This document shows, one piece after another, positions 1 through 59,362 of a stretch of DNA of 59,362 nucleotides (within the stretch, counting starts at the first letter, position 1; every line of letters starts with the position of its first letter). Under the pieces are notes generated by a model. That model was not told where the DNA came from and did no database searches. It saw nothing but the letters and a program-made list of their open reading frames with translations. A program made the position numbers and the translations under genes. Source of the DNA: a virus; IMG/VR virus record IMGVR_UViG_3300030106_002463, positions 1 through 59,362 of that record. The stretch is one strand, 5' to 3'.

Positions 1-618
1 GTCTCTGGATACGACCTCCGCACAGCCAGGAGAAGCCTTGACCTCATGCTCATGGAGTGGGCCAACAGGGGCATAAACCTCTGGTGCGTAGACCAGCATA
101 CCGAAAGTCTTGGTTCAGACGTTGGAGATTTTACCGCTGTGAACACGTCCTCAAAGGTTGCTGTCTCGATACTGGACGCAATCCTGAGAACTGATGCTGG
201 CGATGCAGACAAGCAGTCCGACTACGAGCTAAGCAGAATTTCAAGAAATACATACATGAACATCCCATCAAAGCTCACGAAGGGAAGACCGACCCAGCTT
301 TACGTGGACAGGCAGCAGGGCAGTATCAAGTTAAACATCTGGCCGAGAACGGACAGCGCAAACTACCAGCTCATCTACACCTACATACGTCGTATGGAGG
401 ACTCTGGCCCCGGCGGCACCTACGACCCGGATGTGCCGGATAGATTTTGGCCCGCGTTGGTAGCCGGTCTTGCCTATAACATTGCCCTCAAGAAGCCTGA
501 GGCTGGACAGCGAATCCAGATGCTCAAGCAGGTATATGACGAGCAGTTCCAGTACGCAGCAGATGAGGACAGGGAGAAGGCCCCCTTCAGGCTCTACCCC
601 GGAGGCTACAGCTACTAA
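1..618 (+). CDS. head-tail adaptor-like structural protein (5' truncated)
   Basis: The frame is open from base 1 to a TAA at 616-618. It is the same protein as the full-length 233-residue gene at 58323-59024, so about 28 N-terminal residues lie outside the window. The two copies are nearly identical at both ends and differ most around residues 37-50. The composition and the C-terminal helical region ending in PGGYSY fit small head-completion or tail-adaptor proteins encoded just before the tail genes. No catalytic motif is present. The stop overlaps the next start as TAATG, so the two genes are translationally coupled. The adaptor role is inferred from position and length. Confidence 0.75.
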   Translation, partial: VSGYDLRTARRSLDLMLMEWANRGINLWCVDQHTESLGSDVGDFTAVNTSSKVAVSILDAILRTDAGDADKQSDYELSRISRNTYMNIPSKLTKGRPTQLYVDRQQGSIKLNIWPRTDSANYQLIYTYIRRMEDSGPGGTYDPDVPDRFWPALVAGLAYNIALKKPEAGQRIQMLKQVYDEQFQYAADEDREKAPFRLYPGGYSY

Positions 619-956
619 TGGCTTCGTATGCTGAAGGCAGAAAAGCTTTTGGCTTTTGTGACAGATGCGGCTTCAGGTACAACCTGAAAGATCTGAAGAC
701 CGAAACTGTCAATCTTGCTACCACGAATCTGCTGGTCTGCTCTGAGTGCTGGGATCCGGATCATCCCCAGAACATGCTGGGTCGAGTAAGAGTTGATGAC
801 CCTCAGGCTCTCCGCAACCCCAGACCTCTCGGTGGTATTAGCGGCAGAGATCTTCCGGCTGCTTATAGATGGGACTTTTCTACAGGCACAGCTCAGACTG
901 ATCCGACTCGGATTGATGGGTGGTGGGCAAGCAACGGGACTGTTACTTGGAACTCT
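1..956. repeat. left copy of diverged terminal direct repeat
   Basis: This stretch aligns base for base, without gaps, to 58407-59362 at the other end of the window. It covers most of the adaptor gene and the start of the zinc-ribbon gene. In the 338 bases from 619 to 956 I count 9 substitutions, 7 of them synonymous; divergence is higher around 108-165. The pattern suggests two alleles of one locus rather than sequencing noise. Confidence 0.9.
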
Positions 957-1490
957 TCTTCGGAAACTTTAAATTTAATTTCTGAATCAGGAACAGCTAG
1001 CCCTGGAGATCCTTACCTCAATCGGGGCTGGAATTATACAGGCGCAAATGATTGGCTAAGTATTGATACTTCAGTTTATAAATTTGTAGTCAGTTCTTTT
1101 AAGGTTAATCGATTTCCTGAATTTGAGCAGGACGATCGATACTATCAAGATTTTCAAGGTCAATTATACTGGGCGATAGATACGGCCGCTGGCCCTGATT
1201 CTGGATATCCTTACACTACTGAAAGAAGCCAAGTCGCTCAGCACAAGCCGGTCTTTACAAACACTCAAGTTTCTGATGGATTTGCTACGGCTGACCGGGA
1301 CATGGCAAGTCAATTTAAGATTGTATGGGATATGAGCAGTAATCCTAATTGGTCCGGCACGGTGACGGGCATAAGGCTGGATTATTTTGACGCCCGCAAC
1401 GAGGGATCGTCTGGCTCTATAGACCACGACGCTGGCGACATTGATATTAACTACATAGAGGTTGTGGCTTTCCACAACCCAGATCTCTAG
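618..1490 (+). CDS. zinc-ribbon N-terminus plus beta-rich virion protein
   Basis: The 290-residue protein begins with a four-cysteine zinc-ribbon-like module: CDRCG near residue 14 and CSEC near residue 41. A Pro/Arg-rich linker follows, then about 200 residues of aromatic and beta-prone sequence typical of a carbohydrate-binding or fibre domain. The first 110 residues are strongly conserved with the partial copy at the right end of the window. The downstream part is more AT-rich and looks like a faster-evolving, possibly exchanged domain. It starts in the TAATG overlap with the adaptor gene. Probably a small tail or collar component; the function is inferred. Confidence 0.7.
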   Translation: MASYAEGRKAFGFCDRCGFRYNLKDLKTETVNLATTNLLVCSECWDPDHPQNMLGRVRVDDPQALRNPRPLGGISGRDLPAAYRWDFSTGTAQTDPTRIDGWWASNGTVTWNSSSETLNLISESGTASPGDPYLNRGWNYTGANDWLSIDTSVYKFVVSSFKVNRFPEFEQDDRYYQDFQGQLYWAIDTAAGPDSGYPYTTERSQVAQHKPVFTNTQVSDGFATADRDMASQFKIVWDMSSNPNWSGTVTGIRLDYFDARNEGSSGSIDHDAGDIDINYIEVVAFHNPDL

Positions 1491-1499
1491 GAGAGAACA

Positions 1500-1715
1500 A
1501 TGCCGAAGGTAGGAAACAAGCACTTTTCGTATGACCAGTCTGGACATGACAAGGCCATGAAGGAAGCCCAGAGAACGGGCCTCCCGATCGAGAACGAAGA
1601 CAAGAACTACGCCCAGTTTGCTGGCGGCGGATCTGTCATGAAACCCAAGATGTATGGCAAAGGCGGATCTGTCAGAGGCTACGGCAAGGCTCGTGCGCCG
1701 AAGGGAAAGAAGTAA
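1500..1715 (+). CDS. small Gly/Lys-rich virion-associated protein
   Basis: The 71-residue protein is preceded by an AGGAGAGAAC ribosome site 5 bases before the ATG. The N-terminal half is helical and charged. The C-terminal half is a Gly/Lys/Arg tail with the repeated GGSV motif. Such short basic tails recur in structural operons of marine phages and may bind DNA or the inner capsid surface. The function is unknown; the gene is well supported by spacing and its ribosome site. Confidence 0.7.
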   Translation: MPKVGNKHFSYDQSGHDKAMKEAQRTGLPIENEDKNYAQFAGGGSVMKPKMYGKGGSVRGYGKARAPKGKK

Positions 1716-2417
1716 TTGGCAGCCTTCACTCTCGCAACACTACGGACAGCCATTGATGAATGGCTAGAAAATGACTCCTGGGGCACTAGCTCCCAAAGAG
1801 ACAATATTATTGTGTTAGCGGAGGAAAAGATTAACTCTCTCGTAGGCATTGCTGGCTACAACACGAAAGAAGCGACTGGTTCCATTTCGTCTACGAATGG
1901 AAACTTTACTATAGCAGACAGCATAACTGGCCCTCTGACTCCTCTTTACCTGAGGATAAGGACCGGGAGTACAAGCACAGCTTGGAAGTTTTTACTTTTA
2001 AAAGATTACAACTTCCTTCAAGAGTATGCTCCAGTGGAGGGAACTACTGGAGAGCCTAAGTATTACGCCTTTTACAATGATGTAAGTAGCTCTAACGCAG
2101 CAACCGTAAGTTTTTCTCCATATGCAAACGCTACCTACAATTATGCTTTTGGTTATTACTTCGAACCTGATTCTATTACTAAAAACGGTACTACTTCTAA
2201 TGAAACTTGGCTCAGCACCCACGCAAAGAACGCCCTGCTCTACGGGTGCATCGCTCAGGCATACATTTTCATGAAGGGTGATCCTGATCTAATCCAAACC
2301 TATGAAATGAAATTCATGGAAGCTCTGAAGTCCCTTGTTGCAATGCAGGGTGGAACCTTCAGGGATACCTCTTTCAATGATTCGGATAACACTCCGAACG
2401 TAATGGCGGCTCAGTAA
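1716..2417 (+). CDS. tail adaptor / tubular-like structural protein
   Basis: The gene opens with TTG directly after the previous stop, with AAGGGAAAGAAG as ribosome site. The 233-residue product has an N-terminal helical segment, a central beta-rich region and a C-terminal helix with MKFMEALKSLV. This layout and size match phage proteins that form the tail tube or adaptor ring below the portal. It overlaps the fibre gene as TAATG. No enzymatic motif is visible. The assignment rests on size, position and general pattern. Confidence 0.6.
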   Translation: MAAFTLATLRTAIDEWLENDSWGTSSQRDNIIVLAEEKINSLVGIAGYNTKEATGSISSTNGNFTIADSITGPLTPLYLRIRTGSTSTAWKFLLLKDYNFLQEYAPVEGTTGEPKYYAFYNDVSSSNAATVSFSPYANATYNYAFGYYFEPDSITKNGTTSNETWLSTHAKNALLYGCIAQAYIFMKGDPDLIQTYEMKFMEALKSLVAMQGGTFRDTSFNDSDNTPNVMAAQ

Positions 2418-4369
2418 TGGCTTCTACTTACACTGATGGACTTGCAGTTGAGATTATTGGATCTGGCGACAAGGCTGGATCCTGGGGCGATGTCACCAAT
2501 AATAACCTCAAAGCATTAGAAGAAGGCATATCTCGATACGCTGAGATTAGCGCTGCTGGATCGAACACATCCACGTTGAATATACCTGATGGTCAGACTG
2601 CTTATACGGATGATTCAAAGGGAAGATCTGCTGTAATTAAGTGGACTGGCGCTATCGCTTCCGGGGATAGCCATACAGTAACGCTTCAAGTTGGTGGAGC
2701 TGAAGCTACTCAAGCTAGATTTACTGCAATAAATGGGTTGAGCAGCAGTAAAGATCTAGTAATCGATACTGCGTCAGGGACATCGCTTACGATACCCAAC
2801 GGGTATTCTGCCAATATTCACATCGATGGTTCTGGAAACGTCATCAATAGTCTTTCTGGATTAGCAGTAGAAAAAATTGCTCTGAAAAACAACGAAATTA
2901 TTTCAAACGAAACAAACGATGAAATTATCATCGCTGCTGACACTGTAAAGGTTGGAGATGATGGAGCGGCAACGCTCAGTAGTAACGGCAATCAAGATCT
3001 AATACTCAAGACTGGTAATACTACTACTGGAAGCATCACGCTAGTAGACGGCACAGACGGCGACATATCTATTACACCTCACAATAACGGCAAGGTAGTA
3101 ATGGATAAGGTGAATATCGGAGGAGGGGAAATCGATGGCACTCCGATAGGCGCTAATTCTGCAAACACCGGAGCGTTTTCAACCCTGTCCGCAACAGGCA
3201 CATCAACCCTTGTAGCAATAAACGCTTCCGGAAATATTGCAACTTCTGGTTCGACAACGATTACTGCTGCTAATGGGCTGGTAGCTACTGCTGGAGGTCT
3301 AACCGTTAATGCTGGTGGTATAGATGTTAATGGCGGTTCTGTAGATTTAGCTTCCGGCGGCATAACGAATACAGGGTCTATTGCTGGCGCAACTACGATA
3401 ACAGCTACCGGAGAGGTAACTGCTGGATCCGTCGATACCCAAGATCTTCACAACGCAGGCGCGCTAGGTATTTCTACTACTACCGGAGAGAAAATTACTC
3501 TAACAGCAAACAGTTCTAGTATTGATTTAATTTCTGCTTCTAGTGGCGGAGTAAACACTCTTTCGGGTGAGAACACTAAGGTGGTTCTCAATACAGGATC
3601 CACCAACAGCGCAGGGAATCTCCTCGTTGGTCAAGGGACGGGAACTGCCACTGTAAAGCCTGGGGGGACTGGCAGGTTAGAATTAACTTCTTCAAGCATT
3701 GCAACCTCATCGGGGCAGGAAGCTATCCATATTAATGCTTCCGCTGGTCGTATAGGCTTGGAGGTTGGAGAGAATTCAGACCTTATAACTTTTAGAATTC
3801 CTATAAGTTCTGCCCCCACAACTCCTGTGTTCCAAGGGTTCTTTAACGAAAACGGTCTTGCACTTCATGGTGCCGGTGGACAATATCTAAATTTTAGTTC
3901 TGGAACCGGATCCACTGGGTTTGGACTTAGAGGTAATAGCACTTACGGGCCGATAGAATTTCGGGCCGCAAATGGAGGGGGAATAGCCGACACTTGGGGT
4001 CGCATCTATCACTCCGGCATGGCCTCTGGGGACGGTGCTTACTTTGAAGTTACGCAAACTGATGTTTCGGCGAGCAGCGTAACCACGCATTCGACTTCAT
4101 TTTCTTCCGTACCTTCGATTGTCACTTGCTATCTCAAATGCACTAGCGATGAACAAGGTTACACCTCTGGTGATCATGTGCTGGTTTCGAGTACCAGCGT
4201 TCTTGACACAGGTAGCACCGGCTTATCTGTTACTTTCGATGGAACAGCAAGTAACGATATTACGGTCACTGTTGGAGACGGCGGCCTTTATGTTCTCCAC
4301 AAGGCTGACGGTAACGAGGTTGCGCTTGACGAGAGCAAGTGGGATTTAGTTATCAAGGCTTGGAAGTAG
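2417..4369 (+). CDS. tail fibre / receptor-binding protein
   Basis: A 650-residue protein. The N-terminal anchor (about residues 1-45, with GDKAGSWGDVTNNN) resembles marine T7-like fibre proteins. A long Ser/Thr/Gly-rich beta-helical shaft of short repeats such as GGLTVNAGGIDVNGG lies around residues 270-340. A distinct C-terminal domain follows from about 540. The low-complexity repetitive shaft and terminal globular domain are typical of trimeric fibres that choose the host receptor. The start is coupled to the preceding stop (TAATG). No chaperone gene is obvious downstream. Confidence 0.75.
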   Translation: MASTYTDGLAVEIIGSGDKAGSWGDVTNNNLKALEEGISRYAEISAAGSNTSTLNIPDGQTAYTDDSKGRSAVIKWTGAIASGDSHTVTLQVGGAEATQARFTAINGLSSSKDLVIDTASGTSLTIPNGYSANIHIDGSGNVINSLSGLAVEKIALKNNEIISNETNDEIIIAADTVKVGDDGAATLSSNGNQDLILKTGNTTTGSITLVDGTDGDISITPHNNGKVVMDKVNIGGGEIDGTPIGANSANTGAFSTLSATGTSTLVAINASGNIATSGSTTITAANGLVATAGGLTVNAGGIDVNGGSVDLASGGITNTGSIAGATTITATGEVTAGSVDTQDLHNAGALGISTTTGEKITLTANSSSIDLISASSGGVNTLSGENTKVVLNTGSTNSAGNLLVGQGTGTATVKPGGTGRLELTSSSIATSSGQEAIHINASAGRIGLEVGENSDLITFRIPISSAPTTPVFQGFFNENGLALHGAGGQYLNFSSGTGSTGFGLRGNSTYGPIEFRAANGGGIADTWGRIYHSGMASGDGAYFEVTQTDVSASSVTTHSTSFSSVPSIVTCYLKCTSDEQGYTSGDHVLVSSTSVLDTGSTGLSVTFDGTASNDITVTVGDGGLYVLHKADGNEVALDESKWDLVIKAWK

Positions 4370-4370
4370 A

Positions 4371-7088
4371 ATGCCTTACAGAAAAGTCACATTTCCTCCC
4401 GGCATAAATAGAGAGGGAACCCAGTATTCCGCTGAAGGAAACTGGTATGACTGTGACTTAATCAGGTTCCGTCAAGGAAGACCTGAGAAGATCGGTGGCT
4501 GGACGAAGTATTCCAGCAATGAGTTCCTTGGCATATCCAGATCTTTACTGAACTGGTCTTCGATTGCTGGTGCAAACCTTATGGCAATCGGATCAGACAA
4601 GAAGCTCTATGTAGATCTCGGCGGTGTTTACCATGACATCACGCCGATGGATTACAAGTCTCAAGGCACGCTTGACCTTGAGATGGCAAATGTTTCGACA
4701 AACACAAATGCAAAATTTAGTTTTAATGTATCTGTGAACGATGTGGTCCGGATGGGGAGTGACGCAAACGCAGTCGGCGATGAGTTAATGACTGTAGTTT
4801 CTGTTGCTTCTTCCGGTGTAGCTGGAGAAACTATTGAGATGGGGCGAGGTAGCTGCAACACAACCACTTCATTGCACTCCGTTGGTGACGGGGCATTTCT
4901 TCTTCAAAACCTAAGCGACCCAATATACTTAATAGATAATTTAACTACAGCCCTCATCTATTACCCGTCTCACGGATTAGCTTCTGGTGATTTTATAAAC
5001 TTTTTAAAAATTGCATCAGACCCGTCGAATAGCGCGCCCGTAACCAAAGATGACCTTTACTACCCGTCTCACACTTCTGGCACAGACGGATACGATACTA
5101 CGAAATCAACGCAAAGTTTTCCTGTCACTAAAGTTTTGACAAGCGATTACTTTGAGATACGAATTGCTACAGCTCCAACTGGACTCGTAAGCTCCACTCT
5201 CGATGCAGACATTACTAGCTCTGCAACTAGTATAAGTTTGAGCGATACAGTCTTTGGTGCGGGAGACTTTGTAAGAATCGGAGACGAGTACATAAAGCTG
5301 GTGACTCATGACGGAAGTGGAGACTTCAGTGGATGCTTGAGATCTCAATTCGGATCTAAATCAGCAGCTCATTCATCTGGCGCTGCGGTCAATGAAGTAG
5401 GCGACAGCGGCAGCGGTCAAGGTGGCAACACCATCATCATGCGAGACATCCAGGCTTCTGAATCTACATTCTCTGAGTTCAGTGGATGGGGAGCAGGAAC
5501 CTGGGGTGGCATACCGTCAGCTACCACATCTTCGACGTTAGCCAGTTCAATAAATAATTCTGTAGAAAATATACCTCTAAGTGTTTCTGATTCTTTTGGT
5601 AGCTCCGGAGAGGTTTTAATAGAGTCGGAAATAATTGTGTTCACTTCAAACAACACAGGCACGGATATCTTGAGCGGAGGGTCTGGTACGACTAGAGGAC
5701 AAAGTGGAACGACGGCTGTATCTCACTCTTCAGGAACTTCTGTCTTCCTCGTGGATCAATACTGGACTGCCTGGGGCGACCCCACAGTTCCTATGGCTGA
5801 TGGCACAAACGCTTTAAATGTATGGTCGCTCGACACGTTTGGTGAAGATCTTGTAGCAGCCAAAGACAGATCTAGACCCTACTACTGGAACACCTCGCTC
5901 AAGATGAGCAACGGTTATCCGTACAGCACTTCTTCTGATTCTAGTAATGATTACGCATCAGGGATCATGCTTGCCGATGCGGTTCCTATGTCATCTCTCG
6001 GCTTGTCAACAGATGATGGTCATGGAGAAGTACCTGAAGAAGTGGGCTTCTTGATGACCAATCCCGCGTCTCGTCAGGTCATTGCCTTTGGTGCATCCGA
6101 CACATTCGGAAACTTCGACCCGATGCTTATCCGCTGGTGCGATCAAGACCACCCCGGATCTTGGAAGATGACAGACCAGAACTCTGCTGGCGGTGCCCCG
6201 CTACAGAAGGGTTCAAAGATTATATCTGCCGCTAGATCAGATAGGCAGATCTTGGTGTGGACGGATAACGCCTTGTACTCCTTACAGTATGTTGGAGGCG
6301 ACTTTGTTTTCGGACTCCAAGAAGTTGCAGACGGAGTTTCAATAGCCTCTAGACATGCACACAAAGCAGCTAGAGGGATTGTCTACTGGATGGGCGACAA
6401 CAACTTCTACCAGTCGGATGGCCGATCTGTTCAGCAAGTTCCCTGTTCTGTTCTATCGAAGGTTTTTGAAGAATTAAATTACGATAAGAGAGAGGTTATA
6501 TTTTCCGCTCTGAACTCTCTCTTCAATGAGATCATCTGGTTCTATCCATCAGGGGATAGTACCGAGCCAAACAAATATGTCTTGTTCAATTATGTAGAGA
6601 ACACCTGGGCATACGGATCTATGGCTAGATCTTCTTGGTCTGACTCAGGGCTTCGCGAAAAACCGAACGCTGCGTACAACAAGGAAGCTTACGACTCCGG
6701 CGTGTACGATGGGATAGATCGATCCATCATTTATAACCATGAAGATGGCTATATGAATGACGGCTCCAAGATGAATTCCTTTATTGAGAGTGCTTATTTC
6801 GACATAGAAGATGGGGATATGTCGATATTTGCAGACAGATTTGCCCCTGATTTCAGATCCTTAAAGGGCAGCCCGCAGCTAACGGCAACTCTAACTGCGA
6901 AGAACTACCCCTCATCTAGCACTTCCAAAACAAGATCTTTAACGCTTGATGGCACGACGGAGTTTGTGAACACAAGACTTCGCGGACGAACGATGTCTGT
7001 AAAATTTGACGACAACACCAGCTCTTCAGATACAGGATGGGAGCTTGGTGATTCCAGAATACGCATCAAGCCTGATGGGAGAAGGTAA
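4371..7088 (+). CDS. tail hub/nozzle or DNA-stabilisation-like protein
   Basis: The 905-residue protein begins MPYRKVTFPPGINREGTQYS and carries many short WGD/WGAG-type beta motifs, for example near residues 355-372 and 460-480. This suggests a beta-propeller or jelly-roll-rich hub. Size, position after the fibre and the N-terminal pattern fit podoviral nozzle or P22 gp10-like stabilisation proteins. That family assignment is a best guess. The start is one base after the fibre stop and the stop overlaps the next ATG. Confidence 0.6.
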   Translation: MPYRKVTFPPGINREGTQYSAEGNWYDCDLIRFRQGRPEKIGGWTKYSSNEFLGISRSLLNWSSIAGANLMAIGSDKKLYVDLGGVYHDITPMDYKSQGTLDLEMANVSTNTNAKFSFNVSVNDVVRMGSDANAVGDELMTVVSVASSGVAGETIEMGRGSCNTTTSLHSVGDGAFLLQNLSDPIYLIDNLTTALIYYPSHGLASGDFINFLKIASDPSNSAPVTKDDLYYPSHTSGTDGYDTTKSTQSFPVTKVLTSDYFEIRIATAPTGLVSSTLDADITSSATSISLSDTVFGAGDFVRIGDEYIKLVTHDGSGDFSGCLRSQFGSKSAAHSSGAAVNEVGDSGSGQGGNTIIMRDIQASESTFSEFSGWGAGTWGGIPSATTSSTLASSINNSVENIPLSVSDSFGSSGEVLIESEIIVFTSNNTGTDILSGGSGTTRGQSGTTAVSHSSGTSVFLVDQYWTAWGDPTVPMADGTNALNVWSLDTFGEDLVAAKDRSRPYYWNTSLKMSNGYPYSTSSDSSNDYASGIMLADAVPMSSLGLSTDDGHGEVPEEVGFLMTNPASRQVIAFGASDTFGNFDPMLIRWCDQDHPGSWKMTDQNSAGGAPLQKGSKIISAARSDRQILVWTDNALYSLQYVGGDFVFGLQEVADGVSIASRHAHKAARGIVYWMGDNNFYQSDGRSVQQVPCSVLSKVFEELNYDKREVIFSALNSLFNEIIWFYPSGDSTEPNKYVLFNYVENTWAYGSMARSSWSDSGLREKPNAAYNKEAYDSGVYDGIDRSIIYNHEDGYMNDGSKMNSFIESAYFDIEDGDMSIFADRFAPDFRSLKGSPQLTATLTAKNYPSSSTSKTRSLTLDGTTEFVNTRLRGRTMSVKFDDNTSSSDTGWELGDSRIRIKPDGRR

Positions 7089-7249
7089 TGGCTGATGATG
7101 ATTACAATAGAGAGCGCGATCCTTTTCGCCGCGAGAGCTTTGATAATCTCAATGTGGTCAATCAAAATGTCTCAGATAAACGAGACAACAATCAGATCAT
7201 AAAGCTTGCAATGGTCTTCCCGCCGATAGGTGTAGTGACTCATGGCTGA
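7088..7249 (+). CDS. small acidic/basic linker protein, 53 residues
   Basis: A short gene starts within the TAATG overlap with the hub gene and stops at 7247-7249, overlapping the next ATG at 7242 by 8 bases. The product begins MADDDYNRERDPFRRE and has a short hydrophobic C-terminal stretch (LAMVFPPIGVV). Coupling at both ends and gap-free packing argue that it is real. The function is unknown; it may be a small tail or membrane-contact component. Confidence 0.6.
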   Translation: MADDDYNRERDPFRRESFDNLNVVNQNVSDKRDNNQIIKLAMVFPPIGVVTHG

Positions 7250-7613
7250 TGGCTTCAAGATACTGGCGCAGGCTACCCTGACGAATACAGAAGCCACTAT
7301 CTACACAGTCCCTACTCCCTCGGGTGAACGGTTTTTGACCAGAGGGAATTCGCAAGCTGTTATCTCATCGATCATTCTTTGCTGCACGAATGATGCGGGT
7401 GGTGCCGGTCCGAACTATTCGATACGGGTTAAAAAGTCAGGCGAAGACGCAGACGCCGACAAGCAGATTATATTTAAAGAACAAGCTATTGCTTTAAATG
7501 AAACTGATGTTCTCTCCTTAGGGATAGGGCTTGTATCTGGTGATTCGATAGAAGCAGCCTGCTCCTCTGGCGACGCAGTTCAAATGAATATATTCGGAAC
7601 GGAAGTTCTCTAG
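7242..7613 (+). CDS. small beta-sandwich structural protein
   Basis: The 123-residue protein has alternating beta strands: YTVP near residue 22, SSIILCCTN near 41, YSIRV near 58 and a terminal NIFGTEVL strand. This pattern is common in small phage collar, decoration or fibre-head proteins of marine phages. It overlaps the preceding gene by 8 bases. It is similar in size and strand pattern to the cluster at 56056-58049, though direct homology was not tested. Confidence 0.6.
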   Translation: MADGFKILAQATLTNTEATIYTVPTPSGERFLTRGNSQAVISSIILCCTNDAGGAGPNYSIRVKKSGEDADADKQIIFKEQAIALNETDVLSLGIGLVSGDSIEAACSSGDAVQMNIFGTEVL

Positions 7614-7622
7614 GTAAATATT

Positions 7623-8996
7623 ATGATGAGAAAAACCTTCGGACAGTTTGAATCTCCGCAGGAAGCAAACCCTACGGGGAGCCAAGCCAAGGCTTCCACT
7701 CCCCCCATCATGGGCGCTCCCATGCCCAATGCTGGCATGAAGAATCAGAACATGGGGAATGTGTCGCCTCCCAAGGACAAGCCCTCTCCTAAGCAGTTTG
7801 CCCAGAGACAGGCTGCTGGCAAGCGGCTGAATAAGATGCCGAATCAGTCGCCGCTGGGTCCGATCACTGGTGGACCGGCCAAGCCTCAGGCTAGACCTCA
7901 GGCTAGACCTCAGACGCAGCAACAGCAGCAGGAACCTGTGGGTACTGGTGACCGATGGATGGGAGAACTCTGGCAGGGGCTCACCCTCGACGAGCAGCCT
8001 CAAGGTGGCTTTACGATGGGGGGGAAGGTTGGAAACACCCTTAGCCCTGAGATGGATCTTTACAGCAAAGTCACTATGGAGCTTGAGTCTGGTGGGGTAG
8101 GTGGATATGCCCACGGTGGGATGGTGGAGCAGTCGAGAGAGATCGCTTCCAAGGGTCGCAATGGCGACACCATGCTCATGCACATCCAGCCTCAGGAGCT
8201 TGAGGGTCTTCAGTCGCTTCTCGGTCCAGTGACCATCAATCCTAATACTGGAAACCCTGAGGCTTTTGCTTGGATTCCGTTCCTAGCTACTGCTGCGCTC
8301 ATGACGGGCGGAGGTGCGGGAATTGGAGCGTTAATGGGTGGCAAGGAAGGAGCTAAGAAAGGAGCTTTAATGGGATTGGGATTAGGGCTTACTGGTGGCG
8401 CGGCGGCGGGATTTGCAGGGGCAGGGGCAGGGGCAGGAGGAACAGGGCTTCTCGCTGGCGCTAAGGGAGCAGGAGGAGCTACCGCTACCGGCATAGGCGC
8501 TGCCCCTACTGTCGCTACCGCCGCCCCCACAGTAACAGCAGGGAAGCTTGGGACACTTACGATGCCGAGTGTTACCAAGGGCCTAAGCGCCAAGGTCGCA
8601 GGAACGAAGGCGGCGGCCACAGGGGGCACAGGGAAGCTTGGAGCTATTACCACCCCTGACTTTGCTGCAAACTTTTCGCAAAGTCTTATGAGCAAGCCAA
8701 GTGGCATAGAGGCTGCTTTTAAATCGGCTATGCCCAGTACCGACGTGTTACAGGGAGCCATGAATAAGATCGCAACTAATAAGAAGATCGGAGAAGTAGC
8801 CAAGGGAGTTTCGAGGGCAGCGTCGAGTGGCCTTGCTTCCTTGCAGGATCAGTCCGGCAATCAACAGCAAATGGCACCCCCTCCCCCTTCTCCTGCTCCT
8901 CGTCGGCTTAAGATGGCAGAAAGCCCTTACGAAGAGATGAAAAGAAGACGGCTCGCTAGATCTGGATCCCTTCCGGGTTCCGGCAGCGTAGTTTAG
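7623..8996 (+). CDS. virion protein with glycine-zipper membrane segment
   Basis: The 457-residue protein has a disordered Pro/Gln-rich N-terminus with a repeated QARP motif near residues 80-95. A central Gly/Ala-rich stretch (about 220-275) contains GxxxG-type glycine zippers and AGAGAG repeats, followed by a Pro-rich C-terminus. Glycine zippers insert into membranes and are typical of ejected internal virion proteins. It opens the block of large proteins running to 24.6 kb. The membrane or ejection role is inferred from composition and neighbours. Confidence 0.65.
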   Translation: MMRKTFGQFESPQEANPTGSQAKASTPPIMGAPMPNAGMKNQNMGNVSPPKDKPSPKQFAQRQAAGKRLNKMPNQSPLGPITGGPAKPQARPQARPQTQQQQQEPVGTGDRWMGELWQGLTLDEQPQGGFTMGGKVGNTLSPEMDLYSKVTMELESGGVGGYAHGGMVEQSREIASKGRNGDTMLMHIQPQELEGLQSLLGPVTINPNTGNPEAFAWIPFLATAALMTGGGAGIGALMGGKEGAKKGALMGLGLGLTGGAAAGFAGAGAGAGGTGLLAGAKGAGGATATGIGAAPTVATAAPTVTAGKLGTLTMPSVTKGLSAKVAGTKAAATGGTGKLGAITTPDFAANFSQSLMSKPSGIEAAFKSAMPSTDVLQGAMNKIATNKKIGEVAKGVSRAASSGLASLQDQSGNQQQMAPPPPSPAPRRLKMAESPYEEMKRRRLARSGSLPGSGSVV

Positions 8997-9008
8997 TTAG
9001 GATTTTAA

Positions 9009-11750
9009 ATGTCTACTGATCTTGAGTTTGAGAATACGACCTTTGAAGAAGGTGTTGATAGCAACGAAGAATATCAGACTGACTTTGGGACTATCGGCTC
9101 TGTTGGTGAGAATGAGATTTTCCAGACTCTTCCCGATCAGCAACCTCAGTTTCTTGATTACGACATCCAGGGTTTAATTGAACAATCTGGCATTGACTTT
9201 GGGGGTATTGGTTCAGTTGGGGAAGCTGAAATCTTTCAAACTTTCCCTGAAGAGGAGCTGGAAGTACAAGAGCCTCGGTTCATAGTCGGGCCAGATGGTC
9301 AGGTCTTGCCCGTCAGAGATGAGCTTCTTGCTCAGAACTTTCCCGATCAAGACCCTCTTTCATATGATTTTTACTCGGCTTTAGACCAAAGCTACAGATT
9401 CTTAAATCCTCAGGACATGGTGCCTGAAGGAATAGAGGCTGTTTACGGACCCACGGAAAGAGATCCGTTCAGGCAGGACTGGTCTGAAGCAGAGTTCAGA
9501 GTTCCTGTTGATTACGAAGGGGAGTTCCTGACTGGCGACGAGATGAATGTCGTCCAGGCTGCCTATGACTTCGTAGGCTCTCTGGCTCTGGAAGCCCAGG
9601 ATGCTGGCTACACCTCTACGAGAGACTACCTAGCCGCCATGCAGGAGTATGAGCCGAGCAAGTACAACGCCCTCGCTAACGCTCTCAACTCCTACGCAGG
9701 GGTAATCGATCAGTACGGAGACCAGTACAAGTTCCAGGCCGCTCTGCATGATGCTGAACAGATCTCTGTTGACCCCATGCAGAGAAATGATCTCATTAGA
9801 TCCTCAATGGATCTGTTGAGAGATTACGTTGCTGCCGGGATTGTTTCACGGGAGGAGGCTGCTTACTTAGCCCAGGATCCGGTTGGTTTAATATCTCTTA
9901 TAGCTTATGGAGATTTTACCCCGCAGTCGGCACAGGTTCCCGCTCCTCCCACCGAGACTACTCCCGCCACTACCACTCAGCCTGCCCCCGCCACTCCCGA
10001 AACGGGCGGAGAAACCTCGTTCTCTTGGGATGACTCCGATAATCGGGATGCTGAAACAGCAGTCGATGAAGTTACCGAAGAACAGGTCGATGCCCAGACT
10101 GGTATCGAAACTGTTGAGTCCGTTGGTGAGGAAGCGATTCAAGAAGAGGATACTGCTGGGGGCATAGCGGAAGTTGATGCAAATGAAAATACTGAAGACA
10201 ATGTAGTCCGTGACGCAGAAGGAAGAACTGTAACCTACCCCGTGTGGGATGAGGATGAGCAGTACCCCTTAGTCTTCGATGGCTCTAGATTCATCCCCCC
10301 GGCTGTGGCTGGTCATAGCACATTTTTCGATCAGACAAGCGGCAGAGAGTACATCGTCGATGAGAATGGGGAGATAGTTAAAGATATAACTAATTACCCC
10401 AGAAGCCCTATCGGTGATGCGCCTGACGCTCCTGCCGATGACGGGATAACGGCAGTCGATGTCCCGGTTACGAGCGAAGGCGTTTACGATCTTTCCGCAG
10501 ATTCCCAGAGGGCTTTATCTGACGTTGCCGATTTTTACACTGGCCCCGAAGCTACGTTAAATCTAGGGGAAGCATTTAGAACAAACTTTGGATATTCCGA
10601 TCCTATATACGATGAAAGCTTGTTCACAGAAACTGAACGACCTGACTGGTACGGTGACTACCCAAATCTTCCTGTTGTTACAGTGTTTGTTGGGAACGAA
10701 AGAGTTATGAATCGAAGAGGGCGGTATGAAAACCGGGCAGTTTTTGAAGAGCGGTATCTCTCCAGTCCTAGTGATGCAGGATTGGTAAACTACGAAGATC
10801 AGTCTGTATTAGAGTACAGCGATCGGTTTGACTGGGGAGGAAATGACTCTGAGTGGCTGAATGAAAAGTATCGTGAGTTCGTTAAAACGAGACCACACGA
10901 TAGGCCAGCAAGAGCTTTTTCTGGTGAACGGGGATTTGGAAACCCTTGGTCTTTTGATATTGCAACCGAGCCCATTGTTCAGCAAAGCCTGTTTGAAGCC
11001 CTTGTGGATTACTCCGATACTACAGGCATTTCCATAGATCAGATACACAATACTCAGTACGATGACATAGGTGCTTGGGGCCGGGGGAACAATGATGTCT
11101 TTGATATAGAGCATTTCATGACTGGATCTGAGGAATCCGGCTGGGAAGGCTTTATACCTGTATTCCAAGATATTGCCAGAGAGTTTGGTCTCGGAACTGT
11201 TGGCTCTGAACAAGATCTAATTGGTATGGCAGAATTAGAAAGAATGGCTTTTCTCTCATCTGCTGTACTCAGGCCGATGGTAAGACAGGTTAACTCTATT
11301 ATTGAAGAAAGGGAAGGCGGGTTTGATTTCGATCGAAACGTCTCGATACCTTCTGAGTACGAAAATAGATTTGGATTAAGAACTCCTGATTACCTGTCGC
11401 AGACCTTGATGGTTGGTGGCCCTGATAATGAGGTCGCCCCGATTATCTCTGGTACTTCTGATGTAAACATGGCTGAAGGCGGTTACATCGGTGGAGTCGC
11501 AGGCGGAATGGATGACACTATCCCCGCGTCGATCGATGGGTCTCAGCCAGCAGCCCTCTCCAGCGGAGAGTTTGTCGTACCGGCAGATGTGGTTTCCCAT
11601 CTTGGGGATGGGAACAATCAAAATGGAGCTGCAAAGCTCTATAATTTTATGGATCAAGTCCGAACGGTAAAGACTGGATCAATCGAACAGCCTGACCCTT
11701 TCAATGATGGAATCATGGCGAATATGATCGGAGAGCCTTATGGGCAGTAG
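9009..11750 (+). CDS. large internal virion protein candidate
   Basis: A 913-residue acidic protein. The N-terminus holds two copies of a DFGxIGSVGExEIFQT-type motif (about residues 26-40 and 61-77). A Pro/Thr linker lies near residues 310-330 and an acidic region at about 340-400. The C-terminus carries the GGMDDTIPASIDG and LSSGEFVVPADVVSHLGDG pattern seen at the ends of many marine phage virion proteins. The next gene overlaps it by 11 bases. No enzyme motif is visible; a structural or ejected role is inferred. Confidence 0.65.
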   Translation: MSTDLEFENTTFEEGVDSNEEYQTDFGTIGSVGENEIFQTLPDQQPQFLDYDIQGLIEQSGIDFGGIGSVGEAEIFQTFPEEELEVQEPRFIVGPDGQVLPVRDELLAQNFPDQDPLSYDFYSALDQSYRFLNPQDMVPEGIEAVYGPTERDPFRQDWSEAEFRVPVDYEGEFLTGDEMNVVQAAYDFVGSLALEAQDAGYTSTRDYLAAMQEYEPSKYNALANALNSYAGVIDQYGDQYKFQAALHDAEQISVDPMQRNDLIRSSMDLLRDYVAAGIVSREEAAYLAQDPVGLISLIAYGDFTPQSAQVPAPPTETTPATTTQPAPATPETGGETSFSWDDSDNRDAETAVDEVTEEQVDAQTGIETVESVGEEAIQEEDTAGGIAEVDANENTEDNVVRDAEGRTVTYPVWDEDEQYPLVFDGSRFIPPAVAGHSTFFDQTSGREYIVDENGEIVKDITNYPRSPIGDAPDAPADDGITAVDVPVTSEGVYDLSADSQRALSDVADFYTGPEATLNLGEAFRTNFGYSDPIYDESLFTETERPDWYGDYPNLPVVTVFVGNERVMNRRGRYENRAVFEERYLSSPSDAGLVNYEDQSVLEYSDRFDWGGNDSEWLNEKYREFVKTRPHDRPARAFSGERGFGNPWSFDIATEPIVQQSLFEALVDYSDTTGISIDQIHNTQYDDIGAWGRGNNDVFDIEHFMTGSEESGWEGFIPVFQDIAREFGLGTVGSEQDLIGMAELERMAFLSSAVLRPMVRQVNSIIEEREGGFDFDRNVSIPSEYENRFGLRTPDYLSQTLMVGGPDNEVAPIISGTSDVNMAEGGYIGGVAGGMDDTIPASIDGSQPAALSSGEFVVPADVVSHLGDGNNQNGAAKLYNFMDQVRTVKTGSIEQPDPFNDGIMANMIGEPYGQ

Positions 11751-12657
11751 CGGTGGCGGTGGCACTCAAAGAGTCATACAGGATCTACCGGAATGGTCTA
11801 AGCCTTACTGGCAGGGCATCGCTTCTCAGGGAAGGGCGTTAGCCAGAGAGCCTTTTCAGCAGTATCAGGGGCAGCGTATTGCTGGCTTTACCCCTATGGA
11901 GCGTCAAGCTTTCGAGGGTGTCCAGACTATTTACGACCAAGGCGCTAGACCTGAACTAGATCAGGCAAGAGGCATTGCTACTCAGGCTTCTCAGGTGGGG
12001 TTTGATACCCCTATGTTTCCAGATCAGGCTCAGAAGTACATGAATCCATATCTGGAAAATGTTCTAGATCTTGGCCGAGATCGCATGATGAGCGATTACC
12101 AAGGCGCGATGGGGGATGCAAGGAGAAGATCTTCTGACGCAGCCATCCAGTCTGGAATCATGGGAGGAAGAGGAACTCTCATGGGTGCTAGGGAGGCTGG
12201 CAGGGTTTCCGATGAAGCTTTCCGAGCGATGAGGGAGTATGAAGCTGATACCAGATTCAGAGCTTTCGATCAGGCCCAGCAGGCTTTCGCCAGCGATGTT
12301 GCAGCTAGACAGGCTGGAGCAAGAATCGGCTTAGATGCAGGATCTCAGTTGCAAGCGCTTGCTCAGACCCAGCAGGCTCAGGCCCTAGAGAGAATCAACG
12401 CTCTTCAGCAGGCCGGTGTTCGCGGTAGAGAGATGCAGCAAGCTATTCGAGATCAAGCATATCAGGATTTCTTGGATAGAAGAGATTGGAGAAGGAACCA
12501 ACTCAAGGAATATGTTGGAATTCTTTCCGGAACTCCCTACGCGACCGCAATAAACCAGACAACGAGAAGTGGTGGCGGCGGTCCCGGTATCGGTCAGACA
12601 ATCGCAGGTTTAGGCATCGCAGGACTTGGCGCGTATGGCGCGTACAAGGGCGGGTGA
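11740..12657 (+). CDS. helical internal virion protein candidate
   Basis: The 305-residue protein is almost wholly alpha-helical and Gln/Ala/Arg-rich, with a Gly-rich start (MGSSGGGG) and a short hydrophobic C-terminal stretch (IAGLGIAGLGAYGAY). The layout resembles ejection proteins that line the DNA channel. It overlaps the previous gene by 11 bases and is followed after 9 bases by the transglycosylase gene. Function is inferred from context. Confidence 0.6.
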   Translation: MGSSGGGGTQRVIQDLPEWSKPYWQGIASQGRALAREPFQQYQGQRIAGFTPMERQAFEGVQTIYDQGARPELDQARGIATQASQVGFDTPMFPDQAQKYMNPYLENVLDLGRDRMMSDYQGAMGDARRRSSDAAIQSGIMGGRGTLMGAREAGRVSDEAFRAMREYEADTRFRAFDQAQQAFASDVAARQAGARIGLDAGSQLQALAQTQQAQALERINALQQAGVRGREMQQAIRDQAYQDFLDRRDWRRNQLKEYVGILSGTPYATAINQTTRSGGGGPGIGQTIAGLGIAGLGAYGAYKGG

Positions 12658-12666
12658 GATAAGACA

Positions 12667-14850
12667 ATGAGTGCAAATCTTTTAGAACTACAAGAAATGC
12701 TTCGCAACATTGACATGGGCTCTGTCCAGAAGGTTGCATCCGGGCAGTCCGGAAAGGCTGCACAGCTTCTCGGCATGGACGAGCTTAGGCGTCGTGGCGA
12801 GCAGATGCAGGAAGCAAAGGCCAATCAGGCCGAACAGCAGATGCAGCAGCCTCCGATGGTTGACCAGTATCTAGCAGCCTCTCAGCAGATGATGGGACAG
12901 TCCGCACCTATGCCCCCTCAGATAATGCCTGCCCCTGCACAGCAGGGGATCGGATCAATCCCCGGTGCGCCTTACGGGCCTATGTCGGGAGGAGATCCGC
13001 GTGCCGGTTACGGTCATGGTATGCCTCCTCAGATGAAATCCGCTCCCCCTCGTCCCCAGATGAACCCGATGGCTCCTGCCCAGCCTCCCCAGCAGATGCC
13101 TCCTCAAATGATGGCTACTGGCGGTGCTGTGATGAAAGCAAAAGAAGGGCCTACTAGATTTGCCGCCAGTCCACCGAAGTTGAATGTTTCCCAGAAGCAA
13201 GGATTTGGGCCTCTCGCAGTAGACTTCCTTGATTTTCTTGGCAGGAAAGACAAGGTGAAGGACAGCAGTTTAAAGTCTGAACTTGCCGCAATGCTAATGA
13301 TGGCTAACCCGCTCAGGGAAAAAACGACTTCTATCCCTGTTACCCCTTCCGGAATTAATAGGGTGATTGAGCTTTACAAGGCCGGAGGCAAGCGAGACCC
13401 AGATTACTATGATGAGGAATCCCAGATGTGGGTCAGAGATCCTCTCAAGGAAGATCAACTCTACCCTACTCCTCCTTCGTCCTTGGAGAAGATGCTTGGA
13501 TATTCTGACGGTGGGGCTGTCAGAAGGTTCGATGAGGGTGGAAGAGTTGATAGGATGTTTGAAATCTATCAAAACCTTAGCGATGAGCAGAGAGTAATTG
13601 CGGACAACATAATTGCTAAAGCGCAGACGTTAGGGATGGATCCAAACTTAGCTCTTGCTCAAGCGATAAACGAGTCAGGACTGGTTCCCGTCGCCAAATC
13701 CGAAAAGGGAGCCAGAGGCGTTTTCCAGTTAATGCCGGGGACAGCTAAAGACCTCGGAGTTGAAGACATCACTGACATCGACCAAAACATTATGGGTGGT
13801 CTGATGTATTACGGGCAGATGTTAAACAAATACGGAAACGAAGCAGACGCTCTCGCAGCCTACAACGCTGGACCCGGAGCGTTCGACAGGTATGGAGGAA
13901 TCCCTCCGTTTGAAGAGACGCAAAACTACGCCAGAGATATACCGCTCTTGAGAGACCGTATCGCTTCGGCTCGTGCTGAGAGTGAAATTCCTTTGGGTCC
14001 GTCTATCCCGGAAGGCCCCGCAGATGAAGGTCTCACGCAAGCAGAGAGATTCCGTAGGCAGGCTCAAGAAATGAGAGGCGGCAGACCGCCTGAGACTACC
14101 CTGCCTTTTTCCACTCCGACAGGGAGGACGACGGTATCGGGGATACCGATACTGGATATGAATACAGGCAGAGGCGATGTTCCCGAGCCTGTTGATGTAG
14201 CCAGGGCGTTGCCTCCGGGAGTATTCAGAGAATCTCAAATGAAACAGCTTCCCCGTGAGTACGGAAGTATATTCAAAGAAAGACCCGAATTATTCAATGC
14301 AGCCCCCGGCCGGGAGGCGAAGGTAGACGGGGAGGGGATGGTTGACGCTACAGATGAGATGTTTGATGAGATAGTAGATAAATCCAGAAAGATCAGGGTA
14401 GGACCGGAATCTTCTTCGTCCTCGGAAACTATCAAATCCGGAAAGCTTCGGCCTTTATTCGACATGATGATGCGTAGCGGCCTTGGGCTTGCTGCTGGTG
14501 AGAACATCGGAGAAGCAGGCATCGCTGGATTAACTCAGGCAACTGATCTCGCTCAGCAGAGAAGAGAGGACGCCAGAGCGGAAGCTGCCGATAAGCTTCG
14601 GGCTCGACTTGGAGAATCCGAGATAGAGCTTAACAGGTTAAGGGGTCAGGCTATTGGTGGTATGGATGCCTCGGAGGCAAGGCAAGCAGCCATCAAGGAA
14701 CTTACCGGCACCGATGTCGGCTTCCTCGCGAAGCCCGATGCAGAGCGGGAAGCCTTGATCCAGCAGGCTATGGTTAAATACATGAGAGGCGGCTACGGGA
14801 TGCCCTCTGCTAGCCCTCTGAACGTCACTCCGTTTAATGCGAATTATTAG
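12667..14850 (+). CDS. virion-associated lytic transglycosylase (SLT domain)
   Basis: A 727-residue protein. Residues 1-180 are Gln/Met/Pro-rich and disordered. An SLT-type domain spans about 295-430, with AINESGL (predicted catalytic Glu336), GVFQLMPGTA and AYNAGPGA motifs in the order expected for the family. It should cleave peptidoglycan beta-1,4 bonds at entry so the ejection proteins can cross the wall. A Pro-rich linker and a C-terminal helical region follow. It sits between the helical virion protein and the giant polyvalent gene, consistent with an internal-head complex. Confidence 0.85.
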   Translation: MSANLLELQEMLRNIDMGSVQKVASGQSGKAAQLLGMDELRRRGEQMQEAKANQAEQQMQQPPMVDQYLAASQQMMGQSAPMPPQIMPAPAQQGIGSIPGAPYGPMSGGDPRAGYGHGMPPQMKSAPPRPQMNPMAPAQPPQQMPPQMMATGGAVMKAKEGPTRFAASPPKLNVSQKQGFGPLAVDFLDFLGRKDKVKDSSLKSELAAMLMMANPLREKTTSIPVTPSGINRVIELYKAGGKRDPDYYDEESQMWVRDPLKEDQLYPTPPSSLEKMLGYSDGGAVRRFDEGGRVDRMFEIYQNLSDEQRVIADNIIAKAQTLGMDPNLALAQAINESGLVPVAKSEKGARGVFQLMPGTAKDLGVEDITDIDQNIMGGLMYYGQMLNKYGNEADALAAYNAGPGAFDRYGGIPPFEETQNYARDIPLLRDRIASARAESEIPLGPSIPEGPADEGLTQAERFRRQAQEMRGGRPPETTLPFSTPTGRTTVSGIPILDMNTGRGDVPEPVDVARALPPGVFRESQMKQLPREYGSIFKERPELFNAAPGREAKVDGEGMVDATDEMFDEIVDKSRKIRVGPESSSSSETIKSGKLRPLFDMMMRSGLGLAAGENIGEAGIAGLTQATDLAQQRREDARAEAADKLRARLGESEIELNRLRGQAIGGMDASEARQAAIKELTGTDVGFLAKPDAEREALIQQAMVKYMRGGYGMPSASPLNVTPFNANY

Positions 14851-14862
14851 GGATAATAGTTA

Positions 14863-17800
14863 ATGGCTTGGATTGATGGCGCAGAAAACGGAATCCAGTT
14901 GCCCGACGGGCAGGTTGTATCTTTTCCTCCGGGTGTATCGGAAGATCAAGCTTATGCACAGTTAAAATCTGAGCGACCTGAGCTTTTTGAAAAACCTTCT
15001 GGGTTTATTCCGGCTGCTCAATCTACCATAACGAGAATGGCAGGCGCTCTGTCTGCTGCCCCCTCGACAGTCCTTGGTGGTCTCGGCGACCAGAGGGCTT
15101 TGGATGAGGCGGGGAAGATCTACGAGCAGACCGCTAGGGAAGCTGCGGAGATTCTTCCTGAGCCTACTCAATACACCGACATCATCGAGGACTACAAGGA
15201 AGACGGTCTAGCAGAAGCAGCTAGTACCGCTTGGACGTTTGCTAGGGAACAGGTGGGTATATCCACCCCCTACATGGTTCCTGCGATGGTGGCGGGTAAG
15301 GTTGGCGCTTCAGATCTCGTAGCCGGATCTAAGCTTGGTCAGAGAGTCGGTACGGGGCTTGCCAGATTCTTGCCTGTCCTGAGAGCCGGAGCGACTGCTG
15401 CTCCTCACCCGTTGCTGAAGGCTGGCTTCGGTGCCGCTTTTGGTATCGGGACTCTCGCCACTCAGTTCTTTGCAGACAACCTTGAGCGACAGTACGAAGT
15501 TGCTTCCGAGGGTGGCGAGCAAACCGTAACCCCTGATGATATAAGCAACTTTGCTGCCGCCGCCGCCGCAGGCCCGCAGGCTGCGATGGACTACATCTTC
15601 GTTGCTCTGACCGGCGGGATCGGTCGGGGTGCCCAGCTTGCTGCGTCTCAGAGCTTGAAGCAGTCCCTCGCTGCCACCACTACTCAGGCTGGTAAGGCGA
15701 CACTGGGTAGAACTATTGGAAGAGGAGCGGTGGAGTCCTTAACGGAGTTTCCCACCGAGTTGATGCAGACCGTTCTCGAAAGAGCGCAGGCTGGGGAGTC
15801 GATCAGCTTCGACGACGCTGAGTTCGTGGACGAGATGAAGGCAACTATCGCAGGGACGATCCCCGTGGTTGGAGCTTTCGGTGCTGCCGGTACATACAGA
15901 TCTCATAGGGCCAACAAGAAGGCTGAAGAGAACTGGAACAAGATGTCTGACGAGGAGAGACGGCTTCGGAAGAGCCAGGACTCCCAGAGAGAGGCCGCCA
16001 GGCAGGCAGAAATCGAGAGAGCGGAGAGGATCCAGTCTCAGAACGAGGCTAGATGGCGTGCTGCCAACGAGCAGGCCGCCCGAAACAATGACACTATCGA
16101 GCAGGCCGCGCTACAGGCTCAGGAGAATACTCCTGTCGAAATTGAAGATGTCATCGAGGCCGCTGATTCCAGAAACATTCTTGTCGATACAGACGGTTTC
16201 AGGGCGTTCGTTTCTAGGCAGACAGGAGGAAGAACGCCGAACCTCAAGAAAACAACGAATCAAGAAAGAAGACGTATAAGATCTATCCTTTCAGGGTTAA
16301 AGGTTCAAGAGTTCGTCGAGGAAGATGGCGGGGCATACATGCCCATGTTTACCCGGAAGCAGTTTGACAATGCTGTGGAAGGCACTAGGAAGTCCAAATC
16401 GATCGATTCCGACGTTGTACGCCAAGTCCTTGGAATGGGCGTTTCCGACACGGACAAAGCAGTCGCAGCCACCATTGTTAAGGAAATGGAAACGAGGGGA
16501 TATGCGAAAAGGGAAAAGCAAAAAGATGGAACGAATCCATTAAAGCCTAGAGACAATGCTTATACGGAAGATAATTACGAAGAACTTCTCAAGATAGGCC
16601 AGGAGAACGGTCGTATTACTCAGGGAGACTTTGAAAAGGTTACTCGAAAATATGGACGTTCTCCATATAAAGCATTTATTTCTGACATGCGGGTCAGGGG
16701 AGACCTACACAAGACCGATAAGGTCAAGGGTGTCTTCACCCCTATCACATATCAGGATATCCAAGAGGCGGACGACGGCAGAACTCTCACGGTAGGCGAT
16801 TACGAAGTCACTACCGAACCCGCCGAAGGCTACTTTGTCCGTGGTCCGAATGGAGAGATCGTTGATGGCGCACTCAGCAGGAAAGATGCTGTTGAATCCG
16901 CCCAGATCCTGAAGCATCGGAGCCGAAGCTACACGATCAAGAAGAACGGTCAGGCAGTAAAGACCTACAAGAACAAGAACAACGCGCGAGATGCAGCGGC
17001 TCTCATTCAAGAAGCTGATCCCGCCGCGAGAGTTGAAGTTTCCTCTAATGCTCCTGTCGGATTTACCGTAGACAAAAACAAGTCTAAGGGATTCTCCACT
17101 ATTGAAAGAGTTAACGAAGAGGGGAGAAGGACTTCTGTTCTTGAGTACGGATTCTCTCCCGACGAGAATGCCGCGAATGTCCTCAGAGACGAGAGAATTT
17201 CGGAGATCACTCCGGGATTAGCCGACTGGGACGTTAGAAGCGTTAAGGAAAAAGATCGCGCCCGTGAAAGGCTTAGCGGATTCCTTAGGGCTAGAGGCGT
17301 AAGACTTGATCCGGCTCAGCGGGAAGAGTTTACCACTCCGGACGAGCGAACAAGCTTCGATCCTGAAAGAAGAATCGAAGGGGATCAGACTCAGAGAAAT
17401 CAAACGATCCTCAACGAACTTGAGCAGGCTCTTGTAGACGCTGGGATCGATCAAGATGTCGCCGCCAAGGTGGTCAACGAGTCGGTCAACGCAGAAGGCT
17501 TCTTTGACCCCAACCTCGGCGGGCTGAGAACTCTCGCTGTAAACCTGAATCACCCGACAGTCCGTAACGCAAAGACGGAAGCGGAGCTTCGTCAGGCAGT
17601 TCGTGGCATCGTGAACCACGAAGCGATCCACGCTATGAGGGATCTCGACTTGTTCACCATGAACGAGTGGAACGCCCTCAAGAACGCAACCCTCCGCGTC
17701 AAGCGCAGCGACGGCAAGACGTTCGCTGATTGGGCTCAGGAAACTTACGAAGGAATTCCCGGCTACGAGACCAAGGAGTCCGTCGAAGAAGAAGCGGTAG

Positions 17801-20800
17801 CTGAGATGTACCGCCAGTTCTACTCGGATCAGAATGTCCGTCGGCAGATCGCTGGTCAGCCCAGAACTCTGCTTGAGCGTATCCAGAGATTCATGGAGCG
17901 CCTTGTAAATGCGTTCAGCGGAATTGGATTCGGTGATGCTTCTCAGGTTATCCAGGGTATCGGGAAGGTTCAGGCCAGAGAGAGAGGTCAGGTCAGAACC
18001 CTTAAGGATACGGAAGCCTTATCCCAAAGAAACGCAGCAGCAATCCGAAGGCAGGTTGAGCAGCGGCAAGCTGAAGCTGAACAGCCTGAATCGAGAGAAG
18101 GAAAGAAGCCTCTCAAACGACATTCGATTACTGGCCCTCGAATGCTTGAAGAGTTTGAGCGCAGGGAAGAAGTCTCGGATCAGGAATTTCAAGACCAATA
18201 CAACGAAGAGCTTTCCAGAAGGTCTGTAGCAGGAACGAACTCTACCATCCTTACTGTTCCTGGGGACTTTATGCCCTCAGATATGACGGCAAAGTTCTCC
18301 ATTGACGCAAGTAATATGTCTGATTCAGACTTGCTCATCACTAAGAATTCAAACATACCAGAAGTTCTAGAATATTTAAATGTAGATGCAGACCCCAATG
18401 AAATTGGGGAAATTCAGGACGTTCTGGCGACTATCAACAGAGCGATAGTAGGAGTCTTGAGTGGTGAAAGAGAGAGACTCAGAGCCTTAGATTTAAACGA
18501 AGAGGATATCAAGAAATTAGAAGGAGTCTTAAAGTTTACGCGAGTAGACTACGGATCCAACGGCCTTCACCAGCTAGAAAGAGAGATTGCTACCCAATAC
18601 GGTAGGACAGATTTCGGCGGGGACTTGATAGACTCGTACAGGCAGTTTGCGAATTCTGCGTTCGGCTACGAAAGTGAGCCTGGGAGAATCCTCTCTTCTA
18701 TGGTTGACGAAGGATACGTCATCTCTGGCGTTCAGAATGATTATGACTTTGGCATCTCTTTCGTTGACCCCACCAGCAGGTCAGCGAGCGAAGAAAACCT
18801 CACCTTGCCAGTACCTTTGACTGTTGCTCTTCATGACTTAGGAAAACTCAGAAAAGAAATAAAGTCAGGAAAAGAATTAAGCGCAGGAACTATCGCTTCT
18901 CTCCATCAAAGATATGTTTCTCCAATATTGAATTCTTTCAAAAGCGGATCTCTCGGAGCCCCAGAGGGTAGAACGATATTAAGAAGTTTGGACTTTAGTC
19001 CCGAAGGATTGAAATCTGGGTTAAAGATGGTCTCTGCCGGAGCTTCTATGGCAGCGTACCCGTTTCATCAGAGTAATTTCGAGAACAACTCTACCCTATT
19101 TGAAGCTATTAACAATCTTAAAACAGGGATGTCTGAGGGAGACGTACATAAGTTAATAGATTATTCCTTATCCATACCTTATCAAAGAGCGCACGCGGCC
19201 ATATTCAAATACATATTCGAGAGAACGTCTTCGGATAGCACTACTCCCCTCTACAGAGGGACTTCTCTCTCTAGGTTCCTGTTTGACATTTCCTCAAAAG
19301 AAGAGTCCAGATCTGTATCTGACCCTTCTTATAAAACGGCTTTGGATTGGGCAAAGGATAAAGCTGTCGGCAGGGAAATATCTATAGATGGACTTGGGGA
19401 ATTAAGTTCAGATGCAAACGTGAGCGACGGAGACTTTAATGAGGGAGTTTTGCTCGTACTCCCTGTTGGTTCAGTAAAACAGCAAGCTCCGTCTACGGCA
19501 AGGTTCACCAGTGAAGCCGGTTCCTTCACTTCGGGAACCTTTACCGTCAGAAATATCGTTACATATAGTAACCCGTCTGAGTTCATCGAAGCTCACATTA
19601 AGGCTTTTGGCAATCAGATTATCGACGCAGCGGAAATAAAGAGAAAGGTTTTGAATGGAGAATTAAATAAATCAGATATAATCGACGGCTTCATACCCAG
19701 TGTAAACAAAGGCTTTTCTGGGTTGTCTCAAGATCTTTTTTCGGAAATAGAAGAAGACCAAAATTCTTTTATCGAATGGTCTGGCGCAGTTGACAGTCAG
19801 GCAAGTCAAGTAAACACAGAAGAAGAAAATTATCTCTATAACGATTTAGACATTCTCGTAAAAGTTTTAAACTTAATGATGGCTGATGGTGCTTTAGATG
19901 ATTTTAACGATTCGTATTCTTACTACCTGGCTAACAAACCGGAAGCCGAAAATGCTTTTAGCGTATCCAGCAATGGAAGCATACAGTTTAATGACGAAGC
20001 ATACAGGCGTTATCTATACGATCTGGAAGAACAGGGCAAACCTGTATCTGAAAAGACTGTAGAATTTTTAAATCGTTCCGTGCGGAAAGATCCAGATTTC
20101 AGAACGAGTCTCGTTCGTGCGATTTCTTACCTCACGTCCGGACGAGCGAGTGAATCACCGGCTGACCTCCTCGAAACTCCTCATATACCGATAGATCCAG
20201 ACGAACCGTTTAGCTCTATTTTTAGCGGAATAGGGTATACCCAAAGAAATGCTGCCGGTAATGATCTTGGAGTTCCCAGAGAGATTCGATTCGATTCGGA
20301 GGGGACTCGGCTAGGTAGGGGAGCAATCGTAACGCTATCCCAAACCAATAACGAAATGAGAAGTTTCGGAGGTAAGTTTTTAACTGACGAAAACGAGGTC
20401 ACGGAAAGAGCGCCGGTCATTGGATGGACTAGACCGCCGAAGTGGTCGATCGTCAACGTAGACGAAGAAGGGTTCCAGTTAGTCGGAGGCCAGACAGGAT
20501 CGAACGAAGGGGGTATGTATAGAAACGAAGAGACTGGCGAGCAGTATTACGTCAAGACTCCGAGAGACCCCGACATCGGAAGAAATGAGATCCTTGCAAG
20601 CAAGCTCTACCAGTTAGCTGGTGTTGAAGTTGCCAATGCTGACCCCGCAGTAAGAAACGGGGAGTTCTCCGTAGCCTCTACATTCGTCCCCGGTTTAGAG
20701 ACTGATCAGATGCTCTTAACCGAAGAGAGAGTTCCCGGTGTTCAGGAGAACTTTGCTGTTGACGCATGGCTTGGCAACTGGGATGTCATCGGCCTTGTAT

Positions 20801-23800
20801 TCGACAACCTTCTTATCAAGGATGGTCGAGGGGTTCGGATCGATCCTGGCGGTACGATGCCCTACCGCGCCCAAGGTGGTCTCAAGAACGATATGAGGGA
20901 TGGCCTCTGGGGTCCGACCGCCAGCGACATAGACTCCATGAGAGATCCGGGGATTGCTTTCGAAGCTTCCCAGGTCTTTGACAAGGTTACAGACGAAGAC
21001 TTGGTGAACGGAATCGACAAGGTTATTTCCATTCCTGTCGATGATCTTCGCAAAGCTGTGCGTGACTTTGGCCCCGTTGACCCCGACGAGAACGAAGAAG
21101 CGTTCAATATCCTTGAGGCGAGAAGAAGAGACCTAGCCTCTCGCAAGGCAGATATCGTCGGCGATAGCAGCGCCGCAGCGCAGTTCATCAGCACTAGCCA
21201 GCCCGGAAGAAGGTTCTCGCTGAACGATCTTCAGTGGGAAGGCAAGGGGACTGCGAACCAAGAGACTAGCTCTGTCGAATCCTTCTCCCCCGACAGGGCG
21301 ATGGAAAAAGTCTCCGAGTCTACAAACGTAAAGGGCCGAGAGAGGGATCGCAAAGTAGTCAGAGCGATAAAGGACTTCAAGACCTCTCCCGACTTCGACA
21401 TAAACGAGACCACTCCTAAGGAGTGGGGTCCGATAGATGATATCTCTAGGCCCTCTTATGGTGTCGTGGTCAAGGATGACCAAGGCAATATTGTCCTAAG
21501 AGAAGTCGCGAACTTTTTTGACGGGTATCACTGGAGCATCGCCAAGGGCAGGCTCGACCCCGGAGAATCCCCCTTAGAAACTGCGGTCAGAGAACTCCGA
21601 GAAGAGACCGGAATATCTGAAGACACTGTTCCGAACTTCAGAATCGTCGGAGCCTTGCCGGGGCCGTACTCTTCAGGGTACAGCGACACCTATCTGTATG
21701 TTGCAGAATTCGACAGTCAGCCGGTAGACCAGGGTATCTCCGAATTCGGAAACGACTTACTGGAAGATACTCCTGGGTTTATTCCGAGGGTATCCAAGGA
21801 TAAGGCTACTGTTTCCGCCGATCAGTCGATAATGGATGAGACTTCCATACCGATTGCCCTTGGGGAAAAGCAGCCTCGCAAGCTGTCTGCAACAAACGAG
21901 AGACTTGTTGAGCTAAACATGGAGACTGCCCGCACGAAAGGGGACAGATCTTATGATGTCCTTCAGGCTGCGATCAGTCCTCCCCTCGTACACAAGAGTC
22001 TTTGGGAATCCATAAAGGATGTTCTGTCGGATAGGCCGCTTGCTTGGTTCAGGCAGAAGTTCGTGGACAAGTATGAAGGAATTCGAAGGGCTGTCGAAAA
22101 GGCTAGGGAGATCAGAGGAGACGACAGCTACCTGCTCGCCGGGATGGATGCGCTCAAGGCCGCTTATCTCTCGGACAAGTCCAAGGGCATAACTCAGGAA
22201 GCCATCACATCCGGACAGCTAATCTACAAAGACGGCATAACCAGAGTAGATACCAGCAAGAAGGGCCTTGTCGAAATAATTCAGCCCTTGTTCGATGGGA
22301 ATGTCGATCTGCTGCGCGATTGGCATACATGGATGATCGCGAACAGAGAGGGGAGATTCGAGAGGGAAGGCCGCATGGTCTCGATGACTCCCCAGGAGAG
22401 GCAGACCGTACTCGACACAGCCAGAGCTAACGGCTGGACTGAGTTGTTCGAATCTGTGAATCGTGATTATCAGGAATGGAACGGTGCCATCGTTGACTAC
22501 ATGGTGTCTACCGGCGTAATCAACGAGCAGATGGGTGAAATCTTCAAAAAGTACGGGGACTACATCCCGTTCTACCGAGAGTTCGAAGGGGAAGCTGACG
22601 AGCGTTTGATCGCTGGGATGCAAGATCTTATCGGTGAAGAGCTTGCACAGATGGAAGCCGATGGCCGGATGCCTCCGGTGACTTCGGCTCAAAGGGCCAG
22701 AATGCCAGCCTCCATGTTTGGCTCTTTGACTGGAGTCAAGCCTCCGCGAAAGGCGAAGGGCGGAGAATCGATGGTCGTCGATCCTCTTACCGGGATCATG
22801 CGTAACCTTGAGGCTGCTGTTACCAGCGGGATGAAGAACGTCGCAGCTACAAGGGTCATGGACGATGCGGTTCTCATCGGTATGGCTACTGAAGTAGAGC
22901 CCAACCAGAGAAGAGCAGACACTCATGTTGTCCGGATGAATGGAGAGGACAGATTCTTCAATGTATTCGATCCCCTCCTCCACGATTCTCTCGCTGGTAT
23001 GGGCGAAGGTAGGATTAAATACCTGAACTTCTTCTCTGCCCCCGCTCAGTTCTTGAGAGAGATGGTTACTAGAAGTCCTGACTTTATCATGGCTAACCTC
23101 CTAAGAGACTCCTTGTCCACTTGGACTACTGCCGGGGGGACGAAGCCCGTCGTCGATACCATGAGGAACTTCTTCAGTGGTGAGACGGAAGCTTCCAGAG
23201 CCTTGCAGAGTGCTGGCATTATAAGCGGGTTCGACAATGCGAGAACCAGCAAGGATTTAGCCAAGAAGTTTGGCAAGAAGCTGAGAGATCAAGGCCAGAC
23301 TCCGGGCAAAAAGATCCCGTTCTGGGGTACAGCTACGAAGCTCTGGGAGTGGAGTGGCGATGTCTCTACTAAGTCGGATGCGGCTACTCGTCAGGCTGTT
23401 TATGAGAGTGTCCTTCAGGAGCTTCTTGAGAAGGGTGTGAGCAGAGGTCAGGCCGAGGCTGAAGCGATCTATCAGGCTGCGGAGGTCATCAACTTCTCCC
23501 GGCGCGGTAACTCTGCGCTTGCCAAGATCATCACCGCAGTCATTCCCTTCATGAACGCAAGAATCCAGGGTCTAGACCTTCTCTACAGGGCTGGTACTGG
23601 TAAGTATTCGACCGTCACAAATGAGACTCGGAACAGAGCCTTGATCGGATTCTTGAGCAGGGCCTCGCTCCTTGCGACTACATCTTTGATGTACGCAGGA
23701 ATGGTGGAAGACGAGGACGAGTACAAAGCTGCTCGACCTGAAGAGCGAGACGACAACTGGATTATTCCTGGGTTCGGCGACATGCCGGGGTTCAAGATTC

Positions 23801-24633
23801 CTGTCCCGTTCGAAGTGGGCTTTCTGTTTAAGACTGTCCCTGAGAGGGTCTACCATTACTACAGCGGAGATCAGACTTACAAGCAGAGTGTTGATGCTAT
23901 AAAGAGAGGGGTTGTATCTACCCTTGAGTTCAACGTCTTTGGGCCTCAGATAACGAAACCCGCGATGGAAGCAATGATGAATCATTCCTTCTACACGGGT
24001 AGCACTATCGTGCCTTGGTATCTCACTGATGCCGACCCTGAGTACCAGAAGAGACTCAGCACGAATGAGCTTGCAGTCACGATAGGCGATGCCTTCAATG
24101 CTTCCCCGCTCAAGGTTGAGCATGTGTTGAGGGGGTATACAGGAACTCTAGGAGGTTACATCCTTACCGTTGCAGATTGGGGTATGCGTAACCTGAAGGG
24201 ACTTCCGGCTAGGCCCACCCTCAGGGCAGATCAGATGATGATTGCGAGAAGGTTCTTGCAGGACAGTGAGGGAGCAGAAGGCTTGATGTCTGAGTGGTAC
24301 ACATTCAGAAACTCCACGAGAGGAATCATGAAAGCCTTTAATACTGCCAAGAAAGATGGCGATCTCGAAGCGGCTAGGGAAATATTCGAGAAGAACTCAG
24401 GTGTTGTATCGGTAAATAGTGCGGTAAACCAGATAGATAATCAGTTGACTAGGCTCCGAAGAGCGGAGAGGTTTATCTTGATGGACCCGAAGACTACGCC
24501 AGATCAAAAGGCCGAAGCGGTTAAGAGAATAGACGCATCCAGAAACGCCATACTATCTGCCTCCAAGAAGATCATGGAGACCGCCGACCTCTCTCCGAAG
24601 CTCCCGTTCCCCCTGTCGATACTGGATGATTAG
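14863..24633 (+). CDS. giant polyvalent virion protein with metallopeptidase-, ART-, kinase- and Nudix-like modules
   Basis: At 3256 residues this is one sixth of the genome. Visible modules in order: an HEAIH zinc-peptidase motif at 919-923 with a downstream Glu-rich helix (about 972-987); an ADP-ribosyltransferase-like region (LYRGTS near 1464, a Ser-rich SVSDPSYKTA element, terminal strands near 1546-1560); a kinase-like region with a conserved Lys near 1896 and a WLGNWDV...DNLL...DPGG catalytic-loop-like segment at about 1969-1998; a perfect Nudix box at 2229-2251; and a C-terminal region around 2729-2760 resembling a large-polyvalent-protein domain (SPDFIMANLLRDS). Such proteins are known in phages and conjugative elements as co-injected multi-domain effectors. 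Ejection with the genome is inferred from its place after the transglycosylase. Confidence 0.85.
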   Translation: MAWIDGAENGIQLPDGQVVSFPPGVSEDQAYAQLKSERPELFEKPSGFIPAAQSTITRMAGALSAAPSTVLGGLGDQRALDEAGKIYEQTAREAAEILPEPTQYTDIIEDYKEDGLAEAASTAWTFAREQVGISTPYMVPAMVAGKVGASDLVAGSKLGQRVGTGLARFLPVLRAGATAAPHPLLKAGFGAAFGIGTLATQFFADNLERQYEVASEGGEQTVTPDDISNFAAAAAAGPQAAMDYIFVALTGGIGRGAQLAASQSLKQSLAATTTQAGKATLGRTIGRGAVESLTEFPTELMQTVLERAQAGESISFDDAEFVDEMKATIAGTIPVVGAFGAAGTYRSHRANKKAEENWNKMSDEERRLRKSQDSQREAARQAEIERAERIQSQNEARWRAANEQAARNNDTIEQAALQAQENTPVEIEDVIEAADSRNILVDTDGFRAFVSRQTGGRTPNLKKTTNQERRRIRSILSGLKVQEFVEEDGGAYMPMFTRKQFDNAVEGTRKSKSIDSDVVRQVLGMGVSDTDKAVAATIVKEMETRGYAKREKQKDGTNPLKPRDNAYTEDNYEELLKIGQENGRITQGDFEKVTRKYGRSPYKAFISDMRVRGDLHKTDKVKGVFTPITYQDIQEADDGRTLTVGDYEVTTEPAEGYFVRGPNGEIVDGALSRKDAVESAQILKHRSRSYTIKKNGQAVKTYKNKNNARDAAALIQEADPAARVEVSSNAPVGFTVDKNKSKGFSTIERVNEEGRRTSVLEYGFSPDENAANVLRDERISEITPGLADWDVRSVKEKDRARERLSGFLRARGVRLDPAQREEFTTPDERTSFDPERRIEGDQTQRNQTILNELEQALVDAGIDQDVAAKVVNESVNAEGFFDPNLGGLRTLAVNLNHPTVRNAKTEAELRQAVRGIVNHEAIHAMRDLDLFTMNEWNALKNATLRVKRSDGKTFADWAQETYEGIPGYETKESVEEEAVAEMYRQFYSDQNVRRQIAGQPRTLLERIQRFMERLVNAFSGIGFGDASQVIQGIGKVQARERGQVRTLKDTEALSQRNAAAIRRQVEQRQAEAEQPESREGKKPLKRHSITGPRMLEEFERREEVSDQEFQDQYNEELSRRSVAGTNSTILTVPGDFMPSDMTAKFSIDASNMSDSDLLITKNSNIPEVLEYLNVDADPNEIGEIQDVLATINRAIVGVLSGERERLRALDLNEEDIKKLEGVLKFTRVDYGSNGLHQLEREIATQYGRTDFGGDLIDSYRQFANSAFGYESEPGRILSSMVDEGYVISGVQNDYDFGISFVDPTSRSASEENLTLPVPLTVALHDLGKLRKEIKSGKELSAGTIASLHQRYVSPILNSFKSGSLGAPEGRTILRSLDFSPEGLKSGLKMVSAGASMAAYPFHQSNFENNSTLFEAINNLKTGMSEGDVHKLIDYSLSIPYQRAHAAIFKYIFERTSSDSTTPLYRGTSLSRFLFDISSKEESRSVSDPSYKTALDWAKDKAVGREISIDGLGELSSDANVSDGDFNEGVLLVLPVGSVKQQAPSTARFTSEAGSFTSGTFTVRNIVTYSNPSEFIEAHIKAFGNQIIDAAEIKRKVLNGELNKSDIIDGFIPSVNKGFSGLSQDLFSEIEEDQNSFIEWSGAVDSQASQVNTEEENYLYNDLDILVKVLNLMMADGALDDFNDSYSYYLANKPEAENAFSVSSNGSIQFNDEAYRRYLYDLEEQGKPVSEKTVEFLNRSVRKDPDFRTSLVRAISYLTSGRASESPADLLETPHIPIDPDEPFSSIFSGIGYTQRNAAGNDLGVPREIRFDSEGTRLGRGAIVTLSQTNNEMRSFGGKFLTDENEVTERAPVIGWTRPPKWSIVNVDEEGFQLVGGQTGSNEGGMYRNEETGEQYYVKTPRDPDIGRNEILASKLYQLAGVEVANADPAVRNGEFSVASTFVPGLETDQMLLTEERVPGVQENFAVDAWLGNWDVIGLVFDNLLIKDGRGVRIDPGGTMPYRAQGGLKNDMRDGLWGPTASDIDSMRDPGIAFEASQVFDKVTDEDLVNGIDKVISIPVDDLRKAVRDFGPVDPDENEEAFNILEARRRDLASRKADIVGDSSAAAQFISTSQPGRRFSLNDLQWEGKGTANQETSSVESFSPDRAMEKVSESTNVKGRERDRKVVRAIKDFKTSPDFDINETTPKEWGPIDDISRPSYGVVVKDDQGNIVLREVANFFDGYHWSIAKGRLDPGESPLETAVRELREETGISEDTVPNFRIVGALPGPYSSGYSDTYLYVAEFDSQPVDQGISEFGNDLLEDTPGFIPRVSKDKATVSADQSIMDETSIPIALGEKQPRKLSATNERLVELNMETARTKGDRSYDVLQAAISPPLVHKSLWESIKDVLSDRPLAWFRQKFVDKYEGIRRAVEKAREIRGDDSYLLAGMDALKAAYLSDKSKGITQEAITSGQLIYKDGITRVDTSKKGLVEIIQPLFDGNVDLLRDWHTWMIANREGRFEREGRMVSMTPQERQTVLDTARANGWTELFESVNRDYQEWNGAIVDYMVSTGVINEQMGEIFKKYGDYIPFYREFEGEADERLIAGMQDLIGEELAQMEADGRMPPVTSAQRARMPASMFGSLTGVKPPRKAKGGESMVVDPLTGIMRNLEAAVTSGMKNVAATRVMDDAVLIGMATEVEPNQRRADTHVVRMNGEDRFFNVFDPLLHDSLAGMGEGRIKYLNFFSAPAQFLREMVTRSPDFIMANLLRDSLSTWTTAGGTKPVVDTMRNFFSGETEASRALQSAGIISGFDNARTSKDLAKKFGKKLRDQGQTPGKKIPFWGTATKLWEWSGDVSTKSDAATRQAVYESVLQELLEKGVSRGQAEAEAIYQAAEVINFSRRGNSALAKIITAVIPFMNARIQGLDLLYRAGTGKYSTVTNETRNRALIGFLSRASLLATTSLMYAGMVEDEDEYKAARPEERDDNWIIPGFGDMPGFKIPVPFEVGFLFKTVPERVYHYYSGDQTYKQSVDAIKRGVVSTLEFNVFGPQITKPAMEAMMNHSFYTGSTIVPWYLTDADPEYQKRLSTNELAVTIGDAFNASPLKVEHVLRGYTGTLGGYILTVADWGMRNLKGLPARPTLRADQMMIARRFLQDSEGAEGLMSEWYTFRNSTRGIMKAFNTAKKDGDLEAAREIFEKNSGVVSVNSAVNQIDNQLTRLRRAERFILMDPKTTPDQKAEAVKRIDASRNAILSASKKIMETADLSPKLPFPLSILDD

Positions 24634-24635
24634 GC

Positions 24636-24953
24636 ATGGCTATTCTTTTTAAGGACGGTGTGTCGATAAATGGGGTCAAGCCTGAGTTGGTTCTCGGGCT
24701 ACAGATCGCCGACGGGTACTTCTCCGACAAGGGGATACCCAACATGATCGTAACGTCCATGACTGACGGAGATCACTCTACTGGGTCTCTTCATTACGTT
24801 GGCTACGCAGCCGACCTCAGGATATGGGCGATACAGAAAGAGCATTTGGCTGAGTTCACAGAGGGCTTAGCTTTAAGACTGGGAGAAGAGTTTGATGTGG
24901 TTCTTGAGGCAACTCATATCCACATGGAATTCCAACCCAAACACAATAGGTGA
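24636..24953 (+). CDS. M15-type peptidoglycan endopeptidase (endolysin)
   Basis: The 105-residue protein has the M15 (VanY/L-Ala-D-Glu peptidase) zinc signature: His53 and Asp60 in the segment DHSTGSLHYVGYAADLRI, and THIHMEF with His96. It should cut peptide cross-links of peptidoglycan at lysis. It is short but complete, with both zinc-ligand motifs present. It lies two bases after the giant gene and before a holin candidate and spanins, so this is the lysis cassette. Confidence 0.85.
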   Translation: MAILFKDGVSINGVKPELVLGLQIADGYFSDKGIPNMIVTSMTDGDHSTGSLHYVGYAADLRIWAIQKEHLAEFTEGLALRLGEEFDVVLEATHIHMEFQPKHNR

Positions 24954-24957
24954 ATAA

Positions 24958-25134
24958 ATGGATTGGATTCTCGCTAACGCTGGTAACGTGATTGATATTG
25001 CACTCAAGCTTGTCGGAGCTTTCGCTGTCGTTGCAACGATGACTCCTAACGAGTCTGACAACAACGTCGCTGACGGGTTAATGCGACTTATCAATATGCT
25101 TGGTGCAAACTTTGGCAAGGCCAATAACGCATAA
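24958..25134 (+). CDS. holin-like small membrane protein, 58 residues
   Basis: A short gene between the endopeptidase and the spanins. The stop TAA at 25132-25134 overlaps the next ATG at 25134. The product starts MDWILANAGNVIDIALKL and has one hydrophobic segment (about residues 10-28) followed by a polar amphipathic tail. A single short membrane segment inside a lysis cassette fits a pinholin or class III type holin, but there is no sequence proof. It is the best holin candidate in this cassette. Confidence 0.6.
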   Translation: MDWILANAGNVIDIALKLVGAFAVVATMTPNESDNNVADGLMRLINMLGANFGKANNA

Positions 25135-25409
25135 TGATTGAGTCTCTTCTGATATTTTTCTTCATCTTCCTTTTCGTAGTCGTCATTGTCCTCCTCTGGG
25201 GGAGGAGTAAGGAGCGTGTCGGAAGGATGGATGCGGAAAATTTAATATTAGAAAAGAGATCGGAGAGGCTATCCCGTGGCGTCGAAAAACTTATGGGGCC
25301 TCGTCCTACTCGTCGTGTTCTTATCAAGCATTGGGAGCGCCGGTTGCGCCAAGCGACCGGAGGTAATCCTGATACCCCCCTGCCCGACTCCAAACCTAGA
25401 AACGATTAG
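25134..25409 (+). CDS. inner-membrane spanin (Rz-like)
   Basis: The 91-residue protein has an N-terminal hydrophobic anchor (about residues 3-22, very Phe/Val-rich) followed by a charged helical periplasmic region. This is the layout of i-spanins. The next gene starts inside it in another frame, the classic Rz/Rz1 arrangement. Together they should fuse inner and outer membranes at the last step of lysis, which implies a Gram-negative host. Confidence 0.7.
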   Translation: MIESLLIFFFIFLFVVVIVLLWGRSKERVGRMDAENLILEKRSERLSRGVEKLMGPRPTRRVLIKHWERRLRQATGGNPDTPLPDSKPRND

Positions 25410-25503
25410 GTCTCTCAGGGAAGATGAGATACCAGATGCGATACTTGAATATCTTATAGACATAGATATGTATTGCTCTGCTGTCGATTATGTCCGTGAG
25501 TGA
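25276..25503 (+). CDS. outer-membrane lipoprotein spanin (Rz1-like)
   Basis: The 75-residue product has a signal peptide (MASKNLWGLVLLVVFLSS) and a lipobox ending in SAGC near residue 24, which would be lipidated. A Pro-containing mature part follows. It overlaps the i-spanin gene by 134 bases in a different frame and extends past it, an overlapped Rz/Rz1 pair. Two Cys in PPCPTP and MYC may form disulfides. The arrangement makes the call fairly firm despite low sequence conservation in this family. Confidence 0.75.
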   Translation: MASKNLWGLVLLVVFLSSIGSAGCAKRPEVILIPPCPTPNLETIRSLREDEIPDAILEYLIDIDMYCSAVDYVRE

Positions 25504-25511
25504 ACAAGGAG

Positions 25512-25536
25512 GCCCCTGCGAAAGCGGGGGCTTTTT
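25512..25536 (+). terminator. intrinsic terminator after the lysis cassette
   Basis: An 8-bp stem (25512-25519 with 25524-25531) closed by a GAAA tetraloop is followed by TTTTT at 25532-25536. It lies just after the spanin stop and directly before the ATG at 25539, so it should end most late transcription. Confidence 0.85.
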
Positions 25537-25538
25537 AT

Positions 25539-26408
25539 ATGGCAGACAGAGATCGAGTGACTGAAGAGAAGGTCAGGAGAGACATTCATCAACTGAAGCC
25601 TCCCCCGCCCTACAAGAGAGCATCAAAGAAGCCTTCATTGGGAAAGACAATACTCGTTGTACCGGACAGTCATGCAAAGCCTGGGATATCTAATCACAGG
25701 TTTGAATGGCTTGGGAGATTAGCAGTAGACAAGAGGCCAGATTACATCGTCAATCTCGGCGACTTGTGGGACATGCACTCTCTCAATTCATTCGATAAGC
25801 CGGGGAGCAAGTCCTTCAACGGCGCAAGCTACTGGAAGGACATCGACATCGGCCTTGATGCGATGCTTCGATTTCACTTGCAAATCGAGTCATACAACAA
25901 GGGGCGCAAGAAAGACAAGTACAATCCCAAGAAGATTTTCTGCATAGGGAATCATGAAAACAGAATAAACAAGTTCATAGAGTCTGAGCCTAGATTTGAA
26001 GAGATCATATCCCTAGATGATCTAAGGCTTGGAGAGCTTGGCTGGGAAGAGGTTCCTTTCCTTGCGATCAAGAAGATTGAGGGATGTTCCTTTTCTCATT
26101 ATTTCACGTCTGGGGTTATGGGGAGACCTATTGCTGGGATGCACCAAGCCGCCAGCCTGCTCACAAAGCAGTTCGGAACCTGCATCCAAGGGCACACCCA
26201 CACCTTCGACCACTCAGTCAGAACAGACAGTGGGGGGAAAGACCTACACGGGCTAGTCGCTGGGTGTTACTTCGAACACTCAGAGTCGTGGGCTGGACCG
26301 GCTAACCAGATGTGGAGGAGGGGTGTTTGCTTGCTCCATAACGTCAAGGCAGGCGACTTCGATGTCGAATGGATCGGAATGGAGCGGATCAAAGCAACGT
26401 ACTCCTAA
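25539..26408 (+). CDS. calcineurin-like metallophosphoesterase
   Basis: The five metal-binding motifs are visible in order: DSHAKP, GDLWDMHS, GNHENR, a His-containing HYFTSG segment and GHTHT. This defines the metallophosphoesterase fold. An earlier in-frame start lies inside the terminator stem, so I chose the ATG just after it (289 residues). The substrate is unknown; phage members include protein phosphatases and nucleases. It follows the lysis terminator and so may be expressed at a reduced level or from its own promoter. Confidence 0.8.
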   Translation: MADRDRVTEEKVRRDIHQLKPPPPYKRASKKPSLGKTILVVPDSHAKPGISNHRFEWLGRLAVDKRPDYIVNLGDLWDMHSLNSFDKPGSKSFNGASYWKDIDIGLDAMLRFHLQIESYNKGRKKDKYNPKKIFCIGNHENRINKFIESEPRFEEIISLDDLRLGELGWEEVPFLAIKKIEGCSFSHYFTSGVMGRPIAGMHQAASLLTKQFGTCIQGHTHTFDHSVRTDSGGKDLHGLVAGCYFEHSESWAGPANQMWRRGVCLLHNVKAGDFDVEWIGMERIKATYS

Positions 26409-26760
26409 GGTTCTTTCTAAAAGAGATAGGCTTCACCAGATCCATAGGTGGCTTATCTATGAGTTCAAAAGAAAGTCTAGGCTTCGCGTAGAGAAGCTTC
26501 CCAAAGCAGAGAAAGATTGCCTCGGATACGTCGAGATCGGATCGGGCGTACCCTTGATAAGAGTAAGTAAATTCTTATCAAGGAGTGAGTCTATCTCTGT
26601 CCTTCTGCACGAATACTCCCACGTCCTATCCCATTACGAACACGGCCCCCATTGGAATCGATCCTACGGGGGCCACGACAAACAATTCTATTCAATACTT
26701 TGTAACGTAGAAAACAGGTACTTTTATGACAGTGGAAATGTTGAAAGTCAGGACTTCTGA
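26362..26760 (+). CDS. SprT/zincin-like protein with HEYSH motif
   Basis: The protein contains LLHEYSHVLSHYEHGPHW, a HExxH zinc-peptidase signature with a further His downstream, in a compact chain of about 130 residues. This resembles SprT-like or minimal gluzincin proteins. The start is uncertain because the frame opens inside the metallophosphoesterase gene; ATG 26362 is used here and ATG 26323 is possible. It overlaps the following gene by 35 bases. The substrate is unknown. Confidence 0.6.
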   Translation: MSNGSEWSGSKQRTPKVLSKRDRLHQIHRWLIYEFKRKSRLRVEKLPKAEKDCLGYVEIGSGVPLIRVSKFLSRSESISVLLHEYSHVLSHYEHGPHWNRSYGGHDKQFYSILCNVENRYFYDSGNVESQDF

Positions 26761-26941
26761 CAAGGGATCTTTAGCTAAGTTATACCAAGCTAAGATATGC
26801 CTGACTAACGCGGAAGGGTTTCTCGCCTCCGAGGAGGTGGAGCAGGCTTTAGGGGAGAGCCTGTATTACGAGGTCCGAAAGGAATTGCAGAACCTCATGA
26901 AAGGGATCGACGTAAGCTTAAGGATTGCAGAGAAACGGTAG
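26726..26941 (+). CDS. small helical protein, function unknown
   Basis: The 71-residue protein is charged and alpha-helical, with no recognisable domain. It starts inside the HEYSH gene with AGG 9 bases upstream. Its stop codon (26939-26941) coincides with the 3' end of the leftward tRNA-Ile gene. It is the last rightward gene before the leftward recombination block. Confidence 0.5.
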   Translation: MTVEMLKVRTSDKGSLAKLYQAKICLTNAEGFLASEEVEQALGESLYYEVRKELQNLMKGIDVSLRIAEKR

Positions 26942-27012
26942 GCTCGCCGGGACTCGAACCCGGAACCACCCGCTTATAAGACGGGCACTCTAACCAGTTG
27001 AGCTACGAGCCC
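26939..27012 (-). tRNA. tRNA-Ile (anticodon UAU)
   Basis: The minus strand folds as a standard cloverleaf: acceptor GGGCTCG pairing with CGAGCC plus a G-U pair, a D-arm, anticodon stem CCCGT/GCGGG with loop CTTATAA, and T-arm CCGGG/CCCGG with TTCGAGT. The anticodon TAT reads AUA, a codon the phage uses often. Bases beyond the discriminator read CCG, so the terminal A of CCA must be added by the host enzyme. Confidence 0.92.
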
Positions 27013-27024
27013 ACTTCTCATACT

Positions 27025-27204
27025 TTACTTAACCATTCTTTCCACAGCAGTCCGGATCAGGTGCGACATGGAAACATCCTGTCGCTTAGCCAGAGTGCGG
27101 AGCTTTTTAATATCAGCCTTAGGAAGAAGAAGCGTAAAGCTTCGGGCGCTCCCCGGCTTGAAGATACTGGGTCGGCCCTTCTTGTTGGTCGTCTTGCTAG
27201 GCAT
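27025..27204 (-). CDS. ribbon-helix-helix DNA-binding protein, 59 residues
   Basis: A short gene begins directly after the DUF3310 stop (TAA then ATG). The product has a basic N-terminus (MPSKTTNKKGRPS), a strand RSFTLLLPKADI, and two helices ending MSHLIRTAVERMVK. This is the ribbon-helix-helix layout of Arc/CopG-type regulators. It is a candidate binder of the palindromes at 30916 and 45346 or of the promoter array; no direct evidence links them. Confidence 0.7.
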   Translation of the reverse strand: MPSKTTNKKGRPSIFKPGSARSFTLLLPKADIKKLRTLAKRQDVSMSHLIRTAVERMVK

Positions 27205-27450
27205 TTACTTTCCTTTTCTTTCAGCTATGGAGATTCTTCTCTCCAAGTAGAAAATAGCTTTTCCTACGTCTTCGATAAGAGAGATACTTTCTCCCTTTCT
27301 TCCTGCTCTTGAAATGTATTTGAGAGCGTTACCAAGGTGGTAGTCAAGCTCCCAATCCTCTATCACCTTTACTGGTTCATAGATCCTTCCCTCCGTGTAG
27401 TGAGCAGGGTTCTTCACGGAGTCAAACTTTCTACTCAAATCGGTACTCAC
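27205..27450 (-). CDS. DUF3310 protein
   Basis: The 81-residue protein shows the DUF3310 pattern: NPAHYTEGRIYEPVKVIEDW, then LGNALKYISRAGRKG and a final KAIFYLERRI helix. This small family is frequent in phages near nucleotide or DNA-metabolism genes; its biochemical role is not established. The start is GTG 27450 with GGAAG upstream, overlapping the preceding gene by 20 bases. Confidence 0.85.
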   Translation of the reverse strand: MSTDLSRKFDSVKNPAHYTEGRIYEPVKVIEDWELDYHLGNALKYISRAGRKGESISLIEDVGKAIFYLERRISIAERKGK

Positions 27451-27928
27451 TTACAATTTCTTCCAGTCTTTCAACAGCTTCAGGGTTTCTCTTCAGCTCA
27501 GATCTGGATTCGAACCCAACCAGATCCTTCAGGATCCACAGGCAAATTTGCTCGCCCGTAAGGTCTTTGTCGAAGACTGTTCCTTCCTTGCCGTACCTGT
27601 TTATAAGCCAAGCCGAGAACTCTTCGGGCTCACTCCTGCACAGCATGGATACGATAGAGCCAATCTTGGTAGCTCTCTTGATGTCCTGAGGCTCGACGGG
27701 TTGGTCGCTCTCGGCCTCCATCTGAACCAGGGCGCAAGCGAATCTTGTGTTCGGTTGCTGGAGCATGAGGGATCTCACCCTAGATGCTTCAATCGATTTA
27801 GCTGGAGAGTTATGGGGGTTATCAAGAATGTCTTCAGGGTTTATCCGAAGAACAATCTTGTGACCGCCGGAGCTAGTCATGCTGGCCGAGACTAGTTGGG
27901 CTTCGAACTTGATTGCGATGTCTTCCAT
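27431..27928 (-). CDS. hypothetical protein in the recombination operon
   Basis: A 165-residue protein. The first 35 residues are strand-rich (MEDIAIKFEAQLVSASMTSSG, then HKIVLRINPED); the rest is mostly helical. No family is recognised. It sits between the HNH-like gene and DUF3310 and overlaps both (37 and 20 bases), so it belongs to the same operon. A role in DNA recombination or replication is only suggested by position. Confidence 0.55.
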   Translation of the reverse strand: MEDIAIKFEAQLVSASMTSSGGHKIVLRINPEDILDNPHNSPAKSIEASRVRSLMLQQPNTRFACALVQMEAESDQPVEPQDIKRATKIGSIVSMLCRSEPEEFSAWLINRYGKEGTVFDKDLTGEQICLWILKDLVGFESRSELKRNPEAVERLEEIVSEYRFE

Positions 27929-28191
27929 TCTTCAAACTTTTCCGAAGACCACTCCATCGGATCAATGCCGTACTTAATCCAGAAGTTGATCTCTCTTCCA
28001 TGTGTGTGACAGAGCGTGTGGTCAGTTCTACAGAGAGGGACGGCTAGATCATCTCCGCATCTCTTCATGCCCATCCCGCTCAGAGTTCCTGTAACGGAGT
28101 ATCTGGGGTGGTGAGCATCGGCTCCGTCAGAGCCGCACACTAGACAAGCGTGCGACCTGACGAAGCGTAGATACTCTTCAGACTTGAACAT
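27892..28191 (-). CDS. DUF968-like HNH-fold protein
   Basis: The 99-residue protein has CLVCGS near residue 15, ADAHHPRY, a Gly/Met-rich loop, and VPLCRTDHTLCHTHG. This Cys/His arrangement matches the DUF968/NinB-NinG-neighbourhood HNH-like proteins of phage recombination modules. The frame opens further upstream, but the ATG at 28191 gives the conserved N-terminus (MFKSEEYLRFVR). It may be a structure-specific nuclease; activity is inferred. Confidence 0.7.
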   Translation of the reverse strand: MFKSEEYLRFVRSHACLVCGSDGADAHHPRYSVTGTLSGMGMKRCGDDLAVPLCRTDHTLCHTHGREINFWIKYGIDPMEWSSEKFEEWKTSQSSSKPN

Positions 28192-28199
28192 GAAGAGTT

Positions 28200-28586
28200 C
28201 TAGAAGTCGATGTCGCCAAAGCTTTCGTCGCTCGTAGGCGAAGTATCGGGGGCGCTCGGCGCTTCCTTCGAAGGCGCAGGCCGAGAGGTGGACCCTCCTC
28301 CTCCGGTGCCACGGTTGGAAGAACGCCATGAGTTGTCCTCCAAGGTCATCGAGAAGTACGGCTGACCAGTCTCGTCGTCGAGTCGCTTCCAGACAGCGAC
28401 GTTAATGTAAGTCTCCTTACGCTCGCTGAACTCGGAGGCAAGGTTCTTAAGCCACTGTGCTGCGTCCCTGTTCTTCTCATCGGAACGCTGACCAGTCCAA
28501 CCCCCAACCTTGATCGCGCCCCGAAGGTCGGGCTGCTTGTCGTGGGACTTATCGTTCTTGCGAATGTTACCGTGTACCTTAGCCAT
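28200..28586 (-). CDS. single-stranded DNA-binding-like protein
   Basis: The 128-residue protein has a strand-rich N-terminal part with INVAVWKR and PYFSMTLE segments, a Gly/Ser/Pro-rich disordered linker from about residue 88, and an acidic tip ending ESFGDIDF. The acidic C-terminal tip is typical of SSB proteins that recruit partners. The start at 28586 overlaps the stop of the Rad52-like gene (ATGGCTAAG), so the two should be made together. The SSB fold itself is inferred. Confidence 0.6.
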   Translation of the reverse strand: MAKVHGNIRKNDKSHDKQPDLRGAIKVGGWTGQRSDEKNRDAAQWLKNLASEFSERKETYINVAVWKRLDDETGQPYFSMTLEDNSWRSSNRGTGGGGSTSRPAPSKEAPSAPDTSPTSDESFGDIDF

Positions 28587-29265
28587 GAATCTTCTCCTCG
28601 ATTCTCTTAAGTGCGCTTCCGCGCTTTTTGAAAATGTTGGCAACGAAAAGCGCCGCCTCGGAATCCTCTTCCTTTAGTTCATCAACTACACCCTTATTGT
28701 CGGAGTAGTATGTCTTGAGTTCCTTGAAGGTCGTTGCGGAAGTGAAGAGGGCCAGCAAGAGATTCGCTTTCGGATTTGCGTAAGTCCTGTAGTGAAGCTC
28801 AACGAGGGTGTAGATCTCTTCGTCTGCTTCTTTCGTGAATCTCTTGTTGCTCGTTGCGAAAGACTTGCTCTCAAGGATCCCATCGTCGTAGAGATATCTC
28901 CCGACTCCGAACTGCACGGCAGCACGCTTCAGCGCATCACTGTACATCCCCTTCTCACCTTCGAATGTGGACTGAGTACCCACGTCAGACTTGTGTACCC
29001 ATCCCCATCCGTTGAATGAAACGCTTAGCTTGCAGACGCATCGAGTCTCAAGGTCAATATATTCAGTAGTCCACCTACCGATACCAAAGACCTCATCGAG
29101 TCTATCCATAACGTCCCTTGCATCTAGATACAGAAGGGCGGAAGACTTGTTCCCGTTAAAGTTAGAGGCTCTCCACTTAATTTGATTGGGAGAGAACGGA
29201 GCCTTCAGTTGCTTCTCTAAGATTTCAAAGGTCGCGTCGTCAGACTCTTCAGTTTTCGCGGTCAT
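28579..29265 (-). CDS. Rad52-family single-strand annealing protein
   Basis: The 228-residue protein carries the Rad52/Sak core: YLDARDVMDRLDEVFGIGRW, a strand pair with CVCKLSV, KSDVGTQS, and SDALKRAAVQFGVGRYLYD. It should anneal complementary single strands during recombination-dependent replication or repair. A Cas4/RecB-like nuclease overlaps upstream and an SSB-like protein overlaps downstream, giving a complete phage recombinase module. Confidence 0.88.
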   Translation of the reverse strand: MTAKTEESDDATFEILEKQLKAPFSPNQIKWRASNFNGNKSSALLYLDARDVMDRLDEVFGIGRWTTEYIDLETRCVCKLSVSFNGWGWVHKSDVGTQSTFEGEKGMYSDALKRAAVQFGVGRYLYDDGILESKSFATSNKRFTKEADEEIYTLVELHYRTYANPKANLLLALFTSATTFKELKTYYSDNKGVVDELKEEDSEAALFVANIFKKRGSALKRIEEKIHG

Positions 29266-30127
29266 TCAGGAACCCCTTATGAATGTTACAAATATCGTTA
29301 AATGGGCAATAGCTTTTGCATCTGCGATAGCTATCAAATGTTTTGTCGATAACTGACCAGATCTGATCTTCGCCACTCAACTTATCGAAATAGGAGTTAG
29401 CTTTAGTCTTAGTCTGGAAGAGTTTCTTTTCTTCAGAGTTCATGTTGTAGACAGAGTAGACAGTTCCTCCGGGCCAACGTCCCTCATGCGAGCAGGCAGG
29501 GAGGTCATCATCCGGCAGGCTCGCAGCATCCTGCAACGCTTTGATCCGGTCACGGATGAACTGCTCCCTCTCCTCGTAGGGCCACAGAGGGATCTTGATC
29601 GTTACGCCTGGGGTCTTCGGGTAGTTGGTCATCTTCTCGGCCATAGAAATCTTCCAGTCCCGTAGGAATGCGTAGATCTGTAGCCCTTCGACTTCCCTAT
29701 CCGTACAAGTCTCGATGAGCCAAGCGTAGATGTTTAGCTGCTGCTCAAACTTAGTGGTGTCCTTGATGGCAAATACAGTAGTCATCTTATAGTCACCAAT
29801 GGTAACCTTGTTACCAGAGACAACCTGAACATCCATCGCCCCAGAGATTGTTACCCCATCGACCTCGGCGAACAGCCGCTCTTCTGCTATCTCTCCCTCA
29901 GGGGAGTTCTTCTCCATGAGGCTATGGAAGATTGTGCTGACAAACTTCCACGGATTCTCATACGGATCATCAACTATCAGATCGGAATGTCTTTCGTTGA
30001 AATGAACAACTCGGACCTCATCGATCAGTTGAGTGGCGGAGTAATCTGCCTTGCCTCGGGAGTATTCGTCGTTTGAACAGAAAGCAATAAACGACGCCGG
30101 GGCGTTGTGGTTATTCACAATTTTCAT
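29249..30127 (-). CDS. PD-(D/E)XK nuclease, Cas4/RecB-like
   Basis: The 292-residue protein has a PD-(D/E)XK core: GAMDVQ, then GDYKMTT (the D-x-K motif) and QLNIYAWL. Cys residues in CSHEGRW and in CKSYCPFNDIC could bind an iron-sulfur cluster as in Cas4 and AddB. It likely makes 3' or 5' overhangs for the Rad52-like annealase just downstream. An ATG 27 bases upstream is possible, but the chosen start has GGAAAGGGAACC directly before it. Confidence 0.85.
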   Translation of the reverse strand: MKIVNNHNAPASFIAFCSNDEYSRGKADYSATQLIDEVRVVHFNERHSDLIVDDPYENPWKFVSTIFHSLMEKNSPEGEIAEERLFAEVDGVTISGAMDVQVVSGNKVTIGDYKMTTVFAIKDTTKFEQQLNIYAWLIETCTDREVEGLQIYAFLRDWKISMAEKMTNYPKTPGVTIKIPLWPYEEREQFIRDRIKALQDAASLPDDDLPACSHEGRWPGGTVYSVYNMNSEEKKLFQTKTKANSYFDKLSGEDQIWSVIDKTFDSYRRCKSYCPFNDICNIHKGFLNDREN

Positions 30128-30170
30128 TGGTTCCCTTTCCAATGGCGCAATCATAAATCGGATCTTGGAT

Positions 30171-30551
30171 ATGTCAACAGATAAATCGATTGAAATATGG
30201 GATCAGGTAATACTCGGCGAGCCAGCCAGTAAAGCGAATAGCAGGAGGCTGGTAACTATCGGCGGAAAGCCCCGTGTTATCAAGTCGAAGAAGGCGCTAG
30301 AATATTCCAAGCACTTTGAACAGCAAGCCCGACCTCCGGCTGAACCCATAACCGGAGATGTGAAACTGGCCGTAACGATATGGTACGCAACGAGAAGACC
30401 GGATCTGGATCCAAGCTTAATCATGGATCTCCTACAGAAAGTAGGGGTGATCGAGAACGATCGGCAGATCAAGGAGATACACGCCGTTCACGACTTGGAC
30501 AAGGAGAACCCGAGGGCGGCGATAAGGATAACGAAGCTCACCGCAGACTAG
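30171..30551 (+). CDS. RusA-family Holliday-junction resolvase
   Basis: The 126-residue protein shows the RusA pattern: ILGEPASKANSRR at the start and RRPDLDPSLIMDLLQKVGVIENDRQI, holding the conserved acidic residues. The usual LDN is LDP here. It should resolve branched DNA before packaging. The frame is open farther upstream over the divergent nuclease gene, but ATG 30171 restores family length. It is divergent from the leftward recombination operon. Confidence 0.85.
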   Translation: MSTDKSIEIWDQVILGEPASKANSRRLVTIGGKPRVIKSKKALEYSKHFEQQARPPAEPITGDVKLAVTIWYATRRPDLDPSLIMDLLQKVGVIENDRQIKEIHAVHDLDKENPRAAIRITKLTAD

Positions 30552-30781
30552 CAGCGGCCATAATCCTACAGTCCCTCAAGGATATGTGTCAGGATTCTGA
30601 CACCTTCGGATCTGATATCCTTGATTGGTCTTCGACCGATGCCTTCAGCGAAGTATGCCTTCGGGCTGGCATGAAACCCGAAGAAGTCCATGAACTAATC
30701 CAAGAACTTCATTCCCTGCCGACGAGAGTCCGCAGGGAATTTTTGCTTAATCGTCTGAAAAGGAAAGGGAAGACTAGGTGA
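30380..30781 (+). CDS. hypothetical protein downstream of RusA (start uncertain)
   Basis: The frame runs to a TGA at 30779-30781. The C-terminal two thirds (from LAAAIILQSLKDMC) look like a real helical protein. The N-terminal part lies inside the RusA gene and has biased Arg/Gly composition from the frame overlap. The only ATG codons are 30380 and 30581, so the true product is either 133 residues or about 66. No domain is recognised. Confidence 0.4.
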   Translation: MVRNEKTGSGSKLNHGSPTESRGDRERSADQGDTRRSRLGQGEPEGGDKDNEAHRRLAAAIILQSLKDMCQDSDTFGSDILDWSSTDAFSEVCLRAGMKPEEVHELIQELHSLPTRVRREFLLNRLKRKGKTR

Positions 30782-30876
30782 GGGAGAGGAGAGGAAAGGG
30801 ATACTCTCCTCTCCCTCGGAGGAGCCAAGGGGCAGGCTCACTTTTTTATTCCTATGTCTTGCGAGGATCTTCTAGA

Positions 30877-30935
30877 TCCTATAGGAACTAGATTCTCTCA
30901 GAGGAGAATCATATCGGCTATAGGATTCTATAGCC
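30877..30935. promoter_or_regulatory. palindromic operator sites upstream of primase-helicase
   Basis: Between the RusA operon and the primase gene lie a 10-bp perfect palindrome TCCTATAGGA (30877-30886) and the near-perfect 20-bp palindrome GGCTATAGGATTCTATAGCC (30916-30935). The same motif family recurs at 45262, 45346 and 45444, so these are candidate operators. A 22-bp GA-rich inverted repeat near 30786-30813 lies in the same gap. Confidence 0.6.
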
Positions 30936-30956
30936 TGTGAGAAGCGAGCTTGTCAA
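30927..30956 (-). promoter_or_regulatory. leftward sigma70-type promoter overlapping operator
   Basis: On the minus strand TTGACA (30951-30956) is separated by 18 bases from TATAGA (30927-30932), which lies inside the 20-bp palindrome. It would transcribe leftward, antisense to RusA and toward the recombination operon at 30127. The layout mirrors the promoter at 45327. Confidence 0.55.
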
Positions 30957-30971
30957 GGGGGGAAATTCTTT

Positions 30972-32729
30972 GTGTCTGCCATAAAAAATTTAGTAGAGTC
31001 GCAATTCGATCTGCAACCAGCCGGAACTAAAAGCTTTATCTGCCCGGAGTGTTCTTCGGAAAGAAAGGGGTCGAATCGCAACAGTCGTTGCCTCCGGGTG
31101 ACGTTCGAAGAGGAAGCCGCAGTTTGGTTCTGTCACAACTGCGAAGAGAAAGGGCAAGTAAACATGGCGCGAACAGAGCCTAGAGAGAGAGTAATGAGAA
31201 CTGCACCCACCTTCACACCAGCCAGCGAGGATCTAATTCAACAAGTTTTCTCGGCTAGATCTATCAATTCGGATCAGATCTCTGAGCAGACGAAGAAGTC
31301 GATCTTGTTTTCGGATGATGTTTACTTCACTTCCATTGGCGGCAAGGACAAGTCGATCGGCTTTTCGTATGCTGATGGGGCTATTAAGTGGAGAGCAGTT
31401 GACAGCAAAGCGTACACCCAGACTGGTGTATGCCGATCCTTATTCCCTGACATGCCGCTGGGTGACATGGTGGTACTCGTCGAGGGAGAGTTCGATGCTC
31501 TCGCTCTTAGGTCTTGCGGGTACGACGCCTTCTCCGTCCCTGCTGGCGCGAACATCGGCAAGTCGAGTGACGCCCCGCCTTTCCTGAAGCCTGTGCTGGA
31601 GGCTCTTGAGGAAGACAGAATCGATGTTGTCGTTGCTGTCGATGCCGACGAGAAGGGTAAGGACTTTCAGGAAAAGCTTCTCGGGTTCCTCGGAAGGCGT
31701 CGAGTCGGAGTCATTGACTGGTCGAAGTACGGAGTCAAAGACGCAAACGAATGTCTGCAAACGCACGGTGATGTCGGCATCAAGAACGCTTTCCAAGAAG
31801 TAGAGAACATTCTCTACGAAGGGATCGTGAGAGCAAGCTCTGTTGCTACGACGATTAGCGACATCCGTATCGGCGGCTTCAAAGGTGGAGCGAAGATTGG
31901 TATCCCGTCTGTCGATAAGCTCATGACGATCTGCTCGGATCAGGTGTCAGTCGTTACTGGCGTCCCCGGCTCCGGTAAGTCCGAGTTCATAGACTTTGCA
32001 ATGGTCAGTCTCGCCATGAGAGAGGATTGGAAGTTCGCAATATTTTCGGCAGAGAATCCTATCGAAATACACGCTGGCAAGCTGATCGAGAAGTACGCCG
32101 GGAAGCCCTTGTTCGAAGGGGCCGTGATGAGCGAGGAGGATCTTGAAGAGAGTGCTGAATGGCTTGATCGGCACTTCTTCTTCCTCGACCCATCGTCATC
32201 CCATACGATTGAGTCGATCCTCCAGCGGGCTGCGATCCTCGTAGAGAACGAGGGTGTCAACGGGCTTGTGATCGACCCGTTCAACTACACCGACGTTGCT
32301 CTAGAAACGGATGCGATCAACACGATGCTTACGCGGCTCCATGCATTCGCGAAGCAGTATCACATTCACATCTGGATCGTGGCTCATCCTCAGAAGATGT
32401 ACCGAGGAGAGGGCGGTAAGCTCCCGACGCCGGGAGGCATGGATATCTCTGGCTCAGCAGCGTGGTTCGCGAAGGCAGACTTCGGAGTCACGGTATCCAG
32501 AGACGAGAACGGGGATACCTTCGTCGTTGTATGGAAGGTCCGGTTCAAGTGGCTCGGCGAGACGGGATCTGCACATCTCAAGTACGATCCGACTTGCGGC
32601 AGATACTCTGAGGGTATCAGCATTGATGATATTGCTGACACCTTGGGAGACCTGTCGAGTTCGTTCGTCGATGAGGAGGACAAGGATGGCAGCGAAAAAG
32701 AAGACTCGTCAGACCTCTTCGATATCTGA
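30972..32729 (+). CDS. T7-type primase-helicase
   Basis: The 585-residue protein combines an N-terminal zinc finger (CPEC near residue 24, CHNC near 54), a TOPRIM primase core with VLVEGEFDALALR near residue 167 and VVAVDADEKGKD, and a RecA-like helicase with Walker A GVPGSGKS near residue 330, VIDPFNYTD and a C-terminal DISGSAAWFAKAD segment. It should prime and unwind at the phage fork, in the manner of T7 gp4 or Twinkle. The start is GTG with AAGGGGGG 7 bases upstream. Confidence 0.92.
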   Translation: MSAIKNLVESQFDLQPAGTKSFICPECSSERKGSNRNSRCLRVTFEEEAAVWFCHNCEEKGQVNMARTEPRERVMRTAPTFTPASEDLIQQVFSARSINSDQISEQTKKSILFSDDVYFTSIGGKDKSIGFSYADGAIKWRAVDSKAYTQTGVCRSLFPDMPLGDMVVLVEGEFDALALRSCGYDAFSVPAGANIGKSSDAPPFLKPVLEALEEDRIDVVVAVDADEKGKDFQEKLLGFLGRRRVGVIDWSKYGVKDANECLQTHGDVGIKNAFQEVENILYEGIVRASSVATTISDIRIGGFKGGAKIGIPSVDKLMTICSDQVSVVTGVPGSGKSEFIDFAMVSLAMREDWKFAIFSAENPIEIHAGKLIEKYAGKPLFEGAVMSEEDLEESAEWLDRHFFFLDPSSSHTIESILQRAAILVENEGVNGLVIDPFNYTDVALETDAINTMLTRLHAFAKQYHIHIWIVAHPQKMYRGEGGKLPTPGGMDISGSAAWFAKADFGVTVSRDENGDTFVVVWKVRFKWLGETGSAHLKYDPTCGRYSEGISIDDIADTLGDLSSSFVDEEDKDGSEKEDSSDLFDI

Positions 32730-33171
32730 TTACCCTCTGCTCGTTGAGTCGGGCACGGAGGAATACAGAAAGAAGAAGAGAATTGAGCTTGAGAGGATTG
32801 ACTCTCGCGGGATCTTCCGACGGGCAAGAGTCGTAGACCAGACTGTTTTTGACAGACTGTTCATACAAGAAAAGATAACCCGCCAGCAGTTCTCTGCTGC
32901 CGAGATGTATCTGGAAATGATGGGGATAGCTGGGTGCTTCCTCCGATCCCCTTCGATGAAGGGGTCGGAGAAAGTCACCGGCAGGGATGTGGGTGGGAAT
33001 ATCTCTGCAAAGATTATGGTTATATCTAGAGCGAGAGACAGTCTCCGGGAAGCCGGGGAGGGGGCTCTTATTGCTGTCGAGTCATGCCTGGGGCACGATC
33101 GAGAAGTTGACCTAGCCTTTCTGAAGCTTGGTCTAGATGCTCTTGCTCGACACTTTCGAATAGATCGATGA
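32686..33171 (+). CDS. hypothetical basic helical protein
   Basis: The 161-residue product begins MAAKKKTRQ and is strongly basic, with several helices and no recognised domain. ATG 32686 has AGGAGGACAAGG directly upstream and overlaps the primase gene by 44 bases, so it is co-expressed with it. The 3' end overlaps the leftward gene ending at 33068 by 104 bases. A role in DNA transactions or transcription control is possible from position and charge only. Confidence 0.6.
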   Translation: MAAKKKTRQTSSISDYPLLVESGTEEYRKKKRIELERIDSRGIFRRARVVDQTVFDRLFIQEKITRQQFSAAEMYLEMMGIAGCFLRSPSMKGSEKVTGRDVGGNISAKIMVISRARDSLREAGEGALIAVESCLGHDREVDLAFLKLGLDALARHFRIDR

Positions 33172-33325
33172 GGCTTTTCTGATCCTTGGTCTTGGCGTAC
33201 TTGTCGAGAGCTTTTGCTATGCCCTTTTCGTTTATAAACTCAATGACCTCGTTCAGTTCTTCTAAGAACTCAAGCCATTCCTTGTCGCTCGCATCAAGGT
33301 CTATCTTCATTTGAATTGTAGACAT
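33068..33325 (-). CDS. small acidic helical protein
   Basis: The 85-residue protein is acidic and helical, with no known domain. ATG 33325 is preceded by AAAGGAAC. The 3' end converges on and overlaps the rightward gene at 33171 by 104 bases, an unusual arrangement that may interfere with transcription of either gene. It is the last gene of the long leftward block. Confidence 0.5.
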   Translation of the reverse strand: MSTIQMKIDLDASDKEWLEFLEELNEVIEFINEKGIAKALDKYAKTKDQKSLIDLFESVEQEHLDQASERLGQLLDRAPGMTRQQ

Positions 33326-33431
33326 CTCGGAAGTTCCTTTCTGAGTTTTCGTCGGCTATCGAAGCCGCCCTACACAGGGCTAAAGCAAACAACAATCCTA
33401 AACACCATAGCGTAAACAATAAGAATTTCAT
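33294..33431 (-). CDS. small membrane or secreted peptide, 45 residues
   Basis: ATG 33431 is one base after the stop of the upstream gene (TGAAATG), implying coupled translation. The product MKFLLFTLWCLGLLFALALC has a strong N-terminal hydrophobic segment, then a short polar tail. It overlaps the next gene by 32 bases. It could be a signal peptide or a single-span membrane protein. It is too short to be sure, but the coupling supports it. Confidence 0.45.
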   Translation of the reverse strand: MKFLLFTLWCLGLLFALALCRAASIADENSERNFRDVYNSNEDRP

Positions 33432-33432
33432 T

Positions 33433-33741
33433 TCAAACGATAAAACTTTCAATCGCTGAAAATATTCTCAGTCGAGCATCAGTGTCAGGATTAGTTTCTT
33501 TTATCACCGAATAGGCTTCGGATAGACTGAAAACGGCGCTTTGCCTGCACCATCTTTTTCTATCTGTCCTAAGTCCGCTCTCTGTGGATTGATAAACATG
33601 GCGGGAGGCATCGCCGAGATGTTCTCTAACTATCGAGTAAACATCCTGCGTCATCTCCTCATTTTTCTGAAGGAGGAAGATCTCATTCTTCGCCATGTTG
33701 ATGTAATCCTTTGCCCTCTCAATTCGTTCTTCAATCCTCAT
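33433..33741 (-). CDS. small helical hypothetical protein
   Basis: The 102-residue protein is mainly helical (MRIEERIERAKDYINMAKNE) with a later Arg-rich stretch. No family is recognised. AAAGGAGA precedes the ATG, so expression is likely. It is the first gene leftward of the 33742-33922 gap. Confidence 0.5.
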   Translation of the reverse strand: MRIEERIERAKDYINMAKNEIFLLQKNEEMTQDVYSIVREHLGDASRHVYQSTESGLRTDRKRWCRQSAVFSLSEAYSVIKETNPDTDARLRIFSAIESFIV

Positions 33742-33773
33742 TTTACATTCTCCTTTCTTGAGTTCTGGAGTCC

Positions 33774-33795
33774 CCGCCCCCCGTCACGGGGGCGG
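33774..33795. other. GC-rich hairpin in intergenic gap
   Basis: An 8-bp GC stem (33774-33781 with 33788-33795) lies between the tRNA-Leu and the gene starting at 33741. No T-run follows on either strand, so it may be an RNA-processing or partial terminator structure. Nothing else is evident in 33742-33922. Confidence 0.45.
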
Positions 33796-33922
33796 CATCT
33801 CCTGAAGGCAGGGCCTTGCGCTACATCGCCCTAACTGCTTGTCGTGACGGACTCACAGGACTGGCGCAGCCGGTATGACTACCTGCACAGTGGTTGACAG
33901 TAGTTGCACATATACTAGACGG

Positions 33923-34006
33923 TGTCGGGTGCGGGGGTCGAACCCGCATGACCTAACGGTCGGGAGATTTTAAGTCTCCTGTGTATACCAATTCCACCAA
34001 CCCGAC
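33923..34006 (-). tRNA. tRNA-Leu (anticodon UAA)
   Basis: The minus strand gives an 84-base tRNA with a long variable arm typical of Leu: acceptor GTCGGGT/ACCCGAC, anticodon stem GGAGA/TCTCC with loop CTTAAAA, and T-arm GCGGG/CCCGC. The anticodon TAA reads UUA. Encoded bases after the discriminator read CCG rather than CCA. Its 5' base coincides with the stop codon of the gene ending at 34006. Confidence 0.92.
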
Positions 34007-34395
34007 TAAAGCAAATCCTTCTCGATCTTGTTCGCGATCCTCTTGAATGACCATCCCTTGTCGTTCAACTCAGCAAGCTCCTGTGCGTAAGCAACACCGA
34101 GACCCATCTCAGTGAGAATTTTTAGGCTTGGGAAGGATGTTGTATCCGAACATCCCCAGCCTTTCTTATCGGCATAGCTAGGCATGGCGAACTCTTCATG
34201 AGGATCAATGCTCCACACAACCCAGTTTTTATGCTGGATCCAATCACCTTCAACAATGATGTCGCAAGCCACTCCCAAGCAGCAGTAGTCGCAGTCACCG
34301 CTGATCTCATCTTCCTTGCAAAGATTTGATTTGCCCTGCTGATAGTCACCAGAGCGGAGTGCTTTCACCCATTTCTTTACGTCAGACTTCTTCAT
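34006..34395 (-). CDS. conserved phage protein with CCLGV motif
   Basis: The 129-residue protein has the pattern KKWVKALRSGDYQQGK, DYCCLGVACDI and a C-terminal LNDKGWSFKRIANKIEKDL. This family is widespread in phages without a known function. ATG 34395 has AAAGGA upstream; a GTG three bases earlier is possible. It lies between two tRNA genes. Confidence 0.7.
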   Translation of the reverse strand: MKKSDVKKWVKALRSGDYQQGKSNLCKEDEISGDCDYCCLGVACDIIVEGDWIQHKNWVVWSIDPHEEFAMPSYADKKGWGCSDTTSFPSLKILTEMGLGVAYAQELAELNDKGWSFKRIANKIEKDLL

Positions 34396-34413
34396 CACAT
34401 CCTTTCTTGTAAG

Positions 34414-34490
34414 TGGCGCACCCGGCAGGATTCGAACCTGCGACCCGCTGCTTAGAAGGCAGCCGCTCTATCCAACTGAGCTACGGGTGC
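34414..34490 (-). tRNA. tRNA-Arg (anticodon UCU)
   Basis: The minus strand forms a canonical cloverleaf: acceptor GCACCCG/CGGGTGC, anticodon stem GCTGC/GCAGC with loop CTTCTAA, and T-arm GCAGG/CCTGC with TTCGAAT. Discriminator G is followed by an encoded CCA (34414-34416), unlike the other two tRNAs. The anticodon TCT reads AGA, which is frequent in the late genes. Confidence 0.93.
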
Positions 34491-34650
34491 TTTCAAATGG
34501 TTTTAATTGCAGAGTCAGCAACGTATCAATTCGATCCAAAACATCTTCGATGTCTTTGCAGAAGAATTGATCTCCGCTTACTACAAGAAAACCGTTTGCA
34601 ATCTTCCTGACTCTCAACTGAAAGTCGTCGTCTTTATTGTGTGTAGACAT
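34468..34650 (-). CDS. small hypothetical protein
   Basis: The 60-residue protein starts MSTHNKDDDFQLRVRK, with a short beta-alpha pattern and no recognised family. GGGGAGAAG precedes the ATG, which overlaps the upstream stop as TAATG. The last 23 bases overlap the tRNA-Arg gene, so processing of the tRNA would cut this message at its 3' end. Confidence 0.5.
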   Translation of the reverse strand: MSTHNKDDDFQLRVRKIANGFLVVSGDQFFCKDIEDVLDRIDTLLTLQLKPFESTRSSVG

Positions 34651-34814
34651 TACTTCTTCTCCCCTTCAATAAATCCCAAGCGCGCAGGAATAACCACAAA
34701 GGAATTGCATACATCACAGCACCGCCCCTCGTTTACGGGTTCAGCGTTGTGCCCCAGATCCCAGCCGGTCAGCGGGTTCCTTTCGATCTCGCTGCTACAA
34801 ACCGAACACTTCAT
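34650..34814 (-). CDS. small zinc-ribbon protein (GHNAEPV family)
   Basis: From MKCSVCSSEIE the 54-residue product has CSVC, a TGWDLGHNAEPVNEGRCC core, and CDVCNSFVVIPARL. This is a frequent phage or bacterial zinc-ribbon pattern of unknown function. ATG codons at 34826 and 34919 in the same frame would add residues of unusual composition. The chosen start matches the conserved core. Confidence 0.6.
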   Translation of the reverse strand: MKCSVCSSEIERNPLTGWDLGHNAEPVNEGRCCDVCNSFVVIPARLGFIEGEKK

Positions 34815-34815
34815 T

Positions 34816-34953
34816 TCAGTACCCATCCTTTCTTTCTTTCCCTCCTTCTCATTCCCGTCTGCGCGCACCGCTGACCAACTTGCCGCCCAGCTCACGCTGG
34901 TTTCTTTTTCCGATACCATATAAATCCTATCTTTTAAATCAGTACCCATCCTT
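34816..34953. repeat. 15-bp direct repeat bracketing an apparent insertion
   Basis: The string TCAGTACCCATCCTT occurs at 34816-34830 and again at 34939-34953, 123 bases apart. The right copy encodes the conserved KDGY-stop end of the FmdB-like gene. The left copy lies just before the conserved start of the zinc-ribbon gene. The simplest reading is a small insertion or duplication that separated two originally adjacent genes. Confidence 0.6.
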
Positions 34954-35115
34954 AAACCATCCACTCCCCTTTAGAGTGAATGAAGTTTTGCTGATTAGTC
35001 TCTTGGCTTTAGCTCTGCACTTCTTCTCGATACAAGTCTTCAAGGGTTCATCCTTGATAGACTGATAGACTGAGAACTCATGCCCCTTGGTGCATTGGTA
35101 GTCGTACTTAGGCAA
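34939..35115 (-). CDS. FmdB-like zinc-ribbon regulatory protein
   Basis: A TTG start at 35115, with GGAGA six bases upstream, opens a 58-residue protein. It has YDYQCTKGHEFSVYQSI, then CIEKKCRAKAKRLIS and the family ending TLKGSGWFKDGY. These features match FmdB/putative regulatory zinc ribbons, including the C-terminal GSGWFxxDY-type end. The second Cys pair is partly degenerate (CTKGH). It is adjacent to another zinc-ribbon gene. The regulatory role is a family name rather than shown here. Confidence 0.7.
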   Translation of the reverse strand: MPKYDYQCTKGHEFSVYQSIKDEPLKTCIEKKCRAKAKRLISKTSFTLKGSGWFKDGY

Positions 35116-35137
35116 AGCTATCTCCTGAAACTAATGA

Positions 35138-35161
35138 GGGGGACGGGAACATCCCGCCCCC
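35138..35161. other. GC-rich hairpin
   Basis: GGGGG-a-CGGGA pairs with TCCCG-CCCCC around a three-base loop. It lies in the gap between the HTH gene (ending 35251) and the FmdB-like gene. It is a possible attenuator, but no clear T-run follows on the minus strand. Confidence 0.5.
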
Positions 35162-35250
35162 CTCTAACTGCACAGCAAGACTGGTTAAATCCCCCCGGAT
35201 AGCACCCCGCCTTGCTTTCTGTGTGCAGCTATCTATTCTTTTTCCTAGAG

Positions 35251-35697
35251 TTATTCACCATCTTCCGCTTCGACTTCTTCTGCCCAGTCGTCTTCGTCTT
35301 CGGCTTCGTAAAAGATCCGTCGCGCGGGCTCTGGTATGCTTTTACCGACCGCCTCTCGACTCTCCGGTCGTTGCTCGATAGCTGTCTCTTCGTGACTCTG
35401 ATCGACACTGGCCTCCTCCTCTCCCCTTCGCCTCAGGATCCACGTCCTATCCACAGAGGAAACGTCGCCCCTTTCCAATCGGTCGAGTGTTTCCTTCAGC
35501 GTTTGGATCGTAGTTATCCGTGGCTTAGTAGCCCCGACTTCAATGTTACGGATAGTCACATTGGAGATACCCGAAGCAGCAGCCAGTCCATACCGGCTGA
35601 GCTTCAGGTTCATTCTTCGTTCTGCGATCTCTGAAACTCCGGCGACCATCTTTCCTGAGCCGTTACATATGGGACAGACTCGTTCGTTGCTTTCCAT
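35251..35697 (-). CDS. helix-turn-helix (XRE-like) transcription regulator
   Basis: A 148-residue protein. CPICNGSG at residues 8-15 is a half zinc-ribbon. Residues about 30-70 (LSRYGLAAASGISNVTIRNIEVGATKPRI, in part) form a lambda-repressor-like HTH with a conserved recognition-helix pattern. The C-terminus is very acidic (EDEDDWAEEVEAEDGE). It may bind one of the palindromes or promoter repeats in this genome. It overlaps the upstream gene as TAATG. Confidence 0.75.
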   Translation of the reverse strand: MESNERVCPICNGSGKMVAGVSEIAERRMNLKLSRYGLAAASGISNVTIRNIEVGATKPRITTIQTLKETLDRLERGDVSSVDRTWILRRRGEEEASVDQSHEETAIEQRPESREAVGKSIPEPARRIFYEAEDEDDWAEEVEAEDGE

Positions 35698-35912
35698 TAC
35701 TTATCCAAAAGCATCTTGATGATGTCTTCAGAAACAGAGAGGGTGGCCTGCCTGCTCTTGTCCTTCGCCCAATACTCAATGACTAGGTTGACACCAGCCT
35801 CGAATCCTTTTCGGTAGGCAAGCTTCTCTCTATTCCCTTGGGCCATGTAGATATTTTCTATTCCGGCCACTACTTCGCTTGCTGTCGCGATCGAATGGGC
35901 TTCGATTTTCAT
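35697..35912 (-). CDS. small helical protein
   Basis: The 71-residue protein is helical, with a YRKGFEAGVNLVIEYW segment and no recognised domain. Stop and start overlaps on both sides (TAATG, ATGA) place it firmly in an operon with the HTH regulator. Confidence 0.55.
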   Translation of the reverse strand: MKIEAHSIATASEVVAGIENIYMAQGNREKLAYRKGFEAGVNLVIEYWAKDKSRQATLSVSEDIIKMLLDK

Positions 35913-36157
35913 GATTCACCTTTCCCTTTTGGCTTCCAATCGCCAAAGATATCTTGAGACAAGTTATGCATTTCAACTGACAAAGAACGGATGTTGATCT
36001 TTGCTATCCCCAAGTCATTCTCAAGCTTTGTTTTTTCTGCGTGTGTGACGCCTTGCTTGGATAGCTTATCGATTATCTCATCCCTCTTTCTCTGTTCTTT
36101 TGTCAGCTCCCTATGCTTCTTATCTAGATCATCCTTTAGTTTCTTGATTGGTTTCAT
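35909..36157 (-). CDS. coiled-coil protein
   Basis: The 82-residue product, taken from MKPIKKLKDDLDKKHRELTK, is a Lys/Glu-rich coiled coil for most of its length and ends FGDWKPKGKGES. A longer start at 36208 is possible but would lie deep inside the upstream gene. It overlaps the neighbouring genes by a few bases on both sides. Function unknown. Confidence 0.5.
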   Translation of the reverse strand: MKPIKKLKDDLDKKHRELTKEQRKRDEIIDKLSKQGVTHAEKTKLENDLGIAKINIRSLSVEMHNLSQDIFGDWKPKGKGES

Positions 36158-36320
36158 CTTCACGCCTGATGATGATGCAATCTTCGCTGTCTTTCCCGAA
36201 GTCGCCATCCGTTGCGACTCTCTTTACCTCATCCAGCATGTCGTTAAGATACTGGCCTGGATTTGTACCGATGATCTTGCTTCCGTTCTTTCTGAAATTG
36301 TGAGAGATAGTCCAGCTCAT
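36129..36320 (-). CDS. small hypothetical protein
   Basis: From MSWTISHNFRKNGSKIIGTN the 63-residue protein is mixed alpha/beta and acidic at its C-terminus. GGAGGG lies seven bases before ATG 36320, which overlaps the upstream stop as ATGA. The longer upstream reading frame is rejected because it sits in the RHH gene. Function unknown. Confidence 0.55.
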   Translation of the reverse strand: MSWTISHNFRKNGSKIIGTNPGQYLNDMLDEVKRVATDGDFGKDSEDCIIIRREDETNQETKG

Positions 36321-36499
36321 GCGCCCTCCGACTCGTCGTAGTTGGTAAGGAAGTCGTTCAGGATGATCCGAAGCTGAGCAGCAGCGGGCCTGTGTTCCTT
36401 GACTGCGATCTCTTTGATGCGAGTCCATGCGTCAGCAGGTAGCTTCATCCTGACTTCACTGATCTTGTCAGTACCTAGGTAGTTGAACTTATCGGGCAT
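36317..36499 (-). CDS. ribbon-helix-helix type DNA-binding protein
   Basis: The 60-residue protein has a strand SEVRMKLPADAW followed by two helices (TRIKEIAVKEHRPAAAQLRI, IILNDFL). This is the ribbon-helix-helix pattern of Arc/ParD-like regulators. AAGGAGA precedes the ATG by five bases. It is a second RHH candidate for the phage operators. Confidence 0.7.
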   Translation of the reverse strand: MPDKFNYLGTDKISEVRMKLPADAWTRIKEIAVKEHRPAAAQLRIILNDFLTNYDESEGA

Positions 36500-36508
36500 T
36501 GTGTCTCC

Positions 36509-36943
36509 TTAGTTAACGATGTCGGAAGCGAAGGCCCATCGGTCTTCGTTCTGAACAGAGTTGTAAACGCTATACAGTTGATCCATATACGGAGTGTTTG
36601 CGAGTCGAGGATCCTCCTTGACCGCCGCATGGACTTCGTTCTTGAAGTTGGGGTAGGTAATATCTGCGCTGAGCATGGCTCCGAGATGGACCCAAGTCTC
36701 TGCGTTGATGATGATCCGGTATTCGTAGTCACGATTCTTGTATCGACTACCCGGATCGTCGTAACCCAAGATCTCCTCGTCACCGATAAGATCTCCGAAT
36801 CGATCCTTCAAAGACTCAAGGTGTTCCTTGTATCTGGATCGAACCTCGATAACTTGGTCGGTCGGATCGATATCTCCGTTGGTGATATTAGAACTGGTCT
36901 TGTTGACCACACTGAAAAATCCGTAAGTAGTAAAAACCCACAT
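36509..36943 (-). CDS. conserved hypothetical protein (MWVFT family)
   Basis: The 144-residue protein begins MWVFTTYGFFSVVNK and contains VIEVRSRYKEHLESLK and YEYRIIINAETW. I recognise this as a conserved small protein of phages and bacteria without a known role. AAGGGG lies nine bases before the ATG. It is probably a soluble alpha/beta protein. Confidence 0.6.
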   Translation of the reverse strand: MWVFTTYGFFSVVNKTSSNITNGDIDPTDQVIEVRSRYKEHLESLKDRFGDLIGDEEILGYDDPGSRYKNRDYEYRIIINAETWVHLGAMLSADITYPNFKNEVHAAVKEDPRLANTPYMDQLYSVYNSVQNEDRWAFASDIVN

Positions 36944-36946
36944 AGT

Positions 36947-37237
36947 CTATTCCCCTTTGCAATTTCTAGACTGAGGCACGACTACTCGCTTGTCCCACCG
37001 TGAGACATCGCGAACGTAGTCTTCGCCGTGTTCTGTGATGATCTGGATGAAGTGCTTCGCATCCTGAGCGGGGCAAGTAAACCTGCCGCCGCCGCACCGG
37101 ACGATAACGGGAGCGAGTCTGTCATTCTTAACAAGCTCACCCAAGCTCTTCTCGTCAAGCCACACATCGTCAAGCCACACATCCTGAGTGGCCTGATTCA
37201 TACGAGACTCTTTCGTATCGAAATCTTTAACCTTCAT
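36947..37237 (-). CDS. small hypothetical protein with internal tandem repeat
   Basis: The 96-residue protein contains VWLDDVWLDE near residue 20, produced by a perfect 15-bp tandem duplication of GTCAAGCCACACATC at 37154-37183. The duplication keeps frame. No domain is recognised. GAAGGGGTAACC precedes the ATG. Confidence 0.55.
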   Translation of the reverse strand: MKVKDFDTKESRMNQATQDVWLDDVWLDEKSLGELVKNDRLAPVIVRCGGGRFTCPAQDAKHFIQIITEHGEDYVRDVSRWDKRVVVPQSRNCKGE

Positions 37238-37239
37238 GG

Positions 37240-37422
37240 TTACCCCTTCGTAAGCTCACTCTGGGAGACGTGTCGGTAGGACTCGCCATCCTTCACCGCC
37301 CAGACCATTCGCTTCTTCCCTTTGTCCACAACCATAAGCCTGACAGCCTTCTGGTTGGGATCGCTCCGAAGCAACCACTCGCGATTGATCGAAGCTCCCT
37401 TCCTGTTTTTAATGCCACCCAT
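37240..37422 (-). CDS. small basic hypothetical protein
   Basis: The 60-residue protein is basic and beta-prone (QKAVRLMVVDKGKKRMVWAV) with no known domain. AAAGGG precedes the ATG; the gene ends three bases before the next one starts. Confidence 0.5.
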   Translation of the reverse strand: MGGIKNRKGASINREWLLRSDPNQKAVRLMVVDKGKKRMVWAVKDGESYRHVSQSELTKG

Positions 37423-37452
37423 GATACACCCTTTCCTTTCTATTGCAAGCCC

Positions 37453-38814
37453 TTAGTTTGCCTCTACCCGGATGGATCGACCGAAGTCACGGGGCGTAGC
37501 CCACCAGCCACCACGTCGCTGGGGAACCTCGACCCAAAGCACCGGCACACCCGGATCATTCGGGCATCGGAAGAACTCCATGTCAGAGATAACGATAATC
37601 CCGTTGACCTCAAGGTTCTCTTCGACGTACCGGAGAGCCATGTCGATGTCAGTCCCACCGGCAGCCCGCCGCCCCACCTGTGCAGGGAACTCGACCCCCT
37701 GCTCGTAGGAATCGCACGATACGATCCGGTGGTCGAAGACTACGACGTGAGCCATCGAAGGCTGAGCCACGTCAACGATTGACTTGGTTTCCTCAAGTGC
37801 GAGATCGAACATCGCCATGTCCATCGACCCGGAGGAGTCCACGAGGATCGCAATCTCCTCGGACTCCGGGATAACCGAAGGCATGTGAATGCCCATCGAT
37901 GCGTACCGCTTGTTGGGCTTCGTCCAACTCAAGTACCCATCGAATCCGGTCATCGCTTGCTCCACAAAGTCAGCAAGCTCAGCCCGCCAGTCTACGCGAG
38001 ACTTGGCAGCGATATCTCGGACGTGATTCTCGATAGATTCGGGAAGCTTCCCGCTGAGAGAAGCCGATGCCAGCGCGTTTTCCTGACGGATCGTATCCTC
38101 GAATTCAGCATCGCTGATTTCCTCAGGAGTCAACTCGCCGGGATCGACAACCTCGCCCCACTCGCTGATATCCGGCACCTCGTAGTCCTCGATGCCAGAG
38201 ACCTGTTCGCCTCGGTTCAGCCCCTCGTCCTTTCCGATAGGCTGTTCGTCAGAATCCTCCTCGTCTTCAGCATTCTCTCCTTCGGGCTCGCTCGGCTGGT
38301 CGGGCTTGTCCACACCGATGGACCCACCTCCCGGCGGTCCTTCGGGCTCGCCGTCCTCGCAAGGCTTACCCCCCGGCCCTTCGGGCTCCTCCACCTGAAT
38401 GTCCTTCAGGTAACGATAGATCTGCTCCATCGTCATCTCTGCAAACTGCGGATCGCAGAGTGCGTTATCGAGGATCGGGACGTTCGCCTTCTTAAGAAGG
38501 TTGTTCGCCTCCTGATCGGTAGCCTGCTGAACCAACTCCTTATCCTCAAGCTTGATGGATCGGGAGAAGTGCTTCAGGAAGACGTGCGCCCACTCGTGAA
38601 GCACAACGAACTCGACTTGGAAAGCATCGAGAGCGTTGATGAAGTGGGGGTTAACCCACATCGTGTTGCCATCAGTAGCAGCAGTCTTCACGTTGGTAGT
38701 CACGACGACACGCATCTTCGACACGTCGCCTTCGATCATCGGGAAGTCCAGCATTGCATGGATCTTCCCTCGATCCACCTTATCCATAATGTCATCGACC
38801 TTGATCGAATCCAT
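37453..38814 (-). CDS. DUF2201-type protein: metallopeptidase-like domain plus VWA
   Basis: The 453-residue protein carries LHEWAHVFLK (HExxH at 73-77) in an N-terminal metallopeptidase-like domain. A long acidic Gly/Pro/Glu linker spans about 150-240. The C-terminal VWA-like domain has the MIDAS motif DSSGSM at 326-331 and the second metal loop AGGTDIDMAL near 385-395. Such proteins pair with MoxR ATPases and act as metal-dependent remodelling or chaperone modules. The start at 38814 has AAAGGGG upstream; the partner ATPase gene lies two genes upstream. Confidence 0.85.
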   Translation of the reverse strand: MDSIKVDDIMDKVDRGKIHAMLDFPMIEGDVSKMRVVVTTNVKTAATDGNTMWVNPHFINALDAFQVEFVVLHEWAHVFLKHFSRSIKLEDKELVQQATDQEANNLLKKANVPILDNALCDPQFAEMTMEQIYRYLKDIQVEEPEGPGGKPCEDGEPEGPPGGGSIGVDKPDQPSEPEGENAEDEEDSDEQPIGKDEGLNRGEQVSGIEDYEVPDISEWGEVVDPGELTPEEISDAEFEDTIRQENALASASLSGKLPESIENHVRDIAAKSRVDWRAELADFVEQAMTGFDGYLSWTKPNKRYASMGIHMPSVIPESEEIAILVDSSGSMDMAMFDLALEETKSIVDVAQPSMAHVVVFDHRIVSCDSYEQGVEFPAQVGRRAAGGTDIDMALRYVEENLEVNGIIVISDMEFFRCPNDPGVPVLWVEVPQRRGGWWATPRDFGRSIRVEAN

Positions 38815-38827
38815 TTCGTTCCCCTTT

Positions 38828-39706
38828 CTATTGTTCCAATCCGAACATCTCAAAGTTATTGGCAATCTCGTCAGCCTTATCGGCAATCACATTGCGAAGC
38901 GGCTCGGAGTCCTTCAACTGCCGCTCGTCGAACTGCACCAGATTGTCGAGGATTTCTTTCTGGATGAGAGAAATCATCTCGTCGTCAGTGAAGTTGACCT
39001 TCGAGAGAAGCTCAGCATTTTCCTTTACGTTCGTGACGAGGGTCTTCCTGAATGCGGAGTCGCGTCCCGCTTCGGGATCGTAGTCCCGGAGGGACTTGCT
39101 CATCTTCAGAAGAGACTTGTAAGTAGGCACCAGAGAATCTGTCACCGACTTCTTCAGAGACTTCTCAAGGCTCTCGCGAACGTCATCCACAAACTCGTTG
39201 TCGAAGACATCGAGTAGATCGTCAGGATTCTCAACTGCCCGAGGCTTGATGAGTTCGAAGCTGAAAGATGCTCGGAACTCTTCCTTACTCGGAATCTCAC
39301 CTTCCTTGAAGAGATTCCCGGAGAAGTCCTTCACCTCCTCCAGCATCGAATCGAAACCGAACATAATGGTATCGATCCCAGCCTCAACCGAACGCTCCGC
39401 CATTCGGAAGTCGTTGCAGTATTCCTTAATGACGGGAGCCTTGCCGATACCCTCACCCTTCGCAGCTCGCTCGAAAGGAACAAGCCGCTGCCTGTGGTAC
39501 TTCGCCCACTTGTTTCGCTCCTGCGTGAAGGGGCGGAGATACTTCGCCGGAACAATCCGTCGGGTGAAAGTACCCACGTCAGCCGTTGCGTTATACGCAC
39601 TCGCAACAGCATCGACTCCTCGTTCGTCTTTTGTGCCACCCGTAGGCGCACTCGTTCGATAACCCGCGATCATCAAACCGCGAGACTTGTTTTCGTCAAT
39701 CATCAT
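38828..39706 (-). CDS. protein between MoxR ATPase and VWA partner
   Basis: The 292-residue protein is mostly helical with long charged C-terminal helices (about 190-290). No known domain is recognised. ATG 39706 follows the cassette AAAGGGGTTC and the array promoter at 39731-39759; a longer reading frame extends upstream into that promoter and is rejected. Its fixed place between the MoxR-like and VWA genes suggests it is the third subunit or the substrate of that system. Confidence 0.6.
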   Translation of the reverse strand: MMIDENKSRGLMIAGYRTSAPTGGTKDERGVDAVASAYNATADVGTFTRRIVPAKYLRPFTQERNKWAKYHRQRLVPFERAAKGEGIGKAPVIKEYCNDFRMAERSVEAGIDTIMFGFDSMLEEVKDFSGNLFKEGEIPSKEEFRASFSFELIKPRAVENPDDLLDVFDNEFVDDVRESLEKSLKKSVTDSLVPTYKSLLKMSKSLRDYDPEAGRDSAFRKTLVTNVKENAELLSKVNFTDDEMISLIQKEILDNLVQFDERQLKDSEPLRNVIADKADEIANNFEMFGLEQ

Positions 39707-39730
39707 GAACCCCTTTCGTTCAATGAGGGT

Positions 39731-39759
39731 ATGATAGCATACCCTTGACCCCTTGTCAA
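39731..39759 (-). promoter_or_regulatory. array promoter 1
   Basis: Minus strand TTGACA, 17-bp spacer, TGC plus TATCAT. It drives the three-gene MoxR-associated run from ATG 39706 leftward. A conserved GAACGAAAGGGGTTC block follows, directly before the start codon. Confidence 0.85.
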
Positions 39760-39762
39760 CCC

Positions 39763-40845
39763 CTAGTAGATAAGATGCGTGTTCGTCCTCATCCACTGGA
39801 GGAAACTGTCAGTCTTACCGATGCGAGACTCGACAGCATCGTTAGCGAAAACCGCCCGACAAACCGTCGGGAGTTTATCCACCCACCCGAGGATGTTCTT
39901 CACGTTCGAAGAGTCACCCTTCTCGACAAGCTTCGTGATAGTGGCGAGAGCCACGTCCGCATCAGACTCACCGGGAGCGGGAACATTCATCCCGTTCAGA
40001 ATCCCAGCGATATCAGGAAGGCGAGCGAAGATCCCGAGGAAGGCGACCATGCGGGCCGCATCCTCCTCGCCCAGCTCACCCTTTGCGAATCGGTAGACTC
40101 GCTTGTCATCACCGACCAGACCAATCTCATCTGCGCTTCGAGCATCCTTCCGGGTTCCCGTTACCTCGCAGCCCGAAGACTTGAGGATGTCAGCGAACGC
40201 CGTGATGGATCGCCCCGTAGCCTGCTGCCCGTTCATCCGACCATCGAACTTCTCGATAAGATCCTTATGGAAATTGCAGGCTGCGATGACACGTCGATCG
40301 ACTCCGTTGCGTCGAGCCCACTTCGTCCAGTCCTCGACCGAAGGAAGCCACTCGACACTATTGAACCGATCATCGAGAGCCCGAGGGAGTTTCCTCACAC
40401 CACACCCGTCCTCGATACGGTTAGACGTGGCAACGATATCCCACCCATCGGGAAGCACCTGATCCCGGATGCGACGTTCAGCAGTCAACTGATAGATCGC
40501 AGGGAAGTGAACCTGCTGGGCGTTGCCCAACTCCTCGATAACAAGGATCCCATGAGGCTCGTCCACCGGAAACCAATCCGGTCGGAGCCACGTCGTCACC
40601 TTGTTTTCGATATCGAGATAGGGCATCCCCTTGATCTCGGTAGGATCTTCCATCGAGAGACGGAAGTCTCGGTATCCCATCTCCTCGGGAGAGATCCCAT
40701 GATCCTTCCGGCGGGCCTCGAAAATCTCGCCACCCGGAGCGAGAGACATGGACTTGTTACACCCCGGCGGCCCCTCGACCTTTGCGGCCCGTCCCGCCCG
40801 GAGGACATCAAGTACCTGTTGCGTAGCCTCTTCAGTCAATCCCAT
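39763..40845 (-). CDS. MoxR/CbbQ-like AAA+ ATPase with altered Walker motifs
   Basis: The protein of about 360 residues has Walker A GPPGCNKS (Gly replaced by Asn before Lys), a Walker B-like ILVIEEL (Glu for Asp), sensor 1 DIVATSNR, and the LPRALDDRF segment typical of MoxR families. The altered residues may slow ATP hydrolysis. The start is ATG 40845, with GTG 40848 possible; promoter 2 and AAAGGGG lie just upstream. It forms a gene set with the VWA metallopeptidase-like protein at 37453. Confidence 0.8.
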   Translation of the reverse strand: MGLTEEATQQVLDVLRAGRAAKVEGPPGCNKSMSLAPGGEIFEARRKDHGISPEEMGYRDFRLSMEDPTEIKGMPYLDIENKVTTWLRPDWFPVDEPHGILVIEELGNAQQVHFPAIYQLTAERRIRDQVLPDGWDIVATSNRIEDGCGVRKLPRALDDRFNSVEWLPSVEDWTKWARRNGVDRRVIAACNFHKDLIEKFDGRMNGQQATGRSITAFADILKSSGCEVTGTRKDARSADEIGLVGDDKRVYRFAKGELGEEDAARMVAFLGIFARLPDIAGILNGMNVPAPGESDADVALATITKLVEKGDSSNVKNILGWVDKLPTVCRAVFANDAVESRIGKTDSFLQWMRTNTHLIY

Positions 40846-40874
40846 CACAAACCCCTTTCGTTTGATGAGTCACA

Positions 40875-40903
40875 ATCCTAGCACAAGGTTAACCCCTTGT
40901 CAA
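40875..40903 (-). promoter_or_regulatory. array promoter 2
   Basis: Minus strand TTGACA, 17-bp spacer, TGC plus TAGGAT, then ATCAAACGAAAGGGG before the MoxR-like start codon. The end of the upstream small basic gene overlaps its -35 region. Confidence 0.8.
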
Positions 40904-41038
40904 CCCCTTGTGTTTAATCTTTCTGGTGTACCCCTTGCCACCCTTCTTCGTTCCATGTCGGCCACCCTGAGGGAGTTGCATTTTGCGACTCGCTCTCCGC
41001 ATAGCCTTGGCGATTTCTTCGTTATCCATCTTCGCCAT
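40889..41038 (-). CDS. small basic protein, 49 residues
   Basis: ATG 41038 follows GAAAGGAATGCAAT and encodes MAKMDNEEIAKAMRRASRKM, then a Gly/Lys/Arg-rich tail ending KHKGLTRG. The coding end runs into the promoter of the MoxR gene. A 66-residue frame in the same place is less likely because of its weak start and composition. A nucleic-acid or ribosome contact is possible from charge. Confidence 0.5.
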   Translation of the reverse strand: MAKMDNEEIAKAMRRASRKMQLPQGGRHGTKKGGKGYTRKIKHKGLTRG

Positions 41039-41108
41039 ATTGCATTCCTTTCGACTTCGCCCGATGCGAGCAAGTCCTTCTCTGAAGTAGTTCCTCGCAC
41101 CTCACGAT

Positions 41109-41213
41109 CTAATTCTGGATGATGGATTCAATCAAGTACCAGAGCATCCCTGCCTGAATCACGATCGTGATGATTCCCCATACCATGAGTGCGTCAGCTA
41201 TCCACTTACGCAT
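41109..41213 (-). CDS. micro membrane protein C, 34 residues
   Basis: ATG 41213 overlaps the stop of the preceding micro-gene (AATGCGTAA). The product MRKWIADALMVWGIITIVIQ has a single hydrophobic helix and a short tail. It is the third of three coupled tiny membrane genes downstream of promoter 3. Confidence 0.6.
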   Translation of the reverse strand: MRKWIADALMVWGIITIVIQAGMLWYLIESIIQN

Positions 41214-41295
41214 TGAAGTACCAGAGAACAATCGTTTCGATAAAGATTGCGATGGCTCCCACCACCATTATTGCTTCACTCATTAGGGGGTTCAT
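41206..41295 (-). CDS. micro membrane protein B, 29 residues
   Basis: ATG 41295 overlaps the stop of the first micro-gene by one base (TAATG). The product MNPLMSEAIMVVGAIAIFIE is almost entirely one hydrophobic helix. Coupling on both sides supports translation. Confidence 0.6.
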   Translation of the reverse strand: MNPLMSEAIMVVGAIAIFIETIVLWYFNA

Positions 41296-41375
41296 TACAT
41301 GAACCTCCCCAGCATCAAGTGAATCGAGAGCAGCGTGATATACGCAAACCCCATACACATAAGAAAATCAATCAT
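41295..41375 (-). CDS. micro membrane protein A, 26 residues
   Basis: ATG 41375 follows promoter 3 and the SD-like run AAGGGGGTGAGAGGG. The product MIDFLMCMGFAYITLLSIHL is a single membrane span. It is the first of three overlapping tiny membrane genes; function unknown. Confidence 0.6.
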   Translation of the reverse strand: MIDFLMCMGFAYITLLSIHLMLGRFM

Positions 41376-41404
41376 CCCTCTCACCCCCTTCGTTCGATAG
41401 GACA

Positions 41405-41433
41405 ATGGTAGCATACCGCTACCCCTTTGTCAA
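41405..41433 (-). promoter_or_regulatory. array promoter 3
   Basis: Minus strand TTGACA, 17-bp spacer, TGC plus TACCAT. It precedes the three membrane micro-genes. The conserved TCGAACGAAGGGGG leader lies downstream. Confidence 0.85.
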
Positions 41434-41634
41434 CCCCTCTTCAATCGTTCCGACAATCCGCTTGGCGATATCCTCACCGAAGTAAATGGTAGACACGTTG
41501 CCATCAGACCCGATCAATTCGATTCCAAACCTTTCGACACTTCCGTCATTGAAGACTCGGATTTCACCACTCTCATCACGAGACTTGAAGTCCGTCCCGT
41601 TTTCGAAGTAAACGATCTCGCAATCAGTCTGCAC
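41419..41634 (-). CDS. small beta-rich acidic protein
   Basis: The 71-residue product has repeated beta strands (CEIVYFENGTDF, SGEIRVFNDG) and is acidic. It starts with GTG directly after the previous stop, downstream of AAAGGGGAACT. Its last codons run through the -35 of promoter 3. Function unknown. Confidence 0.6.
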   Translation of the reverse strand: MQTDCEIVYFENGTDFKSRDESGEIRVFNDGSVERFGIELIGSDGNVSTIYFGEDIAKRIVGTIEEGLTKG

Positions 41635-41955
41635 TTAGTTCCCCTTTCCCTCATTGAACCATGCTTCCAGCGAGTACGGTTCCCACTCCTCGACTTCCCC
41701 CATGAGGGAGACAATCTCGGACGCATCGACCTCGATGAAATTGTCCGCGTGATTTTTTCCTCGACACTGTACAAAGAAGTCGTCAGTCACATATCGCCCC
41801 GTGCGCTCGTCAACTACACCGACCTCTACTTTGTCGGGATTGACGTTGCTATCGACGATGGTGATGGTGACGCCGTTGTCGAACGTGGCATACACCTTTG
41901 TGAAAACTTGACGCCCCTCGCATAGCTCGCTGCGCTCAATTCTTACGCTACTCAC
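41635..41955 (-). CDS. small acidic beta-rich protein
   Basis: The 106-residue protein has a beta-rich N-terminal half (VFTKVYATFDNGVTITIVDS) and an acidic helical end. The GTG start at 41955 follows GAAAGGGGTTCAA and promoter 4. It may form a two-gene unit with the following 71-residue protein. No family is recognised. Confidence 0.6.
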   Translation of the reverse strand: MSSVRIERSELCEGRQVFTKVYATFDNGVTITIVDSNVNPDKVEVGVVDERTGRYVTDDFFVQCRGKNHADNFIEVDASEIVSLMGEVEEWEPYSLEAWFNEGKGN

Positions 41956-41983
41956 TTGAACCCCTTTCGTTCAGTATGGGGAG

Positions 41984-42012
41984 AGCATAGCACATGCTCC
42001 CCCCATTGTCAA
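41984..42012 (-). promoter_or_regulatory. array promoter 4
   Basis: Minus strand TTGACA, 17-bp spacer, TGC plus TATGCT, then CTGAACGAAAGGGGTTC before the GTG start at 41955. Confidence 0.85.
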
Positions 42013-42016
42013 CCCC

Positions 42017-42685
42017 CTATCGATTCGTCCACCGCTGGCGGCACACGGGGCCGATACCCAATTCGACAGACTTCTTTTCAGTAAGCTCTCGACCGCAGGC
42101 GGAGCAGGCTCCCGAAGCTTTTCCGTGGTCACGCAGGGTGCCATCGGGGTCAGCGTTCAGAGCGCGTAGCATTTCCACCACACCCTCCGGGCAGTCCTTA
42201 CTCGGGGTGAATTCCCCATCCCGGTCGATCTTCCCGAAATACTTCCGATCCGGCGAGTAGAAATCCTTCACGCCGTTATCGAGGAAGACGCATCCCGGAT
42301 TCTTGGATCGGTCGCCAGCCCTCCGGGCTTTAACTTCGATCCCGTCCACCATGAAGCGAAGCTTCGGGTACTTGATAGACTCCGCAGCCTTATCGAAGAG
42401 TGCGATGACTCCCGGCACGCTTTCGCCACTCACCTTCGGCCCTTCCATGATGGCCTCGTTCGTGTCGAAGAAGTCCCGCAGGAATGCGTCCGCAGTCTCC
42501 CGATTCAGTTGCTCCATCTTCTTTCGGATGATCCACTCCGAGACGTAGGTTTTACCTCCCTCCTCTCGGATCATCTTCTTAGGGATGAAGACTCGTTCCC
42601 GTCGTCCACCATCCTGCACATCGAATGCGATTGCTTTGGCCGACTCCCATACCGGGAGATCCGTTGCCAGAAAATATGCGTTCAT
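42017..42685 (-). CDS. DUF6011-like zinc-ribbon protein
   Basis: The 222-residue protein ends with CSACGRELTEKKS...GIGPVCRQRW, a Cys-rich module like DUF6011 with the typical GIGPVC loop. The N-terminal 150 residues are alpha/beta without a known domain. ATG 42685 follows AAAGGGGTTTACG and promoter 5; the longer frame would include the promoter. Confidence 0.7.
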   Translation of the reverse strand: MNAYFLATDLPVWESAKAIAFDVQDGGRRERVFIPKKMIREEGGKTYVSEWIIRKKMEQLNRETADAFLRDFFDTNEAIMEGPKVSGESVPGVIALFDKAAESIKYPKLRFMVDGIEVKARRAGDRSKNPGCVFLDNGVKDFYSPDRKYFGKIDRDGEFTPSKDCPEGVVEMLRALNADPDGTLRDHGKASGACSACGRELTEKKSVELGIGPVCRQRWTNR

Positions 42686-42716
42686 CGTAAACCCCTTTCG
42701 TTTGTTCGATGAGACA

Positions 42717-42745
42717 AGCTTAGCACAAGCTTGCCACCTTGTCAA
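42717..42745 (-). promoter_or_regulatory. array promoter 5
   Basis: Minus strand TTGACA, 17-bp spacer, TGC plus TAAGCT, followed by ATCGAACAAACGAAAGGGG before ATG 42685. Confidence 0.87.
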
Positions 42746-42753
42746 CCCTGTGG

Positions 42754-43053
42754 CTAAAGCCACTTACCCGCGTCGTCAACCCATCCCCAAGAGACGTAGT
42801 AGTCCCCGTCGAAAGCCACGGCGATCTTCGCGCGTGCCCCTCTGCTTCCATCTACGTTCACGAATCTATCGAGGAAAGCGTTGGCGGCAGCCTCCACGTT
42901 GGCCGCAGGGTCCAGCCCATACTCCCAAGATACCTTGATACTCTGTGCGGGGATGTCCTCCCCCCACTTCTCGCGACTCGCTACGAGATGCTGCCCCCGG
43001 TAGTTCGTAGGTCCGTAGAACTTGACCTTGATACCCGCTCGCGATTCCATCAT
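42754..43053 (-). CDS. small hypothetical protein
   Basis: The 99-residue protein starts MMESRAGIKVKFYGPTNYRG and continues with a helical middle (NVEAAANAFLDRFV) and beta C-terminus (IAVAFDGDYYVSWGWV). The start is fixed by the SD cassette AAAGGGGTTCAT and promoter 6. Unrecognised family. Confidence 0.6.
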   Translation of the reverse strand: MMESRAGIKVKFYGPTNYRGQHLVASREKWGEDIPAQSIKVSWEYGLDPAANVEAAANAFLDRFVNVDGSRGARAKIAVAFDGDYYVSWGWVDDAGKWL

Positions 43054-43079
43054 ATGAACCCCTTTCGTTCGATGAGACA

Positions 43080-43108
43080 AGCTTAGCACATTGTGTGCCC
43101 CTTGTCAA
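43080..43108 (-). promoter_or_regulatory. array promoter 6
   Basis: Minus strand TTGACA, 17-bp spacer, TGC plus TAAGCT, identical -10 to promoters 5 and 8, then CATCGAACGAAAGGGGTTC before ATG 43053. Confidence 0.87.
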
Positions 43109-43112
43109 CCCC

Positions 43113-43337
43113 TTAGAGATACGCGGTGAAATCACCCTGATCGCGCACCTCTACGCTGTAACCCGTCTTCCCGTTTTCATCCCGCAGGATGGAAATCTCA
43201 TATCCTTCGGGGAGTTCCGTGGTTTTCACCACACGGTAAGTCCAGTCGGGATCGTCCCAGTTACACTGGCGTGCGATTTCGCAGGCTTCCCCGTAGGGAA
43301 GAGACGTGGCTCGATTGCTCTCGATGCTGTTATTCAT
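43113..43337 (-). CDS. small acidic hypothetical protein
   Basis: The 74-residue protein has a helical N-terminus (YGEACEIARQCN) and a beta-rich end (YEISILRDENGKTGYSVEVR). It follows promoter 7 and the AAAGGGGTTCACG cassette. Function unknown. Confidence 0.6.
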   Translation of the reverse strand: MNNSIESNRATSLPYGEACEIARQCNWDDPDWTYRVVKTTELPEGYEISILRDENGKTGYSVEVRDQGDFTAYL

Positions 43338-43364
43338 CGTGAACCCCTTTCGTTTGATGAGGAT

Positions 43365-43393
43365 ACGTTAGCACATCCTCACCCCCTTGTCAA
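43365..43393 (-). promoter_or_regulatory. array promoter 7
   Basis: Minus strand TTGACA, 17-bp spacer, TGC plus TAACGT, then CATCAAACGAAAGGGGTTC before ATG 43337. Confidence 0.83.
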
Positions 43394-43492
43394 CTGGGGG
43401 CGAACCCCCTCGGTAGTCTCCCCGGCGGTGGACTCGTCCCATTCGCGTGGGTATTTCACCACGTTACTAACGAGTCCCCCAGAGGAGGGTCT

Positions 43493-43546
43493 GCGTGCTT
43501 TTCACCACGGTGGGTACACGTCATGCGTGCTTTCCACCACGATGGG
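43493..43546. repeat. pair of 22-bp direct repeats
   Basis: GCGTGCTTTTCACCACGGTG (first 20 bases) at 43493 and a copy with two changes at 43525 lie in the non-coding gap 43394-43604. A shorter TTTCACCACG core recurs at about 43454. This could be protein-binding sites or remnants of a promoter unit. The gap also holds a hairpin at 43583-43598 just after the gene ending 43605. Confidence 0.5.
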
Positions 43547-43582
43547 CTGGCATCGTCAGGATGTGGGTACCACCCCACACCG

Positions 43583-43598
43583 ATCCCCGTGAGGGGAT
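43583..43598 (-). terminator. hairpin after the 61-residue gene
   Basis: ATCCCC/GGGGAT stem with a four-base loop lies seven bases beyond the stop of the gene at 43605. Only a weak T-run follows, so termination may be partial. Confidence 0.4.
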
Positions 43599-43604
43599 TT
43601 CGCC

Positions 43605-43790
43605 TTATCGGTTCCGATTCTTCCGGGCGTGCCGTCGCTTGCTCAGCGCGTACTTCGCCGCTCGTCGCGCGAGGGTTCCCCCTTCGGGCTTCACCTTCAT
43701 GCTTGCTCGCGGGATCCCGTAGGCTCGTCCCGGCGGGCACACCTCTACCTCTACCATTCCCGCGTCGATCATTTCCTGAACTGTCATCAT
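43605..43790 (-). CDS. small Arg-rich protein
   Basis: The 61-residue protein has an N-terminal helix (MMTVQEMIDAGMVEVEVCPP) and a strongly basic C-terminus (RRAAKYALSKRRHARKNRNR). ATG 43790 follows AAAGGGGTTC and promoter 8. Possibly nucleic-acid binding by charge; unrecognised family. Confidence 0.6.
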   Translation of the reverse strand: MMTVQEMIDAGMVEVEVCPPGRAYGIPRASMKVKPEGGTLARRAAKYALSKRRHARKNRNR

Positions 43791-43818
43791 GAACCCCTTT
43801 CGTTCGTCGATGGTGGGG

Positions 43819-43847
43819 AGCTTAGCACATCGAAGCCCCCTTGTCAA
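43819..43847 (-). promoter_or_regulatory. array promoter 8
   Basis: Minus strand TTGACA, 17-bp spacer, TGC plus TAAGCT, then CGACGAACGAAAGGGGTTC before ATG 43790. Confidence 0.87.
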
Positions 43848-43855
43848 CCCCTAGT

Positions 43856-44068
43856 CTACGGTCGGACTCGGCACCCGTGTTCGTCGTACTTCTGGACGAA
43901 GCACTTTCGCCCCAGCTTCGCGAAGGCATCAACAATCTGCTCCGCCTGCTCGTGGGTGTAGTTCACCCCAAGATCAGCCCAGCCTCCCCGAAGGGTGTCC
44001 TGACCTTCGTGGCCTCCCACCTCAGTGAAATCCACGCCCTCAGCCCAAACCTTGATTCGCAGTCTCAT
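43856..44068 (-). CDS. small hypothetical protein
   Basis: The 70-residue protein (MRLRIKVWAEGVDFTEVGGH) has a C-terminal EQAEQIVDAFAKLGRKCFVQ helix-strand unit. The start is fixed by GAAAGGGATCTATC and promoter 9. Function unknown. Confidence 0.6.
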   Translation of the reverse strand: MRLRIKVWAEGVDFTEVGGHEGQDTLRGGWADLGVNYTHEQAEQIVDAFAKLGRKCFVQKYDEHGCRVRP

Positions 44069-44095
44069 GATAGATCCCTTTCGTTCGATGGGGAT

Positions 44096-44124
44096 ACAGT
44101 AGCACACTGTCGCCCCTTTGTCAA
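44096..44124 (-). promoter_or_regulatory. array promoter 9
   Basis: Minus strand TTGACA, 17-bp spacer, TGC plus TACTGT, then CATCGAACGAAAGGG before ATG 44068. Confidence 0.83.
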
Positions 44125-44127
44125 CCC

Positions 44128-44286
44128 CTACCTGACGAGCGTGGCTTCCTGCCCACAGTCCCGACACTTCCGCACCTCGGGCTCGTTCCGGAGTCCACCC
44201 CGGCACCAGAGCATTGCGTTGTAATTCCCACACTTCGGGCAGGACGGCTCGTCATTGTTTTCGTAAGAGCAAGTCATCGTTTCCAA
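44128..44286 (-). CDS. small zinc-ribbon protein
   Basis: The 52-residue product has CPKCGNYNAMLWC and KCRDCGQEA, a four-cysteine zinc ribbon. The TTG start at 44286 lies exactly seven bases after GAAAGGG, the same spacing as the start of the gene before it. An ATG at 44277 is the alternative. It follows promoter 10. Function unknown; perhaps a regulator. Confidence 0.6.
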   Translation of the reverse strand: METMTCSYENNDEPSCPKCGNYNAMLWCRGGLRNEPEVRKCRDCGQEATLVR

Positions 44287-44314
44287 GACAGATCCCTTTC
44301 GTTTGATGGGGAGA

Positions 44315-44343
44315 AGATAGCACATCCTCGCCCCTTTGTCAAC
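44315..44343 (-). promoter_or_regulatory. array promoter 10
   Basis: Minus strand TTGACA, 17-bp spacer, TGC plus TATCTT, then CATCAAACGAAAGGG before the TTG at 44286. Confidence 0.84.
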
Positions 44344-44400
44344 CCCGTGGGCTTTCGCCCTCGTTCGGGGAGCCTTTGGCTGCCCCTTCGCCCGTAGCCC

Positions 44401-44532
44401 CGTCACGTCTCGCGTGGTGCGCTTCGTTCGATGGGGGCATTGTAGCCTATCGGTCGCCCCTTGTCAACCCCTGATCCAGCGGGGTGCCGGTGGCTCCCCT
44501 ACGAACGTCGCTTCGTCACGTCTCGCGTGGTG
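44401..44532. repeat. 19-bp perfect repeat in two promoter leaders
   Basis: CGTCACGTCTCGCGTGGTG occurs at 44401-44419 and 44514-44532, each just downstream (leftward) of an array promoter. No start codon with an SD lies behind either promoter, so the leaders look like non-coding RNA or a control element. It occupies most of the 352-bp gap 44287-44638. Confidence 0.7.
44439..44467 (-). promoter_or_regulatory. array promoter 11
   Basis: Minus strand TTGACA, 17-bp spacer, TACAAT, then CATCGAACGAAGCG and the 19-bp leader repeat. No coding gene follows before promoter 10, so the transcript may be a short RNA or read through. Confidence 0.78.
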
Positions 44533-44552
44533 TGTGTCGCTCGATGGGGGGA

Positions 44553-44580
44553 ATGATAGCACACAGTTGCCACTTGTCAA
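44553..44580 (-). promoter_or_regulatory. array promoter 12
   Basis: Minus strand TTGACA, 16-bp spacer, TGC plus TATCAT. The leader carries the second copy of the 19-bp repeat. It is the rightmost and first promoter of the leftward array. Confidence 0.78.
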
Positions 44581-44638
44581 GGGGGTGGAAACCCCCCAAG
44601 TTATTGTTTCATTATACGTCAGGAAGGAACTCGCAACT

Positions 44639-45148
44639 ATGCCTCGTAACCCCACGGAAAAGCAAAGGAAATTCGCTCAATCGGTAGCGGAAGGTGACAG
44701 CTACTCGGAAGCGTATCGAAAAGCCTACGATGCCGAGGGGAGTTCCCCACAGACGGTGCGTGTTAACGCCCACAGAGTCGCCCATAACGCTAACGTGTCA
44801 CCTATGATAGACGAGCTAAAGGCTCGGAATGAAAGGGGATTACAGCGCAACCTAGGCTCTAGACGCCGCTGGATACTTGAAAGGCTACTAGAGGAGGCCG
44901 AGAGCCTAGAATCTACTCCAGCTTCTCGCGTTAAGTCCTTGGAATTGCTAGCGAAAATGGCTGGCATGTTCGATTCTGAGAAAGAGCGTGCAGAGAAGAG
45001 GGAGCACGCGACCGAATCGGAGCTAATTGCTGAGCTAAATCAACGACTTACGCAGATTATCGAGGAACCGCTTGAAGTTTCAGCCGTAAGTGGTGGGACT
45101 CCTGACGAACCGTCAGATGAGAATGAGGTAGACCCCACCCCCGTGTGA
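44639..45148 (+). CDS. terS: small terminase subunit
   Basis: The 169-residue protein begins MPRNPTEKQRKFAQSVAEGD and continues SYSEAYRKAYDAEGSSPQTVRV, the N-terminal DNA-binding helices of small terminase proteins. A helical oligomerisation region and an acidic C-terminus follow. A frame extends upstream, but ATG 44639 has GGAAGGAACTC before it and lies outside the promoter repeats. It recognises the packaging site; terL lies 1.3 kb downstream, separated by two leftward genes. Confidence 0.8.
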   Translation: MPRNPTEKQRKFAQSVAEGDSYSEAYRKAYDAEGSSPQTVRVNAHRVAHNANVSPMIDELKARNERGLQRNLGSRRRWILERLLEEAESLESTPASRVKSLELLAKMAGMFDSEKERAEKREHATESELIAELNQRLTQIIEEPLEVSAVSGGTPDEPSDENEVDPTPV

Positions 45149-45471
45149 GCGCAGGCGTGCGTCCGTCTGTCGTATACACTGTGTTTTGCTCATTACACCA
45201 CCAATCCCCAATATTCCTCCTAGTGTTTTAGGAATCGCCGCCTAGGAATTCTCAGGAAACACCTATAGGAGTCCCATGTGCAAAAATTTTTCACAAAAAA
45301 TTTACACAAGACTTCAAATATTACTATTGACAGAGGAATCCTACCCCTATAGAATTCTATAGGCGTTAGAATTCGATACATATAGGACTTGGTAAGAGTT
45401 TCGAGCCCACTTGATGTGGGCTCTGGCAGACTAGGATCCTAAGGCCATAGAATCCTATAGGGGCGATCCCG
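45149..45471. other. non-coding control region (operators, promoter, AT-rich tract)
   Basis: No gene is apparent in these 323 bases. They hold an AT-rich stretch (45273-45303), the rightward promoter at 45327, palindrome copies at 45262-45269, 45346-45363 and 45444-45461, and a perfect 8-bp hairpin (about 45404-45424) without a T-run. It may be a control hub or a replication origin candidate; nothing here decides which. Confidence 0.5.
45327..45363 (+). promoter_or_regulatory. rightward promoter overlapping an 18-bp perfect palindrome
   Basis: TTGACA (45327-45332), 17-bp spacer, TAGAAT (45350-45355). The perfect palindrome CCTATAGAATTCTATAGG (45346-45363) covers the -10 box, so bound protein would block or remodel initiation. 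The same motif sits in the leftward promoter at 30927. Confidence 0.75.
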
Positions 45472-45807
45472 TTATCGGTAGTATCCCCCACCTATTCTGG
45501 CTCTGATTAAGCAGAACAGGAGGAGTATGCAGGCTCCTAGGCCCGCAAGGAAGTCTATTTCGGGTAGATAGACTGGCAGATGTTGGGACCAGCCAGTCGG
45601 CCCCTCCGATCCGATCGCTCTGGACCGCACTAGGAGCGCCGTTGCAGGCAGCTCCACGACCGCCTGGAAGCATTCCAAGCAATCGTCCACGGGTTCTACC
45701 CGGATGACCCACTCCCACTCATCAGATCCAACTCTTTGGAATTGGAACTCCCAGGAGTCCACCAGATGAGACTGGGGCTGATTCCAGTAAAGGGTCTTTA
45801 GCGGCAT
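45472..45807 (-). CDS. small protein with C-terminal membrane segment
   Basis: The 111-residue protein is beta-rich (WEFQFQRVGSDEWEWVIRVE) with two Cys in DDCLECF. The pattern suggests a fibronectin-III-like domain. It ends in a hydrophobic span (FLAGLGACILLLFCLI) and a short basic tail. GGAG lies seven bases before the ATG. Orientation opposite to the packaging genes suggests early or accessory use. Function unknown. Confidence 0.6.
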   Translation of the reverse strand: MPLKTLYWNQPQSHLVDSWEFQFQRVGSDEWEWVIRVEPVDDCLECFQAVVELPATALLVRSRAIGSEGPTGWSQHLPVYLPEIDFLAGLGACILLLFCLIRARIGGGYYR

Positions 45808-45827
45808 AGTCCGCTCCAGTGGGCAGA

Positions 45828-46265
45828 TTATCCTTCGACTTGCGGCGCTAGGGGTTTCACTTCGCGGCGACAGCGGTAGAGCACCTTGTCGAATCCGTGC
45901 CCCGCCCCGTGCTCCATCACCTCTTTACTGCCAGTAATGAACTCCACGGCGTTACAGCCGGAGTTAGCAGCCATGTTCGCAACTACCTCATGGACACGGC
46001 CAGCCGTCTCGGGAGCGGTGGAGTAGGCGCACCACAGAAACAAAATCTTTTCGCCAGTCGAGTTGTTCTCGTCGATTCGAGCGATGAAGAAACTTTCCCC
46101 CAAGGGAAAGTCTGTATCTACAAAAATCGCGGCTTGGCCGCCCGCACAGGAAGCGTAGAGATCTTCCTTCCTGAAGTCCCTCCAGGGAAGATCCTCCATA
46201 ATCGAGTCGATCTGGGGCGAGATGGCATCCCAAGAATCTTGAACGCGGACAGCTTGAATGGGCAT
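45828..46265 (-). CDS. GNAT-fold-like phage protein
   Basis: From MPIQAVRVQDSWDAISPQID the 145-residue protein shows the alpha/beta order of small phage GNAT-like proteins: LPWRDFRKEDLYASCAGGQA, a central sheet with LFLWCAY, and a helix with VVANMAANSGCNAVEF before a final strand. No acetyl-CoA loop is certain, so activity is not claimed. AAAAGGAAAG lies before ATG 46265. The promoter at 46292 is oriented away from it. Confidence 0.55.
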   Translation of the reverse strand: MPIQAVRVQDSWDAISPQIDSIMEDLPWRDFRKEDLYASCAGGQAAIFVDTDFPLGESFFIARIDENNSTGEKILFLWCAYSTAPETAGRVHEVVANMAANSGCNAVEFITGSKEVMEHGAGHGFDKVLYRCRREVKPLAPQVEG

Positions 46266-46291
46266 TTCTTTCCTTTTTTTCAGTAGGGGTG

Positions 46292-46320
46292 TTGACGGTT
46301 TGTCAACCCCTCCGTATAAT
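46292..46320 (+). promoter_or_regulatory. late promoter (TTGACG-17-TATAAT)
   Basis: TTGACG (46292-46297), 17-bp spacer and a perfect TATAAT (46315-46320). The -35 region is half of an inverted repeat GTTGACGGTTTGTCAAC, whose other arm is a minus-strand TTGACA pointing at the GNAT-like gene. It is the strongest consensus promoter upstream of terL. Confidence 0.82.
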
Positions 46321-46369
46321 AGAATTGGGATAAGTGTAGGGAAGGGGCCTGCCTTATACAAATCCTATT

Positions 46370-46413
46370 GGCGCTCCTCCCGTTCCCTTTCCGGGGGTTG
46401 AGCGCCTTTTTTT
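46370..46413 (+). terminator. intrinsic terminator between late promoter and terL
   Basis: Stem GGCGCTC/GAGCGCC (46370-46376 with 46400-46406), extended by five inner pairs, is followed by seven T (46407-46413). It lies about 50 bases after the late promoter's -10 box. Unless bypassed, it should stop transcription before the packaging and structural operon. Confidence 0.85.
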
Positions 46414-46446
46414 GAGCGGGTGGGTAATAACCCGTAGAGAAACAAA

Positions 46447-47970
46447 GTGGCTATCGAAGGATTAAGTCCGGACCTCATATCAGCTCTACCTAATCTTGGG
46501 CACCTCGGCGACGAGGACAAGAGGGAAGTGCTGGACATAATTGATCGACTGCAAGAACTTCAGTCGTATAAGAATGCAAGGCTAAGCTTTATGGACTTCG
46601 TTCATATGGTTTGGCCTTCTTTCATTGAGGGGTCGCACCACAAGATCATGGGGGAAGCCTTTGAGGATGTGGTTCTCAAAGATGACAAACGTCTTATCAT
46701 TAACATGGCTCCTCGCCATACAAAGTCGGAGTTCGCTTCTTTTCTACTCCCTGCTTGGTTCCTCGGAAACTTTCCGGAAAAGAAAGTAATTCAGACAGCA
46801 CATACCGCAGAACTGGCGGTGGGGTTCGGGCGAAAGGTAAGAAACCTTTTCGAAACAGACGAGTTCAAGAAGGTTTTCCCTGGAGTAGCACTCAGATCAG
46901 ACTCTAAGGCGGCAGGCCGCTGGGCAACAAATCACGGGGGTGAATACTTCGCAATCGGCGTGGGTGGCGCGGTAACAGGTAAGGGTGCGGATCTTCTTAT
47001 TATCGACGATCCCCACTCAGAGCAGGAAGCGCAATTAGGGGACGCCACTGTCTTCGACAAAGTTTACGAGTGGTACACGTCAGGCCCCCGCCAGCGGTTG
47101 CAGCCGGGAGGACGGATCATTCAGGTAGCAACTCGGTGGTCTCAACGGGACTTGACGGGGCAGCTACTCAAGAACTCGGCAGAAAGAGAAGGGACGGATC
47201 AATGGAAGGTCATTGAGTTCCCGGCGATCCTTCCTTCTGGTAATCCGCTTTGGCCTGAGTTCTGGTCGATCGATGAACTGACGAAGGTTAAATCTGAGCT
47301 TCCAGCTTCTAAATGGTCTGCTCAGTACCAACAGGATCCTACAGCCGACGAGGCTGCGATCATCAAAAGAGAGTGGTGGAGAGTCTGGGAGTATCAAGAA
47401 CCTCCCCCGTGCGACTTCATCATACAGTCTTGGGATACAGCGTTTCTCAAGACAGAAAGAGCCGACTTCTCAGCCTGTACGACATGGGGCGTTTTCTACA
47501 GCGACGATACTGAAGATGGTAGGATAAGGCCGAATCTCATCCTTTTGAACGCCTTTCAGGACCGAATGGAGTTCCCTGAGCTAAAGAGGAGGGCGTTTGA
47601 CGAGTATCAAGATTGGCAACCAGATGCCTGCATCGTCGAAGCGAAGGCAGCAGGATCTCCTCTGATTTTTGAATTGAGACAGATGGGTGTTCCTGTAAGT
47701 GAATACACCCCGTCTAGAGGTAGAGACAAGATTGCTCGCGTGAACGCAGTCGCAGATCTGTTTGCTTCTGGAACAGTGTGGGCACCGAGCAAGAGATTCG
47801 CAGAAGAAGTGATAGAGCAGTTCGCTGGATTCCCCGGCGCGTCTGCTCATGATGACTTGGTGGACTCGTCCACTCAGGCATTACTTAGATTCAGGCAAGG
47901 CGGCTTCGTCCCGATCGATAGCGACGAAGAGCTTGTATACGAACCAAAGCGGGCGTACTCGCCCTACTAG
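46447..47970 (+). CDS. terL: large terminase subunit
   Basis: The 507-residue protein has an ATPase domain with Walker A APRHTKSE (88-95) and Walker B LLIIDDP (183-189). A C-terminal nuclease domain follows with SWDTAF, an acidic IVEAKAAG segment and HDDLVDS. It translocates and cuts DNA at the portal. The start is GTG 46447, after the promoter and terminator region. The portal gene follows 8 bases later. Confidence 0.93.
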   Translation: MAIEGLSPDLISALPNLGHLGDEDKREVLDIIDRLQELQSYKNARLSFMDFVHMVWPSFIEGSHHKIMGEAFEDVVLKDDKRLIINMAPRHTKSEFASFLLPAWFLGNFPEKKVIQTAHTAELAVGFGRKVRNLFETDEFKKVFPGVALRSDSKAAGRWATNHGGEYFAIGVGGAVTGKGADLLIIDDPHSEQEAQLGDATVFDKVYEWYTSGPRQRLQPGGRIIQVATRWSQRDLTGQLLKNSAEREGTDQWKVIEFPAILPSGNPLWPEFWSIDELTKVKSELPASKWSAQYQQDPTADEAAIIKREWWRVWEYQEPPPCDFIIQSWDTAFLKTERADFSACTTWGVFYSDDTEDGRIRPNLILLNAFQDRMEFPELKRRAFDEYQDWQPDACIVEAKAAGSPLIFELRQMGVPVSEYTPSRGRDKIARVNAVADLFASGTVWAPSKRFAEEVIEQFAGFPGASAHDDLVDSSTQALLRFRQGGFVPIDSDEELVYEPKRAYSPY

Positions 47971-47978
47971 GTAGCTAA

Positions 47979-50465
47979 ATGGCAATAGAGCCTGCATTCC
48001 CGAATATGCCCAACCCTCTTGCTGGCGACATGGAAGATGTCGTCGAAGATGACGGCGTATCCATTGCTATAGAGAATCCCGATTCCGTTATTGTCGAGAC
48101 GGAAGACGGTGGGATGCTGATTGATTTCAACCCCGATGCCTTGACGGGGTTAGATGTGGGGTTTGATGCAAATCTCGCAGAGCATATGGATGACAGAGAG
48201 CTTGGCAGACTAGCCTCTGAGCTTGTCGGTTTAGCCAGATCTGATCTTGATTCGAGGAAAGACTGGGAAGAGACCTATATCGAAGGTCTCAAGCAGCTTG
48301 GTATGAAGATCGAGGATCGCTCTACTCCCTGGCCGGGGGCTTGCGGTGTGCAACATCCGGTTCTTGCTGAAGCGGTTGTCAGATTTCAGGCGCAGACAAT
48401 CACTGAGATTTTCCCGAACGATGGCCCCGTAAAGGTCAAGATGTTTGGGAAGATGACTGATGATAAGGAAAAGCAGGCATACAGAGTCAAGGAGTACATG
48501 AACTACTTGATTACTGAGGAGATGCCGGAGTATCGATCCGAAACGGAAAAGATGCTCTTTAACCTTGCGCTAGCTGGCTCCGCCTTCCGCAAGGTCTACT
48601 GGGATCCGGCGATGAATCGGCCCTGCTCGATGTTTATTCCCGCAGAGGATCTTCTTGTTGCGTATGGCTCTCCTTCGCTTGAGATGGCAGAGCGCGTTAC
48701 GCATATAATGAAGAAAACCTCTAACGAGGTCAGGAAGCTTCAGGTGTCTGGTTTCTACAGGGACACGGAGCTTTCTTCGGGATCTGTGGAGAACTCTGAC
48801 ATACAGGAAGAGTACGACGACTTAACCGGGGATTCGCCTTCTTATGAGGCAGGAGATCGGCACCTCCTCTACGAGATGCACCTCGACTGGGATCTCGAAG
48901 GCTTTGAGGATATGCAGGACGGGAACCCTACAGGTGTCGCCCTCCCCTACGTCATCACGATCGACGCGACGAATTCTGAAGTTCTTTCGATCCGAAGAAA
49001 TTGGATCGAGGGCGACCCGAACAAGATCAGAAGGAACCACTTCGTCCATTACGAGTACCTTCCGGGCATGGGGTTCTATGGCTTTGGCCTGATTCATCTT
49101 ATCGGAGGCATCGCCAAGTCGGCCACTTCCTTGCTCCGCCAGCTTGTTGACTCCGGAACGCTCGCGAATCTTCCCGGCGGGCTCAAGGCTAGAGGTCTTA
49201 GAATCAAGGGAGATGACTCCCCGATTATGCCGGGAGAGTTTAGGGACGTAGATGTACCGGGTGGCGCGATCAGGGACAACATCACGTTCCTTCCGTACAA
49301 GGAACCTTCGAATGTTCTGTATCAGCTTCTTGGAAATATCGTAGAAGAGGGTAGAAGATTCGCCTCCATCACTGACATGAAGATCTCCGATATGAACCAG
49401 CAGGCTCCTGTAGGAACCACGCTGGCGATTATCGAAAGATCCATGAAGGTGATGAATGCAATTCAGGCCAGAATCCATTATTCGATGAAGAAAGAGTTCA
49501 AGCTTCTTTCTGGCATCGTTCGTGACTATATGCCCGAGGATTATGAGTGGGAGGTTGATGGCGGCGATGTGATGAAGACCGACGACTTCAACGGTCGCAT
49601 GGACGTAATCCCCGTCAGTGATCCCAATTCCTCTACGATGGCACAGAGAATTATGCAGTATCAGGCGGCGTTGCAGTTAGCTTCTACTGCTCCGCAGCTT
49701 TACAACCTTTCCGAACTCCATCGACAGATGCTTGATGTTCTTGGGATTCAGGATGCAGAAGACATTGTTCCGACTGATGAGGATGTAAAGCCGATTGATC
49801 CCGTCTCTGAGAACATGAACATCCTCAAGACTGATCCTGTAAGAGCGTTTGCTTGGCAGGATCATGATGCCCATATTCAGGTTCACCTTGACGCTGCTCA
49901 AGATCCGAAGATGCTGGCAGTCGTCAAGAATTCTCCCAAGGCTAAACAGATTGAAGCGTCCCTTGCTGCCCATGTGATTGAACATCTTGGCTTTAAGTAT
50001 CGAAGAGAAATCGAAAAGGAACTTGGCGTGGAACTTCCGCCCTATGGCGAGCCTCTCCCGAGAGATGTTGAGGTTAGAATTTCTTCGCTCGTTGCTGAAG
50101 CTGGCAGCCGCCTCCTTGGTCGTGATGTGGCAGAAATGCAGTTGAAGCAGCAGATGGCAAAGATGCAGGATCCTGTCGTTCAGCAGCAGAATAAGAAGCT
50201 TGAGATTGAAGAGACCAGAGTTCAGGCGAAGATGCAGAGCGATGCTGCTCGGATCGCAGCAGATCTTAAGAAGGCGGCACTCAGGGCTGATGTCGAAAGG
50301 GAGAAGATGGAGTCTGCCGAAATGCTTAAGGGCATGGAGATCGGCGCCGACACCGTGATCGAAAATCGAAAGATCGATGTCCAAGAAGATGAAATTGAAG
50401 CAGAAAAGCTTTTAGAGGGAATAAAGCTTGGAAGCCAAATAACGAAAGAGTCTAGGGAGGACTGA
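47979..50465 (+). CDS. portal protein
   Basis: The 828-residue protein has a typical large-portal layout: an acidic N-terminus, a core with STPWPGACGVQHP and a helical C-terminal barrel with QQNKKLEIEETRVQAK, very Gln/Lys/Glu-rich. Position directly after terL and length support a portal of the podovirus/P22-size class. It forms the dodecameric ring that the terminase docks to. It overlaps the next gene by one base. Confidence 0.85.
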   Translation: MAIEPAFPNMPNPLAGDMEDVVEDDGVSIAIENPDSVIVETEDGGMLIDFNPDALTGLDVGFDANLAEHMDDRELGRLASELVGLARSDLDSRKDWEETYIEGLKQLGMKIEDRSTPWPGACGVQHPVLAEAVVRFQAQTITEIFPNDGPVKVKMFGKMTDDKEKQAYRVKEYMNYLITEEMPEYRSETEKMLFNLALAGSAFRKVYWDPAMNRPCSMFIPAEDLLVAYGSPSLEMAERVTHIMKKTSNEVRKLQVSGFYRDTELSSGSVENSDIQEEYDDLTGDSPSYEAGDRHLLYEMHLDWDLEGFEDMQDGNPTGVALPYVITIDATNSEVLSIRRNWIEGDPNKIRRNHFVHYEYLPGMGFYGFGLIHLIGGIAKSATSLLRQLVDSGTLANLPGGLKARGLRIKGDDSPIMPGEFRDVDVPGGAIRDNITFLPYKEPSNVLYQLLGNIVEEGRRFASITDMKISDMNQQAPVGTTLAIIERSMKVMNAIQARIHYSMKKEFKLLSGIVRDYMPEDYEWEVDGGDVMKTDDFNGRMDVIPVSDPNSSTMAQRIMQYQAALQLASTAPQLYNLSELHRQMLDVLGIQDAEDIVPTDEDVKPIDPVSENMNILKTDPVRAFAWQDHDAHIQVHLDAAQDPKMLAVVKNSPKAKQIEASLAAHVIEHLGFKYRREIEKELGVELPPYGEPLPRDVEVRISSLVAEAGSRLLGRDVAEMQLKQQMAKMQDPVVQQQNKKLEIEETRVQAKMQSDAARIAADLKKAALRADVEREKMESAEMLKGMEIGADTVIENRKIDVQEDEIEAEKLLEGIKLGSQITKESRED

Positions 50466-50659
50466 TGGCAGCTTCTTTGAGCGAGGTTTTCTTAGCCAAG
50501 CTTCGGGAGACTTTAAATGATAAGGCAGATGACTTAGCGACCGGATGCGCTGGTGACTTTGCTGATTACAGATTTCGTGTTGGATACATTGAGGGGATCG
50601 CAACGGCAGAGCGCGAGTTCCTTGATCTAATCGAGCGCGCCGCAGAAGTAGATAGTTAA
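50465..50659 (+). CDS. small helical protein after portal
   Basis: The 64-residue protein contains YRFRVGYIEGIATAEREFLDL and is helical throughout. Small proteins of this type commonly follow portal genes. It may be a packaging or capsid assembly factor. Function unknown. Confidence 0.6.
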   Translation: MAASLSEVFLAKLRETLNDKADDLATGCAGDFADYRFRVGYIEGIATAEREFLDLIERAAEVDS

Positions 50660-50732
50660 CGTCCGATTGGACGCGAGGGCTCTTCCTCCCCCTCAAGTGA
50701 GGATGCAATCAGCGAAAGCTGCAAGGAAAACA

Positions 50733-51128
50733 ATGCCCGACACTGAGTCGTCAGAGGAGTTAGAGGATTATCACGAGATTCTGAACAAAGCCGGAGATCA
50801 GTTGCCAAAGCCAACAGGCTGGAAGATTCTGATTGCTGTGCCCAGAGCAGATCGAGTGACCGATGGTGGTATCTACAAGCCCGATGAAGCAATGCGAGTC
50901 GAAGAGGTAGGCACAATTATCGGATTGGTTCTTCAGATGGGAGATCTTGCTTATAAAGATCCCAATAAGTTCCCTACAGGAAACTGGTGCCATCGCGGTG
51001 ATTTTATCATGATGCGCTCTTATTCAGGCACAAGGTTTCGTGTAGGAGAGCAAGAGTTCCGATTAATCAATGATGACACGGTAGAAGCCGTTGTTGAAGA
51101 TCCCAGAGGGGTTGTGAAAGTAGTATGA
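50733..51128 (+). CDS. GroES-like co-chaperonin
   Basis: From MPDTESSEELEDYHEILNK the 131-residue product contains the GroES-type core: PTGWKILIAVPRADRVTDGG, a VGTIIGLVLQMGDLAYKD roof-like loop, CHRGDFIMMRSY and a final RLINDDTVEAVVEDP strand. It probably helps the host GroEL fold the capsid protein, as T4 gp31 does. A TTG at 50667 and ATG 50703 are alternative starts; AAGGAAAAC favours 50733. It lies between portal and scaffold. Confidence 0.8.
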   Translation: MPDTESSEELEDYHEILNKAGDQLPKPTGWKILIAVPRADRVTDGGIYKPDEAMRVEEVGTIIGLVLQMGDLAYKDPNKFPTGNWCHRGDFIMMRSYSGTRFRVGEQEFRLINDDTVEAVVEDPRGVVKVV

Positions 51129-52093
51129 GTACGGAGCAGATCGTCTCGTCGCCCATGAGCGACGCACCCAAGGATGATGAAGTTCTGGACGAACCGGGGC
51201 TTGAAGTCGATGTTGTCGATGACACCCCGGAGGAGGACAGGGGGAGAATTCCTCCTCTGTCTAGGTCCGCTGAAGATCATGAAGAAGAGCTGACAGATGT
51301 CAGTAATAATGTTCAGAAGCGCATCAAGAAGCTTAAGTATGACTTCCATGAAGAAAGAAGAGCAAAGGAAGCTTCGTCTCGAATGCGGGATGAAGCTGTC
51401 ACTTACGCTCAGAGGCTTCATAAGGAAAACGAAAAGCTTCGTGATCTGGTAAATCGAGGAGAACAGGTTCTCGTCGATGAAGTCAAAACAAGAACAGAGA
51501 AGGAATTAGAGGCCGCAAGGTTTCAGTTGAAGAGAGCCCATGAGGAGGGCGATCCTGAATCGATCGTTAGCGCGCAGGAGCTTTTGGCTAAGGCCGCTTA
51601 CGACTCGCAAAAAGTTCAGGAGTATGTCCCCCAGCAGCCTACACAGGCCGCGCCGCCAGTTCCTAAACAACAGGCTCAGGCACAGCCCGATCCTAAGGCG
51701 GCTAATTGGGCAAGAGAAAATCCCTGGTTTAGAACCGACAAAGAAATGACGGCTGTCGCTTTAGCTGTTCATGAGGATCTGGTTACCCAGGGTGTCGATA
51801 CAAAGTCTGATGATTACTATCAGGCGATCGATAACAGAATCAGGGAAAGGTTCCCTGAAAAGTTCGGTGGTGATGTTCAGGAAGATGTAGAGATTCCTGA
51901 AGATCCGGCTCTTCGTTCCGATGAGAACCGCCGAAAGCCCTCGACGGTGGTAGCACCTGCAAAGCGATCATCTGGTGCAAAACCGCGCAAAGTTCAGCTA
52001 ACGAAGACCCAGGTCGCTCTCGCAAAGCGTCTGGGTATTTCTCCTGAAAGTTACGCCAAACAACTCTTAAAGTTGGAGAATCAAAATGGCTAG
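51125..52093 (+). CDS. scaffolding protein
   Basis: The 322-residue protein is acidic at its N-terminus, has a long coiled coil (about residues 55-145), a Gln/Pro/Ala linker and a basic C-terminal helix (KRLGISPESYAKQLLKLEN). This is the classic scaffold layout, in which the basic end binds the coat protein. It sits just before the head protein genes and overlaps the preceding stop (ATGA). Confidence 0.8.
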   Translation: MSTEQIVSSPMSDAPKDDEVLDEPGLEVDVVDDTPEEDRGRIPPLSRSAEDHEEELTDVSNNVQKRIKKLKYDFHEERRAKEASSRMRDEAVTYAQRLHKENEKLRDLVNRGEQVLVDEVKTRTEKELEAARFQLKRAHEEGDPESIVSAQELLAKAAYDSQKVQEYVPQQPTQAAPPVPKQQAQAQPDPKAANWARENPWFRTDKEMTAVALAVHEDLVTQGVDTKSDDYYQAIDNRIRERFPEKFGGDVQEDVEIPEDPALRSDENRRKPSTVVAPAKRSSGAKPRKVQLTKTQVALAKRLGISPESYAKQLLKLENQNG

Positions 52094-52565
52094 AGGCGAT
52101 ACCGCCAATGAGGAACAGGATCCTCGCGCTAAGAGAGAACATGACACTAGAGAGACGTTCTCTCGCCCGGCTTCTTGGGTGCCCCCCACTGTGCTTCCCG
52201 TTCCCGATCCGCAGGATGGATGGGAATATCGTTGGATCAGAGTTTCCATGCGTGGAGATTCTGATAACACGAATGTTTCCCGAAAGTATCGGGAAGGCTG
52301 GGAGCCTGTCAGGTTGGAAGACCATCCTGAGTTAAAGCTTATTCCGGATATCGATAATCGATTTGATGGAATGGCTGTAATTGGTGGCCTGATGCTTTGC
52401 AAAAACGAGACTGGTCTCATGGATCAGAAACGTGAACACAATAGACAACAGGCCGAGGGTCAGATGCAAGCCGTTGATAATAACTTGATGAGAGAAAATG
52501 ATGCGAGAATGCCTCTGCTCCCTCCGGACAGAAGCACTCGCGTCAAGTTTGGCGACGGCTCTTAG
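52086..52565 (+). CDS. head-associated hypothetical protein
   Basis: The 159-residue protein contains WEYRWIRVSMRGDSDNTNVS and KYREGWEPVRLEDHP, a pattern seen in small head-module proteins of marine phages. The C-terminus is helical and Gln-rich. It overlaps the scaffold stop by 8 bases. Exact role unknown. Confidence 0.65.
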   Translation: MARGDTANEEQDPRAKREHDTRETFSRPASWVPPTVLPVPDPQDGWEYRWIRVSMRGDSDNTNVSRKYREGWEPVRLEDHPELKLIPDIDNRFDGMAVIGGLMLCKNETGLMDQKREHNRQQAEGQMQAVDNNLMRENDARMPLLPPDRSTRVKFGDGS

Positions 52566-52612
52566 GAGACGTTCTCCTACAAGTCGCCGCTTGATTTCTA
52601 GGAGAAACTAAA

Positions 52613-53197
52613 ATGGCTATTTATGGAGGCTTCCAAGTTAGAAGCTCCGCCGTTTCGGCAGAATCGGTGACGATGGCTTTCAAGATCGACAGTGGTGAAA
52701 CTGGAGATATGTTCGAGGGCGACCTCATCGCGGTGAACACCGATGGTGCGGTTAGTGCCGCAGTTGCAGACGGCGATTTAGCGGTTGCTGGTGTCTTCGT
52801 TGGTTGCAATTACACGAATTCCGAAGGAGAGCGTGTTTATGCAAACAACTATGATGTCACCATTGCTCGCGATGACAATGTTGCCTTTGTTAATGTTAAC
52901 CCTTTTCAGATCTACTCGGTCAGAGTTGGAACTGGTGGAACGGAGGGGACTATTACTCAGGCAGCAATCGGTATGTCCCTTGACATTGACGGAACTAATG
53001 CCGGCAACGCTACTACTGGACTGAGTGGCCAGATGGCTAAGACGGGTACGGAAGCTGCAACGGCTAGAGTTCGCGTTGTTGGTGTTACTAACTTGGATGG
53101 AGTTGATCCGTACACGCAGGCTCCTGGCACCAATTACACCCATGCTCTTTGCATAATTGACCCCGCAACCAGTCTTTGGACTGGTGTCGGAAGATAA
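52613..53197 (+). CDS. capsid decoration or minor head protein
   Basis: The 194-residue protein is beta-rich, Gly/Thr/Ala-rich and ends with short strands (HALCIIDPATSLWTGVGR). It lies immediately before the major capsid gene, where decoration proteins are usually encoded. An AGGAGA/TCTCCT hairpin lies in the 47-base gap upstream, and TAGGAGAAAC is the ribosome site. Confidence 0.65.
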   Translation: MAIYGGFQVRSSAVSAESVTMAFKIDSGETGDMFEGDLIAVNTDGAVSAAVADGDLAVAGVFVGCNYTNSEGERVYANNYDVTIARDDNVAFVNVNPFQIYSVRVGTGGTEGTITQAAIGMSLDIDGTNAGNATTGLSGQMAKTGTEAATARVRVVGVTNLDGVDPYTQAPGTNYTHALCIIDPATSLWTGVGR

Positions 53198-53210
53198 GGA
53201 GTAACTAATC

Positions 53211-54125
53211 ATGGCTATTTCTAGAGCGCAAATGATGAAGGAACTCCTGCCGGGGCTCAATGCTCTTTTCGGCTTGGAGTATGGCTCGTATGACAACGAG
53301 CATGAAGATATCTATGAGATGGAGACCTCGGACAGAGCGTTCGAGGAGGAAGTCCAGCTTTCGGGGTTTGGTACTGCTCCTGTAAAGTCTGAGGGTGCTG
53401 CTATCGCTTACGATTCAGCGCAGGAAGCTTTCACGGCTCGCTACAACCATGAGACGATTGCTCTTGGCTTCTCCATTACGGAGGAGGCGATCGAGGACAA
53501 TCTTTATGATTCGCTCTCGGCTCGTTACACCAAGGCTCTTGCTCGTGCTGCGGCGAACACGAAGCAGGTCAAGGCTGCGTTCCCGTTAAACAACGGGTTC
53601 ACTACGGCTTTTAGTAGTGGTGATGGCGTGGCTTTGTTCGATAGAAGTCACCCGCTTGTTTCGGGTGGTACGAATGCGAATGAGCCTGCCACGCCCTCCG
53701 ATCTTAATGAAACCTCGCTTGAGCAGGCTGTCATTGATATCGGTAAGTTCACGGATCAGCGTGGCCTCAAGATTGCGGCTCGTCCCGTGCGCCTCATTAT
53801 CCCCTCGGAGCTTCAGTTCGTTGCTACCCGTATCCTTGATACGGAGCTTCGACCCAGCACCTCGGATAACGACATCAACGCCCTCCGCACCAACGGTGCA
53901 ATCCCGGAGGGATACCGCATCAACCATTACCTGACGGACTCTGAGGGTGATGCTTGGTTCGTGATTACCGACGTGCCGAACGGCATGAAGGGCTTCACGC
54001 GAACCCCGATGCAGACGTCGATGGACGGTGATTTCGATACGGGTAACGTCCGATACAAGTGCCGCGAGCGGTACAGCTTCGGCGTTTCGGACCCGCTCGG
54101 GATCTACGGTTCGCCGGGTGCGTAA
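53211..54125 (+). CDS. major capsid protein (HK97 fold)
   Basis: The 304-residue protein has an N-terminal helix (MAISRAQMMKELLPGLNAL), a beta/helix spine region near 60-120, and a loop with LFDRSHPLVSGGTNAN. Conserved APVRLIIPSELQF-like and SFGVSDPLGIYG elements suggest an HK97-fold coat of the gpT-like group. High expression fits its GGAG start site and following strong hairpin. It assembles the head shell with the scaffold. Confidence 0.85.
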   Translation: MAISRAQMMKELLPGLNALFGLEYGSYDNEHEDIYEMETSDRAFEEEVQLSGFGTAPVKSEGAAIAYDSAQEAFTARYNHETIALGFSITEEAIEDNLYDSLSARYTKALARAAANTKQVKAAFPLNNGFTTAFSSGDGVALFDRSHPLVSGGTNANEPATPSDLNETSLEQAVIDIGKFTDQRGLKIAARPVRLIIPSELQFVATRILDTELRPSTSDNDINALRTNGAIPEGYRINHYLTDSEGDAWFVITDVPNGMKGFTRTPMQTSMDGDFDTGNVRYKCRERYSFGVSDPLGIYGSPGA

Positions 54126-54151
54126 TTAAGGATCTGCGGGAAGTTCCCGTA

Positions 54152-54191
54152 GGGGGAGGGGAGGTCAATCGGGCAGATTCCTCCTCTCCCC
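54152..54191 (+). terminator. strong hairpin after the capsid gene
   Basis: A 12-bp GC stem (54153-54164 with 54180-54191) with a 15-base loop lies 26 bases past the capsid stop. Only a short T-poor tract follows, so it may be a partial terminator or an mRNA-stabilising end for capsid mRNA. Confidence 0.6.
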
Positions 54192-54208
54192 ACCCTTAGG
54201 GGGTTATT

Positions 54209-54493
54209 ATGGATACAAAGTTTCTTATTACTGTAGGATCCGCATTCTTTATCCAGATAGCCGGGATACTTTGGTGGGCTTCAAATCTTGCTGGTGAAGT
54301 CAACCACAACAATTTTCAGATACAGATGCTTGCCAAAGACGTAGAAAAGAACTCAGAGTTCGTCGAGCTTTGGCCTGCCGGTAAGTGGGGATCTGGTTCT
54401 CTCCCCAGTGACGTAAAGCAAGACTTAAAGATTGAGAGACTTGAAGTAGAAGTCCAGAAGATAAATTCAAGAATCTTTAACGGGAATCATTGA
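54209..54493 (+). CDS. membrane-anchored coiled-coil protein, holin-like
   Basis: The 94-residue protein has a hydrophobic N-terminal span (FLITVGSAFFIQIAGILWW) followed by a coiled-coil region ending RLEVEVQKINSRIF. The layout is like some holin or spanin-type proteins and like the gene at 58049. It could be a second lysis component, though it sits in the structural region. Confidence 0.55.
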   Translation: MDTKFLITVGSAFFIQIAGILWWASNLAGEVNHNNFQIQMLAKDVEKNSEFVELWPAGKWGSGSLPSDVKQDLKIERLEVEVQKINSRIFNGNH

Positions 54494-54494
54494 A

Positions 54495-54704
54495 ATGAAG
54501 AAACGATCCGCAAAGAAGCCTGCGAAGAAATCAAAAAGCAAGGTGAATGAGGCTGGCAACTATACCAAGCCGAAAATGCGGGAGAGTCTTTTCAAGAAAA
54601 TTAAAGCTGGTAGCAAGGGTGGTAAGCCTGGACAGTGGAGTGCCCGCAAGGCTCAGATGTTGGCTAAGGAATATAAAGCCAAGGGCGGGGGCTACCGAGA
54701 CTGA
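54495..54704 (+). CDS. small Lys-rich protein (GNYTKP type)
   Basis: The 69-residue protein is extremely basic and carries GNYTKPKMRESLFKKIKAGS and GKPGQWSARKAQMLAKEYK, a motif common in marine phages. It may bind packaged DNA. It overlaps the next start by one base and follows a coupled TGAAATG junction. Confidence 0.7.
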   Translation: MKKRSAKKPAKKSKSKVNEAGNYTKPKMRESLFKKIKAGSKGGKPGQWSARKAQMLAKEYKAKGGGYRD

Positions 54705-54961
54705 TGGCACTCAAGAAGTCCCAGAAGTCTCTCAAGAAATGGACTAAGCAGAAGTGGGGAACCAAATCTGGTAAGCCTAGTACGCAGGGCAAGAAGGCTA
54801 CCGGAGAGAGATACCTTCCGAAGAAAGCCAGAGAAGCTTTGTCGGACGAAGAATATGCTGCGACTTCTAGAAAGAAGCGCAAAGACACTAAGAAGGGCAA
54901 GCAGTTCTCTAAGCAGCCGAAGAAGATTGCTAAGAAAACCGCTAAGCACCGCAAAGGTTAG
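54704..54961 (+). CDS. small Lys-rich protein (KWTKQKW type)
   Basis: The 85-residue protein starts MALKKSQKSLKKWTKQKWGT and has ERYLPKKAREALSDEEYAAT, then a very basic tail. Similar to marine-phage proteins sometimes annotated DUF5872; that name is from memory of the pattern. Probably DNA- or capsid-associated. Confidence 0.65.
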   Translation: MALKKSQKSLKKWTKQKWGTKSGKPSTQGKKATGERYLPKKAREALSDEEYAATSRKKRKDTKKGKQFSKQPKKIAKKTAKHRKG

Positions 54962-54963
54962 AC

Positions 54964-55242
54964 ATGGCTATCAAGCGCGGTAGTGAAACATTTTCCGGGT
55001 ATAACAAGCCCAAGAGAACTCCTAATCACAAGACGAAGAGTCATGCTGTTCTCGCCAAGGAGGGCGACAAGATCAAGCTGATTCGTTTCGGTGAGAAGGG
55101 TGCGAAGACTGCTGGCAAGCCCAAGAAGGGTGAGTCGGACAGAATGAAGGCAAAGCGTAAGTCCTTCAAGGCCCGACATGGCAAGAACATTGCCAAGGGC
55201 AAGATGTCTGCTGCGTATTGGGCGGACAAGGTTAAATGGTAA
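54964..55242 (+). CDS. small Lys-rich protein (KARHGKNIAKGK type)
   Basis: The 92-residue protein has a beta-rich N-terminal half and the C-terminal motif KSFKARHGKNIAKGKMSAAY with WADKVKW at the end, widespread in marine phages. It is the third basic gene of a tightly packed trio after the capsid. Confidence 0.7.
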   Translation: MAIKRGSETFSGYNKPKRTPNHKTKSHAVLAKEGDKIKLIRFGEKGAKTAGKPKKGESDRMKAKRKSFKARHGKNIAKGKMSAAYWADKVKW

Positions 55243-55248
55243 ACCAGA

Positions 55249-55286
55249 CCTACCAGACTTAAAAAGACAGCACGCGGACTGGTAGG
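55249..55286 (+). other. hairpin before the 211-residue structural gene
   Basis: CCTACCAG pairs with CTGGTAGG across a 22-base loop. It sits 28 bases before the ATG and may be an attenuator or RNA-processing site. Confidence 0.4.
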
Positions 55287-55313
55287 CAAGTTGCGTGCAA
55301 CGAGGTGATTCAA

Positions 55314-55946
55314 ATGGGTAATTCTACTTTTAGTGGGCCGGTTCGATCTGAAGGCGGATTTCAGCAGGTTACTAAGAATGCTGCTACTGGTGCTATCACG
55401 GTTACTAGTGGTGATAAGATGGCGAATGAAGCAGCTACGAATGCAGGAATTGAAGGTACTGCTGCTGTTTACATTACTCAGGTCGAAAGGCTTAGAAGTG
55501 ATGTCGATACTAATGTAAATATAGTTAAGACTACGATTATGATTGATCTCACTGGTCTGAACTCCGGCGGAACTATCGGTGACATTATTGGTAAAGATGG
55601 TTCGGGCGTTGCTTACATTGGGCGGGTAACCACCGCGAACCAGGGCGTCGTATTCGGTACGACGATGGAGTGTTTTGAAACTCCTGCTGGTGGAGACCCC
55701 GATATTAATCTTTACTCCGCGACGGAGGGTACTGGCGTAGAGGATACTGCGATTGGAGATCTTACAGAGACTTTAATCATCAATGGCGGCGATCAGTCTG
55801 CTGGCACCAGAAGTGTAAATGAAAGCGCCGCCGCGACTATCGCTGCGGATCAGTATCTCTACTTAACTTGCGGAGCTGTTACAGACGCGACTTACACCGC
55901 AGGAAGACTTCTGATTACTATCCTCGGATACGACGTAGCTTCCTAA
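55314..55946 (+). CDS. structural protein, 210 residues
   Basis: From MGNSTFSGPVRSEGGFQQVT the protein is beta-rich and Gly/Thr-rich and ends ITILGYDVAS. The N-terminal pattern is common in marine phage virion proteins. GAGGTGATT lies seven bases before ATG; an upstream GTG is less likely. Possibly a head or decoration protein. Confidence 0.65.
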   Translation: MGNSTFSGPVRSEGGFQQVTKNAATGAITVTSGDKMANEAATNAGIEGTAAVYITQVERLRSDVDTNVNIVKTTIMIDLTGLNSGGTIGDIIGKDGSGVAYIGRVTTANQGVVFGTTMECFETPAGGDPDINLYSATEGTGVEDTAIGDLTETLIINGGDQSAGTRSVNESAAATIAADQYLYLTCGAVTDATYTAGRLLITILGYDVAS

Positions 55947-55991
55947 TTGAACGACCCCCAGTGGTACAGGGATCTCACTCCCCAACGACAA

Positions 55992-56030
55992 GAGGCCGTA
56001 GATCAGACATTACATCTGGTCTGCGGCCTC
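55992..56030 (+). terminator. strong hairpin between structural genes
   Basis: An 11-bp stem GAGGCCGTAGA/TCTGCGGCCTC with an inner 4-bp stem, then GGTCTTTG. It lies in the 109-base gap before the small beta-protein cluster, and could be a partial terminator. Confidence 0.55.
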
Positions 56031-56055
56031 GGTCTTTGAGCTTGAGGGCATTAAG

Positions 56056-56424
56056 TTGAGTGTTTATCCGGCTGGCGTAAAGCAACATTTTAGATCCACG
56101 CTTACGGAGGCCGAGGGCACGGTGACTCTTATCAACCACCCTTGCGTTGTTAAGTATATATCTGCATGTCCTACGTCTTTTGAAATTATAACTAATTTTT
56201 ACAACTCTGATTCACTCGTGCTTTACGTTTACGATGGGACGACCCGAATAATAGCAATGGCCGGATCAGGTGATGCTAACTACTCATGCTCTAACTCTTC
56301 AATCCTAATCCCTGCCGATGGTTTGAGAATTAAAAATTACTTAGCAATGAAGTGTGAACATGAATATGGCTCTGGGACGACTTCAGAAAACAAGTACGCC
56401 AATATCAGTGTTGTTTATCAGTAG
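56056..56424 (+). CDS. small beta-sandwich protein 1 of 5
   Basis: The 122-residue protein starts with TTG after GAGGGCATTAAG. It ends with a long beta strand pattern AMKCEHEYGSG...YANISVVYQ, resembling its four neighbours. Probably a virion surface or fibre component. AT-rich like its neighbours. Confidence 0.6.
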   Translation: MSVYPAGVKQHFRSTLTEAEGTVTLINHPCVVKYISACPTSFEIITNFYNSDSLVLYVYDGTTRIIAMAGSGDANYSCSNSSILIPADGLRIKNYLAMKCEHEYGSGTTSENKYANISVVYQ

Positions 56425-56432
56425 GTTTTGCA

Positions 56433-56822
56433 ATGAAATCATCTGACGTTATTAGCGTGTACGTTGACCGATACTCTGCTCCGGAGGTCAAGGTTAAAGC
56501 TATCGACATCGGGGATAGTGGTTCTTGCAGGGTTTTTTCTGTCATTTGGTGCCCGTACCGACTAAACATCAAAGACCAACCTCGGATACAACTTTGGTCC
56601 GGAGACCCTGACGCAGCCGGTTCTGAAAAAATTTATGAGGATGGTGCTGTAAGAGGCGGCGAGGGTGTTGCTTTTGGTTCTACTTGGCCGCAGAAAGGAC
56701 AGGGATTTCTTTCTTTCAATCCACTCCCTTCCCATTACTTTCTTTTCGATAAAGATGTATGGGTAAAAGGTATCGCTCCAGGGATTAACAATGCGACGAT
56801 TACCTATCAGTTGGGAGGCTGA
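56433..56822 (+). CDS. small beta-sandwich protein 2 of 5
   Basis: A 129-residue protein. Regular beta strands (CRVFSVIWCPYRLNIK, PRIQLWSGDP) and the ending ATITYQLGG match the neighbouring genes. No known catalytic site. Part of the tandem cluster. Confidence 0.6.
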   Translation: MKSSDVISVYVDRYSAPEVKVKAIDIGDSGSCRVFSVIWCPYRLNIKDQPRIQLWSGDPDAAGSEKIYEDGAVRGGEGVAFGSTWPQKGQGFLSFNPLPSHYFLFDKDVWVKGIAPGINNATITYQLGG

Positions 56823-56825
56823 TCG

Positions 56826-57200
56826 ATGTCTTTAGGGTATTGCAATACTTTCGTTACAGATTTAAATCCTAGTGACACTAATAGAAATTTACTAGATGCT
56901 GGACTTCCTAGCAGGTTTAAGCTTTTGGGTTTTTTATTTAACCCAACTGAAAAATACGTTACGGGGGTTACACAAAACACGATCGAAACCTTCAGGTTAT
57001 ACGATGGTGATTCAGATGATGGATTGATTTTAACCTTTCCAATCACACTAGGTATTTTAAGTTTTACTTCAAATGGAGGTGATTTTATTATGCAAAATGA
57101 TAGTTACATACCTATTGAAAGTGGACTTTACTACAAAGCAAGTGACGCCGACTTGGGCTCAGCGTCCTTCCCTATCTCAATAACTTTGATGTACGTTTAG
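56826..57200 (+). CDS. small beta-sandwich protein 3 of 5
   Basis: The 124-residue protein has strands FKLLGFLFNP, ILTFPITLGILSF and the ending FPISITLMYV. It shares the size and terminal strand pattern of its neighbours. AT-rich. Confidence 0.6.
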   Translation: MSLGYCNTFVTDLNPSDTNRNLLDAGLPSRFKLLGFLFNPTEKYVTGVTQNTIETFRLYDGDSDDGLILTFPITLGILSFTSNGGDFIMQNDSYIPIESGLYYKASDADLGSASFPISITLMYV

Positions 57201-57204
57201 ATAC

Positions 57205-57657
57205 ATGAACATTTACCATAAGTGCAAAGCAGATTCTATATTTCAAGAAGTTGCCTTCCAGGGCTCAAGCCCTGCTGTAACTACGGTAACCAGGGAGCTA
57301 GTACCCCAGGGATCTAATGCTTGCCTCCGCATGTTTTCTGCATGGTCAGGCTACTGCGATTGGGAGAATATTTCTTTTGATGGAGCTGATACCGATAAAA
57401 TCGCAAGTCTAAATTTTAGAAAGAAAGACGCTGGATCAACGTCTTTACTTGATCTTTTCATTCCCATTCATCCTAATCAATTTCTTTTTAATGGAACCGG
57501 CGGAGCTAGTGGCGTCGGGTCTCTTTTTAATATTCCTGGGCCTGGAATATTTTCTGATGACGGTCTTGAGGTAGTTGTTTCCATTCCTCCCAACATAGGC
57601 AATGGAGCTGACCAGGGTCCAATAATGGCTTGTGTTAATGTGGTGTACTCTGTATGA
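57205..57657 (+). CDS. small beta-sandwich protein 4 of 5
   Basis: The 150-residue protein has a beta-rich body and the ending MACVNVVYSV. Loops are longer than in its neighbours (around residues 100-120). It overlaps the next gene as ATGA. Confidence 0.6.
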   Translation: MNIYHKCKADSIFQEVAFQGSSPAVTTVTRELVPQGSNACLRMFSAWSGYCDWENISFDGADTDKIASLNFRKKDAGSTSLLDLFIPIHPNQFLFNGTGGASGVGSLFNIPGPGIFSDDGLEVVVSIPPNIGNGADQGPIMACVNVVYSV

Positions 57658-58049
57658 CTGAAGACTACTGCAAGGTTTGGTATAGCAAAGCACCCTACGG
57701 GCAATCTGGGAATCAGATTATCAGCGGCAGATCTAGAGTTCACGGAATCTGGGTCATGAACAAGGTCACTGTTTCTGGAACAACGATACCGCTCAGTCGT
57801 CCAATATCTTTGCTTGATGCCAGCAGCGGTAACGCTTTATACAAGTGTGCTTTCAACAACCCAGGGAATAGTTCTGAGATACAACCTCCCAATCCTCTGA
57901 TTCTTAGTGAAAATTATTTTGGTGGCAACGGCATTCTTTTTAAAAACGGAGTCTGGTTGAGTATCGACTCAAATGACCAGAGCGGATCTGCTGGAACTCA
58001 GAATGCTGCTTATATCGCTGTTCTTTACACAGGCGGGGTGAACACCTGA
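57654..58049 (+). CDS. small beta-sandwich protein 5 of 5
   Basis: The 131-residue protein has strands GIWVMNKVTVSG and ILFKNGVWLSI and the ending AAYIAVLYTGG. It is the last of the cluster and overlaps the holin-like gene as TGATG. Confidence 0.6.
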   Translation: MTEDYCKVWYSKAPYGQSGNQIISGRSRVHGIWVMNKVTVSGTTIPLSRPISLLDASSGNALYKCAFNNPGNSSEIQPPNPLILSENYFGGNGILFKNGVWLSIDSNDQSGSAGTQNAAYIAVLYTGGVNT

Positions 58050-58333
58050 TGGCTCAAGTCACCCCTACCGCCTTCTGGGCCTCCCTTGGCATGATAGCTA
58101 CTGCCATCGGGGGCCTTTTTACTATGCAGACCAGCCATGCGAATGATAACGGGCATGACAGTCTCGCTGGCAGAGAAGACCTATCCCGCGCGGAGTTAAA
58201 GCTTGAGCGCGTAGCGACTGAAGTAAATCACCACACTCGACTCCTTGACGAGATGAGAGTGGAAATAAAAGAAATCTCAAGACGACAGGCAGACTCAAGC
58301 CAAGAGATCTTGGAGGCTATCCGTGGCAACTAG
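58049..58333 (+). CDS. membrane-anchored coiled-coil protein
   Basis: The 94-residue protein has one hydrophobic span (FWASLGMIATAIGGLFTM) and a long coiled coil (RAELKLERVATEVNHHTRLL). This is the layout of holin-like or membrane-tethered virion accessory proteins, and is similar to the gene at 54209. It overlaps the adaptor gene by 11 bases. Confidence 0.55.
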   Translation: MAQVTPTAFWASLGMIATAIGGLFTMQTSHANDNGHDSLAGREDLSRAELKLERVATEVNHHTRLLDEMRVEIKEISRRQADSSQEILEAIRGN

Positions 58334-59024
58334 CGGTGCAGTATCGTTCTCACCCGATGTCGGTGAATTAGTAGAAGAGGCTTACGAGCGTGCTGGTCTC
58401 CAGATGGTCTCTGGATACGACCTCCGCACAGCCAGGAGAAGCCTTGACCTCATGCTCATGGAGTGGGCCAACAGGGGCATAAACCTCTGGTGTGTAGAAG
58501 AGCATACTCAAGCTTTAGCAGACAACGATGGTCAGTATGATGCTGTCAACACATCCTCTAAGGTTGCTGTTTCGATACTCGACGCGATCTTGAGAACTGA
58601 TGCTGGAGTTGCGGACAAGCAGTCTGATTACGAGCTGAGCAGAATTTCCCGAAACACGTTCATGAATATTCCATCAAAGCTTACGAAGGGAAGACCGACT
58701 CAGATCTATGTAGACAGGCAACAGGGGAGCATCAAGCTCAATGTTTGGCCCCGACCAGACAGCAACAACTACCAGCTTATCTACACCTATATCCGTCGGA
58801 TGGAAGACTCTGGTCCCGGTGGCACCTATGACCCGGATGTGCCGGATAGATTCTGGCCCGCTTTAGTAGCCGGTCTTGCCTACAACATTGCTCTCAAGAA
58901 GCCTGAGGCTGGACAGCGAATTCAGATGCTTAAGCAGGTATATGACGAGCAGTTTCAGTACGCAGCAGATGAGGACAGGGAGAAGGCTCCCTTCAGGCTC
59001 TACCCCGGAGGCTACAGCTACTAA
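58323..59024 (+). CDS. head-tail adaptor-like structural protein (full length)
   Basis: A GTG start inside the preceding gene gives 233 residues: MATSGAVSFSPDVGELVEEA, a helical Leu-rich segment, a variable region near residues 65-78, and a conserved C-terminus ending FRLYPGGYSY. It is the complete form of the truncated gene at the window start, with most differences at silent positions apart from the variable stretch. The stop overlaps the next gene as TAATG. The adaptor role is inferred from context. Confidence 0.75.
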   Translation: MATSGAVSFSPDVGELVEEAYERAGLQMVSGYDLRTARRSLDLMLMEWANRGINLWCVEEHTQALADNDGQYDAVNTSSKVAVSILDAILRTDAGVADKQSDYELSRISRNTFMNIPSKLTKGRPTQIYVDRQQGSIKLNVWPRPDSNNYQLIYTYIRRMEDSGPGGTYDPDVPDRFWPALVAGLAYNIALKKPEAGQRIQMLKQVYDEQFQYAADEDREKAPFRLYPGGYSY

Positions 59025-59362
59025 TGGCTTCGTATGCTGAAGGCAGAAAAGCTTTTGGCTTCTGTGACAGATGCGGCTTCAGGTACGACCTGAAAGATCT
59101 GAAGACCGAAACTGTCAATCTCGCTACCACGAATCTGCTGGTCTGCTCTGAGTGCTGGGATCCGGATCATCCACAGAACATGCTGGGTCGAGTAAGAGTT
59201 GATGACCCTCAGGCTCTCCGCAACCCCAGACCTCTTGGTGGTATTAGCGGCAGGGATCTTCCGTCTGCTTACAGGTGGGACTTTTCTACAGGCACAGCTC
59301 AGACTGATCCGACTCGGATTGATGGGTGGTGGGCAAGCAACGGGACTGTTACTTGGAACTCT
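58407..59362. repeat. right copy of diverged terminal direct repeat
   Basis: Collinear with 1-956 over its full length without indels. It includes most of the adaptor gene and the start of the zinc-ribbon gene and is cut by the end of the window, so the true extent of the duplication is unknown. Confidence 0.9.
59024..59362 (+). CDS. zinc-ribbon virion protein (3' truncated)
   Basis: First 113 codons of the gene seen complete at 618-1490, with the same CDRCG and CSEC motifs. It differs from the left copy at two residues in this part (Asn to Asp near 22, Ala to Ser near 82). The reading frame runs off the window. Confidence 0.75.
   Translation, partial: MASYAEGRKAFGFCDRCGFRYDLKDLKTETVNLATTNLLVCSECWDPDHPQNMLGRVRVDDPQALRNPRPLGGISGRDLPSAYRWDFSTGTAQTDPTRIDGWWASNGTVTWNS

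Follow-up and report, generated by a model that had tools for sequence, protein, structure and literature searches.

A 4.9-kb region of an uncultured phage genome probably consists of hyperplastic early genes carried on repeated cassettes of promoter and ribosome site that double as recombination joints. The genome is virus record IMGVR_UViG_3300030106_002463, and the whole 59,362-nt stretch analysed is referred to below as the window. Twelve exact TTGACA -35 boxes lie on the minus strand, all within positions 39,731-44,580, and were re-found exactly where a preliminary description had placed twelve cassettes with 17 bp (16 bp in one) between -35 and -10; the shorter spacing belongs to U1 and the other eleven share 17 bp. 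TGC directly precedes the -10 in 11 of the 12 cassettes (GGC in U2), matching the earlier impression that it nearly always does. The AGGGG described as conserved after the -35 persists as a GGGG run in ten, with U1 (AGTGG) and U8 (AGGTGG) deviating. Likewise, the SD block reaches the start codon, as had been claimed, in ten units only, U1 and U2 having no ORF.

Each cassette is about 55 bp long and includes a leader of about 21 nt, ATCGAACGAAAGGGGTTC, with a strong SD sequence. The predicted start site is the A of CAT/TAT, 7 nt past the -10 in most units, and the predicted 5′UTR is 18-25 nt. For U1-U12 in order, the predicted 5′ ends are 44545, 44432, 44307, 44089, 43811, 43358, 43073, 42710, 41977, 41398, 40866 and 39724. 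On the best reading, the cassettes are predicted near-consensus sigma70 promoters, mostly with an extended -10, followed by a ribosome site. Equally frequent cassettes inside coding genes elsewhere in the genome had been named as one observation that would contradict such a system; the cassettes are instead restricted to the array, where all 11 matches in the window to a 29-base cassette pattern fall, every one on the minus strand (after dinucleotide-preserving shuffling, repeated 100 times, the matches averaged 0.09 and never exceeded 1). The window's remaining loose matches to TTGACA lack a fitting -10/SD block. All 12 cassettes are intergenic, and where a coding gene lies immediately upstream (eight units), the -35 begins 3-8 nt past the stop codon or the ORF enters the cassette by at most 15 nt. 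No intrinsic terminator was recognisable at the cassettes of the array, and no cassette hairpin scored as a terminator on the minus strand.

The same array is found on three related contigs, L056, L024 and L178, the first two of which are apparently fragments of one phage, B, with overlapping ends. In the window, the first bases of TTGACA in U1-U12 (minus strand) are 44580, 44467, 44342, 44124, 43847, 43393, 43108, 42745, 42012, 41433, 40903 and 39759, and the units and their cargo are arranged as follows.

44553..44580 (-): U1 promoter, TTGACA-16-TATCAT, no ORF
44468..44545 (-): predicted non-coding RNA unit 1, no ORF, from its fold and its homology to unit 2 and to B1/B2 of L056
within 44468..44545 (-): hairpins of RNA unit 1 in the predicted fold, CACG-CGAGA-CGTG and GGGGAGCC..GGCACCCC
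44439..44467 (-): U2 promoter, TTGACA-17-TACAAT, no ORF
44343..44432 (-): predicted non-coding RNA unit 2, no ORF, from its homology to unit 1 and its fold
44287..44342 (-): U3, with promoter, dyad (44308-44334), leader and SD
44128..44286 (-): cargo 3, zinc-ribbon-like, 52 aa, TTG start; the B counterpart sits after the hammerhead
44069..44124 (-): U4, with promoter, dyad, leader and SD
43856..44068 (-): cargo 4, 70 aa, no assigned function, 43% identical to B3 cargo
43791..43847 (-): U5 cassette
43605..43790 (-): cargo 5, basic protein, 61 aa, 72% identity across 39 aa to B4 cargo
43541..43605 (-): type II hammerhead ribozyme (Rfam RF02276, 45.9 bits)
43397..43540 (-): structured non-coding stretch 3′ of the hammerhead, conserved in L056
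43338..43393 (-): U6 cassette
43113..43337 (-): cargo 6, 74 aa, no assigned function; an unrelated 97-aa gene takes its place in B
43054..43108 (-): U7 cassette
42754..43053 (-): cargo 7, 99 aa, no assigned function
42686..42745 (-): U8 cassette, with a two-sided T-A to G-C dyad change in B8
42017..42685 (-): cargo 8, DUF6011 protein, 222 aa, identity 95% in L024 and 51% in L178
41956..42012 (-): U9 cassette, strongest dyad, -23.4 kcal/mol as RNA
41635..41955 (-): cargo 9a, 106 aa, no assigned function
41419..41634 (-): cargo 9b, 71 aa; the ORF enters the U10 cassette by 15 nt
41376..41433 (-): U10 cassette
41109..41375 (-): cargo 10a-c, hydrophobic peptides of 26, 29 and 34 aa, three overlapping ORFs
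40889..41038 (-): cargo 10d, basic protein, 49 aa
40846..40903 (-): U11 cassette
39763..40845 (-): cargo 11, AAA/MoxR-like ATPase, 360 aa (phrog_1297)
39707..39759 (-): U12 cassette
38828..39706 (-): cargo 12, 292 aa, no assigned function, 73% identical in L024

Units 1 and 2 are probably homologous non-coding RNA units, and a VWA/metallopeptidase-like gene (DUF2201) comes next after cargo 12. The earlier statement that each unit drives a small gene or genes needs amending at both ends of the array and at U8: U1 and U2 have no ORF, the U8 protein has 222 aa, and the cargo of U11 and U12 (360 and 292 aa) are full-size genes. The preliminary description also overlooked the two non-coding units, the hammerhead, the cassette hairpin and the T4-type PeSL cassettes as closest functional precedent. 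A protein search with cargo 7 returned no match, its weak resemblance to Cas3 (E 8e-4, 47 of 897 profile positions) being taken as chance, and PADLOC gave no informative defence-related match for the cargo.

The ribozyme in unit 5 overlaps the last base of the cargo 5 stop codon and lies at the same location in B and L178. With scores of 45.9 bits in the window, 47.3 in L056 and 41.4 in L178, against a gathering cut-off of 37 bits, and with the conserved core in place, it is by score a clear member of Hammerhead_II (RF02276). Cleavage is predicted, from the alignment, between 43582 and 43581, and would cut the message just downstream of cargo 5. The hammerhead and the structured stretch 3′ of it, folded as a whole, have a z of -3.6. 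Intergenic hammerheads are already known from the phages PaP3 and Bcep176 (PMC3088659); here a type II hammerhead is placed inside a promoter-cassette array, a setting that we did not encounter in the literature surveyed.

In most cassettes, the spacer and the -10 pair as a hairpin. The GGGG/CCCC of its outer arms is conserved, with constant spacing, while the inner arms vary among the cassettes of the window and of B yet remain complementary: dyad cells are paired in 82.4% with a covariation of 0.346, reached in none of 500 shuffles, and half-swaps between cassettes fold worse (P=2e-5 in the window, 2.5e-5 in B). The U8 dyad and its B8 counterpart differ by a two-sided change from T-A to G-C. 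Only weak dyads are seen in U1, U2 and U11. The dyad is present in three genomes at the equivalent cassette position; in L178, its half-sites vary less and only a weak signal of the dyad is left (P=0.04), and half-sites are conserved in sequence also in an unrelated array, L057.

These last observations also fit an operator, in which the dimer of a phage repressor or regulator would span every -10 and switch the set together, shuffling being incidental. The dyad sits on the -10, ideally for repression, its outer arms keep their sequence and distance, and regulator binding has been proposed for the ESAS repeats of cluster K (PMC11373665). A sequence-specific dimer does not need inner arms that differ yet remain complementary, however, and three of the dyads are weak; we regard an operator as a serious possibility, if on balance an improbable one. 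Arm complementarity may otherwise be a mutational by-product, with template switching perfecting palindromes and leaving a hairpin that has no selected function.

Correction of quasi-palindromes is an established form of mutation and would yield varied, self-complementary arms on both strands equally. In line with this, a G-U versus A-C mismatch test of the RNA strand gave no sense-strand G-U excess over permutation once composition was allowed for. We nevertheless consider it unlikely, given that three genomes have the dyad at the equivalent cassette place and that strong dyads are rare elsewhere, the whole window having two perfect stems of at least 9 bp in a search blind to imperfect stems like those of most cassettes.

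A role of the hairpin as an SD lock in read-through RNA was rejected, mean unpaired SD being 0.58 in the cassette's own transcript, 0.60 in read-through and 0.57 with arms shuffled. Because folding shows no change in SD access, its role is one that we infer: most likely it would fold as a unit of its own in read-through RNA, between one cistron and the next, and there mark or protect the 3′ end of the message upstream. The hairpins, N4-like phages among the ATPase matches and a 3,256-aa virion-type protein had brought to mind hairpin promoters read by an N4-type virion RNA polymerase; the sites are near-consensus sigma70 promoters, and the 3,256-aa protein has matches to LPD38 and NUDIX domains but none to a polymerase in Pfam, PHROGs or PDB. 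Integron-like attC sites were also discarded, their core motif, as generally understood, not fitting. Tentatively, and with more doubt than belief, we suggest that the cassette may be a structure-coded joint, its promoter doubling as a hairpin kept by shape rather than sequence, with exchange through the conserved -35, -10 and SD while the self-pairing arms insulate messages. If true, promoter, insulator and recombination element would be united in one, a combination not previously described in phages.

Comparison with relatives shows what stays and what changes. Cargo is in part conserved, in part reordered and in part replaced, and the check proposed in the preliminary description, cassettes fixed while cargo differs, is borne out in two relatives (B and L178). 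The last units, those of the DUF6011 protein and the MoxR-type ATPase and unit 12, are retained in both the window and B; the zinc-ribbon unit has moved in B, and its unit 6 cargo is the unrelated 97-aa gene behind a near-identical promoter. Furthermore, cassette B5, which carries the U3 cargo, is chimeric with a breakpoint inside the cassette: its left half has 1 mismatch to U6 and its right half 1 mismatch to U3 (next best 5 in both cases). This single clear junction illustrates recombination at the cassettes, and is too little to gauge its frequency; leader identity counts, as a measure of genome-specific homogenisation, are confounded by indels. L178 (TerL 79% identical to the window) retains the cassettes, hammerhead, DUF6011 gene and ATPase, and no match to window cargo was detected for the rest of its cargo. 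Tandem duplication of one ancestral gene and leader, with the coding part diverged beyond recognition and no cargo insertion or exchange, would suit the two non-coding units, clear duplicates of each other, and the cassettes, paralogues on any account, but is very unlikely given cargo of no shared family (zinc ribbon, DUF6011, AAA ATPase, hydrophobic peptides, RNAs) and the moved unit, replaced unit and chimeric cassette of B.

The array is not essential to the group, because it is absent next to TerL in L091 and L094, which are close by TerL (84-85%). TerL is best matched by phages of ~57-65 kb, 023Pt_psg01 and Pelagibacter phage HTVC027P among them; a TerL scan of genome contigs found MAG contigs only, of mixed phyla, and assigned no host. 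A first pattern scan of viral contigs matched mostly unrelated phages.

Under the favoured reading of exchangeable early genes, for which we infer promoter activity and early timing, host polymerase would transcribe a single small gene or mini-operon from each promoter or, from two of them, structured RNAs. Because all joints between units share one sequence, cargo should be exchangeable without breaking expression, and cassette-cassette recombination would let it be lost, moved or replaced with expression intact. The likely agents would be the phage's own annealing protein and exonuclease.

28582..29265 (-): Rad52/Erf-like single-strand annealing protein, candidate recombinase for cassette exchange
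29252..30154 (-): phage exonuclease, putative partner of the annealing protein

Precedents exist in several virus groups. PeSL (promoter-early stem-loop) cassettes were reportedly described in T4-type phages by Arbiol (2010) and Comeau (2014). They are intergenic repeats of a sigma70-type promoter and a stem-loop in a small-gene-rich region, the stem-loop works as a transcription terminator, and modules shuffle by recombination between copies. The present array likewise repeats a strong sigma70-like promoter, as a sequence match only, between the genes of a small-gene region, and the moved zinc-ribbon unit and chimeric B5 point to recombination shuffling here too. Its stem-loop, however, lies across the promoter and cannot be recognised as a terminator, leader and SD belong to its cassette, the array also holds a ribozyme and RNA units, and the 59-kb record belongs to an unrelated phage group that is not T4-type. 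PeSL work is cited in passages of PMC4503421 and PMC3950731.

Similarly, the resemblance to mycobacteriophage start-associated repeats of different sequence, pointed out earlier, was apt, as ESAS combines a SigA-like promoter with an inverted repeat ahead of the SAS, which bears the SD (PMC11373665). SAS/ESAS of cluster K have a promoter spacing of 17-18 bp, carry an imperfect inverted repeat and serve non-structural genes only (PMC3203893, PMC11373665). Both systems place a conserved SD block, a few bases from the start codon, after a repeated promoter with inverted repeat. The 13-bp SAS, GGGATAGGAGCCC, which precedes the start codon, is absent here, where the leader differs; ESAS repeats one consensus per subcluster, whereas the inner arms in the window and B have no common sequence; and SAS/ESAS are spread across the right genome half rather than gathered in one contiguous array. 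Judged by these features, the array appears to work like PeSL and ESAS/SAS and is a member of neither.

The haloarchaeal virus HGTV-1 has a conserved motif of TATA-box and inverted repeat before most ORFs of one arm, proposed to serve regulation and shuffling (PMC3950731); it shares with the array a promoter with inverted repeat ahead of many ORFs, but the promoter is archaeal and the virus unrelated. In archaeal viruses, shared early-gene regulatory sequences led to anti-defence genes (PMC11065993). There too, near-identical strong promoters precede many unrelated small genes, although the core promoters are archaeal and it is for those genes that anti-defence function was tested.

With this array, a known way of shuffling phage genes takes a new form. 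Shuffling of promoter and stem-loop, familiar from T4-type phages and also suggested for a haloarchaeal virus, is now seen in unrelated uncultured phages, and a covarying hairpin within the promoter is unexpected. The common cassette offers a simple sequence handle with which to retrieve fast-changing small early genes, and such early genes in archaeal viruses included anti-defence genes.

Twelve cassettes run along the minus strand of the window, a 59,362-base IMG/VR virus record, from 44,580 to 39,731, each built as (A)GGGG-TTGACA-A(N)GGGG-(N)-TGTGC-TANNNT-(6-8 nt)-ATCGAACGAAAGGGGTTC-start. A 29-base cassette pattern has 11 matches in the window (0.09 expected), all of them inside the array, and a simple promoter scan with a threshold of 9/12 consensus bases picked up 7 of the 12 cassettes. 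Transcription is predicted to start at the A of CAT (A of TAT in cassette U10), 7 nt past most -10 boxes, and predicted 5' UTRs measure 18-25 nt. Where a coding gene directly adjoins upstream, its stop codon lies within the cassette or 3-8 nt 5' of the -35, so that each cassette exactly fills the intergenic space. Judged by their sequence, the cassettes would serve as promoter and ribosome site (SD).

In most cassettes the promoter spacer forms an inverted repeat with the region after GTGCT, as in the U9 dyad GGGGGGAGCAT-GTGCT-ATGCTCTCCCC, with arms that vary from cassette to cassette. When left halves were joined to right halves of other cassettes and folding stability was compared, the window gave -153.6 observed versus -114.9 ± 8.4 kcal/mol swapped (P = 2e-5). 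The related contigs L056 and L024, whose ends overlap and which look like pieces of a single phage, B, gave -153.0 versus -110.3 ± 9.8 kcal/mol (P = 2.5e-5), although window and B share ancestry, which makes the two tests non-independent. Watson-Crick pair counts in one fixed register yielded P = 0.06 for the window alone, because the dyad of some cassettes sits in another register, and P = 0.0003 for window and B together. In a set of 17 cassettes picked because they share one register, 82.4% of cells are paired (shuffles 74.8 ± 1.8, 0/500) and slid versions of the alignment score far lower; selected and partly orthologous, this set illustrates the pairing and does not substitute for the swap test. 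From U8 to its B counterpart, B8, the dyad changes on both sides, T-A to G-C. Mean folding per 40 nt is -12.9 kcal/mol in cassette stretches versus -7.8 in the surrounding minus strand.

Three other phage promoter arrays showed nothing alike (P 0.3-0.8), and the signal is weak in L178 (P = 0.04), a contig whose TerL is 79% identical to that of the window. It is present, with conserved half-sites, in the unrelated AT-rich phage L057 (P = 0.003). This phage is a parallel case: at 5100-7375 (+) it has per-gene promoters of its own that carry GGGATA..TATCCC dyads, and a AACAGAAAGGA leader that recurs. Numerous TTGACA/TATAAT-type promoters also precede consecutive small genes in phages L015, L078, L080 and L185.

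The hairpin may be a read-through RNA structure, an operator or a mutational by-product. Folding predicts SD access unaltered by the hairpin, no intrinsic terminators were scored at the cassettes, and mismatch types in the dyads revealed no RNA strand; these null results leave the three readings side by side. Separately, a rightward promoter-like TTGACA-17-TAGAAT at 45327-45366 (+), conserved in L056 at about 2470 (+), has its -10 within the palindrome CCTATAGAATTCTATAGG, a possible operator.

T4-type promoter-early stem-loops (PeSLs) share promoter, stem-loop and shuffling with the array, but their stem-loop is described as a terminator. The ESAS/SAS elements of cluster K mycobacteriophages likewise combine promoter, inverted repeat and SD block, whereas their repeat consensus is fixed and the window arms vary (PMC3203893, PMC11373665). 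The array fits neither definition in full.

Cargo with an assignment, and the hammerheads:

43541-43605 (-): type II hammerhead, directly 3' of cargo 5
L056 903-967 (-): type II hammerhead, directly after a small array gene
L178 6943-7008 (+): type II hammerhead, 3' of the second coding unit
41109-41375 (-): unit 10 cargo, three overlapping hydrophobic mini-ORFs (26, 29, 34 aa)
Unit 3 cargo: zinc-ribbon-like protein
Unit 8 cargo: DUF6011 protein
Unit 11 cargo: AAA/MoxR-like ATPase

The unit 10 peptides resemble single-span membrane peptides. The hammerhead is kept in all three genomes despite divergence of the adjoining gene, and a further structured stretch lies 3' of it after cargo 5. Units 1 and 2, in which no ORF was found, show homology to one another as well as to the opening two units of L056, with which they share hairpins; small RNAs are the best reading of them. 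Their folds reach modest significance (z -3.0 in U2, ~0 in the others), so that the structure is supported only in part. A CACG-loop-CGTG hairpin occurs in these two non-coding units (44343-44545, minus strand), and similar ones are seen downstream of the hammerhead and in the leaders that recur in contig L105. Elsewhere, 14863-24633 (+) encodes a 3,256-aa giant polyvalent protein with LPD38 and NUDIX domains.

By cargo orthology, phage B reads RNA, RNA, U4, U5 with hammerhead, U3, a new gene, U7, U8, a U9-type unit whose genes are in part new, U11, U12. Relative to the window, unit 3 therefore sits elsewhere, another gene takes the place of unit 6, and there is no U10 cassette. Orthologous cargo ranges from 43% (U4) to 95% (U8) identity. 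The cassette before the moved unit 3, B5, differs by 1 base from U6 in its left half and by 1 base from U3 in its right half (5 for the next-best cassettes), and in window and B alike the hammerhead unit is followed by a U6-type left half. The simplest account is that B5 arose by crossover within a cassette.

L178 has nine promoter sites in the same layout with its own TGAGAnAAGGGGAAC-like leader, and keeps the DUF6011 gene (51%) and ATPase (about 50%); its remaining cargo found no match in the window cargo. No cassettes were found beside TerL in L091 and L094, which are closer (TerL 84-85%), so the array's distribution is patchy. L105 (TerL 74%) carries a different start-associated repeat, the hairpin leader GCACGCAAAGACGTGCAACGAAAG. 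Its repeated leaders lie at 300-2030 (-), together with long covarying palindromes, GCATTGAATG..CATTCAATGC and GCATCGAACGC..GCGTTCGATGC.

The evidence for a putative exchange role of the cassettes comes from phage B and L178. Among the window's genes are those for a Rad52/Erf-like annealing protein and an exonuclease; such pairs recombine short, imperfect homologies, and these two may act in cassette exchange.
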